Source of the DNA: Mycobacterium sp. 3519A | GTDB taxonomy: Bacteria; Actinomycetota; Actinomycetes; Mycobacteriales; Mycobacteriaceae | Reading direction: 5' to 3' | Length of the DNA: 64,000 bases | Assembly: GCF_900240945.1 (NCBI RefSeq) | Contig: NZ_OESG01000014.1 | Location: forward strand, 2,400,015 to 2,464,014 | Shown: in pieces, positions 1 to 64,000 of the stretch | How positions within the stretch are numbered: position 1 is the stretch's first letter | How the letters are laid out: the number at the start of each line of letters is the position of its first letter | Position numbers and translations under genes: made by a program | Notes under the pieces: generated by a model | The model's database searches: none | What the model saw: the letters and a program-made list of their open reading frames with translations, nothing else | Told to the model about the DNA's origin: nothing

Positions 1-1294
1 TTCCACTCCGCACAATCCTTTTTCGTCGCGAGCGATCATCGCAATTCTGCTGTTCGTCATTCCGCTGAGCCAGATCGCGCTCGACGTGTACACCCCGGCG
101 CTGCCGAAGATGGCGGCGGAATTCGCCGCCTCGAACGACGTCATCCAGAACACGGTGACTGCCTACATGCTTGGGATGGCGCTGGCCTTCATCCCGGCCG
201 GCCTGATTGCCGATGCCGTGGGCCGCAGGCGTGTTCTTCTTGCCGGGCTGGCGTTGCTCACGACGGCGAGTGTCGGATGCGCACTGGCACCGACTCTGCC
301 GGCGCTGCTGTGTATTCGATTCGTAGAAGGCATCGGTGCGAGTGTGTGCCTGCTGCTGGCGGCGACCATCGCAGCCGATTGTTTCCGGGGCGCAAAGCTG
401 GTCTCGGTCATGGGCATACTGGGGGCGGCTTGGGGATCGGCGCCGGTGTTGGCTCCGGCTGTTGGCGGTCTGCTGGTGCAAATCGGCTCTTGGCGAGTGG
501 TGTTCGGATTGTTCGCTCTCTTCGTCGCGTCAGTGGGAATTGTGGTCGCGAAGTTCCTTCCCGAGACGCTGCCTACCGAACGGCGATCGACGGTCAACCT
601 GCGTGCGGCCGCAGGGGTGCTTGGTGCGGCCCTGCGGCACCGGATTTTTGTGGCGTTCGTGCTGATGTTCGGCCTCGTCGGAGCGGCGCAGATGGTCTTC
701 GGCGTCGTCGCCCCGTTCTTGTTCGAGGTGAAACTCGGATTCGCTCCGGCGGTATACGGCCTGGTGGCGTTGGGTGTCGGTGTCGCTAATCTGACCGGCG
801 AATTAGCCTGCGGCGTGCTTGCTCGCCGACTCTCCAGCTGGCGGCTCGGCTTCGGCGCGTGGGTCCCGTTCTTCGTCGGCGCGGTCGTTCTCGTGGTGAC
901 GGCCGCGGTGGTGGGCGTGAACGCATGGGCGATCGCCGTCGCGGCGGCGCTGGCGTTCGTCGGGATCGGTGTACTCGACCCGCAGAGCAAGGGATTGGCG
1001 ATGGGGGTGTTTTCACGGAACGTCGGTCTGATCGCCGGCCTGGTGAACACTTGCTGTTACTTGATCGTGAGCGCGGCGATGGCGTTGATGGCCTACTTAC
1101 CTGAGGAGTCCCAGGCCCCGCTCGGTTGGTTGTATATCGGGGTCGGCGCAGTCCTCGTAGTGCTCTTGTTCAGTACTGTCCGGCGCGGCATTATTGCGGA
1201 AAGCCCAGAGCCCAGCCGCGGTAGATCCAGCCAGACCCCACATGGGGAGTCGGCAGAATCTGGATGTTGTGCCCGTCGCCGTACCCGCGCTTGA
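1..1294 (+). CDS. MFS drug-efflux transporter, Bcr/CflA type (5' end outside window)
   Basis: The reading frame is open from the left edge of the window (codon phase from base 2), so the start lies upstream and about 430 residues are visible. The protein is almost entirely hydrophobic membrane segments. Near the start it has the signature LDVYTPALPKM, which resembles the Bcr/CflA subfamily (DMYLPALP), followed by the MFS loop motif ADAVGRRR. Known relatives are proton-driven exporters of drugs or small metabolites in the inner membrane. The last roughly 40 residues are hydrophilic and overlap the 3' end of the convergent gene at 1191-1694 by about 100 bases, which is a long overlap; the C-terminus may be an extension. 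It is uncertain whether the gene belongs to the adjacent terpenoid cluster. Confidence 0.85.
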   Translation, partial: STPHNPFSSRAIIAILLFVIPLSQIALDVYTPALPKMAAEFAASNDVIQNTVTAYMLGMALAFIPAGLIADAVGRRRVLLAGLALLTTASVGCALAPTLPALLCIRFVEGIGASVCLLLAATIAADCFRGAKLVSVMGILGAAWGSAPVLAPAVGGLLVQIGSWRVVFGLFALFVASVGIVVAKFLPETLPTERRSTVNLRAAAGVLGAALRHRIFVAFVLMFGLVGAAQMVFGVVAPFLFEVKLGFAPAVYGLVALGVGVANLTGELACGVLARRLSSWRLGFGAWVPFFVGAVVLVVTAAVVGVNAWAIAVAAALAFVGIGVLDPQSKGLAMGVFSRNVGLIAGLVNTCCYLIVSAAMALMAYLPEESQAPLGWLYIGVGAVLVVLLFSTVRRGIIAESPEPSRGRSSQTPHGESAESGCCARRRTRA

Positions 1295-1694
1295 GCCCTT
1301 GGACGCCGCCGGAGACATATGTCCCATCGCCACGAGCGATATCGATGTGAGCGCCGTAGGGGCTCTTGCTGAAGACGAGCGCGCCCCGCGGGGGATTCGT
1401 GTCGGTGTGTATCTGGCCCTGTTGAAGGAGGGTTTGGTACATGGTCTCAGCGGCGCCGTCCCAGCCGTATTTGGCCTGCGACACGCCGTAGGCCCAGGCC
1501 ACGAAAGCCTCGCACCCATATGGGCCGAACTGGTCTGTCCCGAGCGCGCTTTCGGCCTTGGCGATCGCGGCTTCCGCCCCGGGAAGCGTGTCAGCTCGGG
1601 CGTTCGGTGCGAACAGGAGCGCCGCGGCAAGCAGGGGGGCGAAAAGTGATAGGCAGAATCGGGCGTTCAACTCGTGGCTCCGTTCCCGGTGCAT
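1191..1694 (-). CDS. Secreted CHAP/NlpC-P60-like cysteine peptidase domain protein
   Basis: The ATG at 1694 gives a 167-residue protein starting with basic residues, then a hydrophobic stretch (LSLFAPLLAAALLFAPNA) and an ARADT cleavage-type site, so a signal peptide is likely. The mature part has GCEAFVAWAYG, a Cys in the position expected for a CHAP or NlpC/P60 nucleophile, then PPRGALVFSK and GAHIDIA with a candidate catalytic His. These folds cut or bind peptidoglycan peptides in the cell wall. The assignment rests on motif resemblance only. The reading frame stays open upstream to 1841, but that extension is hydrophilic and lacks a signal. The gene ends inside the 3' end of the MFS gene. 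Confidence 0.6.
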   Translation of the reverse strand: MHRERSHELNARFCLSLFAPLLAAALLFAPNARADTLPGAEAAIAKAESALGTDQFGPYGCEAFVAWAYGVSQAKYGWDGAAETMYQTLLQQGQIHTDTNPPRGALVFSKSPYGAHIDIARGDGTYVSGGVQGLKRGYGDGHNIQILPTPHVGSGWIYRGWALGFPQ

Positions 1695-1800
1695 CTCGGC
1701 GGCGTGATTCGCACCGGCTTGTGCGAGACTCTCAATTCTTCCAGCATTCTTCAGGTGCCGCTCAGGTACCCGTCGGGAGGTGGTTGAAACCGCTGTGCAG

Positions 1801-2919
1801 CTAAGACGATGCGAGCGCGGTGAGCTGGAATTGCGTTGCAAGGGCCCGCATAGCGTCGGCGTCGCTGGGTCGTAGCCGTTCCAGGGCGCTGAAGGCCAGA
1901 TGGTCGGCGATCATCATGCGACGCACTGAGATCTCCGGCAGTTCATCGGCCAGCGGTTCCCCCGGCAGGGTATCGACGAGCGCAAAGGTGGCGCCGACGA
2001 TGAGCGGGCACACCGAGGGCGGCATCGAGCGCCGATCACCAAGGACAAGGAGGTCTGCCGCGCCCGATCGAGCAGCAAGGTCGGCCTTCCCCGAGTGGTA
2101 GGGCGACGCATCCAGCAGGTGATGAATCGCCCCATCGACGGACCAGCGCGCGCGCTCCAGCATCGCGGTCCAACCAGCAGGTGAGATGGAGGCCAACACT
2201 GCGGCGGCCAACCGCACCGGTCGCCGGTACGGTGCGGGCGCTCCGACGGCCGCGCACAAGAACGCGGCCGTCGTGATGGCCATATAGGCCACCGCCACCC
2301 GAGCGCCGCGACTATGGATGCACGGGCCGAGCCGGGCGAGCAGGGCGATGCTGCCCAGCGCTGGGGCCAGCACGTGTTGCATTACCGCCCGGGTCAGTTC
2401 CTCGCCGTCGCAGGCGCCGTACAGCGCCAGTTCGCCGTTCCGCAAGTCGCTGGCCAACTGGGCTGTGACGCCGAGGCAGCCTGCCAGCTCGCTCAAATCG
2501 GCTTCGGCGCAGGCATCTTCGGCGACCAGTGAGCATACGTAGAGCACCACCCGTCCGAGCACACGCTCGCCGTAGACGGTCCGCCGCAGCGGGCGATCCA
2601 GGTTCAGCGCCATCACCTGACCGACATCGGTCAACATTCGACCGATCCGTTTGCGGCGTTCGAAGGGCAGTTCCGACAGCAGCTCTCGCGCGTCGCGGAT
2701 GCGCTCGGCCAACACCAGGCCGACCGGCGGTGGCGGTGTATCGGTGTCGCCGTTCAGGTAGTCCACGGCGGCGACGACGGCGCAGGCCGCCAGCGGGCGG
2801 GCGCTCATGTCTTCGTAGGCGGCGAGCACCCGGAAGGCCAGCAGGGCGGCGGTCGCCTCGCACCGCACGTCCGCGGGAAGGAAAGCGGCCGCGATGCCGA
2901 GATTTCGCACCCCGCTCAC
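1801..2919 (-). CDS. Squalene/phytoene synthase-like protein with degenerate motifs
   Basis: The 372-residue protein starts at GTG 2919, which overlaps the stop of the upstream prenyl synthase gene (GTGA), so the two are translationally coupled. The N-terminal text (AAAFLPADVR, ALLAFRVLAAYEDM) resembles the first helices of phytoene and squalene synthases, which couple two prenyl diphosphates head to head. A middle segment (YGERVLGRVVLYVCS, then LGVTAQLASDLRNG) matches the family's second half. The usual Asp-rich motifs are eroded: AYEDM replaces DDxxD and ASDLRN replaces the NxxRD region. It could therefore be a non-catalytic partner or an enzyme with altered chemistry. The distal 130 residues have no motif I recognise. 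Confidence 0.55.
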   Translation of the reverse strand: MSGVRNLGIAAAFLPADVRCEATAALLAFRVLAAYEDMSARPLAACAVVAAVDYLNGDTDTPPPPVGLVLAERIRDARELLSELPFERRKRIGRMLTDVGQVMALNLDRPLRRTVYGERVLGRVVLYVCSLVAEDACAEADLSELAGCLGVTAQLASDLRNGELALYGACDGEELTRAVMQHVLAPALGSIALLARLGPCIHSRGARVAVAYMAITTAAFLCAAVGAPAPYRRPVRLAAAVLASISPAGWTAMLERARWSVDGAIHHLLDASPYHSGKADLAARSGAADLLVLGDRRSMPPSVCPLIVGATFALVDTLPGEPLADELPEISVRRMMIADHLAFSALERLRPSDADAMRALATQFQLTALASS

Positions 2920-3938
2920 CGGGACACCACCCGCACCGACAGTTCGCGCAACTGCTCACGCGCCGGAGATGGCGGGAATGCATCGATGGCCCGGCAGGCC
3001 GTCCGGGCGGCGCGGACGGCGACCGCACGAGCAGCTCGGGTCGCCCCGCTACGCACCAGGTCGGCTCGCAGGTCGGCACTGGACGTCAGCCTGGAGACCC
3101 ACATTTCATGGGACCCGGGCCGCATGGCCAGCCATTCGATCACCGGCCAGGTCGGCACCCGGCGGTCGAGGTCACCGCCCGCGTCTTTGCCCAGTGCGGG
3201 GCCGCCCTCCACGTCGCGGACGTCATCCATGATCTGGAACGCGAGGGCGAGTTGGTCGGCGTATCGCATCAGGGCGCACAACTGAGTGTTGTCGAGGCCG
3301 CCCGCCGTGCCGCCGTACGAGCAGGCCAGGCGGAACAGCGTGCCAGTCTTGGCCCCGGCCACGAGTTCGTAGTGCCTGCGCATGGCGGCGTCGTCGACGG
3401 CAGGTGGCAGGGTCTCGATGAGCTGCCCGAACGACAGGTCCGAGATGCGGTCGAGGTAGGTGACGTCGAGGTCTGCACCGAGCCCTGCGAACACCGCCGG
3501 GTGGTCGGCCAGTACTCGTGCGAGTACCTGTAACGCCGTGCCGACCAGATGAAATCCTGCCCGGGCGGCTGTGCGGACGCCGAACGCAGCCGGTACTGAC
3601 GGCGCATTGCGCCGCAAGAGCGATCCGTCGCAGATGTCGTCGTGAACGAGCGACGCCTCGTGGATCATCTCGATCGCGCACGCCACATCGACGGCGTCGC
3701 GTAGCGGCACCGCGGCAGCCGAGGGCAGCAGACCGGCACAGCCCAGCACCATCGCGGATCGTATCCGTTTACCGGGGACGGCAAGGACGTGGCGGTAAAT
3801 TTCTTCGAAACCGCCACCGTCAACCAGGATTTCGCGCAACCTCTCGGCCACCAGCGGCATGTGATCGGATGGGCAACTCAGCAAGGGGCGGTCGGCGCCC
3901 AGACCACCGGAAGCGACCAAAATGCTTGCGTCAACCAT
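2916..3938 (-). CDS. Trans-isoprenyl diphosphate synthase (GGPP/FPP synthase-like)
   Basis: This 340-residue enzyme has all the chain-elongation motifs: GKRIR (residues 56-60, IPP binding), the first Asp-rich motif DDICD (100-104), KT (197-198) and the second Asp-rich motif DDVRD (238-242). It should condense IPP with an allylic diphosphate to give a longer all-trans prenyl diphosphate in the cytosol. The residues before DDICD (MIHEASLVH) are of the type seen in C15-C20 synthases, but product length cannot be read safely. ATG 3938 is chosen because AAGGA lies six bases upstream; ATG 3944 would leave no spacing. It heads a two-gene operon with 1801-2919 and lies behind shared promoter element A (3990-4066). 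Confidence 0.88.
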   Translation of the reverse strand: MVDASILVASGGLGADRPLLSCPSDHMPLVAERLREILVDGGGFEEIYRHVLAVPGKRIRSAMVLGCAGLLPSAAAVPLRDAVDVACAIEMIHEASLVHDDICDGSLLRRNAPSVPAAFGVRTAARAGFHLVGTALQVLARVLADHPAVFAGLGADLDVTYLDRISDLSFGQLIETLPPAVDDAAMRRHYELVAGAKTGTLFRLACSYGGTAGGLDNTQLCALMRYADQLALAFQIMDDVRDVEGGPALGKDAGGDLDRRVPTWPVIEWLAMRPGSHEMWVSRLTSSADLRADLVRSGATRAARAVAVRAARTACRAIDAFPPSPAREQLRELSVRVVSR

Positions 3939-3989
3939 CCTCATTCCTTCTGCGATGTCTTCGAAACACGCGTTCCGCTCACCACAGAA

Positions 3990-4066
3990 ATCGTCGCTGC
4001 CGTGTGGGGCACTGCGAGCAGTAGTGCGCCACTGCGATCTCGCCCGGTTTCGGCGCGGTACTACTT
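3990..4066 (-). promoter_or_regulatory. Shared cluster promoter element, copy A (drives 2916-3938)
   Basis: Read on the minus strand: box 1 AGTAGTACCG starts at 4065, box 2 GCAGTGG starts at 4035 followed by inverted ACTACTGC, and a -10-like GACGATTTCT starts at 3995. The start-to-start spacings (30 and 40 bases) equal those of copies B and C. An extra GCAGT half-site lies at 4015-4011. The coding start is about 52 bases beyond the GACGAT box. Confidence 0.75.
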
Positions 4067-4090
4067 AACCCGCTCTTGAATCCTGCGACT

Positions 4091-4172
4091 CAGTAGTACC
4101 GCGCCGAGACCAGCCTCGATTGCAGTAGGGCTCCACTGAGAGCCACCCCCCGAATCCGAGTGACGATCCCTA
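4091..4172 (+). promoter_or_regulatory. Shared cluster promoter element, copy B (drives 4231-10457)
   Basis: Box 1 AGTAGTACCG starts at 4092, box 2 GCAGTAG at 4122 with an inverted CCACTGAG after it, and the -10-like GACGATCCCT at 4162. Spacings are 30 and 40 bases, identical to copies A and C. Another GCAGTGG half-site follows at 4175. Copies A and B lie back to back in the divergent intergenic region, and each faces its own gene. Confidence 0.75.
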
Positions 4173-4230
4173 TTGCAGTGGTCCTCTGCGTCGGATCTCC
4201 AGACGGCGCAAACGAGCGCAGGAGGCAACG

Positions 4231-5076
4231 TTGTATGCACTTGCACCAAGTACGCCTCGGCTGATCCCCGGCCGCACCCTTGACAACCTGGACTTGGCGC
4301 CAAGCGGCGGTGTTTGTCGCGGCTCGATCCGCGTGGATCGTCAAGACCCTGTGTTCTTCGACCATCCGCTCGACCACGTGCCGGGAATGCTGCTGGTGGT
4401 CGCCGGTCTTGAGTTGGCCGAGCACGCAGCGATGCTGCGGCCGGCCCACGTGAATTTCCGTCTCACGTTCAAAAAATTCTGCGAGCTCGACGCCCCGGTT
4501 GACGTGAGTGCGACCCGCGAAACCGGTGGGAACCCGTTCGAATTCGTCCAATTAGGCCGCAGCATAGCGAGGGGACTGCTGGGCCGACGCGAGACCGCGC
4601 TGCCGGCGGAGCTTGCCCCGGTGCCAGCATTTGGCAACGGTTCGATCCCGGGTGAACTGGTGCACCGGGCCGACCCCGGAAATATCGCGGTCGGCCCGCT
4701 GACAATCGACGCCGGACGCGTCTGGGTTCGCGTACTCGAGGAGGCCGCCCTCGGCGGAATACCACCGAAGGCCAGCGCGGTCGCCTCCATCATCGAGGCC
4801 GCCCGGCAGTTCGTCATCGCGATTCTTCACTTGTGGGGCCGCCAGCCACTGGGGACGAAGATGATATTCGTCGGCCTCACCGCAGACGTGCCCACTGCGC
4901 TGCCGCAGGGTCACGTCACGCGGGCCCTGTCGTGGCAGCCCACTCCGCCAGAACAGACACGCAAAATCCACATCGACGTGCACGCGGTAGGCGATCGAGC
5001 CATCAAAGTCGGCTCGATTGTCATCGCGGCCCGCTGCGCCGACGAAATCGAGTACGCGCAATTGCGCGCGGGCTAG
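4231..5076 (+). CDS. AfsA-like A-factor biosynthesis double-hotdog protein
   Basis: The 281-residue protein contains the family signature DHPLDHVPGMLLV (about residues 44-56) and a second half with EAARQF at about 190, matching the two-hotdog layout of AfsA/ScbA proteins. In Streptomyces, AfsA joins a beta-ketoacyl chain from an acyl carrier to dihydroxyacetone phosphate in butyrolactone autoinducer synthesis. TTG 4231 is chosen because GGAGG ends five bases upstream. It is the first gene of the rightward operon and follows promoter element B. No butyrolactone-receptor-type TetR gene is adjacent, so a role in building a metabolite rather than a signal is equally possible. The family call is firm; substrate and product are inference. 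Confidence 0.8.
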   Translation: MYALAPSTPRLIPGRTLDNLDLAPSGGVCRGSIRVDRQDPVFFDHPLDHVPGMLLVVAGLELAEHAAMLRPAHVNFRLTFKKFCELDAPVDVSATRETGGNPFEFVQLGRSIARGLLGRRETALPAELAPVPAFGNGSIPGELVHRADPGNIAVGPLTIDAGRVWVRVLEEAALGGIPPKASAVASIIEAARQFVIAILHLWGRQPLGTKMIFVGLTADVPTALPQGHVTRALSWQPTPPEQTRKIHIDVHAVGDRAIKVGSIVIAARCADEIEYAQLRAG

Positions 5077-5094
5077 ACGATGGAAGGCTGGTAA

Positions 5095-5718
5095 ATGACT
5101 GATCGACTCGCCACGTACATTCTTCGTAATCTCCTGGTACTGACCACCATTGGTCTTGCGATTGCGGTCGCGGCACACCTTGCCGGCGGGCGCCTCGCTG
5201 CAGCGGCTTTCGTCGCCGCATACCTGGTGTGGCTGCTTTCCGAGGCACGAATCACGGTTGGGACACCGACACAATCAGCCGCGGAGACTCGTACCCTCGT
5301 TCCATACGCGGTAGCGCGAGTCGCGACGGCACTGACGGCTGCGTACTCCGCGCCCGCGGTCCCCGACAAGTTCGGTATCGTGCTCGCCGGGATTTTCGGT
5401 GCGGGTGTGATGTTGCGCGCGTGGGCGATTCACGAACTGGGCCGCCAGTATTCGCATCGAGTGGTACGGCTCTCCGAGGGCGGCCTCGTTTCGTCCGGGC
5501 CGTACCGGACGCTGCGCCATCCCGCCTATGCCGGAATGTTGCTCGCCAACATCGGTTTAGTCGGCTACTTCGCGAGTCCTGCGAGTATCGCGGCACTGAC
5601 TCTCCTTGTCGCCGCGGTCCTCTGGCGCATCAGAATCGAAGAGGACATCCTCGCTGAATCGCCGCAGTACCGCGCTTTCGCCAAGACACGATGCCGGATC
5701 GTACCGGGGGTGTGGTGA
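5095..5718 (+). CDS. ICMT/PEMT-family membrane methyltransferase
   Basis: The 207-residue protein has several hydrophobic helices and the C-terminal signature SGPYRTLRHPAYAGM, typical of isoprenylcysteine carboxyl methyltransferase and phospholipid methyltransferase families (GxYxxxRHPxYxG), followed by EEDIL near the end. These use S-adenosylmethionine at the membrane to methylate a carboxylate, amine or similar group on a lipophilic substrate. The ATG has GGAAGG upstream. Its TGA overlaps the ATG of the next gene (TGATG), so expression is coupled. In this cluster it could O-methylate a prenylated intermediate; that is inference. Confidence 0.8.
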   Translation: MTDRLATYILRNLLVLTTIGLAIAVAAHLAGGRLAAAAFVAAYLVWLLSEARITVGTPTQSAAETRTLVPYAVARVATALTAAYSAPAVPDKFGIVLAGIFGAGVMLRAWAIHELGRQYSHRVVRLSEGGLVSSGPYRTLRHPAYAGMLLANIGLVGYFASPASIAALTLLVAAVLWRIRIEEDILAESPQYRAFAKTRCRIVPGVW

Positions 5719-8378
5719 TGATCAAGATCATTGACGCGCCCGCGGAACTGGCTGACGCCAGCGTGGTTGGGCACAAGTTCGCGCGCCAGCAACAGTTACG
5801 CGATGCCGGGGTTTCCGTCCCGCCGTTCTTCTGCGTCGTCAGGGAAACTCCGTGGTCAGCCGTCGCCGATGTCGTCGGCACCTTTCCCGGTGTCGGCGCC
5901 AGCGTCGAGAAGTTGACTGCCTGGGCCGAGGCGGCTCGCAGCGCTGTCGAGCACATGCGCCTCATGCCGGAGACAGAAGCCGAGATCTGGGAGAGGTACG
6001 CCGCCCTCGGCTCAGCCGACGTCGCAGTCCGTGCATGCGTGGTCGGCCGTCACGCACAGCCCGGCGAAGATGATGCCGCGGACCCGTTCGCGGGCCTCAC
6101 AGATAGTTACCTGTACGTTGGCGCGGACACGCTCATCGATGCCGTTTCAGCTTGTACCGCATCGCTTTTCAGTGTCAGATCGGTACTCTACCGCGCGCGG
6201 CGGGGGATCGACCCCCGAGTCCTCAGCATCTGCGTCGGAATTCAGCAGATGATCGATGGCGAGCGCTCGTTCGTCGTGTTCACCCACGATCCTGCTACCG
6301 GAGCCAGAGAGACTGTGGTCGCCGGCGTCTACGGCATCGGAGAAGGTGCGGTAGCCGAACGCGCCGACATCGACCACTTTTTCGTACGCGCGGACGGGAT
6401 CGGGCGGCTCATCTCGCACAAGGAGAGAATGCTCCGCCGGGCACCGGGCGGTGGCGTTACTGAGTATCGGGTGCCGGCTGGACTCGCCGACCTACCGGTG
6501 TTCTCCGATGCGGAAATCAGTCAGATCGCAGCGCTGGCGGAGACCACCGAGCGGTTGTTGTCCGGACCCCAAGACATAGAGGGCGTCGTCACGGCCGACT
6601 CAGCGATTCACCTGGTGCAGGCACGGCCGGCCACGTCGCCCCAAGCGCCGGCGACCACAGTCGAATGGACCAATCACAATCTGACTGAGAGCTTTCCGGG
6701 CGTGACCACCGCGATGACCTACTCGCACGCACGAGTCTTCTACCGCATGAGTTTCCGCAGCTTCTATCGCATCGTCGGAGTCTCTGAGAGCCAACTGCGG
6801 AGTCGGGACTACCAACTTCGTCGCATGATCGGATACCTCGACGGGCGGGCCTACTACCGCCTGGACGCGTGGTACGCACTGCACAGCCAGCTCCCCGGGT
6901 GGGACCTGCTTCGTCCGATGTGGGAGCGGTCGTTGGGCCTCGCAGAGCGAAATCCCAACCCAAGCCACGTGCTCGGCCGCCGTGCCATCACACGCATTAT
7001 CGGGCGTTCACCGCGACTGATATGGGCGGCCATCAGTTTTCCCCGCAAATTGCGGAGATTCTTGACCTGGTGGGATGCCCAGCACAGCCTCGGGGAGGGA
7101 CTGTCGCAAAAGCCGGTTGATGAACTAATCGAGACCTACCGCCGAATGTGGTCGGAAGCCGAATCACGCTGGGGTATACCGATTCTGGCCGGATACCTAT
7201 GCCTAGCTAGCTATGTCGTGGCGAGCGCCCTGGTCCAGCGGTGGACCCACTCCCTCGACGTGGACCTCACCGTACTCTTGCCGGGAGGGCCACCGAACCG
7301 AACGCTGCAGTCGGTGCACTCCACGGTGGCGCTCGCCGAGCAGATAAACGCGAACCCCGCGTTGGCGGCGCGAGTGCTGACTGGCGACGCACGCGATACC
7401 TGGGACCGCATCGCACGAGGCGCCTACGGCGGCAAACTGGAGTCCGATGCCCTTACGCATCTCAGGAAATTCGGCGACCGCGCCATGCACGACCTCAAGA
7501 TCGAGGAGCTGACGCCACGCCAGAGACCTGAGATGGTCATCGACGCCCTGCGGCCGTTTGTTGCAGCGGGAGCGACAATGCAGCAGACGCGGCTTCAGGA
7601 ATCGACCGCGGCCATAGCCGCACTTGATGAACTACACCGCATCTGCCCGTCACGGTGGAGACGCGCCCTTCTTCGCGCCGCGCTGCGGGTGGGTAGGTTC
7701 CTGGTGAGAGCTCGCGAGGACACCCGGTTCTGCCGCACCCAGCTATACGGATTCTCAAGGGAAGTCATGCGTCGCCTTGGGTCTGAGCTAGCCGCTGCAG
7801 GGTGTCTGGATTCACCCGATGACTATGTCCATCTGGAGGCCGACGAATTGTTGGCAGCCTTCGACGGCACCTCCACACACCCCGACCTGCGCGTCCTGGC
7901 ACGGACCCGAAAAGACGCCTATCTACGATCGAGGAATCGGCCCGCCCTTGCAGCCAAACTCACAACTGCCCCGCCGCCGATCGCTGCCGCCGACCTTCGT
8001 CGCGGGGCTGCCACATCGGCGACCGCAGGTTCCAGCACCGAACTGATCGGTCTTCCATCCAGCGCCGGGATTGCCTGTGGTCGCGCGAAATTGGTGCTGC
8101 GACCGGATGTTCCGCCGAGCGACTGCGCTGGGCGGATCCTGGTCGCCCGCGAAACCGATCCTGGATGGCTACCACTGATGCTCAACGCAACGGGACTCGT
8201 CGTCGAGCGCGGCAGCATGGTCTCCCACACCGCAATAACGGGACGGATGCTCGGCATCCCGACTGTGGTAGCGGTTGCTGGCGCGACCGCCAAGATATCC
8301 GACGGCGACGAGGTCGAGATCGACGGTAGATCGGGCAGCGTCCGCATCCTCTGCCCCCACTCACAGAAGCCGCGGTGA
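5718..8378 (+). CDS. PEP-synthase-like ATP-grasp/phosphohistidine phosphotransferase
   Basis: The 886-residue protein has the architecture of PEP synthase and rifampicin phosphotransferase. It has an N-terminal ATP-grasp (PPDK_N) region from about residue 10 (DAGVSVPPFF) to about 300 (PQDIEGVVTADS, HLVQARP), a long central region, and a C-terminal swivelling domain with the phospho-His loop SMVSHTAITGRMLGIP at about 830. Such enzymes use ATP to phosphorylate the His, then transfer phosphate to pyruvate or, in relatives, to a hydroxyl of a small molecule. No PEP-synthase C-terminal TIM barrel follows, so true PEP synthesis is unlikely and phosphorylation of a pathway intermediate fits better. 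It overlaps the preceding stop and ends four bases before the P450 start. Confidence 0.8.
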   Translation: MIKIIDAPAELADASVVGHKFARQQQLRDAGVSVPPFFCVVRETPWSAVADVVGTFPGVGASVEKLTAWAEAARSAVEHMRLMPETEAEIWERYAALGSADVAVRACVVGRHAQPGEDDAADPFAGLTDSYLYVGADTLIDAVSACTASLFSVRSVLYRARRGIDPRVLSICVGIQQMIDGERSFVVFTHDPATGARETVVAGVYGIGEGAVAERADIDHFFVRADGIGRLISHKERMLRRAPGGGVTEYRVPAGLADLPVFSDAEISQIAALAETTERLLSGPQDIEGVVTADSAIHLVQARPATSPQAPATTVEWTNHNLTESFPGVTTAMTYSHARVFYRMSFRSFYRIVGVSESQLRSRDYQLRRMIGYLDGRAYYRLDAWYALHSQLPGWDLLRPMWERSLGLAERNPNPSHVLGRRAITRIIGRSPRLIWAAISFPRKLRRFLTWWDAQHSLGEGLSQKPVDELIETYRRMWSEAESRWGIPILAGYLCLASYVVASALVQRWTHSLDVDLTVLLPGGPPNRTLQSVHSTVALAEQINANPALAARVLTGDARDTWDRIARGAYGGKLESDALTHLRKFGDRAMHDLKIEELTPRQRPEMVIDALRPFVAAGATMQQTRLQESTAAIAALDELHRICPSRWRRALLRAALRVGRFLVRAREDTRFCRTQLYGFSREVMRRLGSELAAAGCLDSPDDYVHLEADELLAAFDGTSTHPDLRVLARTRKDAYLRSRNRPALAAKLTTAPPPIAAADLRRGAATSATAGSSTELIGLPSSAGIACGRAKLVLRPDVPPSDCAGRILVARETDPGWLPLMLNATGLVVERGSMVSHTAITGRMLGIPTVVAVAGATAKISDGDEVEIDGRSGSVRILCPHSQKPR

Positions 8379-8382
8379 CATC

Positions 8383-9567
8383 ATGCAACTGCCGCTAGCG
8401 AGCTGCCCGCGTACTTCGCTCCCGCAACATCATGTCGATACCTTTCGTGAAACACCGACCGCCGACATCACGTTGGCTGACGGCACGGCGGCGATCGCGG
8501 TGACTCGTCAGTGCGACGTACGAACCGTGTTGAGTGACAACCGCTTCAGTCGGGCACAACTTCGGGCACCTACCGTTGGCGCGGGCTCCGATCTGCCTCT
8601 GGCGCTGGTCACCTCGGATCCACCAACCCATACCCGTCGGCGCCAGGCCGTTCAAGGATGGTTCACCAAGCGGCGGGCGCAGATGGCTCGACCGCTCATC
8701 GGCCGCGTCGCCGATCAACTTCTCGACGATCTGCTCGCGGCGGGGCCACCAGCCGACATCTTCACGCAGTTCTGCCAGCCTTTTCCGAACCTCGTGCACA
8801 TGACGCTGCTCGGGCTGGACACCGCCGATCTGCCATTTCTCGTGCCGCGAATAACGGTCGCATGGTCAGCTGGTCACTACCAACCTGACGAGGTCACGAA
8901 AGCAAACCGCGACCTGCACGACTACTTCGAAAGTCGAGTCAGTCGATCGGGTAGTCAGACGACAACGCGCGGGCTGATCGATGCCCTGGTACGGGACGAA
9001 TCCTCAAACAAGCTGACCCACGCAGAAATCGTCATGCTCGCCATGGGGCTGCTCATGTCGGGCGCCGAGACGACCGCCAGTCACCTCGCACTGAGTCTCA
9101 TCGAGGTACTTCAGCACCCCGGACTGGTGGATTCGCTTCGCCGAGATCCCGAGCAGATTCCATCCGCGGTCGAAGAGCTGCTGCGCTGGGTTTGGTTCGG
9201 CGGCACGATCGGGGGTACGGCGGGTCGTCCGCACGTCGCAACCGCTGACGTGAAGCTGCGCGACCGTCTGATCTTGAAGGGGGAAATCGTCGTGCCCGTA
9301 CTTGATGTCGCCAACCGCGATCGCGATGTGTTCCCAGACGCTGACAAGTTCTGCCCTCAGCGGAGTCCGAACCCCCACCTCGGATTCGGGCACGGGCGGC
9401 ACCAGTGCATCGGAATGGCCTTCGCTCGCCTCGAACTGCAAGTCGGCCTGCAAACGGTGCTGTCACGGCTCAGCGGACTAACTCTTGCTGCGTCCGAGAT
9501 CGATTGGCGCACGCAGATGTTCACCCGGGGGGTATGGGGCCTGCCGGTGATGTGGCAAGGAGGCTGA
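8383..9567 (+). CDS. Cytochrome P450
   Basis: The 394-residue class I bacterial P450 has the I-helix oxygen-activation motif SGAETT (226-231), the K-helix ExxR in EELLR (264-268) and the heme loop GFGHGRHQCIG with the Cys thiolate ligand at about 342. It should hydroxylate or oxidise a lipophilic substrate using external ferredoxin; no ferredoxin gene is nearby. ATG 8383 sits four bases after the previous stop, and the two-base gap to the UbiA gene shows a single operon. A role in tailoring the isoprenoid product is inferred from the neighbours. Confidence 0.93.
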   Translation: MQLPLASCPRTSLPQHHVDTFRETPTADITLADGTAAIAVTRQCDVRTVLSDNRFSRAQLRAPTVGAGSDLPLALVTSDPPTHTRRRQAVQGWFTKRRAQMARPLIGRVADQLLDDLLAAGPPADIFTQFCQPFPNLVHMTLLGLDTADLPFLVPRITVAWSAGHYQPDEVTKANRDLHDYFESRVSRSGSQTTTRGLIDALVRDESSNKLTHAEIVMLAMGLLMSGAETTASHLALSLIEVLQHPGLVDSLRRDPEQIPSAVEELLRWVWFGGTIGGTAGRPHVATADVKLRDRLILKGEIVVPVLDVANRDRDVFPDADKFCPQRSPNPHLGFGHGRHQCIGMAFARLELQVGLQTVLSRLSGLTLAASEIDWRTQMFTRGVWGLPVMWQGG

Positions 9568-9569
9568 CA

Positions 9570-10457
9570 ATGACTGCTGCCGTTGGTATCTCGAACTTCA
9601 TTCTCACCAGGTATCCACCGGTCCTCACCAGCGTGTATGCGTTGGCGTTCGGCGCCGGAGGGATCGGTCTGTTCGCCGCGCTCGCTGGGGAACGGATTCC
9701 TGCCAGCGCGATACCGATGTTGGGGATAGTTGCCTTGACCCTGTTCGCCGACTTGCTGATCATGCGTGTCCTCGACGACATCCGTGACAGCGATTACGAC
9801 CGGATTGCCAACCCAGAGCGCCCGGTGGCGTCCGGCGCAGTGACGAATCGGGACCTGTCCGCTCTGTGCGCCCTATGCGTGACGGTCATCGTCGTCGCGA
9901 ATCTGTCCTTCCCCAGCGGATTGTTCGTCCTCGTCGTACAGCTCCTCTACACCGGAGCGCTGGTGGCTGTCGGGCAGCGATTCCCGGCCACTCGCGGCGA
10001 CAACCTCGTTCTGAACTTGCTTTTCAGTCTTCCGGTTCAACTGCTGCTGTATGTGTACCTGCTCGCGGCATTCGCCAGGATCCGCCCCGATGCGCTGACC
10101 CCAGTCGTCGGTGGGCTTGGAATTCTGATCCTGACGCTGTGCGCCGGCCAGGTCGAGTTCGGAAAGAAACTTGTCCGCCAGCCCGCGCCAGACGAACGAA
10201 GCTACGTCAATTCGATTGGCTACCATGCAACGTCGCTGCTCGCGATCGGCACCGGGCCGCTCGCCGCTGTGCTGTTCGCCATCGCTGCGCCTGTTTCGCC
10301 GCTGTCCAAGGCATTCGTCGTGTTGCCTGCGATCGGTGTTGCCGGATTCGGCATCATGTACCTCAGCCATAAGGGCGATCGATGGCCAGCAGCGCTGTCA
10401 ACCCTTGGCCTACTAGGTACGCTGATCGCCTTCGCCGTCGTCGGAGTGGTCGGCTAG
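9570..10457 (+). CDS. UbiA-family membrane prenyltransferase
   Basis: The 295-residue, highly hydrophobic protein has about eight to nine membrane segments. The first Asp-rich signature LDDIRDSDYDRIANPERP (about 68-85) fits the UbiA pattern NDxxDxxxDxxNxPxRP, which binds Mg-prenyl diphosphate. UbiA enzymes transfer a prenyl chain from a diphosphate to an acceptor such as an aromatic ring or a glycerol phosphate. The donor may come from the GGPP-synthase-like enzyme at 2916-3938. It closes the rightward operon and overlaps by four bases the stop of the convergent SnoaL-like gene. Confidence 0.85.
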   Translation: MTAAVGISNFILTRYPPVLTSVYALAFGAGGIGLFAALAGERIPASAIPMLGIVALTLFADLLIMRVLDDIRDSDYDRIANPERPVASGAVTNRDLSALCALCVTVIVVANLSFPSGLFVLVVQLLYTGALVAVGQRFPATRGDNLVLNLLFSLPVQLLLYVYLLAAFARIRPDALTPVVGGLGILILTLCAGQVEFGKKLVRQPAPDERSYVNSIGYHATSLLAIGTGPLAAVLFAIAAPVSPLSKAFVVLPAIGVAGFGIMYLSHKGDRWPAALSTLGLLGTLIAFAVVGVVG

Positions 10458-10846
10458 AACCAATCCTGTGCCGGATCGATTGCCGCATTGAACTCGGCGT
10501 GCCAATACTCGTGCAGGACGGAGCAGCGTCCGTCAGATTCGAATCGGAGTGTGAGGCAACCGGATGCGGTCCGCGGTTCGCGTGTCGCGGGATCGTGAAG
10601 AACGCACCAGAATTCCACCGCGGCGCGGCCCGCGGACTCGATCGCACTGCCGAACCAGATTCGCGGGTCGACTTGTCTGGACAGCGTTTCGACCCAATGT
10701 GCGCGAATTGCGTCGCGTCCGCGATGTGGAGCACCGAACGGGCCGCGGTGGTAGTGCGCATCGTCGGTGAAGAGGCCGGCGATCGCAGTTGGATCCCGTT
10801 GTCGCCACCCCGACTCGAGAGCGCTGATCCATTCGTCGACGCTCAT
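10454..10846 (-). CDS. NTF2/SnoaL-like fold protein
   Basis: A 130-residue protein from ATG 10846. It has the NTF2-like pattern of an N-terminal helix (EWISALESGWRQRDPTAIAGLF) followed by DDAHYHRGPF and a curved sheet with VEFWCVLHDP and LHEYWHAEFN. Members include polyketide cyclases, isomerases and non-catalytic binding proteins, so function cannot be set from fold alone. It is last in the operon mmpL, prenyl-synthase-like, SnoaL-like. A GTG at 10861 overlapping the upstream stop is an alternative start. In a terpenoid cluster it could be a cyclase or isomerase. Confidence 0.65.
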   Translation of the reverse strand: MSVDEWISALESGWRQRDPTAIAGLFTDDAHYHRGPFGAPHRGRDAIRAHWVETLSRQVDPRIWFGSAIESAGRAAVEFWCVLHDPATREPRTASGCLTLRFESDGRCSVLHEYWHAEFNAAIDPAQDWF

Positions 10847-10857
10847 AGGTTCTTTGG

Positions 10858-11883
10858 TCACTGGAGTTGAAACTGCGGAAAGTAGGTAATCGTCTCGTCG
10901 ATGAGCCCGGCTAGCTCGCTGACACACTGCGGGTCACCACTGAGCGACGCAAGCGTGTCGCGAGCGGCACGGACGATGGGCTGGATTGTCTCTGTGTAGC
11001 TGGAAACGATGTCCTGCGCCAACATTGCTCGCTTCAGTTCAGCCCGCGCCTCCTCCGAAGTTCGCGCTTGCCGGTGAAGGCCGATCAGTTCCGCCCGTCG
11101 GGCAGTCGACACAGTGCCGAGAAGATGAACGAGCAGATAGGTCGCAGTGCCGTTTCGCAGATCCTCGTCGCGTTCGGTGACCAGGTCGCGCTGGTCGTTG
11201 ACCAGTTGACGAAGAACTCCGAGTCTCCTGCCGAACGAGCGCCAGGCATCGACTCGGTCGTCGTCGCACTCTGCGAGCTGCGCGGCGAGCGCGGCGGACA
11301 TCCCGTAGGGTGCGCCCGTCTTGCCCTCGTAGTTGCGCAGCACATCGTCGAGAGTTGCGGTCTCGACGTCGAGAACGAGGTCGGTCAGCTGCCCGCTCAA
11401 CGCGTCGATGCATCCGTTGCTGTACTCGGTGAGCAGACGCAACCGAACCGCATCGGAGATAGCGAGATCGCCGAAAATGTTGAGCGGCAGATAATTCCCC
11501 ACCGCAATTGCGGTCATCACGCCGCGGTTGAAATCCGCGGGAGCGGTCCGCGTGAGTTCCGGATTGTCGATCATGTCGTCCAGATACCGCGCCGCCGCCC
11601 ACCAGAGTGTGTGAACAAGCGCTACGGGTGTCGCACGCATCGGCGCAGCGGTCTCGGCGCCGAACACGAGCACGGGCAGCATGACGATGCCGTTGATGCT
11701 GCGCGCAGAGCCGTCCAACGGAATCATGCCGAAGAACGCTTCGATGAACGTCCCCATCGCGCGATCACCGGTTGAATCACTGGCCAACAGCCGCTCGGTC
11801 ATCGCCGAAGCTTGTGTTGCGACCTCCGCCAGCACCCGTTGCTGTGTAGTCATTTCGAACGCATCGTGTTGCAACGACTGCAT
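10858..11883 (-). CDS. Polyprenyl-synthetase-fold protein with variant motifs
   Basis: The 341-residue protein has a first Asp-rich motif DDMID (102-106), KTG (188-190) and a second motif NDQRD (229-233) with Asn replacing the first Asp. The N-terminal IPP-binding GKRxR motif is missing. This differs from the orthodox synthase at 2916-3938. Loss of the IPP site with NDxxD is compatible with an IDS-like terpene cyclase or a prenyltransferase acting on another acceptor (ComQ-type enzymes also vary here). Catalysis on an isoprenoid diphosphate with Mg is likely; the reaction is not known. Its start lies one base after the mmpL stop. Confidence 0.7.
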   Translation of the reverse strand: MQSLQHDAFEMTTQQRVLAEVATQASAMTERLLASDSTGDRAMGTFIEAFFGMIPLDGSARSINGIVMLPVLVFGAETAAPMRATPVALVHTLWWAAARYLDDMIDNPELTRTAPADFNRGVMTAIAVGNYLPLNIFGDLAISDAVRLRLLTEYSNGCIDALSGQLTDLVLDVETATLDDVLRNYEGKTGAPYGMSAALAAQLAECDDDRVDAWRSFGRRLGVLRQLVNDQRDLVTERDEDLRNGTATYLLVHLLGTVSTARRAELIGLHRQARTSEEARAELKRAMLAQDIVSSYTETIQPIVRAARDTLASLSGDPQCVSELAGLIDETITYFPQFQLQ

Positions 11884-11884
11884 G

Positions 11885-14128
11885 TCAGTTCGCCGCCAAT
11901 TGCGCTGTCAGTTGCCGCACGGTCAATTGATGCCGACGATGGGCGTCACTCACGAGCAGATGCGCGGGAGGCCGTCGCCAATGAGGTGCCCACCAGTTCG
12001 CCCGACCCATCAGCCTCATCGCGGCGGGCATGAGGATCGCGCGAATCAATGTGGCGTCGAACAGGATCGCTAGCGTCAACCCGACGCCTAGCAACTTGAC
12101 GAACGACACCGAAGAGGTGGCCATCGCGATGAACACGACTGACATGATCAGTGCCGCCGCAGTGACGACGGGGCCAACGCGTTGCAGCCCGCGCATCACG
12201 GCGAGGTTGGTGTCGCCGTGCGTGCGGTACTCCTCAGTGATGCGCGACAACAGGAACACTTCGTAGTCCATGGACAGCCCGAATGTGAGGCAAATGATCA
12301 GGATGGGCACCGGTGCAGGCAGTGTCCCAGTTACAGCGAAATCTCCAACCAGCCACTTGAGGTGACCCTCCTGAAAGATGAACACCATCGCGCCGAGAGT
12401 CGCAGACAGACTGACTACGTTGAGCAGCAACGCCTTGATCGGCAGTACCACGCTTCGCGTGAACGCGAACAGCACGCCGAACATCGCCAGCACCATCAGT
12501 GCCAGAGCCAATGGAACGCGCTCAAACAGAGCGTCTTTGGTATCAGCGTTCTCCGCGGTGAGTCCGCCGACATGCACGGTGCCCGGAGCGGGTGTTCCGC
12601 GTACCTGATCAAGGAGCAGGTTGGCCGCGTCGCTGTAGGGATCAACGTCTGGAATCAGCCGTAGATAGGCGCCATTCGCGTCGGGCACCGGCATTTCGCC
12701 AATTCGTTGCCCGTCGACATAGCTCGTCATTCCCAGTTTGACGGCCACGACGTGCGGCAACTTTGACAGCGTCGCGGCGTACCCGTCCAGCTGATCGGCA
12801 CCCCCAGAGCCTTCGAGGAGCACATCCATCGCAGCAGTCGCTTGCGCCGGGAATTCGGAGCGGATCACGTCTCCGACACTTCGGCTTTCGATCGTCGCAG
12901 GCAGCGACCGGTCATCCGGAAAGTTCAAGCGGATGGCACCGAACGGTGCCGCAAGAAGCAGGGCCAGGACCAGAACCGCGCCCCCCATCACGACCGGCCT
13001 CCGCATGACCAACCGTGAACTGCGGAACCAGAATCCGTCTTCCTCCGCCCGCGCTTCGGTCGGTGCGCGACGCCCAAACAGCTGCGGAATCTCCCGGCGC
13101 ACATTGAGCGAGTCGATTCGGGAGCCCAGAAGTCGTAACAGGGCGGGCATGACGACAAGCGCGCACACCGTCGCGAGCAGTACCACACCGACACACGCAT
13201 AGGCGATCGAACGCAGGAACATCATCGGAAACGCAAGCAGCGCCAGCACCGACAGCGTCACCGTGGTGGCAGAGAACGCTACCGTGCGCCCCGCGGTTCG
13301 AACCGACTCGATGATCGCATCGTCGAGGGACTGAGCCCGGGTCCGTTCTTCACGGAACCTGGTCAGCACCAGAAGGCTGTAGTCGATGGCCAGAGCCAGA
13401 CCGACGATCGTCGTCACGTTGAGCGCATAGTTGGACACCGGAGTGAAATCCGACAACAACGCGAGAAGGCCGAGTGAGCCCACGATCGAAAGCGCACCGA
13501 TGATGAGCGGCAAGCCGGCTGCCACGAGACTGCCGAACACCAGTGTCATCAGCACCAGGATTATCGGCATCGCGACTGCTTCACTGATCGCCAAGTCGTG
13601 GTTGAGCTGATCGGTCACGTCGTTGTAGCTGACCGCCTCACCGCCGAGTTCGAGCTTCAGCGGACCGCGCTCGGTGCCGCGGTAGGTGGCGATGAGACGT
13701 TGGGCCGCCGCCGCGAACTCGCGCTCATCGCCTTCGACGTGCGCCACGATCAGTGCCTTCGTCCCGTCTTTGCTGCGGAGCAATTCGGACGGGCCCGGCC
13801 CCCAGTACGAGCTGACCGTTGTGACACCGGGCGTGGCGGCAAGCTCTCTAGTGAGAGCCTGGCCGGCGGCAACCGCGACGGGGTCGTCGACAGACCCGCT
13901 GTCGGTGGCGGTCGCGAGAATCACGAAGTTCGGTTTGCCGACGTGAAACCGCTGCTCGAGCATGGCAGCGGCGCGCTGCGATTCGGAAGAAACGCTGTAG
14001 AAGCCGCCCCCTGACAGCCGGTCGGTGATTCCTGAACCGTAGGCAAATGCGGCGACCATGATGACCAAGGTTGCGGCGAGAACCGCCTTCGGCCGGGCCA
14101 CGGCCATCCGCGCAAGCCGGTCCAACAT
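11885..14128 (-). CDS. MmpL/RND-family lipid or metabolite exporter
   Basis: From ATG 14128 the protein has 747 residues with the MmpL layout: one N-terminal helix, an extracytoplasmic domain, five helices, then the same again. The duplicated MMPL signatures are visible as LALAIDYSLLVLTRFREE and FGLSMDYEVFLLSRITEE; their Asp-Tyr pairs carry protons. Mycobacterial MmpLs export lipids or siderophores. Here it is first in the leftward operon behind promoter element C, so it is the probable exporter of the cluster product. In-frame ATGs at 14197 and 14221 are alternatives; 14128 gives the usual MmpL N-terminus (MLDRLARMAVARPK). Confidence 0.88.
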   Translation of the reverse strand: MLDRLARMAVARPKAVLAATLVIMVAAFAYGSGITDRLSGGGFYSVSSESQRAAAMLEQRFHVGKPNFVILATATDSGSVDDPVAVAAGQALTRELAATPGVTTVSSYWGPGPSELLRSKDGTKALIVAHVEGDEREFAAAAQRLIATYRGTERGPLKLELGGEAVSYNDVTDQLNHDLAISEAVAMPIILVLMTLVFGSLVAAGLPLIIGALSIVGSLGLLALLSDFTPVSNYALNVTTIVGLALAIDYSLLVLTRFREERTRAQSLDDAIIESVRTAGRTVAFSATTVTLSVLALLAFPMMFLRSIAYACVGVVLLATVCALVVMPALLRLLGSRIDSLNVRREIPQLFGRRAPTEARAEEDGFWFRSSRLVMRRPVVMGGAVLVLALLLAAPFGAIRLNFPDDRSLPATIESRSVGDVIRSEFPAQATAAMDVLLEGSGGADQLDGYAATLSKLPHVVAVKLGMTSYVDGQRIGEMPVPDANGAYLRLIPDVDPYSDAANLLLDQVRGTPAPGTVHVGGLTAENADTKDALFERVPLALALMVLAMFGVLFAFTRSVVLPIKALLLNVVSLSATLGAMVFIFQEGHLKWLVGDFAVTGTLPAPVPILIICLTFGLSMDYEVFLLSRITEEYRTHGDTNLAVMRGLQRVGPVVTAAALIMSVVFIAMATSSVSFVKLLGVGLTLAILFDATLIRAILMPAAMRLMGRANWWAPHWRRPPAHLLVSDAHRRHQLTVRQLTAQLAAN

Positions 14129-14243
14129 CGTTGTCTTCTCTTGGCGTCGATGGGTACGGCGATTGTGGCCGGTTGCGGGTGGGGAGATCGTCGCCATAGC
14201 GCCGCGCCATCCTTCCGCCATGACTGGGTGTCTTGACCGAAAA

Positions 14244-14320
14244 ATCATCAGTCGCGGTTGGCGCCAAGAACGCAGTAGTACCCCACTGCAATCTCGCCCG
14301 GTTCCGGCCCGGCACTACTT
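14244..14320 (-). promoter_or_regulatory. Shared cluster promoter element, copy C (drives 14128-10454)
   Basis: Minus strand: box 1 AGTAGTGCCG starts at 14319, box 2 GCAGTGG at 14289 followed by inverted ACTACTGC, and the -10-like GATGATTTTT at 14249. Spacings of 30 and 40 bases match copies A and B, 10 kb away. Across the box 1 to box 3 span it is roughly 85 percent identical to copy A. Confidence 0.75.
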
Positions 14321-14502
14321 AGCCGCGACTTCGAGCCCGTTCATTGTTGTCGCGCCATCCGGGAAGCAGAAGCACCAGCGCGACGCAGGTGCATCGCTAC
14401 CGTTGCCCACACCGGTAGCGTGACACCGCGCAGGCCACGGTCAGCGGATCGTCCTTCTCGATCGGTTCGAGCACGGTCGGTCAACGAGGTATCTTCCGCT
14501 GC

Positions 14503-15837
14503 ATGGCCGCATCGCCGACACCCCTGACGATCATGTTCTGGCCCGAATCGGCGTACGGGCCGACGAACCAGTGCATCGGACTGGCCGCGATCCTTCGCGA
14601 TCGCGGGCACACCATCGTGTTCGCCGCCGAGAGTTCGTGGGCAGGCAAGCTGGCCCCGTTCGGCTTCATCGAGGAACTCGTCGACCTGGCCGAACCGCCG
14701 GCGGATGCGGACGAGCAGGACGCGGGCGCATTCTGGACCGACTTCATCACCGAGACCGCGCCGGAGTTCCGCAAGCCAACCATCGAACAACTCGGGTCGT
14801 TCATCCAGCCGACGTATCAGGCGCTCATCGACGGCGCCAAATATTGCGAACCCCGCCTGCGCGAGATCATCGCCACGCACCGACCCGTTGTCCTCGTCGA
14901 GGACAACGTGGTGCTCTTCCCGGCGCTCGCAACTTCGGGTGCGCCGTTCGTGCGCATTGTGTCCTGCAGTCCGTTGGAGATCAGAGGGCCGGGCGTGCCG
15001 CCGCCGTTCTCGGGACTGCCCAGCGCCGATCGGTCGCAATGGGATGCCTACCGAACCGAATTCGAGCGCACCCACCGCGCGATGTGGAGCGACTTCAACT
15101 CGTGGGTGCAGGCACAGGGCGCCGCGGCGCTGCCCGATCTCGAGTTCATGCCCCGCGGTGGAGCATCGAATCCCGCCGCCAACCTCTACGTGTATCCGGC
15201 CGAGGCCGACTATCTCGAGGCGCGTCCGCTCGACGACAGCTGGGTGAGAATGGATTCCAGCGTGCGCGAGACCGACGAGGACTACGTCATCCCGCCATCG
15301 CTGGCCGACCGACCTGACGACAGTGCCCTGATCTACCTGTCGCTGGGGTCGCTCGGCGGCGCCGACGTCGAACTCATGCAGCGCCTGGTCGACATCCTCG
15401 GCACCACCCGGCACCGCTTCATCGTCAGCAAGGGCCCGCAGGCGGATCGGATCACCCTGACGGACAACATGATTGGCGCACAGATGGTGCCGCAGACGAA
15501 GATCATCCCGCAGGTCGACCTGGTGATCTCGCACGGCGGCAACAACACCGTGACGGAGACACTGCACTTCGGCAAGCCGTTGATCGTGCTGCCGTTGTTC
15601 TGGGACCAGTACGAGAACGCGCAGCGGATCGACGAACTCGGCTTCGGCGTGCGATTGAACACCTACGGGTTCGCCGACGCCGAATTGACCGACGCCGTCG
15701 AGCGGCTGCTGGGCGATACCGCGCTGCGCGCCCGGTTGGCCGAGCAGGGCGACGCGATCCGCGCCCGCGACGGCCTGCGTGTCGGCGCCGACGTCATCGA
15801 GCAGGTCGGTGCGAAGTACCGGGCGTCGCTTGACTGA
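14503..15837 (+). CDS. GT1-family (YjiC/MGT-like) glycosyltransferase
   Basis: The 444-residue protein has the two-Rossmann GT-B layout. The N-terminal acceptor half begins LTIMFWPESAYGPTNQCIGLA. The C-terminal half carries the sugar-nucleotide loop SHGGNNTVTETLHFGKP followed by DQYENAQRIDELGFG, the GT1 signature. It should transfer a sugar from a nucleotide donor to a small hydrophobic acceptor. The next two genes (glucosamine-kinase-like and SIS protein) overlap head to tail and suggest an amino-sugar substrate. The sugar is inference. It lies next to, but outside, the three-promoter regulon. Confidence 0.85.
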   Translation: MAASPTPLTIMFWPESAYGPTNQCIGLAAILRDRGHTIVFAAESSWAGKLAPFGFIEELVDLAEPPADADEQDAGAFWTDFITETAPEFRKPTIEQLGSFIQPTYQALIDGAKYCEPRLREIIATHRPVVLVEDNVVLFPALATSGAPFVRIVSCSPLEIRGPGVPPPFSGLPSADRSQWDAYRTEFERTHRAMWSDFNSWVQAQGAAALPDLEFMPRGGASNPAANLYVYPAEADYLEARPLDDSWVRMDSSVRETDEDYVIPPSLADRPDDSALIYLSLGSLGGADVELMQRLVDILGTTRHRFIVSKGPQADRITLTDNMIGAQMVPQTKIIPQVDLVISHGGNNTVTETLHFGKPLIVLPLFWDQYENAQRIDELGFGVRLNTYGFADAELTDAVERLLGDTALRARLAEQGDAIRARDGLRVGADVIEQVGAKYRASLD

Positions 15838-17017
15838 CGCCTGCGACGTCATCGACGCGTTGGAACTCGCTGAGGGCTCACGGCTTTCGGTGCTCTCAAA
15901 TCAGGCTGCCGTCCCGATGGTTCGCGATGGCGCGGGGCCGTGGCGGCGTGCTCATCCCGGCGACGGTGCCGCGGAGGCGTTGTTGACCCTGCTGGCCACT
16001 GTCGACGAGAGTCGCATCGGTAACTTCGCCGTGCGTTCGTGGCTGCGGCGCACGGCCGTCGGCGAGCGCCCCGTCGGTGTGGACCAGACCAACGAGTCCG
16101 TCATCGTCGGCGGCGCCGCCGTGGTCAAGTGGGCGACCCACTTGCAGCAGGGGCCGCATCCTGCGCCGCATCGGATCAGCGTGCTGCGCGACGCCGGATT
16201 CGGCGGGATGCCCGCACCGTGGGGAGTGGTCACGTGGCGAGCGCCGGATGGTACGGAGACGTTGGTCGCCAACGTGGACGAGTACGTCCCCGGCGCCGTC
16301 GACGGCTGGACCTGGGCTGTCGATCTGCTCACCGAAGCGGCTCGCGAACACCGCCCCGAAACGGCCACCGATATGATCCGGCAACTCGGGCGTCTGATCG
16401 CCGACATGCACGACCACCTGAGCGCGACCATCACCACCGCCTCCGCTCAGGACGCGACCCGGTGGCGTGAGTCCGCGAACTACACCCTCGAAACCGTTTG
16501 TGCACTCGGCGATTCAGCGTGCGTCGAATTGACGCGGCGCCGCCGCGACGACTTCGCGTCCGCATTCGAGAGCCTCGGCGAATTCGCGGGCACCCCGGTC
16601 ATCGAGGGCCACGGTGACCTGCACGTCGGTCAGATCCTGCGCAGCGGCGATCGCCTGTTGGTCACCGACTTCGACGGCAACCCCGTACTCCCGGCTTCGC
16701 AACGGGCGCTACCGATCCCCGCAGCTCTCGACGTGGCTGGCATGACCCAGTCGCTGACGCACGCAACGATCGTCGCGGCCAAACACACTGAGCTCGAACC
16801 CGCGGCGCTCGCCGAAGTCGAGGCGATGGTGCGGGACACGTTCCTGGACGCTTACGCCTCGACCCTGCAGCATTCCGAGTTGTACGACCAGGATCTGCTC
16901 ATGCCCTTCCGGCTGCAGCAGGTACTGCGTGAGATCATCTATGCCGCACGCCATCTACCCCGCTGGATGTATGTGCCCGATGCCGCCTTGCCCGCACTGT
17001 TGGGGACCGCCATATGA
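15830..17017 (+). CDS. Actinobacterial glucosamine-kinase-like (maltokinase/APH fold) enzyme
   Basis: About 395 residues with an aminoglycoside-phosphotransferase fold. The catalytic Brenner motif is GHGDLHVGQIL and the metal-binding motif is DFDGNP, both near residues 260-290. This pairing is typical of the maltokinase-like family that includes the actinobacterial glucosamine kinases, which make glucosamine-6-phosphate from ATP. The SIS gene starting inside its stop fits the gene context described for that group. TTG 15830, overlapping the GT stop by eight bases, is a best guess with no strong ribosome site; GTG 15809 is an alternative. Substrate identity is inferred from context. Confidence 0.7.
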   Translation: MTDACDVIDALELAEGSRLSVLSNQAAVPMVRDGAGPWRRAHPGDGAAEALLTLLATVDESRIGNFAVRSWLRRTAVGERPVGVDQTNESVIVGGAAVVKWATHLQQGPHPAPHRISVLRDAGFGGMPAPWGVVTWRAPDGTETLVANVDEYVPGAVDGWTWAVDLLTEAAREHRPETATDMIRQLGRLIADMHDHLSATITTASAQDATRWRESANYTLETVCALGDSACVELTRRRRDDFASAFESLGEFAGTPVIEGHGDLHVGQILRSGDRLLVTDFDGNPVLPASQRALPIPAALDVAGMTQSLTHATIVAAKHTELEPAALAEVEAMVRDTFLDAYASTLQHSELYDQDLLMPFRLQQVLREIIYAARHLPRWMYVPDAALPALLGTAI

Positions 17018-17988
17018 AGCAAGAAGGGTTCGCCGCCGACCTCTACCGCAAGCCCGAGGTGTTGCGGCGACTCGCCACGACGCTGGAGGCGGGCAACCCG
17101 TGGGCGCAGGTTGTTCCGCGCGACGTCGAACGGGTGGTGCTGATCGGGATGGGGTCGTCGGCCTACGCCGGTGGGGTAGCTGCGGCGCGGATGCGGGCGG
17201 CCGGGCTCGTCGCCACGTCCGAACTGGCGTCGTCGCAACTGCTTCCGGCGTGGGACGCCCGCACGTTGGTCGTTGCCACCTCCGCCAGCGGCCGATCCGC
17301 CGAAACCCTGAATGCGCTGGGCCGGTTACCCGCAGGAGCTCATGCCGTCGCCCTGACGAACACGCCGGGGTCACCGATCACCGAGGATTGCGGCTCGACC
17401 GTCATGCTGGAAGCCGAACCCGAAGTCGGTGGCGTAGCGTGCCGGAGCTATCAGCACACGCTCGCGTTGCTCATGGCGTTGGAGTGTCAGCTGCGCGGCG
17501 CGAGTACCGGACATCTAGCGAACGTGGTCGCGGCGGCGGCAGAGGCGTCCGCACAACTCATTGCCACCGAATCCGAATGGTGCCCAGCTGTTTCCGGCCT
17601 GTTGCTCGGCCCGCACGGTACGCATTTGGCCGCTCCGGCCCACCGGCTGTGCTCCGCCCAACAAGGTGCGCTGATGCTGCGGGAAGGACCTCGCCGCCCC
17701 GCTGTCGCCTGCGAAACCGGCGATTGGAGCCATGTCGACGTCTATCTCACCAAGACCACGGATTACCGACTACTCGTCTTCGCGGGTTCCAAGTGGGAGC
17801 CGCAACTGGCCGAATGGACGCAGGCGCGTGGCAGCACTGTCGTCGGGGTTGGCGGCGCTGTGCCCGGCGCACAGTACGACGTCCGCTACGCCGGTGACAC
17901 CGATGACGACGTCAGATTGCTCACCGAGGTTCTGGTGCCCGAACTGGTCGCGGCCGCTGCATGGCAGTCGACCCTCGACGAGAGTTAG
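17014..17988 (+). CDS. SIS-domain sugar isomerase/deaminase-like protein
   Basis: A 324-residue protein whose ATG overlaps the preceding TGA (ATGA). It carries two SIS-type halves: VLIGMGSSAYAG (about 42-53) and ATSASGRSAETL (about 88-99) match the phosphosugar-binding loops of the GlmS isomerase half and of glucosamine-6-phosphate deaminase-like proteins. The likely ligand is a hexosamine phosphate, possibly the product of the neighbouring kinase. There is no glutaminase domain, so it is not a full GlmS. Whether it isomerises, deaminates or only senses the sugar phosphate is not decided by sequence. Confidence 0.78.
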   Translation: MKQEGFAADLYRKPEVLRRLATTLEAGNPWAQVVPRDVERVVLIGMGSSAYAGGVAAARMRAAGLVATSELASSQLLPAWDARTLVVATSASGRSAETLNALGRLPAGAHAVALTNTPGSPITEDCGSTVMLEAEPEVGGVACRSYQHTLALLMALECQLRGASTGHLANVVAAAAEASAQLIATESEWCPAVSGLLLGPHGTHLAAPAHRLCSAQQGALMLREGPRRPAVACETGDWSHVDVYLTKTTDYRLLVFAGSKWEPQLAEWTQARGSTVVGVGGAVPGAQYDVRYAGDTDDDVRLLTEVLVPELVAAAAWQSTLDES

Positions 17989-17996
17989 CCGACGCC

Positions 17997-18029
17997 CCTG
18001 AGTTCTGCTGTGGGATCACGGAACTCAGG
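17997..18029. terminator. Inverted repeat, possible terminator
   Basis: Perfect 9-base arms CCTGAGTTC (17997-18005) and GAACTCAGG (18021-18029) with a 15-base loop, nine bases after the SIS gene stop and between convergent genes. There is no T-run, as is common in mycobacteria. Confidence 0.45.
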
Positions 18030-18169
18030 ATGTCCGCACCCGAGGCATCAATTTGCATCGGCAGCGGCCGGTAGCCGATCGTGTAGCCGGCCACCATATC
18101 GGTGAATTCCATTGCCAGCGGCGCCCGACCTTTGCCCCGCGGCCGGTACAGACCACGGGCACTTCAAGG

Positions 18170-18574
18170 TCACGAGTACGGCCGTCGCGGCCGCGAGTGT
18201 CGGAATTCGTCGGGATCTACCGGGCGCTTCTTCTTTGGAAGCCCTTCGACGACAAGCAGGTACGACTCGGTCACCAGATTGTCGACGAGTCGTGGTTCGA
18301 TGCCGCCACCGGGATGAAGCGTGATCCAGTGCTCCTTGTTCATGTGGTACCCCGCGGTGATCTGCTCATGAGCTTCGCGCAGGAACTTCGCATCGGCGGG
18401 ATCAGCCTTCAGGATGACGACTGGTTCTCCGGGCATCGCGGTATGCAGCATGAACACCTTGCCGCCAACCTTCCACAGGTCCCAGTCGCCGGAGGCCTGA
18501 TGAGTCCGCTCCGCGCCGGGGAGCTCGTCAGCATGGGTAGCCGATCGCGCCTGCAGCCGCGTGTCATGTTCCAT
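18170..18574 (-). CDS. MmcQ/YjbR-family protein
   Basis: The 134-residue protein has the YjbR pattern: an aromatic residue plus KVGGKVFMLH, VVILKADP, then NKEHWITLHPGG and LVDNLVTESYLLVV. This is a small double-wing-like fold of unproven function, often called DNA-binding. The ATG 18574 is preceded by AGGAG at a good distance. It lies 62 bases downstream of the nitroreductase gene on the same strand and is probably co-transcribed with it. Confidence 0.82.
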   Translation of the reverse strand: MEHDTRLQARSATHADELPGAERTHQASGDWDLWKVGGKVFMLHTAMPGEPVVILKADPADAKFLREAHEQITAGYHMNKEHWITLHPGGGIEPRLVDNLVTESYLLVVEGLPKKKRPVDPDEFRHSRPRRPYS

Positions 18575-18636
18575 TGTGATGCTCCTGGTGGTCGCGCCGC
18601 GGTGGCTCACGACGCCGAGCCGACACGGCTCCGGGT

Positions 18637-19284
18637 CTAAAGGAAGGTGAACAGACGGTCGGGGTTCAATCTTGAGATCCGAGTCGTATAGGCCTTCTCC
18701 TGATGCGGGTAGCCCAACCCCATGAGAAGCGTTGTCGTGTAACCAGTCCCGACAATTCCGAACGCCTCATCAACGCTGTCCCGGTCGAAGCCCTCGAAAG
18801 GTGTCGCCTCGACACCGAGGGCGGCGGCGGCCATCATCGTCATTCCGACAGCCATGTAGGTCTGCTTCTCCATCCAGTGGTCCAAATCCTTGAACTTCGA
18901 GGATCGAATGTTGAGGAAGTCTCGGGTCATGAACTCCCACAGCTCCTGCTTCGACAGATCCGGGAAGCGGCCGTCGGCCCGTTCTTTGGCAAAAACTGCA
19001 TCCATGTGCTCGTCGGGCAGGTCGGTCAGCGTAGTAACGATGATGTCGTGCGACGCGTTCTGGACTTTCTCCCCGTTGTCGCTGAAGCGTTCGCCCAAGT
19101 TGTTCGCGAGCTTCTCCTTGGCCTCCGGCGTTGCGAGAACGTAGAAATGGTTGGGCTGCACGTTGACCGACGTCGGAGCCGACCGCAGAAAACACAACAG
19201 CTGCTGCAACGTCTCTTCCGGGATGGTTCTCGTCGGGTCGAAATACCGCGTGAGGTGCTTGTCCATCAGCTTTGCGAGGTCCAT
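18637..19284 (-). CDS. NfsB-like NAD(P)H nitroreductase
   Basis: A 215-residue FMN-dependent nitroreductase-family protein. It begins with the RYFDPTRTIPEE region, has SAPTSVNVQPNHFYVLAT (the flavin-binding SS-x-N-x-QP type motif) and ends with LMGLGYPHQEKAYTTRISR. Such homodimers reduce nitro groups, quinones or pteridines with NAD(P)H. AGGAAG precedes ATG 19284. A palindrome GGACT-AAAA-AGTCC lies 140 bases upstream and may be its operator. Confidence 0.85.
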   Translation of the reverse strand: MDLAKLMDKHLTRYFDPTRTIPEETLQQLLCFLRSAPTSVNVQPNHFYVLATPEAKEKLANNLGERFSDNGEKVQNASHDIIVTTLTDLPDEHMDAVFAKERADGRFPDLSKQELWEFMTRDFLNIRSSKFKDLDHWMEKQTYMAVGMTMMAAAALGVEATPFEGFDRDSVDEAFGIVGTGYTTTLLMGLGYPHQEKAYTTRISRLNPDRLFTFL

Positions 19285-19425
19285 GGGCTTCCTACTTTCT
19301 TTCTTCGTGAAACGGGTTTGGGTTATCGGCGGGTCGAGATCGTCAGTTCATCGACGGGTGCGAGCGTGATCGCCGACATAACAGGGCGGCATGCCGCTGG
19401 CGGCCCAGCGAGAGTATCACGCAAT

Positions 19426-19439
19426 GGACTAAAAAGTCC
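19426..19439. promoter_or_regulatory. Small palindrome, candidate operator
   Basis: GGACT-AAAA-AGTCC lies in the 287-base region between the divergent nitroreductase and deformylase genes. Related GGACT/AGTC repeats occur at 22545-22583. Confidence 0.3.
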
Positions 19440-19571
19440 TTTAAATGCGTTCATTCGCGGCGTCTCTGGCGTCTGAACTGCCACCTGTTCAGATGCGCAA
19501 CCGGGCCTTGCAATCGCCGATATCCAAGGCACACAGGATGATTCGTAACTGTTGGCGTATCCTCGGCCCTT

Positions 19572-20183
19572 ATGGGTGTCATACCGATCCGCATTGTCGG
19601 AGATCCCGCTCTGCATACTCCCACCCGTCTGGTATCCGTCAGCGCCGACGGGTCGTTACCGCTCGATCTTGCGCATCTCATCGGAGATCTGTACGACACG
19701 CTCGCGGCATCGAAGGGAGTTGGCCTGTCGGCCAACCAGATCGGAGCCGACCTTCGCATCTTCGTCTACGACTGCCCGCGAGCGCGTGTGGAATCCGCAC
19801 GCATCCGGGGTTGCGTTGTCAACCCGGTGCTGGAGACTGCCGATTGGCCTGCGGGTCCACCCGATCCGGTCAGCGACGAGGAGGGCTGCCTATCAGTGCC
19901 GGGGGAGAAATTTCCGATCGCCCGCGCGAACTGGGCACGGGTCACCGGATTGGATGCGGACGGTGAGCCAGTCACGGTGGAGGGCACTGGACTGATCGCA
20001 CGAATGCTGCAACACGAAGTCGGGCACCTCGACGGTGAGCTATACATCGATCGCCTGGCACCGCCCTACGCCGTCCGCGCCTCCGACGCTGTTACCGCAC
20101 ATGGCTGGGGGGTCCCGGGGCTTTCCTGGACGCCCGGTGTCGATCCGAATCCATTCGCTGATAGCGGCAACACGCGAAAGTAG
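19572..20183 (+). CDS. def: Peptide deformylase (second-type, accessory)
   Basis: The 203-residue enzyme has all three deformylase motifs: [10 protein letters not shown] (about 49-58), EGCLSVPG (about 105) and QHEVGHLDG (about 144), whose Cys and two His ligands hold the metal and whose Glu is catalytic. It removes the N-formyl group from nascent proteins. A TATCCT at 19558-19563 sits about nine bases before the ATG and there is no ribosome site, so the message is probably leaderless. Essential def genes usually lie near fmt or similar housekeeping genes; this one is isolated and could be a second copy, for example one linked to inhibitor tolerance. Confidence 0.9.
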
Positions 20184-20309
20184 ATTTCCGAACAGAGGCA
20201 ATCGCCACCAAGACAGTTGCGTTGACCCCATCCGGCTGTGCGCGGGCGTCATGATCGCTTTACCGCAGGTTTAGGAGTCGACCGAGCGGTCCACCATGAC
20301 GAGCCTTTG

Positions 20310-21131
20310 TCAGCCATTGATCAGCTCGACGATGTGGCCGAAGTCCAGGTTTGATCCGAGCGCCTTGAGGTCTCCCTCGACTAGCCTCGTGGCCGCCTCT
20401 CGGGTGGCTCCGAGAGCGTAGGTATAAGGGTCGACGCCAAGGCTGATTCGACGCACACCGATCGTCTGCAGTTCTGCGAGTGTAGCGGCATCGTGCGGGC
20501 TGACTAGGACATTGACCGGCTTGGGGGCGACAGCGTTGATGACTGCGCTAATCGAGGCGCGATCAGGCAGATTCGGTGCGTAAAGGACGTCAGCTCCTGC
20601 CTCCGCGAATGCGGCAAGGCGGCGGATGGTGTCGTCGAGGTCGGAAATGCCCCACAAGAAGTTGTCCGTACGGCCGGTCAAGACGATCCGTCCGCGCGCA
20701 GCTGCGGCGGCAGCCTCGATGCGGCGAACCGCATCATCGAATTCACGAATCGGCTTGGTGGGGTCACCGGTGGTGTCCTCGACTCCGATGCCAGCCAGAC
20801 CGTAAGCGATTGATGCCTCGACAGTGGCACGGACGTCTTGGGGCGTCTCGCCGTAGCCGTCCTCGAAGTCGCCGTTGATCGGAAGTCCACTCACGGAGGT
20901 GAGTAAGGCGGCGTGATCGAGATGCTCGTCACGGCTGACGGCGTGGATGCCGTCGATCCGGCCAAGCGTCGCGGCGAGAACCGCGGATGAGGTGGCGATG
21001 GATTTGAATCCGGTTTCCTTGAAGAGCAGAGCCGACGGTCCATCCCATGCGTTGGGCATGATGAATGTTGCGGGACCACGGTGGAGTTCGGTGAACTCTT
21101 CGTAACGTGCCCGGGCTGCTGCGTCGTTCAT
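20310..21131 (-). CDS. Isocitrate lyase/PEP mutase superfamily protein
   Basis: A 273-residue TIM-barrel protein with FIMPNAWDGPSALLFKETGFKSIA-type opening, NGDFEDGYG (metal-binding acidic loop), GVEDTTG and VLTGRTDNFL. These fit the PEP mutase/oxaloacetate hydrolase/methylisocitrate-lyase-like subfamily. The isocitrate lyase signature KKCGH is absent, so isocitrate cleavage is unlikely. Many relatives act on small oxo- or hydroxy-acids or are uncharacterised. It is isolated: the downstream gap holds the end of def and the upstream gap is 454 bases. Confidence 0.8.
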   Translation of the reverse strand: MNDAAARARYEEFTELHRGPATFIMPNAWDGPSALLFKETGFKSIATSSAVLAATLGRIDGIHAVSRDEHLDHAALLTSVSGLPINGDFEDGYGETPQDVRATVEASIAYGLAGIGVEDTTGDPTKPIREFDDAVRRIEAAAAAARGRIVLTGRTDNFLWGISDLDDTIRRLAAFAEAGADVLYAPNLPDRASISAVINAVAPKPVNVLVSPHDAATLAELQTIGVRRISLGVDPYTYALGATREAATRLVEGDLKALGSNLDFGHIVELING

Positions 21132-21585
21132 GGCGGAGCTGTCCTTTCAATGATCCGCGAAGTTCTATCCAGTGGGATGGGAAGTGCGAGAGACGAAGAT
21201 GACCCACGCCGCGGATGTGGGCGGCCACACGTACGCAGCAGTTCGCTACACATCGCCGCGCTGAATATGGAGAGTGCCGCGTAGATCCGGCTGGAACTGG
21301 CGCGGGCCATGACGACCGGGCCGGTCTGTGGGGCTGCCGTAGATGCCGTCATCGTTCCACGTCTTTCAGATACTTGATATCGCTCGACCTCGAACCAATC
21401 GCCGTGGTCTTCGGCGGTCGGGCGGTTGTTGTACCGCCGGGCTGGACTGGCTGGAAGTTGTTCTTGCTCTTCACCAGAGCTTCTCGCGAGCAGGGTGAAT
21501 AGTCATCACCCCCAGCACATGTTCACCCGGGTGACTCCTGCGCGGCCGACTGTCTTTGCGATCGATTGTGGGGCAGGTCGACGGG
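21132..21585. other. Intergenic stretch with no recognisable gene
   Basis: A 454-base gap between two leftward genes. Short open frames exist on both strands but show no ribosome site or recognisable protein. The right part must hold the terminator of 21586-22122 and the left part the promoter of 20310-21131; neither stands out. Confidence 0.5.
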
Positions 21586-22122
21586 TCACAGTGGGACTAC
21601 CGGCCATTCGTTGTCGACGCGAGCCATGATGTTGAAGTAGTTGGTCAGTGTGTTGAGCGCCAGGTTGGCCACGAGTTCTCCGATCTCTTCCTCGGTTACG
21701 CCGGCCTGACGCGCGGCGCTGATGTCGGATTCGTCGACGTCGCCGAAGTTGGCAGCGATGGTGTTCGACAATTTCAGCAGAGCGGCTACGTGTGGATCGT
21801 CAGATTCGCACCTGCGAGCCTTCGCCAGTTCGGCCGCATCAACCTTGTTTGTGGTTGCACCAACGTAGGTGTGCGACGACAGGCAGTACTCGCATCCGTT
21901 GAATTCAGCGGAGGCGATGGCCAGACGCGCACGAGTGCCCGCTGGAATGGTCCCACCGGCTACTGCGGTGAATAAGGCGAGGTAACTCTTGAGTAGAGCG
22001 GGGCTGTTTGCCATCACTTTCGTCATGTCCGGGATGGAACCCAACGTCTTCTTTACCTGCTTCAAGAGGTCGGCGGCTTGGCCGTGCGCCGCACCGGGCT
22101 CGATGGGGGTGAAGTAGGTCAT
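21586..22122 (-). CDS. Carboxymuconolactone decarboxylase/AhpD-like protein
   Basis: A 178-residue all-helical protein. The signature EFNGCEYCLSSHTYVG contains Cys-x-x-Ser-His in place of the two-Cys AhpD centre, as in the peroxidase-related CMD subfamily. Relatives reduce peroxides or are of unknown role. GAGAGGA precedes ATG 22122. A longer in-frame extension up to 22443 has no family resemblance. Regulation is not visible, but GGACT-type palindromes lie about 420 bases upstream. Confidence 0.82.
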   Translation of the reverse strand: MTYFTPIEPGAAHGQAADLLKQVKKTLGSIPDMTKVMANSPALLKSYLALFTAVAGGTIPAGTRARLAIASAEFNGCEYCLSSHTYVGATTNKVDAAELAKARRCESDDPHVAALLKLSNTIAANFGDVDESDISAARQAGVTEEEIGELVANLALNTLTNYFNIMARVDNEWPVVPL

Positions 22123-22814
22123 TGCGGGTTCCTCTCGTAGGGATCGACGTCTAATGGGCTTGACGGACAAATCGATTCGCCTGCATGCTCGGGAGCTCTT
22201 CATTCCCGCGCTTCTGCAGTAGGTGGGCAAGTTCGGATTCCTCGGCGAGTAGCGGATTCCACGATGACCAACTTCGCCGACACTGGAAGCCGTTCCTGTA
22301 TAGCGCGACGAATGCCACTGCGCCGGGGTAGCGGGCAGTTCGCGTGCACACGTGAATCCTTCGTTCTGAGCCTGACTTTCGCTGAGGCGCCGACCCTCAC
22401 CAACTGAGGCTTGGCGTGAATAACCTGCAGCATGTCGTCGCAATTACGGTCGATGGTGATGCCCCTGACGCCCATCTGCGGACCCATCGAGTGGCCGCGC
22501 TGCACCTGATGATCAACGCCACACGATGTGGCTATCGGGGCGTCTGGACTCCAAGTCTAAACCCGTACGGACCATATAGTCCACTAAATCTCGCCCCCGT
22601 CCGACGACCAACGCTTCGAGTTGGCATTTCGGCGAATCGGCACGGGGTTGCTCGAATCCTAGTGTGCGAGAGGAATATCGGGGATAAGCCGAACATCGGA
22701 ATCGTCGTTGCTGGTGGCGCGACCGCCGATGTTTGCACGGCAGCGTGCGAGCAGTTGACCGCGGCGACGACGACGGCGCCTGATCGGGAGACGCACGGTC
22801 TGTGGGTGTGGGCA
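22123..22814. other. Intergenic region with decayed coding DNA
   Basis: A 690-base stretch without an intact gene. It holds palindromic GGACT/AGTC-type motifs at 22545-22583 and adjoins the remnant of an LLM oxidoreductase at 22815-23020. A minus-strand frame at 22200-22505 has a protein-like beginning, but I cannot place it in a family. Confidence 0.45.
22545..22583. promoter_or_regulatory. Paired palindromic GGACT-like motifs
   Basis: TGGACT-CCA-AGTCTA (22545-22559) is followed by GGAC-CATATA-GTCC (22569-22582). Both resemble the palindrome at 19426-19439. Function is unknown; they may be operators left from lost genes. Confidence 0.25.
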
Positions 22815-23020
22815 CAAATGTCCATAGTGCTCGAACGGCTGCCGATACAACTGCACCATCCGGTTGGTGCGAAACGGAGGCCAGAAGATGTGGTTGGCGA
22901 AGAAACCATCGCCGTAGAACGCCGCCAATTCGGCCGCCTCGGGTGTTCGGAGGGAACCGTGCCAGACGAACGGCGGGGCGCCGTCCATCGCGGTGCCAGC
23001 GTGACGCCTTGCAGCGTTAT
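22815..23020 (-). pseudogene. Remnant of an LLM-class F420/FMN-dependent oxidoreductase
   Basis: Minus-strand 22988-22815 encodes FVWHGSLRTPEAAELAAFYG, then a GDGFFANHIFW segment and RMVQLYRQPFEHYGH. This is the internal block of a luciferase-like oxidoreductase common in mycobacteria. Upstream, LQGVTLAPR continues the same family in another frame, so there is a frameshift near 22988. Downstream of GH the family similarity stops abruptly. No intact N- or C-terminal half exists, so it is a truncated, frameshifted relic. Confidence 0.6.
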
Positions 23021-23057
23021 CGCTTGCCGGCGGTCTCGGGGCGGACCGGATTCTTCG

Positions 23058-23558
23058 TCACATGCACGGCGCGGCTGTCGGAGACCACGCCAGCGGTGGG
23101 TAGACAGGCATCGGATACATGGGAGCCGACGTGTTCGCCCAGTTTCCAGCGGGCATCGGAGCGTTGTGCCATGGGCAGTAGATGGTCTCGGCGGCGGACG
23201 TGATGCTGTTCGCATCGTCGAAGGAGTACGGCCCGCCGTAGCGCTGATCCAGCGCATATAGCGCTTGCATTGGCGATTGGCCGGTGTCGCGCCGCTGACA
23301 CGTTGTTATCGCCTGGGATCGCACGAGTGGGAAGTTCCATACCACCAGCGCGCGCTCCTGATCGGGCCGCGTCAGCAGCCAGTAGAAGCGAGCGTCGGAA
23401 GTGTTGTTCACCGGATGGGTCTCTACCTCGGGGACGTTGGAGTACCCTGCGCCGCCCCGATCGTCGGCGTGGGCGGCAGGCAAAACGAGCAGCCCTGCCA
23501 ACGGCGCAACGGCCAACACCAGGCGTGCAGCCAGCTTCTTGACGGCTTCCCTTTTCAT
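23058..23558 (-). CDS. Secreted DUF732-like mycobacterial protein
   Basis: A 166-residue protein with a clear signal peptide (basic MKREAVKKLAARLV, then VLAVAPLAGLLVLPAAHA before DD). The mature domain has two Cys residues (TTCQRRDTGQS and ETIYCPWH) about 50 apart, placed like the conserved disulfide of the DUF732 family, which is abundant and uncharacterised in mycobacteria. The C-terminal tail is Pro-rich. It is probably exported by Sec to the cell wall or medium. Confidence 0.6.
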   Translation of the reverse strand: MKREAVKKLAARLVLAVAPLAGLLVLPAAHADDRGGAGYSNVPEVETHPVNNTSDARFYWLLTRPDQERALVVWNFPLVRSQAITTCQRRDTGQSPMQALYALDQRYGGPYSFDDANSITSAAETIYCPWHNAPMPAGNWANTSAPMYPMPVYPPLAWSPTAAPCM

Positions 23559-23701
23559 CGGGACCGGTCCGCGTTCGTCGAACTCATGATGCTTCTCTTG
23601 GGTAGGTGTGACGAGTTACTCGCAGGCGAGTCATCGACGTCTCGCCCCGTTGACGAGTGGGTGCCGCTCGAGAAGGGCACCCATCCCGTGAATTCTGTTG
23701 T

Positions 23702-24253
23702 TTAGCAAGCGTTCTGGCTGACAGTGATGTGGTCGGCCTGGCCTGCGACCTGTGTACCGCAGACGTTGAGGCTCAGCACACCGGCCTCGTCCTTCTTCTG
23801 CTTGCCTGCCTCGACGACGCCTGCGAGGTTGACCACGGTGTTGCCGCTGCTGTGTTTGGCGGTAGTGGTCTTGCCGGCGAGGGTGAGGACGTTGTTGCTC
23901 GTACCGTCCACCTCGGTCTCGGCGAAAATCGAAAGGGCGCCGCTGTCGGTGGTCTGCGGATCCTGTCCGACAGTGGACTTGCCGTTGAAGGCGATGGCAG
24001 TGTTTCCCGTGCCCTTGCCCGTGGAGATTGCCGCGGACGGACTCAGGAAGCTGATTGCCAAGGCCGCGTTGTCCTGGGTGGCCCGTGCGTAAGCGCCATC
24101 CTCTGTTTGATCTCCGAACCCGATTGTCCCGGCGCCGTCGGTGCCGGGATCGAGGGAGATGCCAGGGGCTGCCGAAGCCGTGCCGGCACCGACCATTGCG
24201 GCTGCGACGGCACCGGCGAACACGGCACCAGCGGTGAACTTCCGAATACTCAT
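23702..24253 (-). CDS. Secreted mycobacterial protein of unknown function
   Basis: A 183-residue protein with a typical signal peptide (MSIRKFTAGAVFAGAVAAAM, then GTASAAPG cleavage site). The mature part is Gly/Thr/Ala-rich, beta-prone, and ends with two Cys (LNVCGTQ and QNAC at the last residue) likely to form a disulfide. I do not recognise a characterised family, though the style matches conserved mycobacterial exported proteins. A ribosome-like AGAGAAGAAG precedes the ATG. A nested inverted repeat lies 150 bases upstream. Confidence 0.65.
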   Translation of the reverse strand: MSIRKFTAGAVFAGAVAAAMVGAGTASAAPGISLDPGTDGAGTIGFGDQTEDGAYARATQDNAALAISFLSPSAAISTGKGTGNTAIAFNGKSTVGQDPQTTDSGALSIFAETEVDGTSNNVLTLAGKTTTAKHSSGNTVVNLAGVVEAGKQKKDEAGVLSLNVCGTQVAGQADHITVSQNAC

Positions 24254-24401
24254 ACTTCTTCTCTTTCTGTTGGCGACCCCGTTCGTCGGGGCCTCGCGAC
24301 CGGACCACCCGGCCTCGACATCCCGGCGCTTTCTGGCTCACGACAGCTTCAGTCGTTCGTATCCGCTTGTGGGGCATTGCATTGAGGGCCGCGACGCTTG
24401 A

Positions 24402-24479
24402 ACCTGACCCGCGGCCCGCCGAGCCAACCCCGCAAACGTCTCGACGGGCCTCGTGCCGCCACGAGCCGGCGGGTCAGGT
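24402..24479. repeat. Nested inverted repeat in a divergent promoter region
   Basis: Outer arms ACCTGACCCGC (24402-24412) and GCGGGTCAGGT (24469-24479) are perfect over 11 bases. An inner perfect hairpin CTCGTG-CCGC-CACGAG occupies 24450-24465. The rest of the 428-base gap 24254-24681 holds no gene I can support. Confidence 0.6.
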
Positions 24480-24681
24480 GCTAGCAAGAATAGGAAAGAA
24501 ACAGCAACAATGTCAATAAAACGGAGAAAAAATCCGGAACATTTGTTCTGATGGCAAGCGACGGCCAGGGGTCGTCCGAGCTAGCAGCTGTCGAGATCCT
24601 GACGTCCGCGCCGATTTCTACGACGCGTGGCAAGCCGATGGTGAGAGACTGAAGACACTCATCAGCGCGAGGAGGACCGCG

Positions 24682-25134
24682 ATGGCCACGGTGTATGTGG
24701 TGACGGCGGGCAGTGGCGACACCTATCGCGTCGAACGGGTCTACCTCGACCGCGACGAGGCATACGGATTTACCGAGGCATACAACGGAATGGCCCCCAT
24801 TGAGCCTGTTCAAGTCGAGGAATGGGCGTCCGGTGCGCCGCCGGCGGCCTACGACGGCCCTTACTGGCGGGCGCAGTGGTGGGCGCGGGTGCCGGTGAGT
24901 AAGCGGCGCGGCGAACTGCGCCGCACCCGTGAGGGAGAGCGTTTCGACGACTTTGAGATCCGCCAGGAATGGTGGACCGGTGACGCACTGCCCGATGCCA
25001 CAGTGGTGCGGCGCGAACTGGCGGGGGTGCCGAAGGTCGAGGTGGTGGGTCAGTCGAAGGAGAGGGTGGAGGAGCTGTTCTGGGAGACGATCACCCAGGT
25101 CAGAGCGGATCTGGCTGGAGTCTCCTGGAAGTAA
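24682..25134 (+). CDS. Hypothetical protein (150 aa)
   Basis: A soluble, acidic, Trp-rich protein from ATG 24682 with a strong GAGGAGGA ribosome site. It starts with a short beta segment (ATVYVVTAGSGDTYRVERVY) followed by repeated WW-containing text (YWRAQWWARVP, QEWWTG) and a C-terminal helix (KERVEELFWETITQVRADL). I do not recognise the family. A HTH gene follows 82 bases later on the same strand and may be co-transcribed. Confidence 0.65.
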   Translation: MATVYVVTAGSGDTYRVERVYLDRDEAYGFTEAYNGMAPIEPVQVEEWASGAPPAAYDGPYWRAQWWARVPVSKRRGELRRTREGERFDDFEIRQEWWTGDALPDATVVRRELAGVPKVEVVGQSKERVEELFWETITQVRADLAGVSWK

Positions 25135-25216
25135 CTTCCGATCTTGTCCGCGTCAGACGGAAAAAAATGCGCGCGGCGACTCGACATTTCCGCCCCTGGC
25201 GGGTCATGATCCATCA

Positions 25217-25642
25217 ATGGACCTGGAACGCCTGGGCCACCAGATCGTGAGTCGGCGCGTCGCGCTGGGCTATCGCACCCGCACCGACTTGGCCAACAGC
25301 CTTCAGCTCACCGTGCGTACCCTCGCCGACATCGAAAACGGGGTACGCAGGGCCAGCCCAGGCACCTACGCGATGCTGGAGAACAAGTTGGGTTGGGCGC
25401 CGGGGAGTATCGACACCATCCTGGCTGGCGGTGAGCCCAAAGAAATGGTTGTCAAACTTCACCGCGACAGTTCTGAGCGTCGATACGACTCGTTCGTCGT
25501 CGACGCGCTATCGCGAGCCTCTACCGAAGAGTTGCTGTTGGAGTTGCGCCGCCGCATCATCCGCCCCCGCGATAGACGCCGCGAGATGTGGGACGACGAC
25601 GACGGCCTCGACTCGCATGGAGATTGGCCTCAGGAGGGTTAG
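25217..25642 (+). CDS. XRE-type helix-turn-helix regulator
   Basis: A 141-residue protein beginning MDLERLGHQIVSRRVALGYR, with a Cro/CI-type HTH over about residues 3-65 (TDLANSLQLTVRTLADIENG, where the recognition helix and the ENG turn are typical). The C-terminal half is charged, with LLLELRRRI and an acidic WDDDDG end. It may regulate itself and the preceding hypothetical gene. Similar small regulators occur in prophage remnants and toxin-antitoxin loci, but no partner of either kind is visible. Confidence 0.75.
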   Translation: MDLERLGHQIVSRRVALGYRTRTDLANSLQLTVRTLADIENGVRRASPGTYAMLENKLGWAPGSIDTILAGGEPKEMVVKLHRDSSERRYDSFVVDALSRASTEELLLELRRRIIRPRDRRREMWDDDDGLDSHGDWPQEG

Positions 25643-25712
25643 CGGCTCCGGGCCGCGGACCACGAATCATGCTGGCCGACTGGGCCATTGCACATGAACT
25701 TGGTGGCGTTTC

Positions 25713-26426
25713 TCACGCACCACCGTGCGACCGAGACCGGCCCAGCCGCCATTTGGTCTTCTTCGGCGTTTGGTAGAGGTCATGCGTCCAGGCCTCCATC
25801 ATGTCCTCGGCCTCACCGCTGACGGGGTTGTTCGTCACCTGCCAACCGAGGCTCTCGATCTGCGCCGTGCACCACCGGATCAACGAGCCGTCCGCGCCGA
25901 TCTCCTGCGCCAGCAGCACCCGCTCGTCGGACCCCAACTTGTCGCTGAAGGCGTCCATACAGTTCTTCACCCGCCAGTACGGGACGGCGCCGTCGAACTG
26001 CCGACACAGATCCAGCAGTTCCTTGTGAGCCTGCGCAAGGAAAGGCGTCAGCGGTGTCTCGTCGGCGTCGTCGTGCACCTGGACCGGCACATCGGCGGGC
26101 GGGCTGTCTTCGGGTCCTGCCAACGCGCGATATTTGATGCGCAGTTCTTCGAGTTCCGCCGTGGCCGCCTCGGCTCGCTCGCGCCACCATTTGAGGTGGT
26201 ACTCGACCAACTTCGACTCACAGGCAGCGCAGACCGAGGCCGGCGGCCCGGCTGCCGGATCCAGCGGATTCCCGACCGCGGCCCCGCAGAGCGCCTGGTC
26301 ATCGCGGCGGTTCAGATAGTCCTGGTGGTGCACTACCGACGACGAGGTTTCCCGCAGATAGGTGTGGGGTGGTTCCACAAGGCGAACGTAGTCGACGGGC
26401 GCCACGGCTCTCACCGGTTCTGTCAA
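25713..26426 (-). CDS. Conserved mycobacterial hypothetical protein with CxxC
   Basis: About 237 residues, soluble. There is a possible metal knuckle formed by ALCGAA and SVCAACESK (a Cys, then CxxC about 20 residues later), followed by a long charged helix (YHLKWWRERAEAATAELEEL) and a C-terminal domain rich in Trp and acidic residues. I do not recognise a function. The first codon of the frame is TTG 26426; GTG codons at 26414 and 26405 are equally possible starts, and no ribosome site decides between them. Confidence 0.6.
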   Translation of the reverse strand: MTEPVRAVAPVDYVRLVEPPHTYLRETSSSVVHHQDYLNRRDDQALCGAAVGNPLDPAAGPPASVCAACESKLVEYHLKWWRERAEAATAELEELRIKYRALAGPEDSPPADVPVQVHDDADETPLTPFLAQAHKELLDLCRQFDGAVPYWRVKNCMDAFSDKLGSDERVLLAQEIGADGSLIRWCTAQIESLGWQVTNNPVSGEAEDMMEAWTHDLYQTPKKTKWRLGRSRSHGGA

Positions 26427-26460
26427 ATGTCCAGTGGCTCAACCTGATTCGGGTGGCTAC

Positions 26461-27837
26461 TCAGGGTTGTATCGCCGCAGGGGGGCCTGGCGCCACGCCC
26501 GCGGCCGCAGGTCGCAGGCGGGCGATGATGCCGTCGAGATCGAGGCGGAACATGTCCGGCCGGAAGATGTGGCCGCCGGGCACCTCGTGCGGCTCATGTG
26601 GAATGCCGGCCGCCCTCAGCCGGTCGCGGAACTCCCGCTGACCGGCGAGCACCTGCGTCTCGTTGACGCTGTCGAACCAGTTGAGCGGATCCGGACTGGT
26701 GCCTGCGACCAGGAAGATCCGCTTGTTCCGATAGCTCTCGATGCGCTCGATCGGGTTGTCGGCGCTGACCCGCGCCTGGTCCCACAGTGGCGCACCGTAG
26801 ACCGTGCCGCCCGCCAGGTCCAAGACCGCCGAGGTGATGTTGGCCCAGTGCACCACCAGGCCGAAGTCGCGCCGCAGGCTCGCCGGGCCGGAGTGCGCGC
26901 TGACCGACGCGAAGTGGCCGTAATACTTGGCCGCGTACTTCAGCGCGCCGAAGCCGCCCATCGAGAACCCGCCCACCGCGCGGCCGTCGTACTCGGCGTA
27001 CGTCCGGAAGTTTGCCTCGATCCACGGCAGCAGCTGGGCGATGTGGAACGTCTCCCAGTTCCGCGGGCCGACGAACGAGGTGACCGGATTGGAGTACCAA
27101 CCCGCCTGCCCACCGTCGGGCATCACGACGATGATCGGCTTACCGGCTGTCAGCTCGCGGATTCCGAGGAAGTCGAACTGGCGGAAGTCGGCCGCGCCGC
27201 CGTGGAACATGTAGAGGACCGGGTAGGTGCGTCCGCTGGTGCGGTAGTCGTCCGGCAGCAGAACGTTGACGCCGGGGTTCCAGCCGATCGCCGCCGTCTG
27301 GAACCGGTAGTACCACAGCCGGGGATCGTTCTCGTTGCGGTCGACGATGCGTAGCCCGAACCCGTCGCTGCGGCCGACGAAGATCACCAGCTTGTGCCCG
27401 ACGTTGATGACGGCGGGGTCGGCGATCCCGTTGACAGCGGCGATCACCGGATAGAACGCGGTGTCCCCGTAGAACCGCAACGCCAAGGCGGACAACGTGT
27501 CGCCGGGGGCAACGGTATACCTGGTGATGTCCGGGATGATGAGTTGCTGGCCGGCGTTCAGCGGGCCCGACTCGGCGATGCCGGTGGCGTCCGCGATCAG
27601 CTTGTCCAGTTCGGCGTCACCATAGAACCTCGACGCCAACTCCGGCAGCGTGTCCCCTGCGGCCACCGAGTACCTGATGAAGTCGGGCATCACGAGTCGT
27701 TGCCCCACGTTGATCAAATTCGGATTCGGGATGCCGCTGGCGGTGGCGATCAGCCGGTACAGATTCGCGTCGCCGTAATAGCGCAATGCCAAGGACGACA
27801 ACGTTTCCCCCGCGACAACCGTATGTGTTCTGACCAT
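26461..27837 (-). CDS. Triple-LysM protein fused to an esterase D/Ag85-like hydrolase
   Basis: 458 residues from ATG 27837. Three LysM repeats fill residues about 3-48, 51-96 and 99-144 (each with GDTL or GETL, L-A-x-R-x-YGD, and IN/NAGQxLxIP). A serine esterase follows: FHGGAADF oxyanion region, nucleophile elbow GGFSMGGFGAL at about 280 and a late GGHIF supplying the likely His. The esterase fold is that of the antigen 85/esterase D family. LysM repeats bind peptidoglycan, yet no signal peptide is visible, so export is unexplained. The substrate is unknown; a wall-anchored acyl-ester hydrolase is a reasonable inference. Confidence 0.82.
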   Translation of the reverse strand: MVRTHTVVAGETLSSLALRYYGDANLYRLIATASGIPNPNLINVGQRLVMPDFIRYSVAAGDTLPELASRFYGDAELDKLIADATGIAESGPLNAGQQLIIPDITRYTVAPGDTLSALALRFYGDTAFYPVIAAVNGIADPAVINVGHKLVIFVGRSDGFGLRIVDRNENDPRLWYYRFQTAAIGWNPGVNVLLPDDYRTSGRTYPVLYMFHGGAADFRQFDFLGIRELTAGKPIIVVMPDGGQAGWYSNPVTSFVGPRNWETFHIAQLLPWIEANFRTYAEYDGRAVGGFSMGGFGALKYAAKYYGHFASVSAHSGPASLRRDFGLVVHWANITSAVLDLAGGTVYGAPLWDQARVSADNPIERIESYRNKRIFLVAGTSPDPLNWFDSVNETQVLAGQREFRDRLRAAGIPHEPHEVPGGHIFRPDMFRLDLDGIIARLRPAAAGVAPGPPAAIQP

Positions 27838-28231
27838 TGATTCGCTCTCCCTGTGGCAACTGGCTCGGCACTCGAGGTGGTGCTGTCGCGATTCGCTGTG
27901 AAGCAATCCGTGGCATTCGAACTGATCGAAATCCTATCCGGAAACTACGACACCGTCGGCGATTCGGCGGTTACGCCGTTGTCTTGATCTTGAATTCGCG
28001 TATCTGGAGCGACCTTCGGCAATGTTTCGCTGACACAGCAACTTTCGGGAACAAGGGCGGCTGCCACGACTGCGGCTGTCTTGGCGGCGTTTGCCTCGCC
28101 TGCGACAGCTAATCATCGCCGTGCTGTCGAAATGATTGAGGCACAGCATCTTTCTCGGGTACTCCTGCGCGCGGTGCCAGTCCGATACGCTCGCCGTTGA
28201 GACCGGTGTGTCGTCGACGAAGGGAAATTGG
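27838..28231. other. Divergent intergenic region, no gene seen
   Basis: A 394-base gap between the LysM-esterase and amidase genes. It presumably holds both promoters. I see no repeat or operator worth naming. Confidence 0.5.
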
Positions 28232-29098
28232 TTGGCTCAGACAGGACCGTGGACCGGCGACCCGGTGTGGCTCGCCGACGTGCTGCGCGCCGAAAATGTC
28301 CGGCTCGTCGAGTATCCCGGGTGGCGCGATCGTGGCCACGGCGACTTCAAGGACATCCGCGGTGTCATGGTGCATCACACCGGATCAGACACCGCGAGCG
28401 CGGCGTCCATCGCCAACGGCAGGCCGGACCTGCCCGGCCCGTTGTCGCAACTGCATCTCGCGCGTGACGGCACGGTGACCGTCGTCGCGGTCGGTGTCGC
28501 ATGGCACGCCGGCGTCGGCATGTATCCGTGGCTGCCGACCAACATGGGCAACTGGCACATGATCGGCATCGAGTGCGCCAACAGCGGAACCAGCCCGACC
28601 GCGCCGCACCGCACCAATTGGCCGGACGCACAGTACGACGCCTTGGTCCGTTGCTGCGCCGCCATCAATCGTCGGCTGGCGCAGAACTCCAGTCGGACCA
28701 TCGGGCACAAGGAGTACGCCGGCCGTTCACAGGGCAAGTGGGATCCCGGCGCGATCGACATGGACGTGCTGCGCGCCGATATTCAAGAACAGATCGGTGC
28801 GATCGACAAACCGGCGCCCACACCCCGACCCCCGGTGCCGGTCGGTGTGTACGCCCACGTCCTGCTGTTCCGTGGTTCCGAGGGTCCGCAAGTCGCGCAG
28901 TTGCAGCGTCAACTCAGACAGGACTACGCGGCGTACGCCGGACACCTCGTCGTCGACGGTATCTACGGTCCGCAGACCGAGGCTGCGGTCAGGGAGTTCC
29001 AGCGCCGCACCCGTGGCTTGAAAGTCGACGGCGTCGTCGGTCCGCTCACCGCGGCCGCCATGAAGCTGCGGCTGGTGCCGCCCGTGCAGGCGGCCTGA
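28232..29098 (+). CDS. N-acetylmuramoyl-L-alanine amidase with C-terminal peptidoglycan-binding domain
   Basis: About 288 residues. An Amidase_2/PGRP domain has the zinc His in VMVHHTGSD (about 46-54), GNWHMIGIECANSG and the late His of RTIGHKEYAG followed by KWDPG. A PG_binding_1 domain follows (SEGPQVAQLQRQL, DGIYGPQTEAAVREFQ, VDGVVGP). It should cleave the bond between muramic acid and the stem peptide. The organisation resembles actinobacteriophage endolysins and host amidases. There is no signal peptide, as in endolysins, but no other phage gene is near. TTG 28232 is chosen from GAAGGGA seven bases upstream; GTG 28208 is an alternative. Confidence 0.85.
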   Translation: MAQTGPWTGDPVWLADVLRAENVRLVEYPGWRDRGHGDFKDIRGVMVHHTGSDTASAASIANGRPDLPGPLSQLHLARDGTVTVVAVGVAWHAGVGMYPWLPTNMGNWHMIGIECANSGTSPTAPHRTNWPDAQYDALVRCCAAINRRLAQNSSRTIGHKEYAGRSQGKWDPGAIDMDVLRADIQEQIGAIDKPAPTPRPPVPVGVYAHVLLFRGSEGPQVAQLQRQLRQDYAAYAGHLVVDGIYGPQTEAAVREFQRRTRGLKVDGVVGPLTAAAMKLRLVPPVQAA

Positions 29099-29099
29099 C

Positions 29100-29642
29100 T
29101 CACCACCAGTAGTGCGGGTACTTCGCCCGGTTGATCTTGTTACCGATGACACCCACGGCGACCAGAATGGTTGCGGCCGTACCGATGAGGAGCACGAATT
29201 CCCAACGCGGTATGGCGGGTGCGACGCCGATCATCGCGGTCGCCGCAGCGGGGGAGTGCGGCATCCGGATCAGCTTCATGACACCCAGCGCCAGTGCACC
29301 GGCAAGCGCTCCACCCCACAGCGCGTTGACGCCGACCGCACCGACGAGCACGCCGACGATCGCGGACGCCATGTGACCGCCGATGACATTGCGCGGCTGG
29401 GAGAGCGGGAAGTGCGCACCACCGATGACCAACGCCATGCTGGCCGCCAAGGGTGGAATCAGCCACGGCTCGCGGGTCAACGCGGTCAGAGCCGCCACGA
29501 TGCCGAGCGCCACCAGACTCACGACCGTCTCGACAACGATGACGACGAATTTCTGCCTGGGCGGTGCTGAACTCACATACCAGGGCGAACTGGTCGGGGC
29601 TGGCGCCTCGGCCTGCGTCACGGAAACCTCCCGAATGGTCAA
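29100..29642 (-). CDS. HPP-family integral membrane protein
   Basis: A 180-residue protein with four to five membrane helices. It contains FPLSQPRNVIGGH (conserved in HPP proteins) and HSPAAATAMIGV, the motif that names the family with HSP in place of HPP. Some family members have been implicated in nitrite transport, but most are uncharacterised. Its stop falls two bases after the convergent amidase stop. Confidence 0.8.
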   Translation of the reverse strand: MTIREVSVTQAEAPAPTSSPWYVSSAPPRQKFVVIVVETVVSLVALGIVAALTALTREPWLIPPLAASMALVIGGAHFPLSQPRNVIGGHMASAIVGVLVGAVGVNALWGGALAGALALGVMKLIRMPHSPAAATAMIGVAPAIPRWEFVLLIGTAATILVAVGVIGNKINRAKYPHYWW

Positions 29643-29744
29643 GCCATCCCCGAGAAAGTTAGGGTGCCGGTTTACCTGTCCGCAACATTCCCGCGATTCA
29701 CGCTAGTTATCAAGTGGCGCAACGGATATCGACAGCGTTTGCCG

Positions 29745-30077
29745 CTACCGTCCGGCCGTTGATCCACGGGAGTTATCGCCGCTCGTCGTGGCGACAAACC
29801 GGTGATCTTGTGCGTGCGCGGCGCCGATAGCCCACTCGGCGAGCAACTCTTCGAACTCGTCGTCGAGGGATTTCCGGTTCCGCTTGCAAACCCGGGCGAC
29901 TTCGGCGATCAGCGCGACGGCCGCGAACTGCGCGGCCCCCAACGCCAGCAGCGGCCACACCGCGCCCGCCGCCACGACCATGCCGACCCGACCGGCGCGG
30001 CCCTGCGCGGTCAGCGTCAGGCCGATCGACGTGACGGCCCAGCCGATCACGTAGCTGTACAGAACTGTGTGGGTCAC
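29745..30077 (-). CDS. Small two-helix membrane protein
   Basis: 110 residues from GTG 30077, which is preceded by AAGGAG at eight bases. It has two membrane segments (VLYSYVIGWAVTSIGLTL and a following AVWPLLALGAAQFAAVALIA), then a cytoplasmic tail with KRNRKSLDDEFEELLAEWA. This style is common among conserved mycobacterial membrane proteins of unknown function. The frame stays open upstream to 30227, but without membrane or family character. Confidence 0.65.
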   Translation of the reverse strand: MTHTVLYSYVIGWAVTSIGLTLTAQGRAGRVGMVVAAGAVWPLLALGAAQFAAVALIAEVARVCKRNRKSLDDEFEELLAEWAIGAAHAQDHRFVATTSGDNSRGSTAGR

Positions 30078-30293
30078 TCTTCGGGCTCCTTGGTCGCGGC
30101 CGGTCTGGCCTCGTGCTGCCCAGTGTGGAACCGGCTCCTTGGCAGATCCTTGGCAATCGCCAAGATCATTTGCTGAAGATGCGGATCGCAAAACATCTTC
30201 TGCGTTAAATTTCTGCGGTTTTCGCACATTCGTTCCCCACGGATGCGAGAGTGGCGCTGGGTCGGGGATGCATCAGAGGTAATTAGGGGAGAA

Positions 30294-32312
30294 ATGGGTG
30301 CATCCGCGTATGTAGGCCGCGTTGGCGGGCTGGCCGTGGCCCTGGGGGTGGGCATGGCCATAGCTACTGGTAATGGCGTTGCTTCGGCCAGCCCGGCTGA
30401 GAAGGGTTCGTCGGCGTCGGAGACATCGACGTCCGCCGACAGCTCGGCGCCTGCCAAGACGTCGACTACGGAATCGGGCACCAAGGTCGACACCGACGGC
30501 GCCGAAGCGAAGGTGGAGGTGGAGCCGACGCCCGCCGCCGAACCTGAAACCAAGGCGGCGGGGTCCGAGGCGGACGACGCCGACGACGCGAATGTTGCGC
30601 CACCGACGCGCAAACCGCACAAACCCAAGAACGTCCAAATACGCATCGCGAAGAAGCCGTCAGCCGGCCTCACGAAGAAGTCGACGGTCAGCGAGGCGCC
30701 GCCCAGATCGGCGGTCGCCACCACTGCCACGTCCGGCGACACCAGCGATGAGCCGCCTGTCGTGCAGCGAACCGTGGCGGCTCCCGAGCCCGTCACGTTC
30801 ACCGACGTCGCGGTGGTCGCGCTTCACGAAGTCCGGCCCAAGGTCGCGACCGCCCCGCGGCCGTCTTTCGTGCAGCGCACGGTGTCCAACGTCGTCTCTC
30901 AGGTGTTGTCCGCGGTCGGTCTCGGCTCGCTGGCGTCCAACATCCCTGGCGGTCCGAGTTGGTCGCCACTGGGGCTGGCGCTGCTCGCACTGGGCGCGCG
31001 CCGCGAAACGGAACAGACGCTCACGGCCGCGCGGACGACGAGCACCGGAACGCCGGTGGCCGCGCTGGCGCTCGTCCCGACCGCGGCGGTGGCATCGGAA
31101 CCCGCGACCACGCGGACACCCGTGGCAGTCAGTGGCAACACCCAGTTCATCGAGTTCGTCACCGGCGCAGGCAATTTGAACGATACACAGCGGAGGTTCG
31201 GCATCGGCGGCACCGACCTGGGCATCATGTGGGACAACGGAATCACGGACAATCCGACCACCGCGGTCAACGAGCACCAGGTGTTGATCGCATTCGGTGA
31301 CACGTTCAGCAACAGCTTCCCGGTGCGCTCCGGCATCTGGCGGATGAACACGCTGTTCCGCAGCACGGATACCACGCTGTCCAACGGCATGTACATCCCT
31401 GACGGCATCCAGCATGACCCGGGGATGTACAGCGGCTCACCGATGTCTGATCCGAATTTCTCACGGGAGATCATCGGGCATCCCCGGTATGCCATCGGAC
31501 CGGAGGTGACGATCATTCCGACCGCGGCGATCTCGGTTCCCGGTGCGGGTGCCAACGGCGCGACGCGGCAGTACATCAGCTTCATGTCCGTGCGGTCCTG
31601 GGACACCCCGGGAAGCTGGACGACGAACTACTCGGGGATCGCGTATTCCGATGACAACGGCCAGAATTGGCGGTCCGAACTGGTGCCGTCGTCGTCGATC
31701 CGCACGGCCGCATCCGGTCGCTCGACGGTGCCGTACGTCTCCGGTAACCAGAACTTCCAGCAAAACGCGTTCGTCAAACCGCCCGCGGGCTCGCAGGAAG
31801 CCGCCGAGGGCTGGGTCTACATGTACGGCACGCCGTCGGGCCGCAACGGCACGGTGTACGTGTCGCGGGTGAACCAGTACCAGATCATGGACCAGACGAA
31901 GTACCAGTACTGGAACGGGTCGTCGTGGGTGGCGAACAAGCCTTCGGCGGCCAAGCCGATCTTGCCGGGAACTACCACCAGCTTCCTCGGCTTCTTCAAG
32001 TCGACGACATATCCCAGCGCCGGTGAAATGTCGGTGCAGTACAACCCGTACCTGAAGAAGTACGTGATGCTCTACGCCGACAAGAACAACAACGTCGTGA
32101 TGCGGACATCCAACACGCCACAAGGGACATGGTCGGCCCCCACGACACTGGTGACGTCGACAAAGGTGCCGGGCTTGTACGCGCCGATGATCCATCCGTG
32201 GTCGGGCACCGAAAACCTCCCGCAGTCGGAAAGCCAATACCTGTACTGGAACCTGTCGACGTGGGGGGACTACCAAGTGAGGCTGATGCGTACGGACCTG
32301 ACCAAGGTTTGA
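30294..32312 (+). CDS. Secreted DUF4185 protein with low-complexity N-terminal stalk
   Basis: 672 residues from ATG 30294, preceded by GGGGAGA. A signal-like segment (VGGLAVALGVGMAIATGNGV, then ASAS) is followed by about 230 residues rich in Ala, Ser, Thr, Pro, Glu and Lys, then the DUF4185 domain (about 280-670). This has beta-propeller-like repeats: IGGTDLGIMWD, FGDTF, AYSDDNGQNW, VMLYADKNNNVVMRTS. The family is common on mycobacterial surfaces and distantly resembles glycoside hydrolase propellers; activity is not known to me. Export to the envelope is likely. Confidence 0.82.
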   Translation: MGASAYVGRVGGLAVALGVGMAIATGNGVASASPAEKGSSASETSTSADSSAPAKTSTTESGTKVDTDGAEAKVEVEPTPAAEPETKAAGSEADDADDANVAPPTRKPHKPKNVQIRIAKKPSAGLTKKSTVSEAPPRSAVATTATSGDTSDEPPVVQRTVAAPEPVTFTDVAVVALHEVRPKVATAPRPSFVQRTVSNVVSQVLSAVGLGSLASNIPGGPSWSPLGLALLALGARRETEQTLTAARTTSTGTPVAALALVPTAAVASEPATTRTPVAVSGNTQFIEFVTGAGNLNDTQRRFGIGGTDLGIMWDNGITDNPTTAVNEHQVLIAFGDTFSNSFPVRSGIWRMNTLFRSTDTTLSNGMYIPDGIQHDPGMYSGSPMSDPNFSREIIGHPRYAIGPEVTIIPTAAISVPGAGANGATRQYISFMSVRSWDTPGSWTTNYSGIAYSDDNGQNWRSELVPSSSIRTAASGRSTVPYVSGNQNFQQNAFVKPPAGSQEAAEGWVYMYGTPSGRNGTVYVSRVNQYQIMDQTKYQYWNGSSWVANKPSAAKPILPGTTTSFLGFFKSTTYPSAGEMSVQYNPYLKKYVMLYADKNNNVVMRTSNTPQGTWSAPTTLVTSTKVPGLYAPMIHPWSGTENLPQSESQYLYWNLSTWGDYQVRLMRTDLTKV

Positions 32313-32369
32313 TAACAAGCCGGTCAAGCGACGCGCGTCGGTGGCGTGACGGTAGTACCGCGCTGCTAG

Positions 32370-34180
<1,811 letters not shown>

Positions 34181-34259
34181 CCCTCCATCATGGTGGGATG
34201 TCGGAGTTCACAGCATTCACTCAGCGAATCGTCGCCGCCCGCGCACCTACAGTAGGGGT

Positions 34260-34445
34260 ATGCGCATTGCCACCGCCGTGATCGGCGTCGTCGTCTTCCT
34301 GTTCGGCACGCTGTGGGCGTTGCAGGGTTTCGGCGTCGTCGGCGGCAGCCCGATGAGCAATACCACGACATGGTCGATCATCGGGCCGATCGTCGCACTG
34401 ATCGGCATCGCGCTGGTCGTAGGTGCGCTGCGCCGCCGTAAATAG
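34260..34445 (+). CDS. Small two-helix membrane protein (61 aa)
   Basis: From ATG 34260: MRIATAVIGVVVFLFGTLWA forms the first helix and WSIIGPIVALIGIALVVGAL the second, ending RRRK (positive inside). No family function is known to me. An AGTAGGGG stretch precedes the ATG at short distance. It is followed 48 bases later by the histidine kinase gene. Confidence 0.65.
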   Translation: MRIATAVIGVVVFLFGTLWALQGFGVVGGSPMSNTTTWSIIGPIVALIGIALVVGALRRRK

Positions 34446-34493
34446 CCTGCCTGACCTGCGATAAAACCGGGGATTGGGCGTTACACTGCCGGT

Positions 34494-35756
34494 GTGCCGC
34501 GGTCCCCGAGCCGAACCTGGTCGAGCTTGCTGATGCCACCGGCCGCGGTGGGCCCCAGCGGCAGCGAGGCCGTCCGCGCGATCTTCCTGCAGTTCGATCA
34601 GCGAGCCCAACGGCAGCGCAGCATTCTGCGACTCGCCTTGGCGGCCATCATGGTGCTGGCCGTTTTCAGCGGCACCTCGCGGGCGGAGTGGCCAGTTCAG
34701 TTCGCGGTGGTCGCCGTCTACAGCGTGCTGGCGATCATCGCGGCGTGGTTGGTGCTGCGACATCCCCACCGGGCCCGTCGATTACGTGCACTCGAGCCGA
34801 TGGTGCCCGTCGACATCGCCGCCATCTGCGTGCTGCCGTTCCTGTCGACGGGTAGCTATCTGATGCTTGGTCTGCTGGCGTTCCTGCCGTTCTTCATCGC
34901 GACGCAGGCCGGGCACCGCGCGGCGGTGCTGTCGGTGGCGGCGATCGTCGGGGGTGCGGTCGGCGTGTTGACAGACGCGGTGTTTCGGCGCGAACTGTCG
35001 GCGATGACGATCCTGACCATCCTGGCGATGCTGGCCCTGCTGTGCGTGTGTTCGTACACGGTGTCGCGCACGCAGCAGCGCCGTTTGGCGAGCATCGCCG
35101 AGCTGACGGCGAGCCGGTCAGTGCTGCTGGCCGATGTGATGTCGGCCGAGGAGCGGGAGCGGCGCAGGATCGCCGAAGCGTTGCACGACGGCGCCCTGCA
35201 GACTGTGCTTGCCGCCAAACAGGATCTGCGCGAGGCGATTCGGGCCAACGGCGACTCGTCGAGCGTCGAACGCGCCAGCGAACTCCTCGTCGACGTCTCG
35301 CACGACTTGCGGCAGGTGACCCGAGAACTGCATCCGTCGGTGCTCGACGAAGCAGGTCTGGCGGTGGCGGTACAGGCATTGGCGGACAACTTCTCCGAGC
35401 GCACCGGCGTGCCGGTGGAGGCCACCATCGACTACCCGCGCCGTCATCCGGACGATGCGACTCTCTACGGCGTGGCGCGCGAGTTACTCAACAACGTGGC
35501 CCGTCACGCGCAAGCCAAACAGGTGCGACTCGAACTGCTCGACGAAGGCGACGCCGTGACGCTCGACGTGAGGGACGACGGCGTCGGCATGGACCCTTCC
35601 GTGCTTCCGAAACGGGTGAGCGAAGGGCACATCGGTGTCGCCTCGCACCGGGCGCGAGTCGAAACGCTCGGTGGAACAGTGGAATTCGAGCCGGTCGAGC
35701 GTGGCACCTGGGTGCGCGTGCAGCTGCCGGCGCGGGTCGCGCAGGAGGTCCGATGA
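34494..35756 (+). CDS. NarL-type membrane sensor histidine kinase
   Basis: A 420-residue HisKA_3 kinase. About five to six membrane segments occupy residues 40-190. They are followed by a coiled dimerisation region with the phospho-acceptor His in RRRIAEALHDGALQTVL (about 225) and an HATPase_c domain (ELLNNVARHAQAK, DDGVGM, GTWVRVQLP). There is no extracellular sensor domain, so it probably senses within the membrane. A TACACT box (34482-34487) sits seven bases before GTG 34494, suggesting a leaderless message. Its stop overlaps the regulator start, so the pair is co-expressed. Confidence 0.88.
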   Translation: MPRSPSRTWSSLLMPPAAVGPSGSEAVRAIFLQFDQRAQRQRSILRLALAAIMVLAVFSGTSRAEWPVQFAVVAVYSVLAIIAAWLVLRHPHRARRLRALEPMVPVDIAAICVLPFLSTGSYLMLGLLAFLPFFIATQAGHRAAVLSVAAIVGGAVGVLTDAVFRRELSAMTILTILAMLALLCVCSYTVSRTQQRRLASIAELTASRSVLLADVMSAEERERRRIAEALHDGALQTVLAAKQDLREAIRANGDSSSVERASELLVDVSHDLRQVTRELHPSVLDEAGLAVAVQALADNFSERTGVPVEATIDYPRRHPDDATLYGVARELLNNVARHAQAKQVRLELLDEGDAVTLDVRDDGVGMDPSVLPKRVSEGHIGVASHRARVETLGGTVEFEPVERGTWVRVQLPARVAQEVR

Positions 35757-36397
35757 CGAAAACCGAACGGGTGCGGGTGGTGGTGGGCGACGATCACCCG
35801 GTCTACCGGGACGGCCTGGTGCGCGCGCTGGACAACAACGGCCGCACGGAGGTGGTCGCCGCCGTCGGTGACGGCAGCGCCGCACTCGACGCCATCCGCG
35901 AACACACTCCCGACGTCGCGCTGCTCGACTACAAGATGCCCGGACTGGACGGAATCGCCGTGGCGCATGCGGTGAATCGCGACAGACTGCCCACCCGCGT
36001 GCTGCTGGTCTCGGCGACCACCGAAGGCTCTGTCGTCTACCGCGCGATTCAGGACGGCGCAGCCGGCTTCCTGTCGAAGGAGGCCGACCGCGACGACATC
36101 GTCGCTGCCGTCGTCGCCTGCGCGCGCGGGGAGGACGTGCTGCCGCCCGAACTGATCGCCGGGTTGACCGCGCAGGTGCGTCAGCACGCGCACGGACAGG
36201 CGCCGCTGCTCAGCGACCGCGAGCGCCAGATCCTGCGGATGATCGCGGATGGAAAGTCGGTTCCCGACATGGCGGCGGAGCTCTATCTGGCGCAGACCAC
36301 CATCAAGACCCACATCCGCAGGCTCTACGAGAAGCTCGGCGTTTCGGATCGCGGCGCCGCGGTGGCCCAGGCGATGCGCAACCACCTCCTGGAGTGA
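35753..36397 (+). CDS. NarL/LuxR-family response regulator
   Basis: A 214-residue regulator starting at ATG 35753 (ATGA overlap with the kinase stop). Receiver domain residues are GDDHP (acidic pocket), LLDYKMPGLDG (phospho-Asp) and KEAD (Lys). The C-terminal LuxR-type HTH runs LSDRERQILRMIADGKSVPD, then LYLAQTTIKTHIRRLYEKLGV. It is the partner of the upstream kinase. The target is not shown by sequence; the aquaporin gene and the TCATCC repeats right after it are candidates. Confidence 0.9.
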   Translation: MTKTERVRVVVGDDHPVYRDGLVRALDNNGRTEVVAAVGDGSAALDAIREHTPDVALLDYKMPGLDGIAVAHAVNRDRLPTRVLLVSATTEGSVVYRAIQDGAAGFLSKEADRDDIVAAVVACARGEDVLPPELIAGLTAQVRQHAHGQAPLLSDRERQILRMIADGKSVPDMAAELYLAQTTIKTHIRRLYEKLGVSDRGAAVAQAMRNHLLE

Positions 36398-36401
36398 CCG
36401 T

Positions 36402-36431
36402 TCATCCTTTTGGATGACACGCGGTTCATCC
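36402..36431. promoter_or_regulatory. TCATCC inverted and direct repeats
   Basis: TCATCC-TTTT-GGATGA (36402-36417) is a perfect 6-base inverted repeat, and TTCATCC recurs at 36425-36431. It lies between the response regulator and aquaporin genes. It may be a binding site for the LuxR-type regulator or a weak terminator. Confidence 0.35.
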
Positions 36432-36489
36432 GGCCGCTCATGCGAACGGTCGCTGCCGCTCGACAGTGCTGGGCCGCAGCCTTGTTCGC

Positions 36490-37182
36490 ATGACAACAAC
36501 GACTCCGGTCTACCCCTCAACCAAACCCGTTTCGCGTGGCCGCACGACCACGAACAGCACCGTGAAGTACGCCGTCGAAATGATCGGAACGCTGTTCCTG
36601 GTGTTCACGATCGGCACGGCGGTACGCAGCGGTAATCCGCTGGCACCGCTGGCCATTGGTGCCGTGCTGATGGCGATGGTCTACGCGGGCGGGCACATCT
36701 CCGGTGCCCACTACAACCCGGCGGTCACCCTCGCCGTGCTGATCCGCCGCCGCATCGAGATCCGCGAAGCCCTCGGATACTGGGCGTCACAGTTCGTCGG
36801 CGGTCTGGCGGCGGCGCTCGTCACCGCGGTCGCCCCGGCCCAGACGACGCCGATGACGCTGTCCGGGCACGCCACCGTGGTGGCCTTCATCGCGGAACTG
36901 CTCGTCACGTTCGCGCTGTGCTATGTCGTGCTGAACGTCGCGACGAGCAAGGATCACCCGGACAACTCGTTCTACGGCTTGGCGATCGGCTTCACCGTGG
37001 CAGCAGGCGCCGTGGCCGTCGGGCCGATCTCGGGCGGTGCCTTCAACCCGGCGGTCGCCATCGCTGGCATCGCGATGGGCATGTTCTCGCCATCGATGCT
37101 CTTGATGTTCGTCGCCGCCCAGGCGATCGCCGCCGTGGCCGCCGGCCTCGCGTTCCGTGCCATCAACCCGTCCGACAGGTAA
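36490..37182 (+). CDS. MIP-family aquaporin (AqpZ-like)
   Basis: A 230-residue channel with six helices and both NPA boxes: SGAHYNPAVT (about 70) and SGGAFNPAVA (about 187). The short loop after the second NPA and the overall length fit water-specific AqpZ types better than glycerol facilitators (which have an Asp after the second NPA motif). ATG 36490 is chosen over GTG 36466; no strong ribosome site is visible. It may be controlled by the upstream two-component system. Confidence 0.87.
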   Translation: MTTTTPVYPSTKPVSRGRTTTNSTVKYAVEMIGTLFLVFTIGTAVRSGNPLAPLAIGAVLMAMVYAGGHISGAHYNPAVTLAVLIRRRIEIREALGYWASQFVGGLAAALVTAVAPAQTTPMTLSGHATVVAFIAELLVTFALCYVVLNVATSKDHPDNSFYGLAIGFTVAAGAVAVGPISGGAFNPAVAIAGIAMGMFSPSMLLMFVAAQAIAAVAAGLAFRAINPSDR

Positions 37183-37200
37183 GTAGCCAACGATTCACGT

Positions 37201-37234
37201 GCTCCCTCTTCGTCAACGACGACGAAGGGGGAGC
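37201..37234. terminator. Strong hairpin terminator between convergent genes
   Basis: Arms GCTCCCTCTTCGTC (37201-37214) and GACGAAGGGGGAGC (37221-37234) pair over 14 bases with one G-T wobble and a 6-base loop, followed by CTTCTT. It serves the aquaporin gene and may also act on the permease gene. Confidence 0.75.
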
Positions 37235-37255
37235 CTTCTTGAATTCCGACTGCGG

Positions 37256-38707
37256 CTAGTTGGTGGCCTCGACGACGGCAGCGGCGCCGACGGCTGGAAC
37301 CGCGCGCACACTGAAATACCGTGACCGGCACAGGATTACGTAGAGCAGGGCCGGAACAATCAAACCCACCAACCACGACAGGTCGAATCCGATCGCCTTG
37401 GCTATCGGTCCCGTCCAGAATGTGGTGGATATGAAGGGCGCCAGGGCCAGGCAACCGACGCCGTAGGCGATCAATCCGGGCCCGTTGAACTTCCCGTAGC
37501 GGCCCTCTGGTTCGAACAGGTCGGCGATGTCGTATTGACCGCGGCTGACCAGGTAGAAGTCGGCCAAGTTGATCGCCGACCACGGCACCAGGAACGTGAT
37601 CAGGAAGAAGATGAAGTCCTCGTAGGAGGAGATCAGATCGCCGGCGACGAGCGTCGCACCCACGGTGCCGATCATCCCGAGTATCAGCATGAAACCGACG
37701 CGGAATCCGCGGGTGACGCGCAAGGTGCGCATGAAGCTGGTGAGGATCGTCAAGGTGGACATGGCGGCGCCGTAGATGTTCAGCGCGTCGATGTTGACCA
37801 CCCCGACGATCAGCACCACCAGCGCGAGGATTCGGAGCCACCCGCCTGCGGTGTCCGCCGACGCGGACAGGGCCGCCACGATGGATAGGTTGCTGTACGC
37901 GATTTGGAGCGCGGCGCCCAACGTCATGATCCAGATTCCGGCGGCGGCGATGCCGATGTACGTGTACCAGAAGGTGGCCCGATGACTCGTGCCCGCAGGC
38001 AGGTAGCGCGAATAGTCGGCGACGTATGGGCCGTACGTGATGTGATACGCGGCCACGACGCCGAGGATGAAGAAGAAGCCGGTGACCGAGAACCCGCCGT
38101 GGGCCACTGCGCGCGTGCCGCTGCCCGGCCAGTGCGTGGCCAATACGATCGTCAGAACGCCGAACGTCACGATGAACACCGGTGTGATCACCTTGGCGAC
38201 CTTGTGCAGCACGTCGTAGCCGAAGATGACCAGGACGACAGACGCCACCGACGTGGTGAAAATTCCGAATCTTGTGCTCACACCCAGTAATTCGGACATC
38301 GCCTGGGCGGCCAACACGGCACCCCCGCCGAAGAAGCCGAGATACATCGCCACGACGACCAGCATCGGGATGTTGGCGCCGAAAAAGCCGAACTGGGCGC
38401 GGCTTTGAATCATCTGAGGGAGGCCGAGAACGGGTCCCTGGGCTGAGTGGTACGCGACGAAAACCGCACCGATCAGCGTGCCGATCGCGATGGCCACGAC
38501 GCACCAGAGCAGGCTCAGGTCAGTGAGGATGGCCAGCGAACCGGTGAGCAGCGTGACGCCCATGGCGTTGGCGCCGAACCAGAGACTGGCGAGGCTGCGG
38601 GGGTGGCCGTAGCGCTCATCGTGCGGAATGAAGTCGACACTGCGCGATTCGAGGAGTGGACGAGGCGAGGTGGCGTCTGGCGCGCCGGCGGGGACAGTGC
38701 CACTCAT
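37256..38707 (-). CDS. NCS1-family cytosine/purine/allantoin-type permease
   Basis: A 483-residue protein with about 12 membrane helices. The opening LWFGANAMGVTLLTGSLA and later PWSAINLADFYLVSRGQYD are diagnostic of NCS1 transporters, which import nucleobases, hydantoins, allantoin or related N-heterocycles with a cation. ATG 38707 is chosen at the first conserved Met. It is divergent from the LysR gene, with overlapping inverted repeats between them. The substrate may be the compound degraded by the enzymes at 39855-46394; that is inference. Confidence 0.88.
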   Translation of the reverse strand: MSGTVPAGAPDATSPRPLLESRSVDFIPHDERYGHPRSLASLWFGANAMGVTLLTGSLAILTDLSLLWCVVAIAIGTLIGAVFVAYHSAQGPVLGLPQMIQSRAQFGFFGANIPMLVVVAMYLGFFGGGAVLAAQAMSELLGVSTRFGIFTTSVASVVLVIFGYDVLHKVAKVITPVFIVTFGVLTIVLATHWPGSGTRAVAHGGFSVTGFFFILGVVAAYHITYGPYVADYSRYLPAGTSHRATFWYTYIGIAAAGIWIMTLGAALQIAYSNLSIVAALSASADTAGGWLRILALVVLIVGVVNIDALNIYGAAMSTLTILTSFMRTLRVTRGFRVGFMLILGMIGTVGATLVAGDLISSYEDFIFFLITFLVPWSAINLADFYLVSRGQYDIADLFEPEGRYGKFNGPGLIAYGVGCLALAPFISTTFWTGPIAKAIGFDLSWLVGLIVPALLYVILCRSRYFSVRAVPAVGAAAVVEATN

Positions 38708-38786
38708 CGTCGGTCTCCAATCCATCTGGCATCGCTGCACCGTGGTGGACAGCGTGCGCCTCGTCATACCATTGGTCAAACGCATG

Positions 38787-38819
38787 TTTTCGATCATCTG
38801 CATGCGAAAATCAGATGAT
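38787..38819. promoter_or_regulatory. Overlapping inverted repeats, likely LysR binding site
   Basis: TTTTCG (38787-38792) pairs with CGAAAA (38805-38810), and ATCATCTG (38793-38800) pairs with CAGATGAT (38812-38819). They lie in the 133-base divergent region between the permease and LysR genes. Confidence 0.55.
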
Positions 38820-38840
38820 GAGTGGAATGCCGGGGACACC

Positions 38841-39782
38841 ATGACAGAGCCCGCGTTCACGTTCACCCAGCTGCGATATTTCGCGGCCGCCGCCGAGCAT
38901 CAGAGCATGACGGCGGCGGCGAAGGCGTTGATCGTCTCGCAGTCGGCAGTCTCGACCGCGGTCGCGCAACTCGAGAAGGAGTTGGGCGTTCAACTCCTGA
39001 TTCGCCATCACGCCCGTGGCCTCACGCTGACCGCGGCCGGTGAGGCTTTTCATCGCGAAGTTCGCGGATTATTGGCACACACCCACGATCTCGCCGAAGC
39101 CGCCCGCTCCGCTGGGGAGTCGCTGACAGGAGCCTTGAGCTTCGGCTGCTTCAGCACGCTCGGCCCGTTCGAATTGCCGCGCTTGCTGGCCGCCTACCAG
39201 GAGCAGCATCCGGCAGTCGATGTGCAGGTGGTGGAAGCGGAGCACGCGAAGTTGATCCAGTTGCTTCGGCAGGGGCGATGTGAGGTCGCACTGATGTACG
39301 GCTACGACCTCGACGAGGATCTCGACTACGAAGTCGTCAACGAGGTCCGGCCCTACGTTCTGGTGGGAGCCCAACATCGACTCGCGCGCCGTCGGGAAGT
39401 GTCGTTGAAAGAGTTGGCCGACGAACCGATGGTGATCCTGGACCTGCCGAGCACCGCGGACTACATGAGCTCGATCGTGTCCTCGACCGGGCTGGCTCCG
39501 CGCATCAAACACAGGACGACCGGTTTCGAAACGGTGCGGGCGATGGTCGCGCACGGGCATGGATTTGCGATCCTCAATCAGCTTCCGACGCACGACGTGA
39601 CCTACGACGGTGGCCAGGTCGTGGCACTGAAGATTCGCGACGAGGTCCCTGCGCTCAGCATGGTGGCCGTGTACATGCGCGGGGTCCGGTTGACGGCGCG
39701 AGCGCGGGCGATGGTTGCGATCTGCCAGAAACACGTCGGCAGGTGGCGAGCGCAAGGCAACGCATCGACCAGACGTCGCTAG
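38841..39782 (+). CDS. LysR-family transcriptional regulator
   Basis: A 313-residue LysR regulator. The N-terminal winged HTH is FTFTQLRYFAAAAEHQSMTA, AAKALIVSQSAVSTAVAQLE (residues about 5-64); the effector domain starts near GALSFGCFSTLGPFELPRLL. ATG 38841 is the start consistent with family length. It is divergent from the NCS1 permease and co-directional with the catabolic operon that begins 73 bases after its stop. CATCTG/CAGATG half-sites occur in both adjacent promoters, so it probably controls both. The inducer is unknown. Confidence 0.88.
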   Translation: MTEPAFTFTQLRYFAAAAEHQSMTAAAKALIVSQSAVSTAVAQLEKELGVQLLIRHHARGLTLTAAGEAFHREVRGLLAHTHDLAEAARSAGESLTGALSFGCFSTLGPFELPRLLAAYQEQHPAVDVQVVEAEHAKLIQLLRQGRCEVALMYGYDLDEDLDYEVVNEVRPYVLVGAQHRLARRREVSLKELADEPMVILDLPSTADYMSSIVSSTGLAPRIKHRTTGFETVRAMVAHGHGFAILNQLPTHDVTYDGGQVVALKIRDEVPALSMVAVYMRGVRLTARARAMVAICQKHVGRWRAQGNASTRRR

Positions 39783-39792
39783 ATCGATTTTG

Positions 39793-39835
39793 CAGATGTC
39801 ATGCATCGAATCTATGCGCTGTACAGATGCAGATG
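39793..39835. promoter_or_regulatory. CAGATG half-sites upstream of the monooxygenase operon
   Basis: CAGATG occurs at 39793-39798, 39824-39829 and 39830-39835, the last two in tandem. The same hexamer and its complement form the inverted repeat at 38793-38819 beside the LysR gene. Confidence 0.45.
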
Positions 39836-39854
39836 GCGACTGAATCATGGAGCA

Positions 39855-41129
39855 ATGTCGAGCCAGGAGATAGAGGTGCTCGTCGTCGGCGCCGGGCAGG
39901 CCGGAATCGCGATGAGCGAGCATCTCAGTGCACAGGGCATACCGCACCTGGTCGTCGAACGCGACCGCATCGCCGAGCGGTGGCGTACCTCGCGGTGGGA
40001 CTCGCTGGTGGCGAACGGCCCCGCATGGCACGACCGGTTCCCCGGTCAGGAGTTCAACATCGAACCCGACGCGTTCGCCACCAAAGAGCAGGTCGCCGAC
40101 TACTTCGTCGCCTACGCAGAGAAGATCGACGCGCCGATCCGCACCGGGGTGGAAGTGGCGTCAGTGCGAAAAGCAGCGGGCTGCATGGGGTTTCGCGCCG
40201 AAACCTCCGATGGGGTCATCGAGGCGCGCTATGTGGTGGCAGCAACCGGAGCATTTCAGAGGCCGGTCATCCCGAACGTCGTCCCCGACACCGCGCCAGT
40301 GCGTCAGATTCACTCCAGCGAGTACCGCAATCCGCGGCAACTGCCGAACGGCGCCGTGCTGGTCGTCGGAGCGGGCTCGTCGGGGGTGCAGATCGCCGAC
40401 GAACTCCACAATGCGGGCCGCAAGGTGTACCTCGCGGTCGGGCCGCACGACCGGCCGCCGCGAAGTTATCGCGGTCGCGACTTCTGTTGGTGGCTGGGCG
40501 TACTCGGCAAATGGGACGCATCGGCGCCGCCGCGCGGCGCGGAGCACGTCACCATCGCCGTGAGCGGCGCGCGCGGCGGACACACCGTCGACTTCCGTGC
40601 TCTTGCGTCCAGCGGCATCACGTTGCTCGGGCTTGCCGGCGAATACACCGACGGGATCATGCATTTCGCACCGGACCTACGAGCCAACATCGAAAAGGGC
40701 GATGCGAACTACCTGAACATTCTCGCCGAGGCCGACGCCTACATCGCCCGGAACGGCCTCGATCTCCCTGAGGAACCGCAGGCTCGCGTGCTGGGACCGG
40801 ACCCGGACTGCATGACCAATCCGGTTCTCGAACTCGACCTCTCCGCCGCCGACGTGCAATCCATCGTGTGGGCAGTCGGTTTCGAATGCGACTACAGCTG
40901 GCTCCAGGTCGACGCATTCGACGAGAACGGCAGACCACGGCACCAACGCGGGGTGTCGTCCGAACCCGGGGTCTATTTCCTCGGGCTACCGTGGCTGTCC
41001 CGGCGCGGATCCAGTTTCATCTGGGGCGTGTGGCACGACGCCAGATATCTCGCCGATCAGATCGCCATACAGCGCAGCTATCTTCGCTACACCGGCGCCG
41101 AACTGGTGGGTCAGGCGGCAGACAAGTGA
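39855..41129 (+). CDS. FAD/NADPH flavin monooxygenase (class B-like)
   Basis: A 424-residue flavoprotein with two Rossmann dinucleotide motifs: VVGAGQAGIAMSEHL near residue 10 (FAD) and VVGAGSSGVQIADEL near 175 (NADPH). Between them, RWRTSRWDSLVANGPAWHDRF is typical of class B-like monooxygenases, followed by IHSSEYRNP. It should insert oxygen into a nucleophilic N or S, or a carbonyl, of a small substrate. It is the first gene of a four-gene operon in which every junction is an overlapping stop/start. Confidence 0.85.
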   Translation: MSSQEIEVLVVGAGQAGIAMSEHLSAQGIPHLVVERDRIAERWRTSRWDSLVANGPAWHDRFPGQEFNIEPDAFATKEQVADYFVAYAEKIDAPIRTGVEVASVRKAAGCMGFRAETSDGVIEARYVVAATGAFQRPVIPNVVPDTAPVRQIHSSEYRNPRQLPNGAVLVVGAGSSGVQIADELHNAGRKVYLAVGPHDRPPRSYRGRDFCWWLGVLGKWDASAPPRGAEHVTIAVSGARGGHTVDFRALASSGITLLGLAGEYTDGIMHFAPDLRANIEKGDANYLNILAEADAYIARNGLDLPEEPQARVLGPDPDCMTNPVLELDLSAADVQSIVWAVGFECDYSWLQVDAFDENGRPRHQRGVSSEPGVYFLGLPWLSRRGSSFIWGVWHDARYLADQIAIQRSYLRYTGAELVGQAADK

Positions 41130-41554
41130 CCACGCACACCCGGATCCGGCCGTTCAACACCAAAGACACCTACCCGGAACAGAACCTCGACAACGACCTG
41201 TGCCAAGCCGTCGTGGCAGGAGGCGTGGTCTACCTGCGCGGGCAGATCGGCCAGGATCTCGACACGCGGGAATCGGTCGGCATCGGCGACGTCGAGGCGC
41301 AGACCGAGAAAGCGATGAGCAACATCGCGATGCTGCTCGACGAGGCAGGCAGCCGGCTGCAGGACATCGTCAAGGTCACGGTGTATCTCGTCGACATCCG
41401 TTACCGCGAACCGGTGTACCGCGTCATGGGACGCTGGCTCAAGGGTGTGTATCCGGTGTCGACCGGCATAGTCGTCGACGCGCTCGCCCGCCCCGAATGG
41501 CTGGTGGAAATCGATGCCACGGCTGTGATCAGCCAGCGGGGCAACGCATCATGA
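41126..41554 (+). CDS. RidA/YjgF-family imine deaminase-like protein
   Basis: A 142-residue protein from GTG 41126 (GTGA overlap). It has VVYLRGQIGQDLDTRESVG and, at the C-terminus, PVYRVMGRWLKGVYPVSTGIVVDALARPEWLVEIDATAV, matching the Rid fold in which a conserved Arg near ALARPE binds carboxylates. RidA proteins hydrolyse reactive enamines and imines to ketones and ammonia. In this operon it may process an imine made by the flavin enzymes. Confidence 0.85.
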   Translation: MTTHTRIRPFNTKDTYPEQNLDNDLCQAVVAGGVVYLRGQIGQDLDTRESVGIGDVEAQTEKAMSNIAMLLDEAGSRLQDIVKVTVYLVDIRYREPVYRVMGRWLKGVYPVSTGIVVDALARPEWLVEIDATAVISQRGNAS

Positions 41555-42219
41555 CGTTCTCACTCGTCGTCCGCGACGGCTCCGCATTCGGCATGGTCAT
41601 CTGTTCGTCCAGTCCTGCTGTCGCTTCTCGCTGCGCGCATCTGCGTGCCGGGGTCGGCGCCGTCGCCAGCCAGAACGTCACCAATCCACACCTGGGTGTC
41701 GTCGCGCTCGACGCGCTGGCCAGCCGCGCGAACGCACAATCGGCTCTGGTCGCCGCGGTAGCCGCCGACCCGCACCACGCGCACCGCCAGTTGGTTGTCG
41801 TCGGTCGAACCGGTGGCGCAGGCGTGTACACCGGCGCGAAAGCGCTCGGTACACATCACGCGGCTATTGCGAAAGACGCTGCCGCGGCGGGCAATATGCT
41901 CTGCAGCGAGAACGTGATCGAGGAGATGCTGGCCGCTTACCTCGGTTCGACCGCCCCGACGTTGGAGCGACGACTGCTCGACGGCCTGGCGGCCGCGAGT
42001 GCCACTGGCGGTGAGGCGGGCCCGGTGCACTCGGCGGGTCTGCAGGTCACCGAGGATGTGCCGTGGCCGGTCACCGACCTGCGGGTGGATTGGCACGACG
42101 ACCCGATCGGCGAACTGCAGCGGTTGTGGACCATCTGGGAACCCCAAAAGAGCGATTACCGCACCCGCGGCCTCGATCCCACTGTCGCACCGTCGTACGG
42201 CGTGCCGGGTGACCTGTGA
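41551..42219 (+). CDS. DUF1028-family protein (Ntn-hydrolase-like)
   Basis: A 222-residue protein from ATG 41551 (ATGA overlap). It starts MTFSLVVRDGSAFGMVICSS, then GAVASQNVTNPHLG and SENVIEEMLAAYL; these are typical of DUF1028, a fold related to Ntn hydrolases. The biochemical function of the family is not established. It often occurs with amidohydrolases and transport genes, as here, so it may hydrolyse an amide in the pathway. Confidence 0.83.
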   Translation: MTFSLVVRDGSAFGMVICSSSPAVASRCAHLRAGVGAVASQNVTNPHLGVVALDALASRANAQSALVAAVAADPHHAHRQLVVVGRTGGAGVYTGAKALGTHHAAIAKDAAAAGNMLCSENVIEEMLAAYLGSTAPTLERRLLDGLAAASATGGEAGPVHSAGLQVTEDVPWPVTDLRVDWHDDPIGELQRLWTIWEPQKSDYRTRGLDPTVAPSYGVPGDL

Positions 42220-43373
42220 CCGCCACCCTCGAGGACGCCGTCCGTGCGGCATGCGGCAGAGCGACCGAGCGCATCCTCGCGCTGTCGCACGAGCTGCACG
42301 CACACCCCGAAATCGCTTGGGAGGAAGTGCGATCGTGCGCGCGGGTCGCCGACGACCTCGAACGGGCCGGCTTCACGGTGGAAGCCGATTACACCGGGTT
42401 GCCGACCGCGTTCGCCGCGCGCCGTGGCTCCGGACCGCTGCACCTTGCCGTGTGCGCCGAGTACGACGCGCTACCCGGTCTCGGGCATGCGTGCGGCCAC
42501 AACATCATCGCGGCCATCTCGGCCGGAACTGCGATAACGCTCGGACCGTATGTCGATGACCTCGGCATCACGCTGACCGTCTTCGGCACACCGGCGGAGG
42601 AAGGTGGCGGTGGCAAGATCGAGATGCTCGATCGCGGCGGCTTCACCGGGGTGCACGCCGCCGCGATGGTTCATCCCGGTCCGGTCGACGTCGCGCGCGC
42701 CGAGCCGTACGCGGTGGCGCACAACCATATTCGCTATGACGGAAAGGCCGCGCACGCTGCGGCCTATCCCGAACGGGGTGTCAACGCCGCCGACGCCTTC
42801 ACCATCGCCCAGGTCGCGATCGGACTGCTGCGTCAGCAACTCCCCGGCGATGCCCGGGTGCACGGGGTGATGACGAACGGAGGGGAGGCGCCCAACGCGA
42901 TTCCCCAACGCACGGAGGGCCGCTGGTATGTGCGGGCCTCCTCGCTGGCCGAACTGACCGAACTCGAGGAGCGGGTGAACCGCTGTTTCGCGGCAGGCGC
43001 GTTGGCCACCGGATGCGAACTGACCGTCACGCCGGAGAGCAAGCCGTACGCCGAGTTCCGCACCGACGACGGCCTACTAGCCACTTACGTCTGCAGGGCC
43101 GAACAACTGGGCAGGCGTTTCACCACCGGGCCTGACTCGCTGATGAATCGCGCTTCCACCGACATGGGCAATGTCTCCCAACAGATTCCGGCCATTCATC
43201 CGTATATCGGCATCGGCTCCCTGCCCGCGGTCAATCACCAGCCCGAGTTCGCGGCGGCTGCCGTCACACCGGCCGCTGATCGCGCGACGGTGGATGGCGC
43301 CTGTGCGCTTGCGCTCACGCTGCTCGATGCGGCATCCGACCCCGGCACCCGAAGCCGGCTCATCGCTGCGTGA
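42216..43373 (+). CDS. M20-family amidohydrolase/carboxypeptidase
   Basis: A 385-residue metal hydrolase from GTG 42216, overlapping the previous stop. Metal ligands are visible in CAEYDALPGLGHACGHN, TPAEEGGGGK and, later, NRASTDMGNVSQ. These fit the AbgB/PM20D2-like branch of the M20 family, which cleaves N-acyl amino acids, p-aminobenzoyl-glutamate or dipeptide-like amides. It ends the operon and overlaps the convergent APC permease by 14 bases. Confidence 0.88.
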   Translation: MTATLEDAVRAACGRATERILALSHELHAHPEIAWEEVRSCARVADDLERAGFTVEADYTGLPTAFAARRGSGPLHLAVCAEYDALPGLGHACGHNIIAAISAGTAITLGPYVDDLGITLTVFGTPAEEGGGGKIEMLDRGGFTGVHAAAMVHPGPVDVARAEPYAVAHNHIRYDGKAAHAAAYPERGVNAADAFTIAQVAIGLLRQQLPGDARVHGVMTNGGEAPNAIPQRTEGRWYVRASSLAELTELEERVNRCFAAGALATGCELTVTPESKPYAEFRTDDGLLATYVCRAEQLGRRFTTGPDSLMNRASTDMGNVSQQIPAIHPYIGIGSLPAVNHQPEFAAAAVTPAADRATVDGACALALTLLDAASDPGTRSRLIAA

Positions 43374-44862
43374 AGAACGCGGGCGCGACGCGGCTGTAGC
43401 CTGCCATCACCAGCACACCGACGAGCATGGCGCCGACGCCGATCAGGAACACGCCACCGATCTGCCAGTGCGGGGCGAACGGCAGCGTCCACGAGGTGGT
43501 GCTGTTGGCCGGGCTCCAGTGGCTACGCAGGAACCAGACGCCCGCGGCGAGGAGCACGATGCCGCCGATCGCCGGGAAGACCACCCGCAGCCACAGGTCG
43601 GTCGGGCTGCGCCGCCAGTCGTGGCGATAGGCCCACGCCGCGGTGACGCCGGTCAGACCGTAATAGAAGGAGATCATCAGGGCGCACGACGACACCGCGT
43701 CCAGGATGACGTTGCCGTGGCTGGCGAAGTTCAGCACGATGTAGACCAGCGCGCCTGCCACGCCAGTGGCGACCGTCCCGAGCTTGGGAGACAGATACTT
43801 TCGCGAGATCGAACCGAACGCTGGCGGCAACGCGCCCTGCCGCCCCATCGATAACATGGTCCGGCCCAGGGTTAGCACCGTCGTTTCCGTTGACGCCGCC
43901 GCCGACGTCAGGACCATGAGGATCAGCAGGTGCCAGAGCACCGATCCGATGCCGCTGGACCCGAAGACTCCCTGCCCCAGCGCGTAGAAGATGTCGCCCG
44001 CGTTGTCCGGGTTGGTCAGCCCCATGCCGGTGTCGCCGGTACCTGCGAAGGCGATCGCCGAGACCGTGGCGACCAGGAACAGACCGAGCAGCAGCACCGT
44101 GGAGATCGCGGCCGAGCGCCCGGGCGTGCGTGCGGGGTCGGTTGTCTCCTCGGTGACGGTCAACGAGGTTTCCCATCCCCAGTACAGGAACAGCATCAGG
44201 ATGAAGCCGTTGACGAATGCGCTCGGGGAGTCGATCGCAAAGGGATTGACCCAGGACAGTGAGGGGTGCATCGAGCCCGACGCGTACGCCTTCACCAGCG
44301 CGACGATCGAAAACAGCACCAGCATCGCGACTTCCAGCGATAGCAGTGCGCGTTGCACGGCGGCTGCCACTTCGATGCCGCGGTAGCAGACGAAGGTCAT
44401 GACGGCGATCCAGCAGAGTCCGACCAACAGCACCCACGGACTCGACGGATCGGAGCCGATGCCGTCGGCTCCCACCAGCAGGAAGCAGTACTGGGCGGTG
44501 ACCTGCGCCAGGCTGCCCATCACCAGAACGAACGACGCGATGATCGCCCAGCCACCCATGAACCCGATGCGCGGCCCGAGAATGCGGCTGGCCCAGGTGA
44601 AGATCGTGCCGCAGTCGGGGTCGCGTCGATTCAACGCGGCGTAGCCGAACGAAACGAACAGGATGGGGATGAACGCGACGATCACGATGGCCGGGGCCTG
44701 TACGCCGACATATCCGACGATCAGGGCAAGGGTGGCGGCCAACGCGTAGGCAGGCGCTGCGGAGGCCACGGCGAGGATGGTGCTAGTCACCATGCTCAAC
44801 GCGCCGGACCGCAGTTGTGGCTGTTGGCCTACTTCGGCCGTGGGCTCTTGGGTTGTCGCCAT
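43360..44862 (-). CDS. APC-superfamily amino acid/amine permease
   Basis: A 500-residue protein with about 12 helices. It begins LRSGALSMVTSTILAVASAA, the APC family start, and has FGYAALNRRDPDCGTIFTW and GWETSLTVTEETTDPARTPG. It likely imports an amino acid or polyamine-like amine. GAGAGG precedes ATG 44862. It is divergent from the amine oxidase gene, with two 24-base direct repeats between them, suggesting joint control of amine uptake and oxidation. Confidence 0.88.
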   Translation of the reverse strand: MATTQEPTAEVGQQPQLRSGALSMVTSTILAVASAAPAYALAATLALIVGYVGVQAPAIVIVAFIPILFVSFGYAALNRRDPDCGTIFTWASRILGPRIGFMGGWAIIASFVLVMGSLAQVTAQYCFLLVGADGIGSDPSSPWVLLVGLCWIAVMTFVCYRGIEVAAAVQRALLSLEVAMLVLFSIVALVKAYASGSMHPSLSWVNPFAIDSPSAFVNGFILMLFLYWGWETSLTVTEETTDPARTPGRSAAISTVLLLGLFLVATVSAIAFAGTGDTGMGLTNPDNAGDIFYALGQGVFGSSGIGSVLWHLLILMVLTSAAASTETTVLTLGRTMLSMGRQGALPPAFGSISRKYLSPKLGTVATGVAGALVYIVLNFASHGNVILDAVSSCALMISFYYGLTGVTAAWAYRHDWRRSPTDLWLRVVFPAIGGIVLLAAGVWFLRSHWSPANSTTSWTLPFAPHWQIGGVFLIGVGAMLVGVLVMAGYSRVAPAFFTQR

Positions 44863-44896
44863 GGTGCCTCTCTCAGTCGGGCCCTGCTGTGATATT

Positions 44897-44999
44897 CGCA
44901 ACGTTGACTGGAGAATCAATCTTGCGCACGGGTGGCTCAGTGTCAAGACCGCGGGGCCACTTATCGCAACAGTTGACTTGCTAATCAGTCTTGCGTCAC
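44897..44999. promoter_or_regulatory. Two direct repeats in divergent promoter (candidate operators)
   Basis: CGCAAC followed by GTTGACT-N4-AATCARTCTTGCG occurs at 44897-44925 and again at 44965-44994, with only four differences over the 24-base core. The second copy contains GACT-N8-AGTC. The repeats lie between the APC permease and amine oxidase genes, and the XRE-TetR regulator at 46397 is the likely ligand. Confidence 0.6.
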
Positions 45000-45008
45000 T
45001 GTGTGTGA

Positions 45009-46394
45009 ATGCAGCAGAGCGACAAGCCAATCATCGAAACCGACGTCGTCGTCATCGGAGCCGGTTACTCCGGTCTGGCGGCAGCGCTGCAGCTGCACGA
45101 CGCCGGTGTCGATGTTCAGGTGTGCGAGGCAGCGTCACGGGTGGGCGGCCGCGTTCACTCCGAGCAGGTTGCCGGCATTCGACTCGACCATGGCGGGCAG
45201 TGGGTGGGCCCGACGCAGACCGCGCTTCTCGAGTTGGCCGACCGTTTCGGGTGCATGACGTTTCAGACCTGGGAAACGGGTCGGCAGCTCGAGATCTGGT
45301 CCGACGGCGGCTGTTTCGACTCTTCCGGCCCCGGCGGGGCTGAATACGACAGAGTCACCGGTTTGCTCGACGGCATGGCGCGCACGGTCGACGTCGAAGA
45401 GCCGTGGCAGACGGCGAACTTCCTCGACTGGGACGCCCAGTCCGCCCAGGACTTCTTCTGCAGCCAAACCCAGGATCGGGACGCCCGCATGCGTCTGGAC
45501 CTGTTCGTACAGGGCTTGTGGTGTGCTGAACCCCGCGACATCTCGCTGTTTCATGTGCTGTTCTATCTCGCCGCGGCCGGCGGATATGACCAGTTGATGG
45601 AGACCCGTGGAGCGGCCCAGGACAGCCGTTTCTGTGACGGCGCCGATGCGGTCGCGCTCGCGGTGGCCGACATCCTCGGCGACCGGGTGCGCCTTGGTGA
45701 CCGCGTCGACGCGGTGCATTACCAGGCCTCCGGCGTGCGTGTCGACGCCGCTACGGCCGTCGTGCGCGCACGCCGGGCGATCGTCGCGGTGCCACCACCC
45801 GCGCTGAAGGCCATCGAATTCGACCCGCCGTTGCCTGCGCACCGAGTGGGTTGGGCCGAGGCCAATCCGATGGGGCGGGTGGTCAAACTGCACGCGGTGT
45901 ACCCGACACCGTTCTGGCGGACCGCTGGCCTGTCCGGCATCGCCACGCTCTACGGCCGCGGCCCGGTGACGGTAATGTTCGACAACTCGCCTGCCGATGC
46001 CTGCCACGGTGCGTTGGTGGGATTCGTCTACGGCGACATCGCCGATGAATGGTCGGCCCGCACGCAAGAAGAGCGTCGGGAAGCGGCGTTGCGGTGCTTC
46101 GCCGACGTGGTCGGGGAAGAGGCGCTGGAACCGATCGCGTACACCGAAAAAGACTGGTGCCGAGACCAATTCGTCCGCGGCGGGTACGAGGCCTACGCCA
46201 CGCCGGGCGCGTGGTCGGCGCATGCGCGCCACGGCTGGCGAGAGCCCATCGCTGCGCTGCATTGGGCAGGCAGCGAAACCGCAACCAAGTGGAACGGGTA
46301 CATCGACGGCGCCATCTCGGCGGGCTACCGGGCTGCGCAGGAAGTGCAATGGGCACTCGGTGCCACGGCGTTGGTAGCCGAGAAGCACAATTGA
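45009..46394 (+). CDS. Flavin-containing amine oxidase (MAO-like)
   Basis: A 461-residue FAD enzyme with VVVIGAGYSGLAAALQL (13-29), the GG doublet VGGRVHS and LDHGGQWVGPTQ, then the C-terminal flavin-site motif ALHWAGSETATKWNGYIDGA. This is the monoamine oxidase/putrescine oxidase family, which converts primary amines to aldehydes, ammonia and peroxide. ATG 45009 is nine bases after the second direct repeat. The divergent APC permease probably supplies the amine. The regulator gene follows directly after its stop. Confidence 0.9.
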   Translation: MQQSDKPIIETDVVVIGAGYSGLAAALQLHDAGVDVQVCEAASRVGGRVHSEQVAGIRLDHGGQWVGPTQTALLELADRFGCMTFQTWETGRQLEIWSDGGCFDSSGPGGAEYDRVTGLLDGMARTVDVEEPWQTANFLDWDAQSAQDFFCSQTQDRDARMRLDLFVQGLWCAEPRDISLFHVLFYLAAAGGYDQLMETRGAAQDSRFCDGADAVALAVADILGDRVRLGDRVDAVHYQASGVRVDAATAVVRARRAIVAVPPPALKAIEFDPPLPAHRVGWAEANPMGRVVKLHAVYPTPFWRTAGLSGIATLYGRGPVTVMFDNSPADACHGALVGFVYGDIADEWSARTQEERREAALRCFADVVGEEALEPIAYTEKDWCRDQFVRGGYEAYATPGAWSAHARHGWREPIAALHWAGSETATKWNGYIDGAISAGYRAAQEVQWALGATALVAEKHN

Positions 46395-46396
46395 GT

Positions 46397-47299
46397 GTGC
46401 CTATCACCTCGAAGGACGATGCGGGCGAGACACTGGGTGACCGGATACGACTTGTCATCAGGTCATTGGAGATCAGTCAGCGCGAGTTCGCCGAGCGAAT
46501 CGGGATGGATCCGACCGCGCTGTCGAAGGCTCTGGCAGGCATCAGGAGGCTGAGCGAGGACGAGGTTGCGGCGATCGCCGGCCTCGGCAACGTCTCCAGG
46601 AAATATCTGATGACCGGAACGGGTCGCCGCCCACGCATCCGCACCGCCGATGGGGTGACGAAGCTACGAGAGCGCAGTGAAGCGATCAACGCCCAGGCGC
46701 GTCGCGCACAGATCGTGGAATCGACCGCCCGCCTGATCGCCCGGCGCGGGTTTCACAACGTCCGGGTGGCCGACATCGCGGAGGCGTGCGGCACCAGCAG
46801 CGCGACCATCCATCACTACTTTCCGAGTAAGCGGCACGCGTTGCGCGCCGCCCTCGACCACTATGCCGAGCGGTTGTTCGCGCGCCTGGAGGCCGAGTTC
46901 GAGAAGGCCGGTGACACCGTGGACAAGCTGCGCCGCCTCATCGAAGTGCAGCTGATCACCACCGAGCAGGATGCCGACGAATGGTCGATCTGGATCCAGT
47001 CGTGGAATGAGGCGATCCTGCATTCGGAACTGCGCGACTTCCAACACAACGTGTACGGCCGCTGGCGCGGAATCGTGCTGGACCTGGTGCGGTCCTGCCA
47101 ACGCGAGGGCATCGGTACGACGGCTGACGCCGAGACATTGGTCAGCCGCTTCACCAGCATGGTCGACGGGCTGGCGATCCAGTTGCTCGCGGGTACGGCC
47201 GACGTGTCCACCGAGACGATGCGAGACCTGCTGCTCGACGCGTTCGAGCCGCACATCAGCCTCCGGAAGGCTAGGAAGAAGGCGCGAGCGTCTCGATGA
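46397..47299 (+). CDS. Double-HTH regulator: XRE domain fused to TetR
   Basis: About 300 residues. Residues 14-73 form a Cro/CI-type HTH (LEISQREFAERIGMDPTALS, KALAGIRRLSEDEV) and residues 102-150 a TetR HTH (RRAQIVESTARLIARRGFHN, VADIAEACGTSSATIHHYF), followed by a TetR-like ligand domain. GTG 46397 is three bases past the amine oxidase stop; TTG 46391 overlapping it (TTGA) is possible. It probably controls the amine oxidase and APC permease through the repeats at 44897-44999. Its 3' end overlaps the convergent TetR gene by 29 bases. Confidence 0.82.
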   Translation: MPITSKDDAGETLGDRIRLVIRSLEISQREFAERIGMDPTALSKALAGIRRLSEDEVAAIAGLGNVSRKYLMTGTGRRPRIRTADGVTKLRERSEAINAQARRAQIVESTARLIARRGFHNVRVADIAEACGTSSATIHHYFPSKRHALRAALDHYAERLFARLEAEFEKAGDTVDKLRRLIEVQLITTEQDADEWSIWIQSWNEAILHSELRDFQHNVYGRWRGIVLDLVRSCQREGIGTTADAETLVSRFTSMVDGLAIQLLAGTADVSTETMRDLLLDAFEPHISLRKARKKARASR

Positions 47300-47867
47300 A
47301 CCGCTCGCAGGTGGCCCGCATACGTTCACGCGTGAGATGCGTGGACTGGGTGAGTACCTGGATGGCGAGTCCGTCGAGCAGTCCCACGAGCATGTCCGTC
47401 GCGTCGTCGGGATCCGCTGCGCGCAGCGATCCTCCGGCGATGCCCGCCCGCACGGTGGCTCCAACGATGTCGCGCCATTCTCCGTACACCGTGTCGTTGA
47501 GTTGTTGCAGGGCGGGGTTGTTCAGCGCGGCGGCCCACAGTTCGACCCATACCCGCCATGCTGTCGTCGTGGCCGGGTCGGCGGGCAGATAGGACTCCAC
47601 CAACTGAAGCAGGCGTGGCAACGGGTCCTTGACCTCTTCCATGATCCATCGTCGCCGCGCGAGGGAATCCTGGAAGTTGTATTCGAACGCGGCATGCAGC
47701 AGCGCGTCTTTGGTGTCGAAGTAGTAGTGCACCATGCCGCTGCTGACCCCGGCGCGGCGCGCGACGTCGGCGATACGCACGTCGCGGAAGCCGCGTTCGG
47801 CGATCGTCTGACAGGCGGCCTGCAGGATCTGGTCGCGGCGCTCGCGCTCGACGTTGGGACGCGGCAT
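47271..47867 (-). CDS. TetR-family regulator (BetI-like)
   Basis: A 198-residue regulator with TetR HTH (RRDQILQAACQTIAERGFRD, VRIADVARRAGVSSGMVHYY) and a C-terminal ligand domain similar to BetI-type proteins. It is the third gene of the leftward acyl-CoA synthetase/dehydrogenase operon, 33 bases after the dehydrogenase stop. The perfect palindrome at 51130-51155 upstream of that operon is its probable operator. The effector may be an acyl-CoA or the free acid. Confidence 0.88.
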   Translation of the reverse strand: MPRPNVERERRDQILQAACQTIAERGFRDVRIADVARRAGVSSGMVHYYFDTKDALLHAAFEYNFQDSLARRRWIMEEVKDPLPRLLQLVESYLPADPATTTAWRVWVELWAAALNNPALQQLNDTVYGEWRDIVGATVRAGIAGGSLRAADPDDATDMLVGLLDGLAIQVLTQSTHLTRERMRATCERFIETLAPSS

Positions 47868-47900
47868 CGATCGTGCCCCCCTTCCGCTACCGGGACAGGT

Positions 47901-49070
47901 TCAACAGACCTCGCAAAGGTTGCGGGAGATGACGATGCGCATGATATCGGAGGTACCTTCCTCGATCTCCTCCAGTTTCGCGTCGCGCATCCACTGCTCG
48001 ACTGGGTACTCCCGCGAGTAGCCCCAGCCCCCGAGTGTCTGTACGGCACCGTGCGTCACGAACATCGCCGTCTCGGAGGCGGTGAGTTTCGCCATCGCGG
48101 CGAGGCCGGTCACGTTGGCGCCCTGATCGATCGCACGTGCGGCGTGCAGCACCATCAGACGCGCGGTCTCGATCCGGGTGGCCATGTCGGCAAGCCGAAA
48201 ACCCACCGCCTGATGCTCGATGATCGGTTTACCGAACTGAATTCGCGTGCGAGCGTAGTTCAGCGCGTACTCGTAGGCCGCGCGGGCCACCCCGACCGCC
48301 GCGGCGCCGAGGACGATGCGGGAGATGTCGAACGTCTTCATCAGGCCGTAGAAGCCCTGCCCCTCTTCACCGAGGCGGTCCTGCTCGGGCACGAAGACGT
48401 CGTCGAAGAACAGTTCGCGGCACACGATGGCACGCTGACCCATCTTGCGCATCGGCTCTCCCCACGAGAAGCCCGGTGCGTCCTTGGTGAGCAGGAAGGC
48501 GCTGACGCCGCGGGCGCCTGCGGTGCGGTCGGTCTTCGCGAACACGACATACTGCTCTGCCGCACCGCCGTTGGAGATCCAGGCCTTCTGCCCGTTGAGC
48601 CGGTAGCCGCCGTCGACGCGGGTGGCGGTGGTGGTCATGGAGGCGGCGTCGGAACCTGATCCGGGTTCGGTGGTGGCCAGCGCCGTCATCGGCGGTTTGG
48701 GCCCGGTCAACGGCGAGAGCCACTTGTGCTTCTGCTCGTCGCTGCCGAGCGCCATCAACGGATCGCTGAAAAACCCGTTGGAACACACCAGGTTTCCGAT
48801 ACCCGGATCACCGAAGCACAACTCCTCTTGAACCAGACACTGAGTGAACACGTCGGTCATGCCGCCCCCGCCGTAGGCCTCGTCGATCATGAAATCGGTG
48901 ATCCCCACCTCGGCGGCCTTGTGGAAGATGTCCACCGGGGTGTGCACGTCTGCTTCGTCGATCTCGCGGCCGCGCGGCCGAATCTCCTTCTCCGCGAAAT
49001 CGCGACACACTTTCACGATTTCGCGCTGCTCATCGGTCAGCGGCCATGGCTCAGTGCGGGTGGTGGTCAC
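47901..49070 (-). CDS. Acyl-CoA dehydrogenase
   Basis: A 389-residue ACAD from GTG 49070 with AAAGG upstream. Family signatures are TALATTEPGSGSDAASM (flavin-substrate loop), NGQKAWISNG and, near the end, QTLGGWGYSREYPVEQWMRD, then KLEEIEEGTSDIMRIVISR with the catalytic Glu expected in EGTS. It oxidises an acyl-CoA to the enoyl-CoA, passing electrons to ETF. The GTGA overlap with the acyl-CoA synthetase stop shows tight coupling: the synthetase would activate the acid and this enzyme would start its oxidation. Confidence 0.92.
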   Translation of the reverse strand: MTTTRTEPWPLTDEQREIVKVCRDFAEKEIRPRGREIDEADVHTPVDIFHKAAEVGITDFMIDEAYGGGGMTDVFTQCLVQEELCFGDPGIGNLVCSNGFFSDPLMALGSDEQKHKWLSPLTGPKPPMTALATTEPGSGSDAASMTTTATRVDGGYRLNGQKAWISNGGAAEQYVVFAKTDRTAGARGVSAFLLTKDAPGFSWGEPMRKMGQRAIVCRELFFDDVFVPEQDRLGEEGQGFYGLMKTFDISRIVLGAAAVGVARAAYEYALNYARTRIQFGKPIIEHQAVGFRLADMATRIETARLMVLHAARAIDQGANVTGLAAMAKLTASETAMFVTHGAVQTLGGWGYSREYPVEQWMRDAKLEEIEEGTSDIMRIVISRNLCEVC

Positions 49071-51106
49071 GGTTGTGCCTTTCTTGATGTGTTGTCGGAC
49101 GCGATGATCAGCGCGTCGACGGCCACGAGGCCGTCGGGGCCGGCAAGCACCGGGTTGACTTCGACCTCCGAGACGTTCTGCAGAGCAGCGACGAGTTCGG
49201 AGACGGCGACGATCGCCGTCGTGACGGCTTCGATGTCGACGGGCGGCCGGCCACGCCACCCGTGCAGCAGCGGCGCGCACATCAGTCGGTCGAGCATGGC
49301 GTGGGCGGTGGTGCGGTCGACCGGCGCCAATTCGGTTGCGACGTCGCGGTGCAACTCGGCCTCGGTGCCGCCGGCTCCGACCATCACCACCGGGCCCAGA
49401 CTGGGGTCTCGTCGGCCGCCGATGATCATCTCGACGGTGTGGGGTCGGCGGTGCTGCTCTTCGACGACGTAGTCGCCACGGCCGAGGCGGGCCACCATGT
49501 CGGCGTATGCCGCGGCGAGTTGCGCGACATCCGGGATGCCGAGTTGTACCGCACGCGCTTCGCTCTTGTGCTCGATCCAGTCGGCCTTCAGGACGTAGGG
49601 CGGCATCAGATCGGCCACCGCGGCCAGGTCGTTGTCGCTGCACACTCGAACGTTTCGCGGAAATCCGATGCCGGATTGTGCCAGCATTCGTTGTGCGCCA
49701 AGGTAACCGGGTTCGATGGGCTCGGTGCGCGGGTCACAGTAGGGCAGTGCGCGACCGGATCGGACCAGTCGATGGGTGTCGGCCAGTGCCTGCAGCGCCG
49801 CCTCGACGCAGCCGTAGACCGGGACGCCCCGCGACCGCATCGCTGTCGAGGCGGCATTGGGTTCGGCCATCGAGTGCACCAGCAGCGGTGTGCCGGTGAT
49901 CGCGGGGACATCTCCCAGCGTGTTGACGACGTCGAGTTCGGCTGCGGCCAGTGACGGTATGTCGTCGCCGTAGCTGCCGAAGTAGCCGGTCAGCAGGACC
50001 GCGTCGACTTCGGTTGAGGCGGCGAGGGTTTCGACGATACGGGCGTAGTTGGTCAGGTCCTCCTCGCCCGCGCCTGCCAGGTCGACGGGGTTATTGGTCG
50101 CCGCGGCGCTTGGCAGATGACGGCGCAGTGCCGATTGCAGCGCTTCGGAGAACCGAGGCACCTGCAACCCGGCACGGTCGGCGACATCGGCGGCGATACC
50201 GGTCTGTCCGCCGCTGTCGCCGACAATCGCCACACGATTGCCCGACGGCATACGTGTCGTCAGTATCAGATTCGCAAGGTGAACCAACTGGGTCGGCGTT
50301 GCCACCCGGATGGCGCCCGCCGCGCGCACCGCGGCGTCGACGATGTCGGTGGACGACGTTAGCGAGCCTGTGTGGGAGCGCGCCAACCGGGTGCTGGCTT
50401 CGCTCGCTCCCACAGTAAGCGCCAGCGTGTATTTGCCCGCCGCCCGCAACATGTCAATGGCGTCGACGATCGCCCGGCCATCTGTGAAGCTTTCCAGGTA
50501 CAGGGCGACGACTTTGGTGGCGCCGTGGTCGACGAGGTCGAGGAGGGTTTCGGCGGCGGTGACGTCGGACTGGTTGCCGATCGAGACGAATCGCGAGATC
50601 CCGAGTCCGCTGCGGGCGGCCAGATTGGCGATCTCCGAACCCAGTTGACCACTTTGCGAGACGACCGCGATGGCGCCGGGCGTGAACGAACCCCATGCCA
50701 ACTGCAGGTCGGTCGAGGCGTCGTAGAGGCCAAGGCTGTTCATGCCGATCAGTCGTGCTCCGCCGGCGCGGATGCGAGTGGCGAGAGCCTGCTCGTCTGC
50801 TACGCCGGAGGTGATGCCCAGGAAGGCTCGCACACCCAGGGCCAGCGCGTCTTCGACGACCGAGGGGATGTGCCGGGGCGGTACGCACAGGGCGACCAAC
50901 TCGGGAACAGAGTCGAGGTCACCGAGTTGGGCGTGGCTGCCCGCGTCGAGAATGCGTGCGCCGCTTCGATTTATGAGGGACACGGTGCGGCGGTGGCGTC
51001 CGGCCAGCGCGCCGCGCGCCACCCAGTGCCCCCACTTGGCCGGGTCGGCGCTGGCGCCCACGACTGCGACCGACGCCGGGTCCCTGAAGGCCGTGAGGTC
51101 TGAAAT
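49067..51106 (-). CDS. ADP-forming acyl-CoA synthetase, apparent ATT start
   Basis: A fused alpha-beta ADP-forming acyl-CoA synthetase, about 679 residues: N-terminal CoA-binding domain (FRDPASVAVVGASADPAKWG), succinyl-CoA-ligase-like middle (VSQSGQLGSEIANLAARSG; VAIVGDSGGQTG) and C-terminal ATP-grasp (YVLKADWIEHKSEARAV; VSEVEVNPVLAG). It makes acyl-CoA from a carboxylic acid, ATP and CoA. The first ordinary start codon (GTG 51061) would cut off the first beta strand of the CoA domain. ATT at 51106-51104 encodes the first residue of I-SDLTAF, matching the family start MSDL, and has GAGGAG five bases upstream. I therefore use ATT. It is first in the operon under palindrome 51130-51155. Confidence 0.82.
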   Translation of the reverse strand: MSDLTAFRDPASVAVVGASADPAKWGHWVARGALAGRHRRTVSLINRSGARILDAGSHAQLGDLDSVPELVALCVPPRHIPSVVEDALALGVRAFLGITSGVADEQALATRIRAGGARLIGMNSLGLYDASTDLQLAWGSFTPGAIAVVSQSGQLGSEIANLAARSGLGISRFVSIGNQSDVTAAETLLDLVDHGATKVVALYLESFTDGRAIVDAIDMLRAAGKYTLALTVGASEASTRLARSHTGSLTSSTDIVDAAVRAAGAIRVATPTQLVHLANLILTTRMPSGNRVAIVGDSGGQTGIAADVADRAGLQVPRFSEALQSALRRHLPSAAATNNPVDLAGAGEEDLTNYARIVETLAASTEVDAVLLTGYFGSYGDDIPSLAAAELDVVNTLGDVPAITGTPLLVHSMAEPNAASTAMRSRGVPVYGCVEAALQALADTHRLVRSGRALPYCDPRTEPIEPGYLGAQRMLAQSGIGFPRNVRVCSDNDLAAVADLMPPYVLKADWIEHKSEARAVQLGIPDVAQLAAAYADMVARLGRGDYVVEEQHRRPHTVEMIIGGRRDPSLGPVVMVGAGGTEAELHRDVATELAPVDRTTAHAMLDRLMCAPLLHGWRGRPPVDIEAVTTAIVAVSELVAALQNVSEVEVNPVLAGPDGLVAVDALIIASDNTSRKAQP

Positions 51107-51129
51107 TTCGACTCCTCGAGCGGGACAGG

Positions 51130-51155
51130 TAAATAACTGATTGATCAGTTATTTA
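51130..51155. promoter_or_regulatory. Perfect 26-bp palindrome, TetR-type operator
   Basis: Arms TAAATAACTGAT (51130-51141) and ATCAGTTATTTA (51144-51155) are perfectly complementary around TG. It lies 24 bases before the acyl-CoA synthetase start and is AT-rich against the GC-rich background. The TetR gene of the same operon is the likely binder. Confidence 0.75.
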
Positions 51156-51655
51156 TAGGCCGAGCGCGGTCGGCAGGTCAAGACCAGACTGTGGCGGCTG
51201 AACGAAATGTGAACGCTTGTGATCCAGCTAACACCGCGAAGGCCGCGGTCTGTTTACCACGGCGTCAACCGTCGAGCGGTCATGCGTAGGTGGGGACCGG
51301 GTCAGCGTTGGCGAGGAGTTTGCTGGTGTGTCGGGTGTGATCTAGGGCTCACTTTCGCCCGCAAACATAAGAAAGCGTTACCGAAACGTTGTCGGCAATT
51401 GATCTCTAATCGGTTGCCAGGAAGCTGAATAAGCTTGTTGACGCGCTAAATTGCGTTGCCAGTCAAACATAACGACTGCATAACGAAGAGTTTCCTAAGC
51501 GCCGTCTGAGAGGATCGGCGGTGATTCTGCGGCTCGACGAAGTCACGCGGCCGTAACACGCATTTTCGTCGCTAGACTCGTTTCAGATCGCGCCGAACAG
51601 GCGCTGATAGACGTGAAATCTAGGGCCGGTGCACGCCATACCGGCGGAGGTACCG
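51156..51655. other. Long divergent intergenic region, AT-richer, no gene
   Basis: 500 bases between the acyl-CoA synthetase operon and the beta-propeller gene. It is richer in A and T than the surroundings (for example around 51360-51500). No open frame has both a ribosome site and family similarity. It probably holds the propeller gene's promoter and a long leader; I see no recognisable riboswitch. Confidence 0.45.
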
Positions 51656-52699
51656 ATGAAGATGGCTAACTTTTTGTTGCCCAAGGGCATCAGCGAGTCG
51701 CATGTGAATATTGAGTCGACCGAGGATCCGCACGCCGCACTTGTCGGTACTGTCGCGGTCCAGCGCGGCCCGATCGGCGGCATCGCGACGGGCGACGCCG
51801 TCGTCGTCACCAACTACGGCGACGACAGCGTCTCGTTCCTCAACCCGCACACCATGGCCGTCGAGCAGACCATCGGCGTCCCCGGTGAGCCGTTCGGCGT
51901 CGTCGTCTCGAATGACCGCGCCTACGTCAGCGCCTCGTCTGAGAACCACGACATCGTCTCGGTGATCGACACGACCGCCAGGACGGTCATCGCGACGTAC
52001 CCGTTGGCGTTCGGCATCACGGCGCTGGCCATCAGCCCGGACGGTAAGCGGGTGTATGCCGGCCGGACCGCCGATGACCACGTCGACGTCGCGGTCATCG
52101 ACACCACCGCCGAGCGGGTGGGCACCATCGACGTCGCGACGGGCGCGGGCATCGGTATCGACGCTGTCATGGTCGACCCGACCGGTAAGCGACTGTATGT
52201 CGCCACCACCGACGTCCGCGGCAGCCAACTGGTGGTCATCGACGCCGAGACCACCCGCGTCGACCGCAAGGTGTGGGTGGGCGCCCCGATCCGCGACATC
52301 GCGTTCGCCGACGGCAGTGTGTACGTCCTGACCTCCGACCGCACCCGCGGCGGTGCGATCAGCGTCATCGACATGACCAGCAGCCGCGTCACCGACACCA
52401 TCGAACTGGGCATCGGCGCGCCGACCCAGATGGTGCTGGGACCGGACAAGACTCGTGCCTACGTGGTCGACTACGACCGCGTCGCGGTGGTCTGCACGCT
52501 GTCGCACGACATCGTCACCGACATCACCGTCGGAGCCCGGCCCGCTTGTGTGGCAGTCGATTCCGACGGTGACCGGCTGGTGATCGCCGACTACGCGGGC
52601 AACGTCAGCGTGTTCGCCGTCGCATCCACGCTGCCGCAGCTGTATTCGCAGTTGGTGGCCACCGAGCCGATCGCGCAACTGTTGCCCGCCGCCGTCTAG
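51656..52699 (+). CDS. YncE-like beta-propeller repeat protein
   Basis: A 347-residue protein from ATG 51656 with GGAGG six bases upstream. It is made of about seven 40-45 residue repeats containing VSVIDTTARTVI, ALAISPDGKRVYAG, VAVIDTTAERVG and RLYVATTDVRG, the YVTN/YncE propeller pattern. No signal peptide is present. Such propellers act as binding scaffolds; no enzymatic motif is visible. It stands alone, with an inverted repeat terminator after it. Confidence 0.82.
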   Translation: MKMANFLLPKGISESHVNIESTEDPHAALVGTVAVQRGPIGGIATGDAVVVTNYGDDSVSFLNPHTMAVEQTIGVPGEPFGVVVSNDRAYVSASSENHDIVSVIDTTARTVIATYPLAFGITALAISPDGKRVYAGRTADDHVDVAVIDTTAERVGTIDVATGAGIGIDAVMVDPTGKRLYVATTDVRGSQLVVIDAETTRVDRKVWVGAPIRDIAFADGSVYVLTSDRTRGGAISVIDMTSSRVTDTIELGIGAPTQMVLGPDKTRAYVVDYDRVAVVCTLSHDIVTDITVGARPACVAVDSDGDRLVIADYAGNVSVFAVASTLPQLYSQLVATEPIAQLLPAAV

Positions 52700-52704
52700 C
52701 CCTA

Positions 52705-52789
52705 GCGACCTTCTTCGCGAGCGACCGCATTTGCACAGTGAAATGCGGCGTGTCGATGTGCAGACACGGTCGCTCGCGGCAAAGGTCGC
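52705..52789. terminator. Imperfect long inverted repeat between convergent genes
   Basis: A 23-base arm (52705-52727; core CGCGAGCGACCG) pairs with 52767-52789 (core CGGTCGCTCGCG) with about three mismatches. It starts six bases after the propeller stop and ends 15 bases before the response regulator stop, so it could terminate both. It resembles the repeat at 62964-63021 in design. Confidence 0.6.
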
Positions 52790-52804
52790 GGCGAAACCGG
52801 AGGC

Positions 52805-53494
52805 TCAGCGCCAGGTGTAGCGGGTTTTCGGCCGCCCGGCCTTGCCGTAGTCGGTCTGCCGGGTGACGGTGCCCTCGTCGGCGAGCCGCTCCAGGTAACG
52901 CCACGCGGTCACCCGCGACACACCGACCTGTTTGGCCACCGCGTCCGCGGTGATGCCCTCGGCGGAATCCCGCACAGCGCGGGCGATCTCGTCGTTCGTT
53001 CCCGATGCCGCGCCCTTCGGGACGGCGGATTTGTCGGAGCTGACCCGCAATTCGGCCAGCGCCCGGTCGACCTCGGCCTGGCTGGCCGCGTCGGTGCCTG
53101 CGGGCAGGGCCTCGCGGTAGCGCCGGTAGCGCTCCAACCGGTCGCGGAAGGCCGCGAAGGTGAACGGCTTCAGCAGATACGCCAGCGCGCCGTGGCCGAC
53201 CGCGGCGCGCACCATCTCCAGGTCGCGTTCGGAGGTGATCGCGATGATGTCGGGCGCGGGACGCAGCCCGGACAGCCCCGACGCCAGTGCGATGCCGTTC
53301 GCGTCGGGCAGCCCGATGTCGAGCAGCACCAGATCGATCGGCGTCTCGGAGGCCACCGCCTCCGATGCGGCGCGCATCGCATCGCGTGCGGTGTACGCGA
53401 CCGCGGCCACCGAAAAGCCGTGCAGCCGAGCAAGATACGTCCGATGCGCCTCGGCGATCAGCGGCTCGTCCTCGACGATCAGGACGCTGATCAC
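52805..53494 (-). CDS. CitB/DcuR-type response regulator
   Basis: A 229-residue regulator. The receiver has VEDEP (acidic pocket), LLDIGLPDANG (phospho-Asp) and LLKPF (Lys). The C-terminus carries a winged-type HTH, ITADAVAKQVGVSRVTAWRY, then GRPKTRYTW, as in CitB/DctR/DpiA regulators. ATG 53494 overlaps the kinase stop (ATGA). Regulators of this class respond to citrate or C4-dicarboxylates; the DctA-type carrier at 58436 is the obvious nearby target. Confidence 0.88.
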   Translation of the reverse strand: MISVLIVEDEPLIAEAHRTYLARLHGFSVAAVAYTARDAMRAASEAVASETPIDLVLLDIGLPDANGIALASGLSGLRPAPDIIAITSERDLEMVRAAVGHGALAYLLKPFTFAAFRDRLERYRRYREALPAGTDAASQAEVDRALAELRVSSDKSAVPKGAASGTNDEIARAVRDSAEGITADAVAKQVGVSRVTAWRYLERLADEGTVTRQTDYGKAGRPKTRYTWR

Positions 53495-55041
53495 GACGTC
53501 ACCGTCACTGTCACCACCGAGCCGTATGTCACGTCGGCGCTCAACGTCCCGTGGTGGCGCTTCACCACCTGTGCCACCAGGGCCAGCCCGAGGCCGTGCT
53601 GTTCGGGATCCGAGCCCTTCGTCGAATAGCCTCGCTGCATAGCCTTTTCGAACGTTTTCTCGTCCATGCCCGGCCCGCTGTCGGCCACCCGCATCAGCAG
53701 TGTGCCATTGTGCTGGGCGACGGTCACCTCGACCCAGGGGTCGTCGCGGTCGCAGGCGTCCATCGCGTTGTCGATCAGGTTGCCGAGCACGGTGACCATC
53801 TCCTGCGCCGTCAGGGCGAGTTCGTCGGAGTTCGACGGCAGATGCGTCTCTTCGGTGACGGTCAACTCGATGCCGCGTTCGTCGGCCTGCGCGGTCTTGC
53901 CGAGCAGCAGCGCGACCAGGGCGGGCTCACCGACGGCCTCGGACAACCTGTCCACGAGTTGTTGTGACAGCGCCAACTCGTCGGTCGCGAACTTGACCGC
54001 TTCGTCGGCCCGCCCCATCTCGACCATCGTGACGATCGTGTGCAATTTGTTGGCCGCCTCGTGCGCCTGTGATCGCAGCGAGTCGGTCAGCACCTTCAGC
54101 GAGTTGAGTTCGCCTAGGGCGCCCTGCAATTCGGTGCGATCGCGGACGGTGACGACTTCGGACTCGTTCGGTCCGTCCGCGACAGGGGATCGGTTGACCA
54201 CGAGCACCCGCTCGTCAGTCACGTGCACCTCGTCGCGCGCCCCGGGGTTGTAGCTGCGCAGGAACTGCGGCAGGTCCGATTGCGCGACGGGGCCCGGCGG
54301 CAGCGCGAGCAGCCTGCGGGCTTCGTCGTTGACCAGCGCCACACCGTCGCGGTCCAACACGATCAGTCCCTCTGACACCGAATGCAGGATCGCGTCGTGG
54401 TGCTCATACATCACCCGCAGCTCGTCGGGACGCAGGCCGTGCGTCTGCCGCAACAACCGGCGCCGGATGGCCCACACCCCCGCCAGCGCGATGGCAAGAG
54501 CGGCGAGGCTGGCCGCGACGATGATCGGGATCTGTGAGCGCCAGCGGTCGGCCAGGCTCTGCTGCAGGATGCCCGCCGACACCAGGCCGACGATGCGGCC
54601 GGTGCCGTCGCGCACGGGCGCCACCGCGCGGATCGACGGGCCCAATGTGCCCGTGTACACCTCGGTGAACGTCTCGCCGCGCAGCGCGGGTTCGATGGTG
54701 CCGATGTATTTCAGGCCGATCTGGGTCGGGTCGGTGTGCGTGAAGCGGGTGCGGTCGGGTGCCATGATCGTGATGAACGCGATGTTGGTATTGGTCCTGA
54801 CGGCCTCGGTCACCGGTTGCAAAGTCTGGGTCGCTCTTCCCGATTCGATCGCCGCGGCCGTCGACGGCGAGTCGGCCAGCGCGGTGGCGATGCCGAGCAC
54901 CTGCTGACGCGCCGCGGCGTCGCCGTCGTTGCGGGCGTCTACCAGCGCCAGCGCACTGCCGACCAGCACCACCACGGCGATCACCAGGATCTGCAGGGCG
55001 ATCGCCTGCGTCGCCAGAGACCACGGCCGCCGTCGGTTCAC
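53491..55041 (-). CDS. CitA/DcuS-type sensor histidine kinase
   Basis: A 516-residue kinase: a first membrane helix (ILVIAVVVLVGSALALV, about 19-35), a periplasmic PAS-like (sCache) domain to about 170 (IAFITIMAPDRTRFTHTDP, GLVSAGIL), a second helix, a cytoplasmic PAS (about 215-300), then SLRSQAHEAANKLHTIVTMVEMG with the phospho-His and HATPase_c (NLIDNAMDAC, DSGPGM, GLGLALV). This is the citrate/dicarboxylate sensor architecture. It is co-transcribed with the regulator at 52805. Confidence 0.9.
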   Translation of the reverse strand: MNRRRPWSLATQAIALQILVIAVVVLVGSALALVDARNDGDAAARQQVLGIATALADSPSTAAAIESGRATQTLQPVTEAVRTNTNIAFITIMAPDRTRFTHTDPTQIGLKYIGTIEPALRGETFTEVYTGTLGPSIRAVAPVRDGTGRIVGLVSAGILQQSLADRWRSQIPIIVAASLAALAIALAGVWAIRRRLLRQTHGLRPDELRVMYEHHDAILHSVSEGLIVLDRDGVALVNDEARRLLALPPGPVAQSDLPQFLRSYNPGARDEVHVTDERVLVVNRSPVADGPNESEVVTVRDRTELQGALGELNSLKVLTDSLRSQAHEAANKLHTIVTMVEMGRADEAVKFATDELALSQQLVDRLSEAVGEPALVALLLGKTAQADERGIELTVTEETHLPSNSDELALTAQEMVTVLGNLIDNAMDACDRDDPWVEVTVAQHNGTLLMRVADSGPGMDEKTFEKAMQRGYSTKGSDPEQHGLGLALVAQVVKRHHGTLSADVTYGSVVTVTVTS

Positions 55042-55108
55042 CGGTTCATCTTCGCCGCCCGTCGGGCCGATCGCGGAGAATCGGCGCGCCTGGATAGCAT
55101 CGGCGGCT

Positions 55109-55708
55109 ATGTGGCCACCTCCGCAGCCGCCAGGCTGGTACCCCGACCCTCGAGGGGTTCCCGGCCAGGCCTACTGGGATGGCAGTCAATGGCAGTTCCC
55201 GCCGCAGCGGCGCTCGGGTTCGCGGTGGACGGTCGCGGCGATCATCTTCGGCGTCGTCGTCGCGGGCGTTGGCCTTCTCTACATGTCGGCGGTCGGCCAA
55301 AAGGCGATTCAGAAATCGACGTCGAACCAGTCGAGTCAGTCAACGCCTGCGCCGCAGAAACCGGCCGAGGTGCGACTCAATCAGGAAGGCCGGGACGGCA
55401 ACCTGGCGTTCGTCGTCACCTCCGTCGACACCGCGCAGCGGACCGTCAACGTGCACCTCACCGTGAAGAATGCGGGCAACCGCCACGCGGTGTTCTGGAC
55501 CGACAATCAGCGGTTGTGGATCGGCGGCCAATGGTTCGTGCCCGACAAGGCCGCCGCGGCCAAAGCGGGCACGACGAGTGTGAAACTGGATCCCGGCAAA
55601 ACGGCCACCGTCACGCTGGCGTTCCAGGTGCCGTCGCCGAACTCCGCCGTCGACCACATCGAACTGCACGACGCGGCGGTGTCTGCGGGCGTCACCGTCG
55701 TCCCCTAG
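55109..55708 (+). CDS. DUF2510 membrane protein with extracellular beta domain
   Basis: A 199-residue protein. The N-terminal DUF2510 motif is PGWYPDPRGVPGQAYWDGSQW (about residues 8-28), followed by one membrane helix (WTVAAIIFGVVVAGVGLLYM). A Ser/Gln/Pro linker leads to an extracellular beta-sandwich (DUF4352-like: LAFVVTSVDT, VNVHLTVKNAGNR, LDPGKTATVTLAFQVP). Function is unknown; the layout suggests a surface-exposed binding domain. It is divergent from the kinase gene and overlaps the convergent hydrolase stop by four bases. Confidence 0.78.
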   Translation: MWPPPQPPGWYPDPRGVPGQAYWDGSQWQFPPQRRSGSRWTVAAIIFGVVVAGVGLLYMSAVGQKAIQKSTSNQSSQSTPAPQKPAEVRLNQEGRDGNLAFVVTSVDTAQRTVNVHLTVKNAGNRHAVFWTDNQRLWIGGQWFVPDKAAAAKAGTTSVKLDPGKTATVTLAFQVPSPNSAVDHIELHDAAVSAGVTVVP

Positions 55709-56585
55709 CTGAGTTCCTCGGCCGCCAGGGCGAGGATCTGCTCGCCGGCGCCGACGGCCACGAAATGGCCTGCGCCGTCGACGGGATGCCACACCGCACC
55801 GGGCATGGCGTCGGCGACCGCCTTGTTGATCGGATCGGGCACCATGCGGTCGTCGAGCCCCTGCCACATGTGCACCGGCCGGTCGATTGCGGTGACGTCG
55901 AAAGACCAACGGCGGTAGAGCAGTTCGGCGTCGCGGACCAGCCCGTCACTACCGTGCGCGAAACATTCGGCGCACGCGTCGGCGAAACAGGCGGCGATGT
56001 CTGCGCGCAGCAGGAGGTTGCGGTCGTAGTCGTTGACGTTGTCGCGGACCTGCTTGACGAAGCTGGCGGGGAAGCGTTTGGCGGATACGCCGAGCATGGC
56101 GTACATCAGCCGGAAGCCGGGTGTGCATCGCAGCGCCAGTGTTCCACCCAAGGCGTCGATGTTCGAAAGGTATTGCGCCGCAGAGTTGTCCCCGAACGCT
56201 CCGTAGCTACCCGGGGCGATGCTGCTGACATGGCGCAGGCGGGCGGGGTCGATGTAGGCGGCCGCCGCCAACGCCCACGGGCCGCCCTCGGACCAACCTG
56301 TCACGCCGAATTCGCGGTAGCCAACCGATCCGCGACGGCGATCAGGTCGTCGGCCCAGCCGGCGTAGCTGCGCTGCTTTTGCGGACTCGACTGCCCCATG
56401 CCGGGCCGGTCGACGCAGACCAGTCGCAGGTGGTTTTTCGTTGCGGCATCCGCGAGTAGTTTCGCCTCGAGGCGGCTGCTTGGACCGCCATGGTTGTGCA
56501 AGACGAGCGGTCCGTCTGGATCGCCGACTTCCAGCCACGACAGTCGACGGCCGTCGTCGAGGTTTATTTCGCGAGCGTCCTCCAC
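55705..56585 (-). pseudogene. Alpha/beta-hydrolase gene broken by one frameshift
   Basis: GTG 56585 starts a normal hydrolase N-terminus (GPLVLHNHGGPSSRLEAKLL oxyanion region, CVDRPGMGQSSP) that runs to DDLIAVADRL and then hits a stop at 56301. Family text resumes in another frame with GYREFGVTGWSEGGPWALA (nucleophile GWSEG) and runs intact to 55705, including a late His (GAGHF). One missing G in the run at about 56320-56322 would restore a protein of about 293 residues. It is either a recent pseudogene or a sequencing error. It is typical of non-specific esterases or epoxide-hydrolase-like proteins. Confidence 0.75.
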
Positions 56586-57208
56586 GTTGCACAGGCTATT
56601 ACTCCGCTGCGATCACAACGCACAGAAGTTGAAAATCGCCTGCTAGGCGGGTTATGCGCGCGCGAGCCAGTGTCGCCGTGTGTACATAACGTCGAATTCA
56701 GAACTGCGCGAACCAAAAAGAGATCCAACGGTGGGGTAGGAGCGGAGGTGGCCGCTCCTAGCGGGATCTCGGCTGCCGAGCCGGGCTTAGCTCAAAGGGG
56801 TTGCAATTCGGGTGAAGTGGCATGTCACCCTCGCCGGTGGTCGGGCGGTCGGGTGGTCGAAGTCGTCCACGTTGCGCGGCTAGAACGGATGAGAGGGCCG
56901 CCCGCTGGAGAAGGCGACCCAGCGGGTGCTCCGTGTCTTGGGGCGAGAGGAGCGGTACTTCCGCATCAATTCTGGCTACGGCATCAAATTACTTCGGCTC
57001 GTTCAGCTGCGACCGTTAGGAGTGCGCTGATCGCGTCAGTAGCGGTCGAGGGAATTATCTGAACGAGCGACACCTTAAGCACGCAATCATGTCGGGCCGC
57101 GCAGTCCAGGCTCACATTTGTACGGTTTGCTATGCAAGCAGCTATATCCTGTCGCACAACCCGAGTAAACTGTGGCTTAGTTAGCTGCTGTGGTGCGGGG
57201 GTGAAGCG
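56586..57208. other. Intergenic region of atypical composition
   Basis: About 620 bases without a supportable gene, visibly less GC-rich than its surroundings toward the right end (57060-57200). Together with the nuclease-like gene that follows, it may mark the left edge of acquired DNA. A tRNA-like snippet near 56790 does not fold into a complete tRNA. Confidence 0.4.
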
Positions 57209-58177
57209 GTGTCAGCGCAGACGAACGAGTTCCAACGGCTTATCGCCTTGCTTACGTGGGCCATGGGTGAAGGGGCAGAGGTGACCGAATCGTGGATGAC
57301 ACCCGACCCTGTGAGTGGGGTGCCGCGCGAGGTTGACGTAGTAGCGATTCAAGAGGTCGCCGGCCACCGCGTTGTGGTCGGCATCGAGTGTCGTGACAGA
57401 AAGGACGTATCTGACGTCCGTTGGGTTGAGGAGGCGCGAACCAAGTTTGAGCGGCTAGGTGTAAATGTCGGCGTCCTCGTATCAGCTCACGGGTTCACTA
57501 CACCAGCCGAGCAGGTTGCGGCGAGTTATGGGATCAAGACGATCACACCCGGAGAGGCCACGCCCGAGTTTGTTAGGAAAGTTGTCAACAATGCTACGAG
57601 CACGGAATATTGGCATTGGGTCACCCTTGTACAGAAGGCAGAAGTAGTAATCACGCGTGACGGTGTGACGCAGCAGCAAGAGTTGCCTGGCAACGTTCCA
57701 CTGTTGTATGCGGACGGCTCAGAAGCCGCCCTGCTCGTAGATCTCGTAAATCACATTGTGCAGAAGCACTTAGGGAATCACGACAAGTGGCAGGAGGGCT
57801 TCCGCGAAGGCGAGCTGCACGGCGGCAAGGTGAAATACATCGGAACTGGTGATGGGCCCGAGCCGAGATTGGAAGGCCAGAAGGTGTATTTGAAAGGGGT
57901 CTCGCACGCGACGGGCGAAGAGGAACTGTTCGAGGTCGCCAATGTTGTCGTGACTTTCGAGGCCAAACGAACCGTGGCGGATGTGCCTCTCACGCACGGT
58001 GAGTATGACGGCACCGATTTCTCCGCAGGCTCAGCCAGCTTGGGCCACGACGCCACCGTGCAATTGGTCTACACAAAGACTCCCGACGGCAGACTCGAGT
58101 TCCGTGTCCGCCTGGACGGCCCGCGCGCCACGTTACGGCCGGATGCCCGCACCTTCCGCGGTGAGGACACCCGGTGA
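57209..58177 (+). CDS. Restriction-endonuclease-like (PD-(D/E)XK, Mrr-type) protein
   Basis: A 322-residue protein from GTG 57209. The N-terminal 120 residues fit a Mrr/restriction-endonuclease-like core: REVDVVAI (Asp of the PD site, about residue 43), then VVGIECRDR (about 58-65), where the usual ExK is ExR. It continues VEEARTKFERLGVNVGVLVSAHGFT and AASYGIKTI. The C-terminal 200 residues are beta-rich and unfamiliar. It lacks a methylase or helicase neighbour. Codon use is less GC-biased than in flanking genes, suggesting transfer. Defence or DNA-repair nuclease is possible; the Lys-to-Arg change leaves activity open. Confidence 0.6.
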   Translation: MSAQTNEFQRLIALLTWAMGEGAEVTESWMTPDPVSGVPREVDVVAIQEVAGHRVVVGIECRDRKDVSDVRWVEEARTKFERLGVNVGVLVSAHGFTTPAEQVAASYGIKTITPGEATPEFVRKVVNNATSTEYWHWVTLVQKAEVVITRDGVTQQQELPGNVPLLYADGSEAALLVDLVNHIVQKHLGNHDKWQEGFREGELHGGKVKYIGTGDGPEPRLEGQKVYLKGVSHATGEEELFEVANVVVTFEAKRTVADVPLTHGEYDGTDFSAGSASLGHDATVQLVYTKTPDGRLEFRVRLDGPRATLRPDARTFRGEDTR

Positions 58178-58435
58178 CGCCGCCGCCACGACTCCCGTTG
58201 AGGGTTGTCATCGCCGTGCCGTCGGAGACGGTTACCGTTCGCCCGAAATGATTACAGACAATCTGCACACCGAGGTAGTCGACCGACTTGTGTCAGCCGA
58301 ACACAGTGGGCTTTACGACATTCACGGGCTCCGGCCGCAAAGCGGTCGAACTTAATGAACTAAAACGTGACCTGGCTCACCCTCTGGCCGAGAGTCCTTG
58401 CAGACCACTTTTCGGAACTGCTTGGAGGATCGAAC

Positions 58436-59803
58436 GTGACCACGAGTTTGGACAGTCCGCCGCGCCGCCGCGACCGCACCCACTGGCTCTACATCGCCGT
58501 CATCGTCGCGGTACTGGCAGGCATCGTCGTGGGTTTGGTGGCCCCCGAGGTCGGCAAGAGCGTCGGCGTGCTCGGCACCATGTTCGTCAACCTGATCAAG
58601 ATGATGATCGCGCCGGTCATCTTCTGCACGATCGTGCTCGGCATCGGTTCGGTACGCAAAGCCGCCACCGTCGGCAAGGTCGGCGGGCTGGCGTTCGTCT
58701 ACTTCCTGGTGATGTCGACGTTCGCGCTGGCGATCGGCCTGGTGGTCGGCAACCTGATCCACCCCGGCAGCGGTATGCACCTGACCGACAGCGCCGCGGG
58801 CAAGGGCGCCGAACTCGCCGAGAAGGCACACGAGGCCGGCGGCCTGATGGACTTCGTGCAGGGCATCATCCCGGAGACCCTGTTCTCGTCGCTGACCGCA
58901 GGCAGCGTGCTGCAGGCGCTGTTCGTCGCGCTGCTCGTCGGTTTCGCGCTGCAGGCGATGGGCCGCACCGGTGAGCCGATCCTGCGCGGCATCGAGTATC
59001 TGCAGAAGCTGGTCTTCAAGGTGCTGGTGATGATCCTGTGGCTGGCCCCGATCGGCGCGTTCGGCGCGATCGCCAACGTCGTCGGCCAGACCGGGTGGAC
59101 CGCGGTGACCCAGTTGCTGACGCTGATGCTCGGCTTCTACGTCACCTGCGTGCTGTTCGTCTTCGGCGTGCTCGGTGTGCTGCTGCGGGTGGTGTCCGGC
59201 GTCTCGATCTTCAAGCTGGTGCGCTACCTGGCCCGTGAGTACCTGCTGATCTTCTCGACCTCGTCGTCGGAGTCGGCGCTGCCGCGGCTGATCGCGAAGA
59301 TGGAGCACCTCGGCGTCGACCGCAGCACCGTCGGTGTCGTGGTGCCGACCGGCTACTCGTTCAACCTGGACGGCACCGCCATCTACCTGACCATGGCGTC
59401 GCTGTTCATCGCCGACGCGCTGGGCGCACCGCTGTCCGTCGGACAGCAGATCGGCCTGCTGGTCTTCATGATCGTCGCGTCCAAGGGCGCCGCCGGTGTC
59501 ACCGGAGCGGGGCTGGCCACGCTGGCAGGCGGCCTGCAGAGCCACCGCCCGGACCTGCTCGACGGCGTCGGCCTGATCGTCGGCATCGACCGGTTCATGT
59601 CGGAAGCGCGCGCGGTGACGAACTTCTCGGGTAACGCGGTTGCGACGGTGCTGGTGGGTGCCTGGACCAAGACGATCGACCGCGACAAGGTGAACGCCGT
59701 GCTGGGTGGATCCGACCCGTTCGACGAACTCACCATGGTTGACGACGATCGCGCGCCGCACGCCGAAGAGCCGACGCAGGAGCGAATCCCTGTGCCGGTG
59801 TAG
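58436..59803 (+). CDS. dctA: DctA-type C4-dicarboxylate/proton symporter (DAACS family)
   Basis: A 455-residue carrier from GTG 58436 with GGAGG seven bases upstream. It has eight helices and two re-entrant loops: the Ser-rich loop FSTSSSESALP and the substrate motif YSFNLDGTAIYLTMASLFIA, then VASKGAAGVTGAG. These match DctA rather than glutamate carriers. It imports succinate, fumarate or malate with protons. The CitA/CitB-like system at 52805-55041 is its probable regulator, although it is separated by 3.4 kb of unrelated genes. A strong hairpin follows. Confidence 0.88.
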   Translation: MTTSLDSPPRRRDRTHWLYIAVIVAVLAGIVVGLVAPEVGKSVGVLGTMFVNLIKMMIAPVIFCTIVLGIGSVRKAATVGKVGGLAFVYFLVMSTFALAIGLVVGNLIHPGSGMHLTDSAAGKGAELAEKAHEAGGLMDFVQGIIPETLFSSLTAGSVLQALFVALLVGFALQAMGRTGEPILRGIEYLQKLVFKVLVMILWLAPIGAFGAIANVVGQTGWTAVTQLLTLMLGFYVTCVLFVFGVLGVLLRVVSGVSIFKLVRYLAREYLLIFSTSSSESALPRLIAKMEHLGVDRSTVGVVVPTGYSFNLDGTAIYLTMASLFIADALGAPLSVGQQIGLLVFMIVASKGAAGVTGAGLATLAGGLQSHRPDLLDGVGLIVGIDRFMSEARAVTNFSGNAVATVLVGAWTKTIDRDKVNAVLGGSDPFDELTMVDDDRAPHAEEPTQERIPVPV

Positions 59804-59813
59804 GGCGTGCGAA

Positions 59814-59851
59814 AGAAGGGCCCGGCCGCGCCCCTCCGGCCGGGCCCTTCT
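59814..59851 (+). terminator. Strong rho-independent-like hairpin after dctA
   Basis: Perfect 15-base arms AGAAGGGCCCGGCCG (59814-59828) and CGGCCGGGCCCTTCT (59837-59851) around an 8-base loop, 11 bases after the dctA stop. There is no T-run, as usual in actinobacteria. Confidence 0.85.
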
Positions 59852-59985
59852 GCTGTCTCGAAAACGCCATCTGCCCGCAGTTTCGGCGGTGTCAGGAAAC
59901 TTTCTGAAATTCCTTTGAACCCCCTGCGACCTCCCCCCGTTGAACCGGCTGACACCGACCCCAACGGACAGAACGGAGGCTCGCA

Positions 59986-60297
59986 ATGCGTGCCATCTTG
60001 CTCACACTCATCGCCATGGCCACAGCGGCCTGCGGATTGATCCTTGCGCCTGCAGGTTTCGCGAAAGCGGCGGAATCCGCAGTGGTCACTATCGGCCAAC
60101 TCGAGGCCCAGGGGTTCGACGTGAAGGTCGACCGCATCGGCAGCGCGCCGCTGTCGCAATGTGTGGTCACCAACGTGCGGAACCCAAGGAACCGAACGGA
60201 ATTCGTGCCAGTGCTGGGTGATCGCGATCGCGACGGCGTCGTCCCCGTGATCGTCGACCGCACCGTCACGGTTTCACTGGACTGCTCGGCGCGCTGA
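59986..60297 (+). CDS. Small secreted mycobacterial protein, paralogue of 62636-62941
   Basis: A 103-residue protein with signal peptide (MRAILLTLIAMATAACGLIL, then FAKAAES). The mature part has QLEAQGFDVKVDRIGSAPLS, QCVVTNVRNP and SLDCSAR at the end. The two mature Cys residues likely form a disulfide. The gene at 62636-62941 shares the spacing and the exact QCVVTNVRNP motif. Function is unknown to me; the pattern is recurrent in mycobacteria. Confidence 0.75.
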   Translation: MRAILLTLIAMATAACGLILAPAGFAKAAESAVVTIGQLEAQGFDVKVDRIGSAPLSQCVVTNVRNPRNRTEFVPVLGDRDRDGVVPVIVDRTVTVSLDCSAR

Positions 60298-60303
60298 CCC
60301 GAT

Positions 60304-60338
60304 GAAGACCCGGCTTGGAAGGCTCCGGCCGGGTTTTC
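60304..60338. terminator. Hairpin terminator between convergent genes
   Basis: Arms GAAGACCCGGC (60304-60314) and GCCGGGTTTTC (60328-60338) pair with one wobble. The right arm ends in a T-run. It lies between the secreted-protein stop (60297) and the TetR stop (60348). Confidence 0.7.
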
Positions 60339-60347
60339 TTCGGCCGC

Positions 60348-60941
60348 CTACCGTCCGGCGATACCGTGAAAGAGGTTGTCCACCAATGCATCAACGAATT
60401 CGTCGGTCAGCGGTTGATCGGGAAGCAGCAGTCGGTGATAGCAGGCGCCCCACAGTTGATCCACGACCGTCTCCGGATCCAGGGTGGCGCGCAGCTGGCC
60501 GCGGCTCTTGGCTGTTTCCATGGCCGCCACGGCTTTTTCCCGCCGCGGCCCCGAATAGCGTTGTAGATAAGCCGCTTTCAGCTCCGGATCCGATTGCGCC
60601 TGGCCGATCAACTCGCCGATCACCCGGCCCGCGGGGCTGTCGCGGATGACGCCGAGAAAAGTGTGCAGTTGCGCCCGCAGGTCGGCCTCGACGTCGCCGG
60701 TGTCCGGGAATTCGAGTTGCGGGTCGACCCGGTGAAAGTAGCCGTCGAGCGCCAGGGCTCCCTTGGACGGCCACCACTTGTAGATGGTCATCTTGCTGGC
60801 ACCGGAGAGCTTGGCGACCTTCTCGATGGTCAAGCCCGCCATTCCCTCGTCGAACAGCAGCACAGCCGCGGCGTCCAGGATCTGCGCGCGCACTTCTGCC
60901 GCGGGCCGACGACCGCGCCCGCGACGCTGTGGTCCGGTCAA
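60348..60941 (-). CDS. TetR/AcrR-family regulator
   Basis: A 197-residue regulator. TTG 60941 is chosen because GGAGGAG lies six bases upstream. The TetR HTH is RAQILDAAAVLLFDEGMAGL, then IEKVAKLSGASKMTIYKWW. It is divergent from two SDR genes across two copies of the operator-like sequence TGGACG-N3-CGTACA (60964-61007), so it probably represses both itself and the SDR operon. The ligand is unknown. Confidence 0.87.
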   Translation of the reverse strand: MTGPQRRGRGRRPAAEVRAQILDAAAVLLFDEGMAGLTIEKVAKLSGASKMTIYKWWPSKGALALDGYFHRVDPQLEFPDTGDVEADLRAQLHTFLGVIRDSPAGRVIGELIGQAQSDPELKAAYLQRYSGPRREKAVAAMETAKSRGQLRATLDPETVVDQLWGACYHRLLLPDQPLTDEFVDALVDNLFHGIAGR

Positions 60942-60963
60942 GGGCAACTCCTCCGGGAATATA

Positions 60964-61007
60964 TGGACGAATCGTACACTTGCTGTCCGATATGGACGCA
61001 ACGTACA
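60964..61007. promoter_or_regulatory. Two TetR operator-like copies
   Basis: TGGACGAATCGTACA (60964-60978) and TGGACGCAACGTACA (60993-61007) are near-identical 15-mers, each an imperfect palindrome TGKACG-N3-CGTMCA. Both are preceded by ATA, and they are spaced 29 bases apart. They sit between the divergent TetR and SDR genes. Confidence 0.7.
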
Positions 61008-61024
61008 CAACCAAGGAGACCGAA

Positions 61025-61753
61025 ATGATCGACCGTGTTGCCATCGTCACCGGCGCCTCAGGCGGCATCGGTCATGCTGTCGCGGTCGGACTGGCCGCGG
61101 CGGGGATGGCCGTGGCAGTGCACTACGCAGGCAACCGCGACCGGGCCCAGGCCGTCGCCGACGAGATCACCGCGGCAGGAGGCCACGCCATCGTCGTCGG
61201 CGCGGACGTCGCCGAGGAAGCGGAGGTCGCCGCGCTGTTCGACCGGGTCGAGGCCGAGTTCGGCGGCGTCGACGTGGTGGTCAACACCGCGGGCATCATG
61301 CTGCTCTCGCCGTTGGCCGAACTGGATCTCGACGACTTCGACCGCATGCACCGCACCAACGTGCGCGGCACATTTGTGGTGAGCCAACAGGCCGCGCGGC
61401 GGGTCCGCGAGGGCGGCGCCATCATCAACTTCTCCACTTCGGTCACCAAGCTCGCCGTGCCGGGCTACACCGGCTACGCCGCCACCAAGGGCGCCGTCGA
61501 CGCGATGACGCTGATCCTCGCCAAGGAGATGCGGGGCCGCGACGTGACCGTCAACGCCGTCGCACCCGGACCCACCGCCACCCCGCTGTATTTCGAGGGC
61601 AAGTCGCAAGAGGTGATCGAGCGCGCCGCGGCGGCCTCCCCGCTCGAGCGCCTCGGTGAGCCCGCCGATATCGCCGAGGCCGTCGCCTTCCTGGCCGGCC
61701 CGGCCCGCTGGGTGAACGGACAAATCATCTATGTGAACGGAGGAGTGATATGA
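61025..61753 (+). CDS. Short-chain dehydrogenase/reductase (classical SDR)
   Basis: A 242-residue SDR. Cofactor motif TGASGGIG (about 9-16), NTAG (about 88), Ser in FSTSVTK and the catalytic YAATK (about 153-157) are all present. The Arg/Asn pair after the second strand (HYAGNRDR) suggests NADPH. It oxidises or reduces a hydroxyl/keto pair on an unidentified substrate. AAGGAG precedes ATG 61025. Its TGA overlaps the next ATG. Confidence 0.9.
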   Translation: MIDRVAIVTGASGGIGHAVAVGLAAAGMAVAVHYAGNRDRAQAVADEITAAGGHAIVVGADVAEEAEVAALFDRVEAEFGGVDVVVNTAGIMLLSPLAELDLDDFDRMHRTNVRGTFVVSQQAARRVREGGAIINFSTSVTKLAVPGYTGYAATKGAVDAMTLILAKEMRGRDVTVNAVAPGPTATPLYFEGKSQEVIERAAAASPLERLGEPADIAEAVAFLAGPARWVNGQIIYVNGGVI

Positions 61754-62679
61754 CCATGAGCACACCGAAAGTCGTTCTCGTCACCGGCGCCTCGAGCGGA
61801 TTCGGTGCGATGACGGTCCGCGCCCTTGCCGACGCGAAACACCTCGTCTACGCGGGGATGCGGGACATCGCAGGCCGGAACGCACAGGCCGCGGCGGCGG
61901 CCAGGCGTTACGCCGACGAGCACGGCGTGACGCTGCGGCCGATCGAGATGGACGTGGCTGACCAATCGTCGGTCGACGGCGCGGTGGCGGCGGTGCTCGC
62001 CGAGGTGTGCCGCGTCGACGTCGTCGTGCACAACGCCGGGCATATGGTGTTCGGCCCGACGGAGGCGTTCACACCTGAGCAGGTCGCCGACGTCTACGAC
62101 ATCAACGTGTTGTCCACCCAACGCGTCAACCGGGCGGTGTTGCCTGCCATGCGAGCCCGGCGCGACGGCCTTGTGGTGTGGGTCGGCTCGTCGAGCTCGC
62201 GCGGTGGCACGCCGCCGTACCTCGGACCGTACTTCGCGGCCAAGGCGGCCGAGGACGCGCTGGCGGTCAGTTACGCCGCGGAGCTGACCCGGTTCGGGGT
62301 CGAGACGACGATCGTTGTGCCCGGGGCGTTCACGTCGGGCACCAATCACTTCGCCAACGCGGGATCCCCCGCCGACCGGTACATCGCGTCCGCCTACGAA
62401 GCCGAGTACGCCGGGCTGATGGATGAGGTCGGCAAGAGGCTGGCCGAGCTGGCACCCGACGATGCCGACCCGGTCGAGGTGGCCAGGCAGATCGTGAAAG
62501 TCGTTGATACACCGAAGGGTTCGCGGCCGTTCCGGGTGTACGTCGACCCGGCGGACGACGGCGCCGAGGAGGTGTTCCGGGTCGGCGACCGGGTGCGTGA
62601 GGTGTTTTTTCAGCGGATCGGGATGCCGGATCTGCTCACTGTGAGCAGTTCAGCGTCACCGAGATCGACTGGCTGGTGA
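61750..62679 (+). CDS. Short-chain dehydrogenase/reductase, extended form
   Basis: A 309-residue SDR with TGASSGFG, HNAG and the catalytic YFAAK. A longer C-terminal region than in classical SDRs follows, including VDTPKGSRPFRVYVDP as in ketoreductase-like members. ATG 61750 overlaps the previous stop; ATG 61756 is an alternative. Both SDRs are probably controlled by the divergent TetR. The 3' end overlaps the convergent secreted-protein gene by 44 bases. Confidence 0.87.
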   Translation: MTMSTPKVVLVTGASSGFGAMTVRALADAKHLVYAGMRDIAGRNAQAAAAARRYADEHGVTLRPIEMDVADQSSVDGAVAAVLAEVCRVDVVVHNAGHMVFGPTEAFTPEQVADVYDINVLSTQRVNRAVLPAMRARRDGLVVWVGSSSSRGGTPPYLGPYFAAKAAEDALAVSYAAELTRFGVETTIVVPGAFTSGTNHFANAGSPADRYIASAYEAEYAGLMDEVGKRLAELAPDDADPVEVARQIVKVVDTPKGSRPFRVYVDPADDGAEEVFRVGDRVREVFFQRIGMPDLLTVSSSASPRSTGW

Positions 62680-62941
62680 CCACCTGGACGAGCACGCGAT
62701 CGCCGTCCCGACCCGGCCCGGAGTAGGGCAGCCACTGCTTGACCTGCTGCGGATTCCTGACGTTGGTCACCACACACTGGTCCATCGACCCGGTGCCGAT
62801 CTTGTCGATGTTGACCGTGTAGCCCTCGCTCTGCAGCCTGTTGATCACTTCTTGCGCGGTCTCTTCGGCGGACGCGACACCCGCCGGCGCAACGATCGCC
62901 CCACACACACCCACGACCGCGAGCATCAACCTGGTCCGCAT
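62636..62941 (-). CDS. Small secreted mycobacterial protein, paralogue of 59986-60297
   Basis: A 101-residue protein from ATG 62941, with signal peptide (LMLAVVGVCGAIVAPAGVAS, then AEE). The mature domain has VINRLQSEGYTVNIDKIGTG, QCVVTNVRNP and a final NCSQ, with the two Cys placed as in the paralogue 2.6 kb to the left. The shared decapeptide QCVVTNVRNP shows common descent. Function is unknown. Confidence 0.75.
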   Translation of the reverse strand: MRTRLMLAVVGVCGAIVAPAGVASAEETAQEVINRLQSEGYTVNIDKIGTGSMDQCVVTNVRNPQQVKQWLPYSGPGRDGDRVLVQVVTSQSISVTLNCSQ

Positions 62942-62963
62942 GGTCCTATGGTCCTCCCTCTGC

Positions 62964-63021
62964 CGAGCAGACGCAAAGTCGCACAAATTCGCGTCGAACA
63001 GTGCGATTTTGCGTCTGCTCG
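62964..63021. terminator. Mycobacterial-style inverted repeat between tandem genes
   Basis: Arm 62964-62984 (starts CGAGCAGACGCAAA) pairs with 63001-63021 (ends TTTTGCGTCTGCTCG) over 21 bases with one mismatch and a 16-base loop. It lies just downstream of the thiolase stop and probably ends that transcript. Its TTTTGCGTCTGCTCGC core recurs in mycobacterial intergenic regions to my knowledge. Confidence 0.6.
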
Positions 63022-63033
63022 CGCGGGGGAATG

Positions 63034-64000
63034 TCAGCGCTGCGCGCGCTGGTAGGCCGTCACCACCGCGGCCCCGCCGAGGCCGATGTTGTGCTGCAGC
63101 GCGGCGGTGACGTTGTCCACCTGACGTTTGTCGGCGGTGCCGCGCAACTGCCACGTCAACTCGGCGCACTGCGCAAGGCCGGTCGCCCCGAGCGGGTGGC
63201 CCTTCGAGATGAGCCCACCGGAGGGATTGACCACCCAGCGGCCGCCGTAGGTGGTGTCGTTGTTGTCGATCAGCTTCGGAGCCTCGCCTTCGCCGCACAG
63301 CCCGAGCGCCTCGTACAGCAGCAATTCGTTGGCCGAGAAGCAGTCGTGCAGCTCGATCACCTGGAAGTCGCTCGGCCCGAGGCCGGACTGCTCGTAAACC
63401 TTTTGCGCGGCTTGCACATTCATGTCGTAGCCGATCAGGTTCTTGGCGCTACCGTCGAAGGTGGACTGGAAATCGGTCGTCATCGCCTGCCCGACGATCT
63501 CCACCGCCTGGCTTGCCAGGCCGTGCTTGTCGACGAACGCCTCGCTGGCGACGATCGCCGCGCCTGAGCCGTCCGACGTCGGTGAGCACTGCAGCTTGGT
63601 CAGCGGGTCGGAAATCATCTTCGCCGCCAGGATGTCGTCGAGCGAATACTCCTCCTGGAACTGCGCGTACGGGTTGTTCACCGAATGCTTGTGGTTCTTA
63701 AACCCGATCTTCGCGAAATGCTCTGCGGTGGTGCCGTATTGACGCATGTGCTCGCGGCCGGCCGCGCCGAACATCCACGGCGCGACGGGGAACGCGAACT
63801 CGTCGATCTCGGCCATCGCCTTGACGTGCCTACCCATCGGCGACTCGCGGTCCTCGGCGCCGCCCTGCAGTGGGCCTGGTTGCATCTTCTCGAAGCCCAG
63901 TGCGATCGCGCAGTCGGCCAGCCCGCCACGGATCGTCTGCGCCGCAAGGAACAACGCGGTCGAGCCCGTCGAGCAGTTGTTGTTGACGTTGGCGATCGGG
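63034..64000 (-). CDS. SCP-x/lipid-transfer-type thiolase (5' end outside window)
   Basis: The frame is open to the right edge, so the N-terminus is missing. The visible 322 residues begin with [20 protein letters not shown], the nucleophilic Cys loop of SCP-x type thiolases. They continue with [35 protein letters not shown] (active His) and a final [16 protein letters not shown]. Such enzymes cleave or condense beta-ketoacyl-CoA, including sterol side chains in mycobacteria. No SCP2 domain is attached. Substrate specificity is not readable. Confidence 0.88.

Follow-up and report, generated by a model that had tools for sequence, protein, structure and literature searches.

In Mycobacterium sp. 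3519A, the three transcription units of a terpenoid gene cluster (A, B and C) share a composite promoter element that our analysis links across the genus to the genes of one regulator class. These regulators are LALs (large ATP-binding LuxR proteins, MalT-like STAND) with a TVESH recognition helix. Because the box recurs across the genus beside the genes of one LAL class, it is most likely the on-switch of that LAL. Judged from sequence, the element probably serves as operator and promoter in a genus-wide TVESH LAL activator system, which would control A, B and C here.

Composite element at the cluster promoters

The window analyzed here is a stretch of 64,000 nucleotides. An earlier note on it had described a composite element upstream of the three units, and a search of both strands of the window confirmed it at all three places. 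AGTAGTRCCG starts at 4065 (-), 4092 (+) and 14319 (-), GCAGTRG at 4035 (-), 4122 (+) and 14289 (-), and GAYGATYYYT at 3995 (-), 4162 (+) and 14249 (-). The start-to-start distances are 30 bases between the first two boxes and 40 bases between the last two in each of the three copies, as had been claimed. The full pattern has exactly three matches on both strands of the window. The two upstream boxes, with up to three mismatches allowed, are found in the window only at the A, B and C places; shuffled sequences gave a mean of 0.42 such matches, and none of 100 reached three.

The inverted half-site described after GCAGTRG is present and can be defined more closely. The core of the element is a 16-bp palindrome, CAGTRG-N4-CYACTG, which ends 23 bp before the -10-like GAYGAT. 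The AGTAGT box reads as an accessory third half-site, and the proposed order of AGTRG half-sites, direct and inverted, appears to hold. No sigma-70-like promoter was found at 3900-4300 or 14100-14500, in agreement with the poor -35 regions noted before, and window positions 1-20000 gave no Rfam match. The features are listed in Table 1.

Table 1. Predicted promoter features and genes of the terpenoid cluster (window coordinates)
Feature	Position	Strand	Basis or remark
Copy A, accessory half-site AGTAG (of AGTAGTACCG)	4061..4065	-	positional preference, 67 boxes
Copy A, predicted operator palindrome CAGTGGCGCACTACTG	4019..4034	-	kept in eight other genomes
Copy A, -10-like GACGAT	3990..3995	-	23-bp gap; putative start near 3983
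Copy B, accessory half-site AGTAG	4092..4096	+	positional preference, 67 boxes
Copy B, predicted operator palindrome CAGTAGGGCTCCACTG	4123..4138	+	sequence conservation
Copy B, -10-like GACGAT	4162..4167	+	putative start near 4174
Copy C, accessory half-site AGTAG	14315..14319	-	positional preference, 67 boxes
Copy C, predicted operator palindrome CAGTGGGGTACTACTG	14273..14288	-	sequence conservation
Copy C, -10-like GATGAT	14244..14249	-	putative start near 14237
Unit A gene 1, polyprenyl synthase, 342 aa	2916..3944	-	Pfam PF00348, 154 bits
Unit A gene 2, family-less protein, 372 aa	1801..2919	-	has orthologues
Unit B gene 1, AfsA-domain protein, 281 aa	4231..5076	+	TTG start behind AGGAGG
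Unit B gene 2, ICMT-like methyltransferase	5095..5718	+	Pfam ICMT, 66.5 bits
Unit B gene 3, PEP-synthase-like protein	5691..8378	+	PPDK_N and PEP-utilizers domains
Unit B gene 4, cytochrome P450	8383..9567	+	Pfam, NCBIfam
Unit B gene 5, UbiA-like prenyltransferase	9570..10457	+	NCBIfam PRK13592, 56 bits, below cut-off 443
Unit C gene 1, MmpL-family transporter	11885..14128	-	Pfam MMPL, 250 bits
Unit C gene 2, second polyprenyl-synthase-fold protein	10858..11883	-	Pfam PF00348, 64.5 bits
Unit C gene 3, SnoaL-like protein	10454..10927	-	Pfam SnoaL_2, 56.4 bits

Unit A gene 2 has no sequence match in Pfam, NCBIfam or PDB; structure prediction for its L163 orthologue, run with five relatives, gave a mean pLDDT of 39 and was disregarded. 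Unit B gene 3 scores 542 bits with the NCBIfam PEP synthase model, under the cut-off of 883, and unit B gene 5 is without a Pfam match. The transporter gene of unit C was scanned as 11885-14248; its start at 14128 is from the gene call.

The terpenoid cluster was found in eight other genomes. Among the 27 cluster promoters of the nine genomes, 26 keep the palindrome and the -10 with at most two mismatches and the 23-bp gap, so that conservation in related mycobacteria carrying the cluster is borne out. In one rearranged cluster (L167), boxes precede the moved units too, and promoter C has an exact palindrome and a -10 with one mismatch. Promoter B of L169 has two mismatches in the palindrome and one in the -10. 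Copies A, B and C are also alike between their boxes, which could point to recent duplicates without function. This is barely credible, since it is contradicted by the conservation of the promoters and by the boxes of the rearranged cluster.

The box in the rest of the genome and in the genus

The genome contains four further copies with a -10 outside the cluster, and seven strict sites in all. The element had been noticed nowhere else and was said to define the cluster. The first statement holds within the window but not genome-wide. The second is not supported, given the four further copies and given that 20 of the 31 strict boxes of the genus sample have no cluster unit behind them. The note had named a pattern at many unrelated genes as a refutation, and this applies only in part. 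A genome search for the upstream part at one mismatch gave six places, with the exact 10-7-10 composite only at A, B and C, but the palindrome with its -10 appears to be a wider regulon box, which extends beyond the terpenoid cluster. Fixed spacing is retained for the distance to the -10 and not for that of the upstream box, which is 2 bp shorter at two other loci of this genome (L007 and L011); the gap at L007 is 24 bp, not 23.

With the gap fixed at 23 bp and up to three mismatches allowed, 41 matches were found in this genome versus 16 in a reversed control. Six are without mismatch, and one of the other 35 has a single mismatch (C13:2482884). Because these 35 are unvetted matches and include some palindromes read from the opposite strand, we limited the regulon to the seven strict sites. 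Three other palindromes (L008, L009 and L012) have no -10-like box, are probably due to chance and were set aside.

The genus sample of 148 genomes contains 31 strict boxes, spread over 19 genomes, and the reversed control gave none. At the cluster, three strict boxes are in the window, two in L055 and one each in L047 and L062. Of 67 genus boxes, 28 have an exact AGTAG starting at -33 to -29, and 41 have one there when a single mismatch is allowed; three control windows gave no exact AGTAG. GAYGAT is followed, 12-13 nt after its first base, by an ATG opening an ORF of more than 200 aa at L043, L045, L061 and L126, and by such a GTG at L047 and twice in L064. These raw counts of leaderless-type starts lend weak support to the -10 register. 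An Lhr-type helicase gene lies behind the box of L052. Genes for class III cyclase proteins that carry an AAA domain lie near several boxes; a LuxR domain is absent from the two neighboring proteins that were scanned.

The GAYGAT box shows stronger conservation than a typical -10. Together with the lack of a sigma-70-like promoter, this would fit a promoter made up of GAYGAT and -35 sequences and read by an alternative (ECF-type) sigma factor, with the palindrome secondary. We consider this quite unlikely. The palindrome is the strongest part of the aligned boxes, and bases 17-22 after its start, the expected end of a -35, show little conservation apart from a single C.

Linkage of the box to TVESH LAL genes

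The boxes are often located just 3' of genes for STAND/LuxR proteins (LALs) of about 870 aa with a TVESH recognition helix. Twelve of the 31 strict boxes have a LAL gene of the candidate class no more than 600 bp away, where about 7e-4 is expected per box; ten of them are at TVESH LALs and two at the TVESY LAL of L043. To count in the other direction, 34 TVESH LALs were taken by protein search alone, and LALs first met via a box were excluded. A palindrome with at most one mismatch is present within 400 bp 3' of the stop in 16 of the 34 (perfect in ten), whereas none has a palindrome upstream or a reversed palindrome. Only one of 16 other LALs has a 3' palindrome at this level, and none is perfect; these 3'-flank counts omit L043, L044, L055, L117 and L126 (the last with the helix VESY). 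The 18 TVESH LALs without a palindrome in the 3' 400 bp include L131, the nearest relative of the LAL in this genome, and L115 in G090, the genome in which a TVESH LAL adjoins the MmpL unit of the cluster. Another sequence, CCGTGG-N4-CCACGG, is common to L144, L147 and L153.

Presence of the box also tracks presence of the LAL. A LAL at least 59% identical to L120 is found in 18 of the 19 genomes with a strict box versus 27 of the 129 without (p 4e-10), at an identity limit chosen after the list was viewed. One-mismatch boxes occur in 19 of 27 LAL-carrying genomes, 41 in total versus 1 in the control, and in 4 of 27 genomes that lack the LAL, 5 in total versus none in the control.

These comparisons bear on a second explanation, in which several LAL paralogues of both the VEGH and the TVESH type use the box, and control of the cluster falls to another LAL or to cross-talk. 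In G114 a VEGH LAL stands next to the cluster, boxes in G054 and G123 flank LALs of only 50-54% identity, G107 has a box and no LAL at the 59% threshold, and L160 (VETH) is followed at 343 bp on its 3' side by a palindrome with one mismatch. However, G114 also encodes the TVESH LAL L120, which has a perfect palindrome at 21 bp on its 3' side, and 3' palindromes are rare at non-TVESH LALs in the count above, which leaves out L055 and L117. We regard a shared box as unlikely, but as the foremost of the alternatives.

A gamma-butyrolactone-type receptor, an ArpA/ScbR-like TetR repressor with the unit B AfsA-domain protein as its partner, is a very unlikely owner of the boxes. The AfsA domain is present in that protein (Pfam AfsA 45.3 bits, cut-off 24), but its score with the ScbA/BarX equivalog model, 68.4 bits, is below the cut-off of 200, and most boxes in the genus are away from the cluster and beside LAL genes.

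Candidate activator and proposed mechanism

Returning to the TVESH LAL, this genome encodes eight full-length LALs, of which one is TVESH. Its gene (G000:C14:1953112-1955721, locus L011) is outside the window, 450 kb away. The protein has a C-terminal LuxR (GerE) HTH at residues 808-859 (44.4 bits, cut-off 23.5). AAA_16 scores 30.1 bits, slightly under the cut-off of 32.6; the paralogue L107 scores 35.8. No Pfam domain was found in the middle region, and Pfam gave no Guanylate_cyc (cyclase) domain. Grouping of the regulator with IniR is not supported by the IniR equivalog model, with which it reaches only 35.9 bits versus 750, and at the HTH end only. Reading on from the box behind this LAL, the first called gene is a convergent one.

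We propose that the TVESH LAL binds CAGTRG-N4-CYACTG as a dimer, and that the single TVESH LAL would act in trans on the cluster. With 23 bp between its end and GAYGAT, the palindrome would be centered near -43.5. A LAL bound there could touch and recruit RNA polymerase, replacing the missing -35, and the AGTAG half-site, some three helical turns farther upstream, may take up a further subunit. On meeting its signal, the LAL would jointly switch on units A, B and C and no fewer than three other loci. The earlier note had argued for one regulator that contacts RNA polymerase. Of this, a single DNA-binding regulator finds indirect support, and the candidate is of a known activator class.

Comparison with known systems

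E. coli MalT, which multimerizes, binds MalT boxes cooperatively and recruits RNA polymerase (PMC4381067), serves as a model for the proposed action of the LAL. Its boxes, GGGGA(T/G)GAGG (quoted in PMC7567727), differ from CAGTRG. The MalT of Actinoplanes sp. SE50/110 recognizes the palindrome TCATCC-N5-GGATGA (PMC7567727). As proposed here, that system combines a MalT-like LuxR activator with a palindrome of 6-N-6 layout that covers the -35 region, and boxes precede many units of a large gene region. The distance from palindrome end to start is 34.4 +/- 1.0 bases there, from mapped starts, and about 36 in our prediction. Unlike that system, the element here has the half-site CAGTRG with an N4 spacer and an additional upstream half-site, its loci are scattered, LAL-linked boxes recur across the genus, and its predicted targets include terpenoid genes rather than a maltose-responsive region. 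The PAS-LuxR activators PimM/FscRI of Streptomyces also use a 16-bp inverted repeat, CTVGGGAWWTCCCBAG, and co-regulate biosynthetic units, also beyond their own cluster (PMC5143413); they are not LALs, and the site sequence is different.

In mycobacteria, IniR (Rv0339c / MMAR_0612) is a STAND/LuxR activator like the candidate. It activates iniBAC and binds upstream of it by ChIP-seq (PMC5760070). In the passages of that paper on IniR, iniBAC is the sole reported target, and no consensus site is given. The mclx cyclase/LuxR proteins of M. tuberculosis combine AAA and LuxR HTH domains (PMC4452763, PMC3466318); the candidate LAL has the LuxR HTH and a near-threshold AAA_16 match, and it lacks their cyclase domain. 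In the portions of the open-access literature covered, a mapped binding locus of a mycobacterial LAL was met for IniR only, and a consensus site was found for none.

The TVESH LALs may form a Mycobacterium-wide signaling system that reads metabolites of the clusters it controls. The AfsA-headed terpenoid pathway would then make the signal of its own LAL in a quorum-sensing-like positive loop, with the cyclase-STAND proteins encoded near many boxes as co-sensors; we consider this speculative and improbable. A site that tracks one LAL class over the genus makes orphan regulators testable. Predicted LAL targets include polyketide synthases (L051, L054), acyltransferases (L043, L060), a P450 (L061) and a PE-PPE protein (L006), in addition to the terpenoid cluster. 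For this cluster, with its AfsA-type gene, the box may provide a handle to switch it on.

The composite element in the window

The earlier note had placed three composite elements (AGTAGTRCCG, GCAGTRG and a -10-like GAYGAT) upstream of the three transcription units (here A, B and C) of the terpenoid cluster, and had noticed none elsewhere. All three were confirmed, position by position, in the window sequence, and no further match to the full pattern exists inside the window. With the two upstream boxes at up to three mismatches, the search again returned just these places; 0 of 100 dinucleotide shuffles reached three matches. Alignment of copies A, B and C revealed a core palindrome, CAGTRG-N4-CYACTG, whose end lies 23 bp upstream of GAYGAT in each. 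A third half-site, the AGTAGT box, shares the orientation of the left arm and lies 32 bp upstream of the AGTRG in that arm. Across 67 boxes, AGTAG at -33..-29 is exact in 28 and within one mismatch in 41; three control windows gave 0 exact and 2-3 near matches.

The box is conserved at the cluster and recurs elsewhere

Relatives were sought with the PEP-synthase-like protein as query against the named genome collection. Of the ten loci returned, seven show 85-90% identity and carry the cluster: Mycolicibacterium rhodesiae JS60, Mycobacterium sp. OAS707, Mycolicibacter sp. MYC098, Mycobacterium sp. URHB0044, M. arenosum CAU 1645 (L168) and two MAGs (one is L164). Genome G114 (cluster locus L055) is the eighth other carrier. 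The three regions were compared across these mycobacteria, much as the earlier note had proposed, and palindrome and -10 are kept with at most two mismatches in all at 26 of 27 promoters (nine genomes, window included). The exception, promoter B of L169, has three. The gap is 23 bp at all 27. Boxes also precede the moved units of the rearranged cluster in L167. At two loci another gene, upstream of the cluster, is preceded by a box with one palindrome mismatch (L164:3804, L165:3997). The gene product is similar at its start to the polyprenyl synthase of L167 and may be a second synthase copy.

The element is not a mark of the terpenoid cluster alone. The palindrome occurs 10 times in the 7.3-Mb genome (14 contigs), compared to 3 for the reversed pattern; with the gap to the -10 fixed at 23 bp and up to three mismatches, 41 matches compare with 16 in the control. 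Besides A, B and C, four palindromes are followed by a -10-like box, at a gap of 23 or 24 bp. The remaining three are without a -10 and look like chance occurrences. Downstream of the box at L011:5750, no gene is called in the box direction before a convergent cyclase gene. This box might be a source of antisense or short RNA, or a relic.

A strict box (palindrome, gap of 21-25 bp, SAYGATYY) is found 31 times in a sample of 148 genomes from the genus, spread over 19 of them, with 0 for the reversed control; 27 copies have a gap of 23 bp and four a gap of 24 bp. In a family-wide draw, 4 of 251 genomes (31 genera) contain a match. One of the four falls outside Mycobacterium, with a single match at a 25-bp gap. 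The strict box thus looks restricted to Mycobacterium in the broad sense.

Boxes and associated genes
Feature	Locus	Downstream gene or context
Unit A box	window	polyprenyl synthase; 372-aa protein (1801-2919, minus)
Unit B box	window	AfsA-domain protein, ICMT-like methyltransferase, PEP-synthase-like protein, P450, UbiA-like prenyltransferase
Unit C box	window	MmpL, second polyprenyl-synthase-fold protein, SnoaL-like protein
Box	L006, own genome	PE-PPE-domain protein
Box	L007, own genome	129-aa ORF without Pfam match
Box	L010, own genome	330-aa ORF without Pfam match
Box	L011:5750, own genome	directly 3' of own TVESH LAL gene
Boxes	L051, L054	polyketide synthases
Boxes	L043, L060	acyltransferases
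Box	L061	P450
Box	L048	glucose/sorbosone-dehydrogenase-PKD protein
Box	L052	Lhr-type helicase; outside any theme of targets
Own TVESH LAL	C14:1953112-1955721	about 450 kb from cluster
VEGH LAL	L055:263-3140	with a 64-aa protein, adjoins cluster in G114
Cyclase-AAA proteins	L007:6668-9865, L011:5912-9373, L043, L044, L059, L060, L107, L115 (two), L163, L167, L168	L115 and L168 are one genome

No match to the 372-aa unit A protein was found in Pfam, NCBIfam or PDB. About 40 N-terminal and 11 inner residues of its orthologues are missing from it, and the predicted structure for an orthologue is a poor model.

A LAL regulator is linked to the box

A large STAND/LuxR regulator (LAL) of about 870 aa recurs among the genes around the 31 strict boxes, within 600 bp of 12 (expected about 7e-4 per box). 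In ten measured cases the box follows the stop codon of the LAL gene after 6-456 bp, in the same reading direction. The recognition helix of these LALs is RTVESH, except in L043 (VESY).

A box-independent set of 40 LAL flanks was taken from a protein search, excluding box-fetched LALs; 34 are TVESH, four VEGH, one VETH and one VESY. The palindrome (at most one mismatch) is located within 400 bp 3' of the stop in 16 of 34 TVESH LALs, perfect in 10, and in 0/34 of both the upstream 400 bp and the reversed 3' flank. It is missing from 18 of the 34, with L131, the closest relative of the own TVESH LAL, among them; the TVESH LAL of G090 (L115) likewise lacks it. Among LALs of other types, drawn from this set and from further loci, it is found in 1/16, with none perfect. 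L144, L147 and L153, TVESH LALs that lack the canonical palindrome, share CCGTGGAGTACCACGG 270-355 bp 3' of the stop; it may be a variant operator, or coding sequence that the three have in common.

At an identity limit of 59% to the G114 TVESH LAL (L120), chosen after inspection of the list, a LAL is present in 18/19 strict-box genomes vs 27/129 others (Fisher p = 4e-10). Among these 27, 19 have a one-mismatch box (41 boxes, control 1), compared to 4 of 27 LAL-less genomes hand-picked from the list, G107 included (5 boxes, control 0). G107 has a box and no LAL at the threshold; in G054 and G123 the boxes flank LALs of just 50-54% identity. A phylogeny of 61 LALs places 44 of 45 TVESH sequences in one group (SH-aLRT 95), with L158 outside. 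The own genome has eight full-length LAL matches, one of them TVESH. Beside and within the G090 cluster are genes for one TVESH LAL and two cyclase-STAND proteins. G114, where a VEGH LAL adjoins the cluster, also contains a TVESH LAL followed 21 bp 3' by a perfect palindrome. Judged from these sequence associations, the TVESH LAL is the likely, not certain, regulator of the boxes.

Also encoded beside the G114 cluster is a 64-aa protein in which a helix-turn-helix-like stretch can be made out by eye. At 11 of 48 loci, large cyclase proteins that contain an AAA domain and lack a TVE-type helix-turn-helix motif are found near LALs or boxes (Pfam scan of two); they may be LAL partners.

A proposed mechanism

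The conserved positions of a -10 hexamer are TANNNT, and the A and last T of GAYGAT match them. If GAYGAT is the -10 hexamer, transcription would begin about 12 nt downstream of its first base, and the palindrome would be centred near -43.5 and end at -36. A few leaderless-looking starts among the boxes fit this register and weakly back the predicted start. No sigma-70-like promoter was found at 3900-4300 or 14100-14500 of the window. A half-site pair one turn apart beside RNA polymerase would suit a dimer of a LuxR-type helix-turn-helix. The upstream AGTAG, present in part of the 67 boxes, may allow one more subunit to bind as an option. E. coli MalT has been described to form multimers that bind its boxes cooperatively (PMC4381067).

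The candidate LAL is neither IniR (35.9 vs 750 bits on the IniR model) nor an mclx protein (cyclase domain absent). No published site with this box sequence was found in the portions of open-access literature covered. For Actinoplanes MalT, the distance from palindrome end to mapped start is 34.4 bases (PMC7567727), close to the -36 predicted here. By analogy, the box and its LAL would work like a MalT/LAL activator and its operator.
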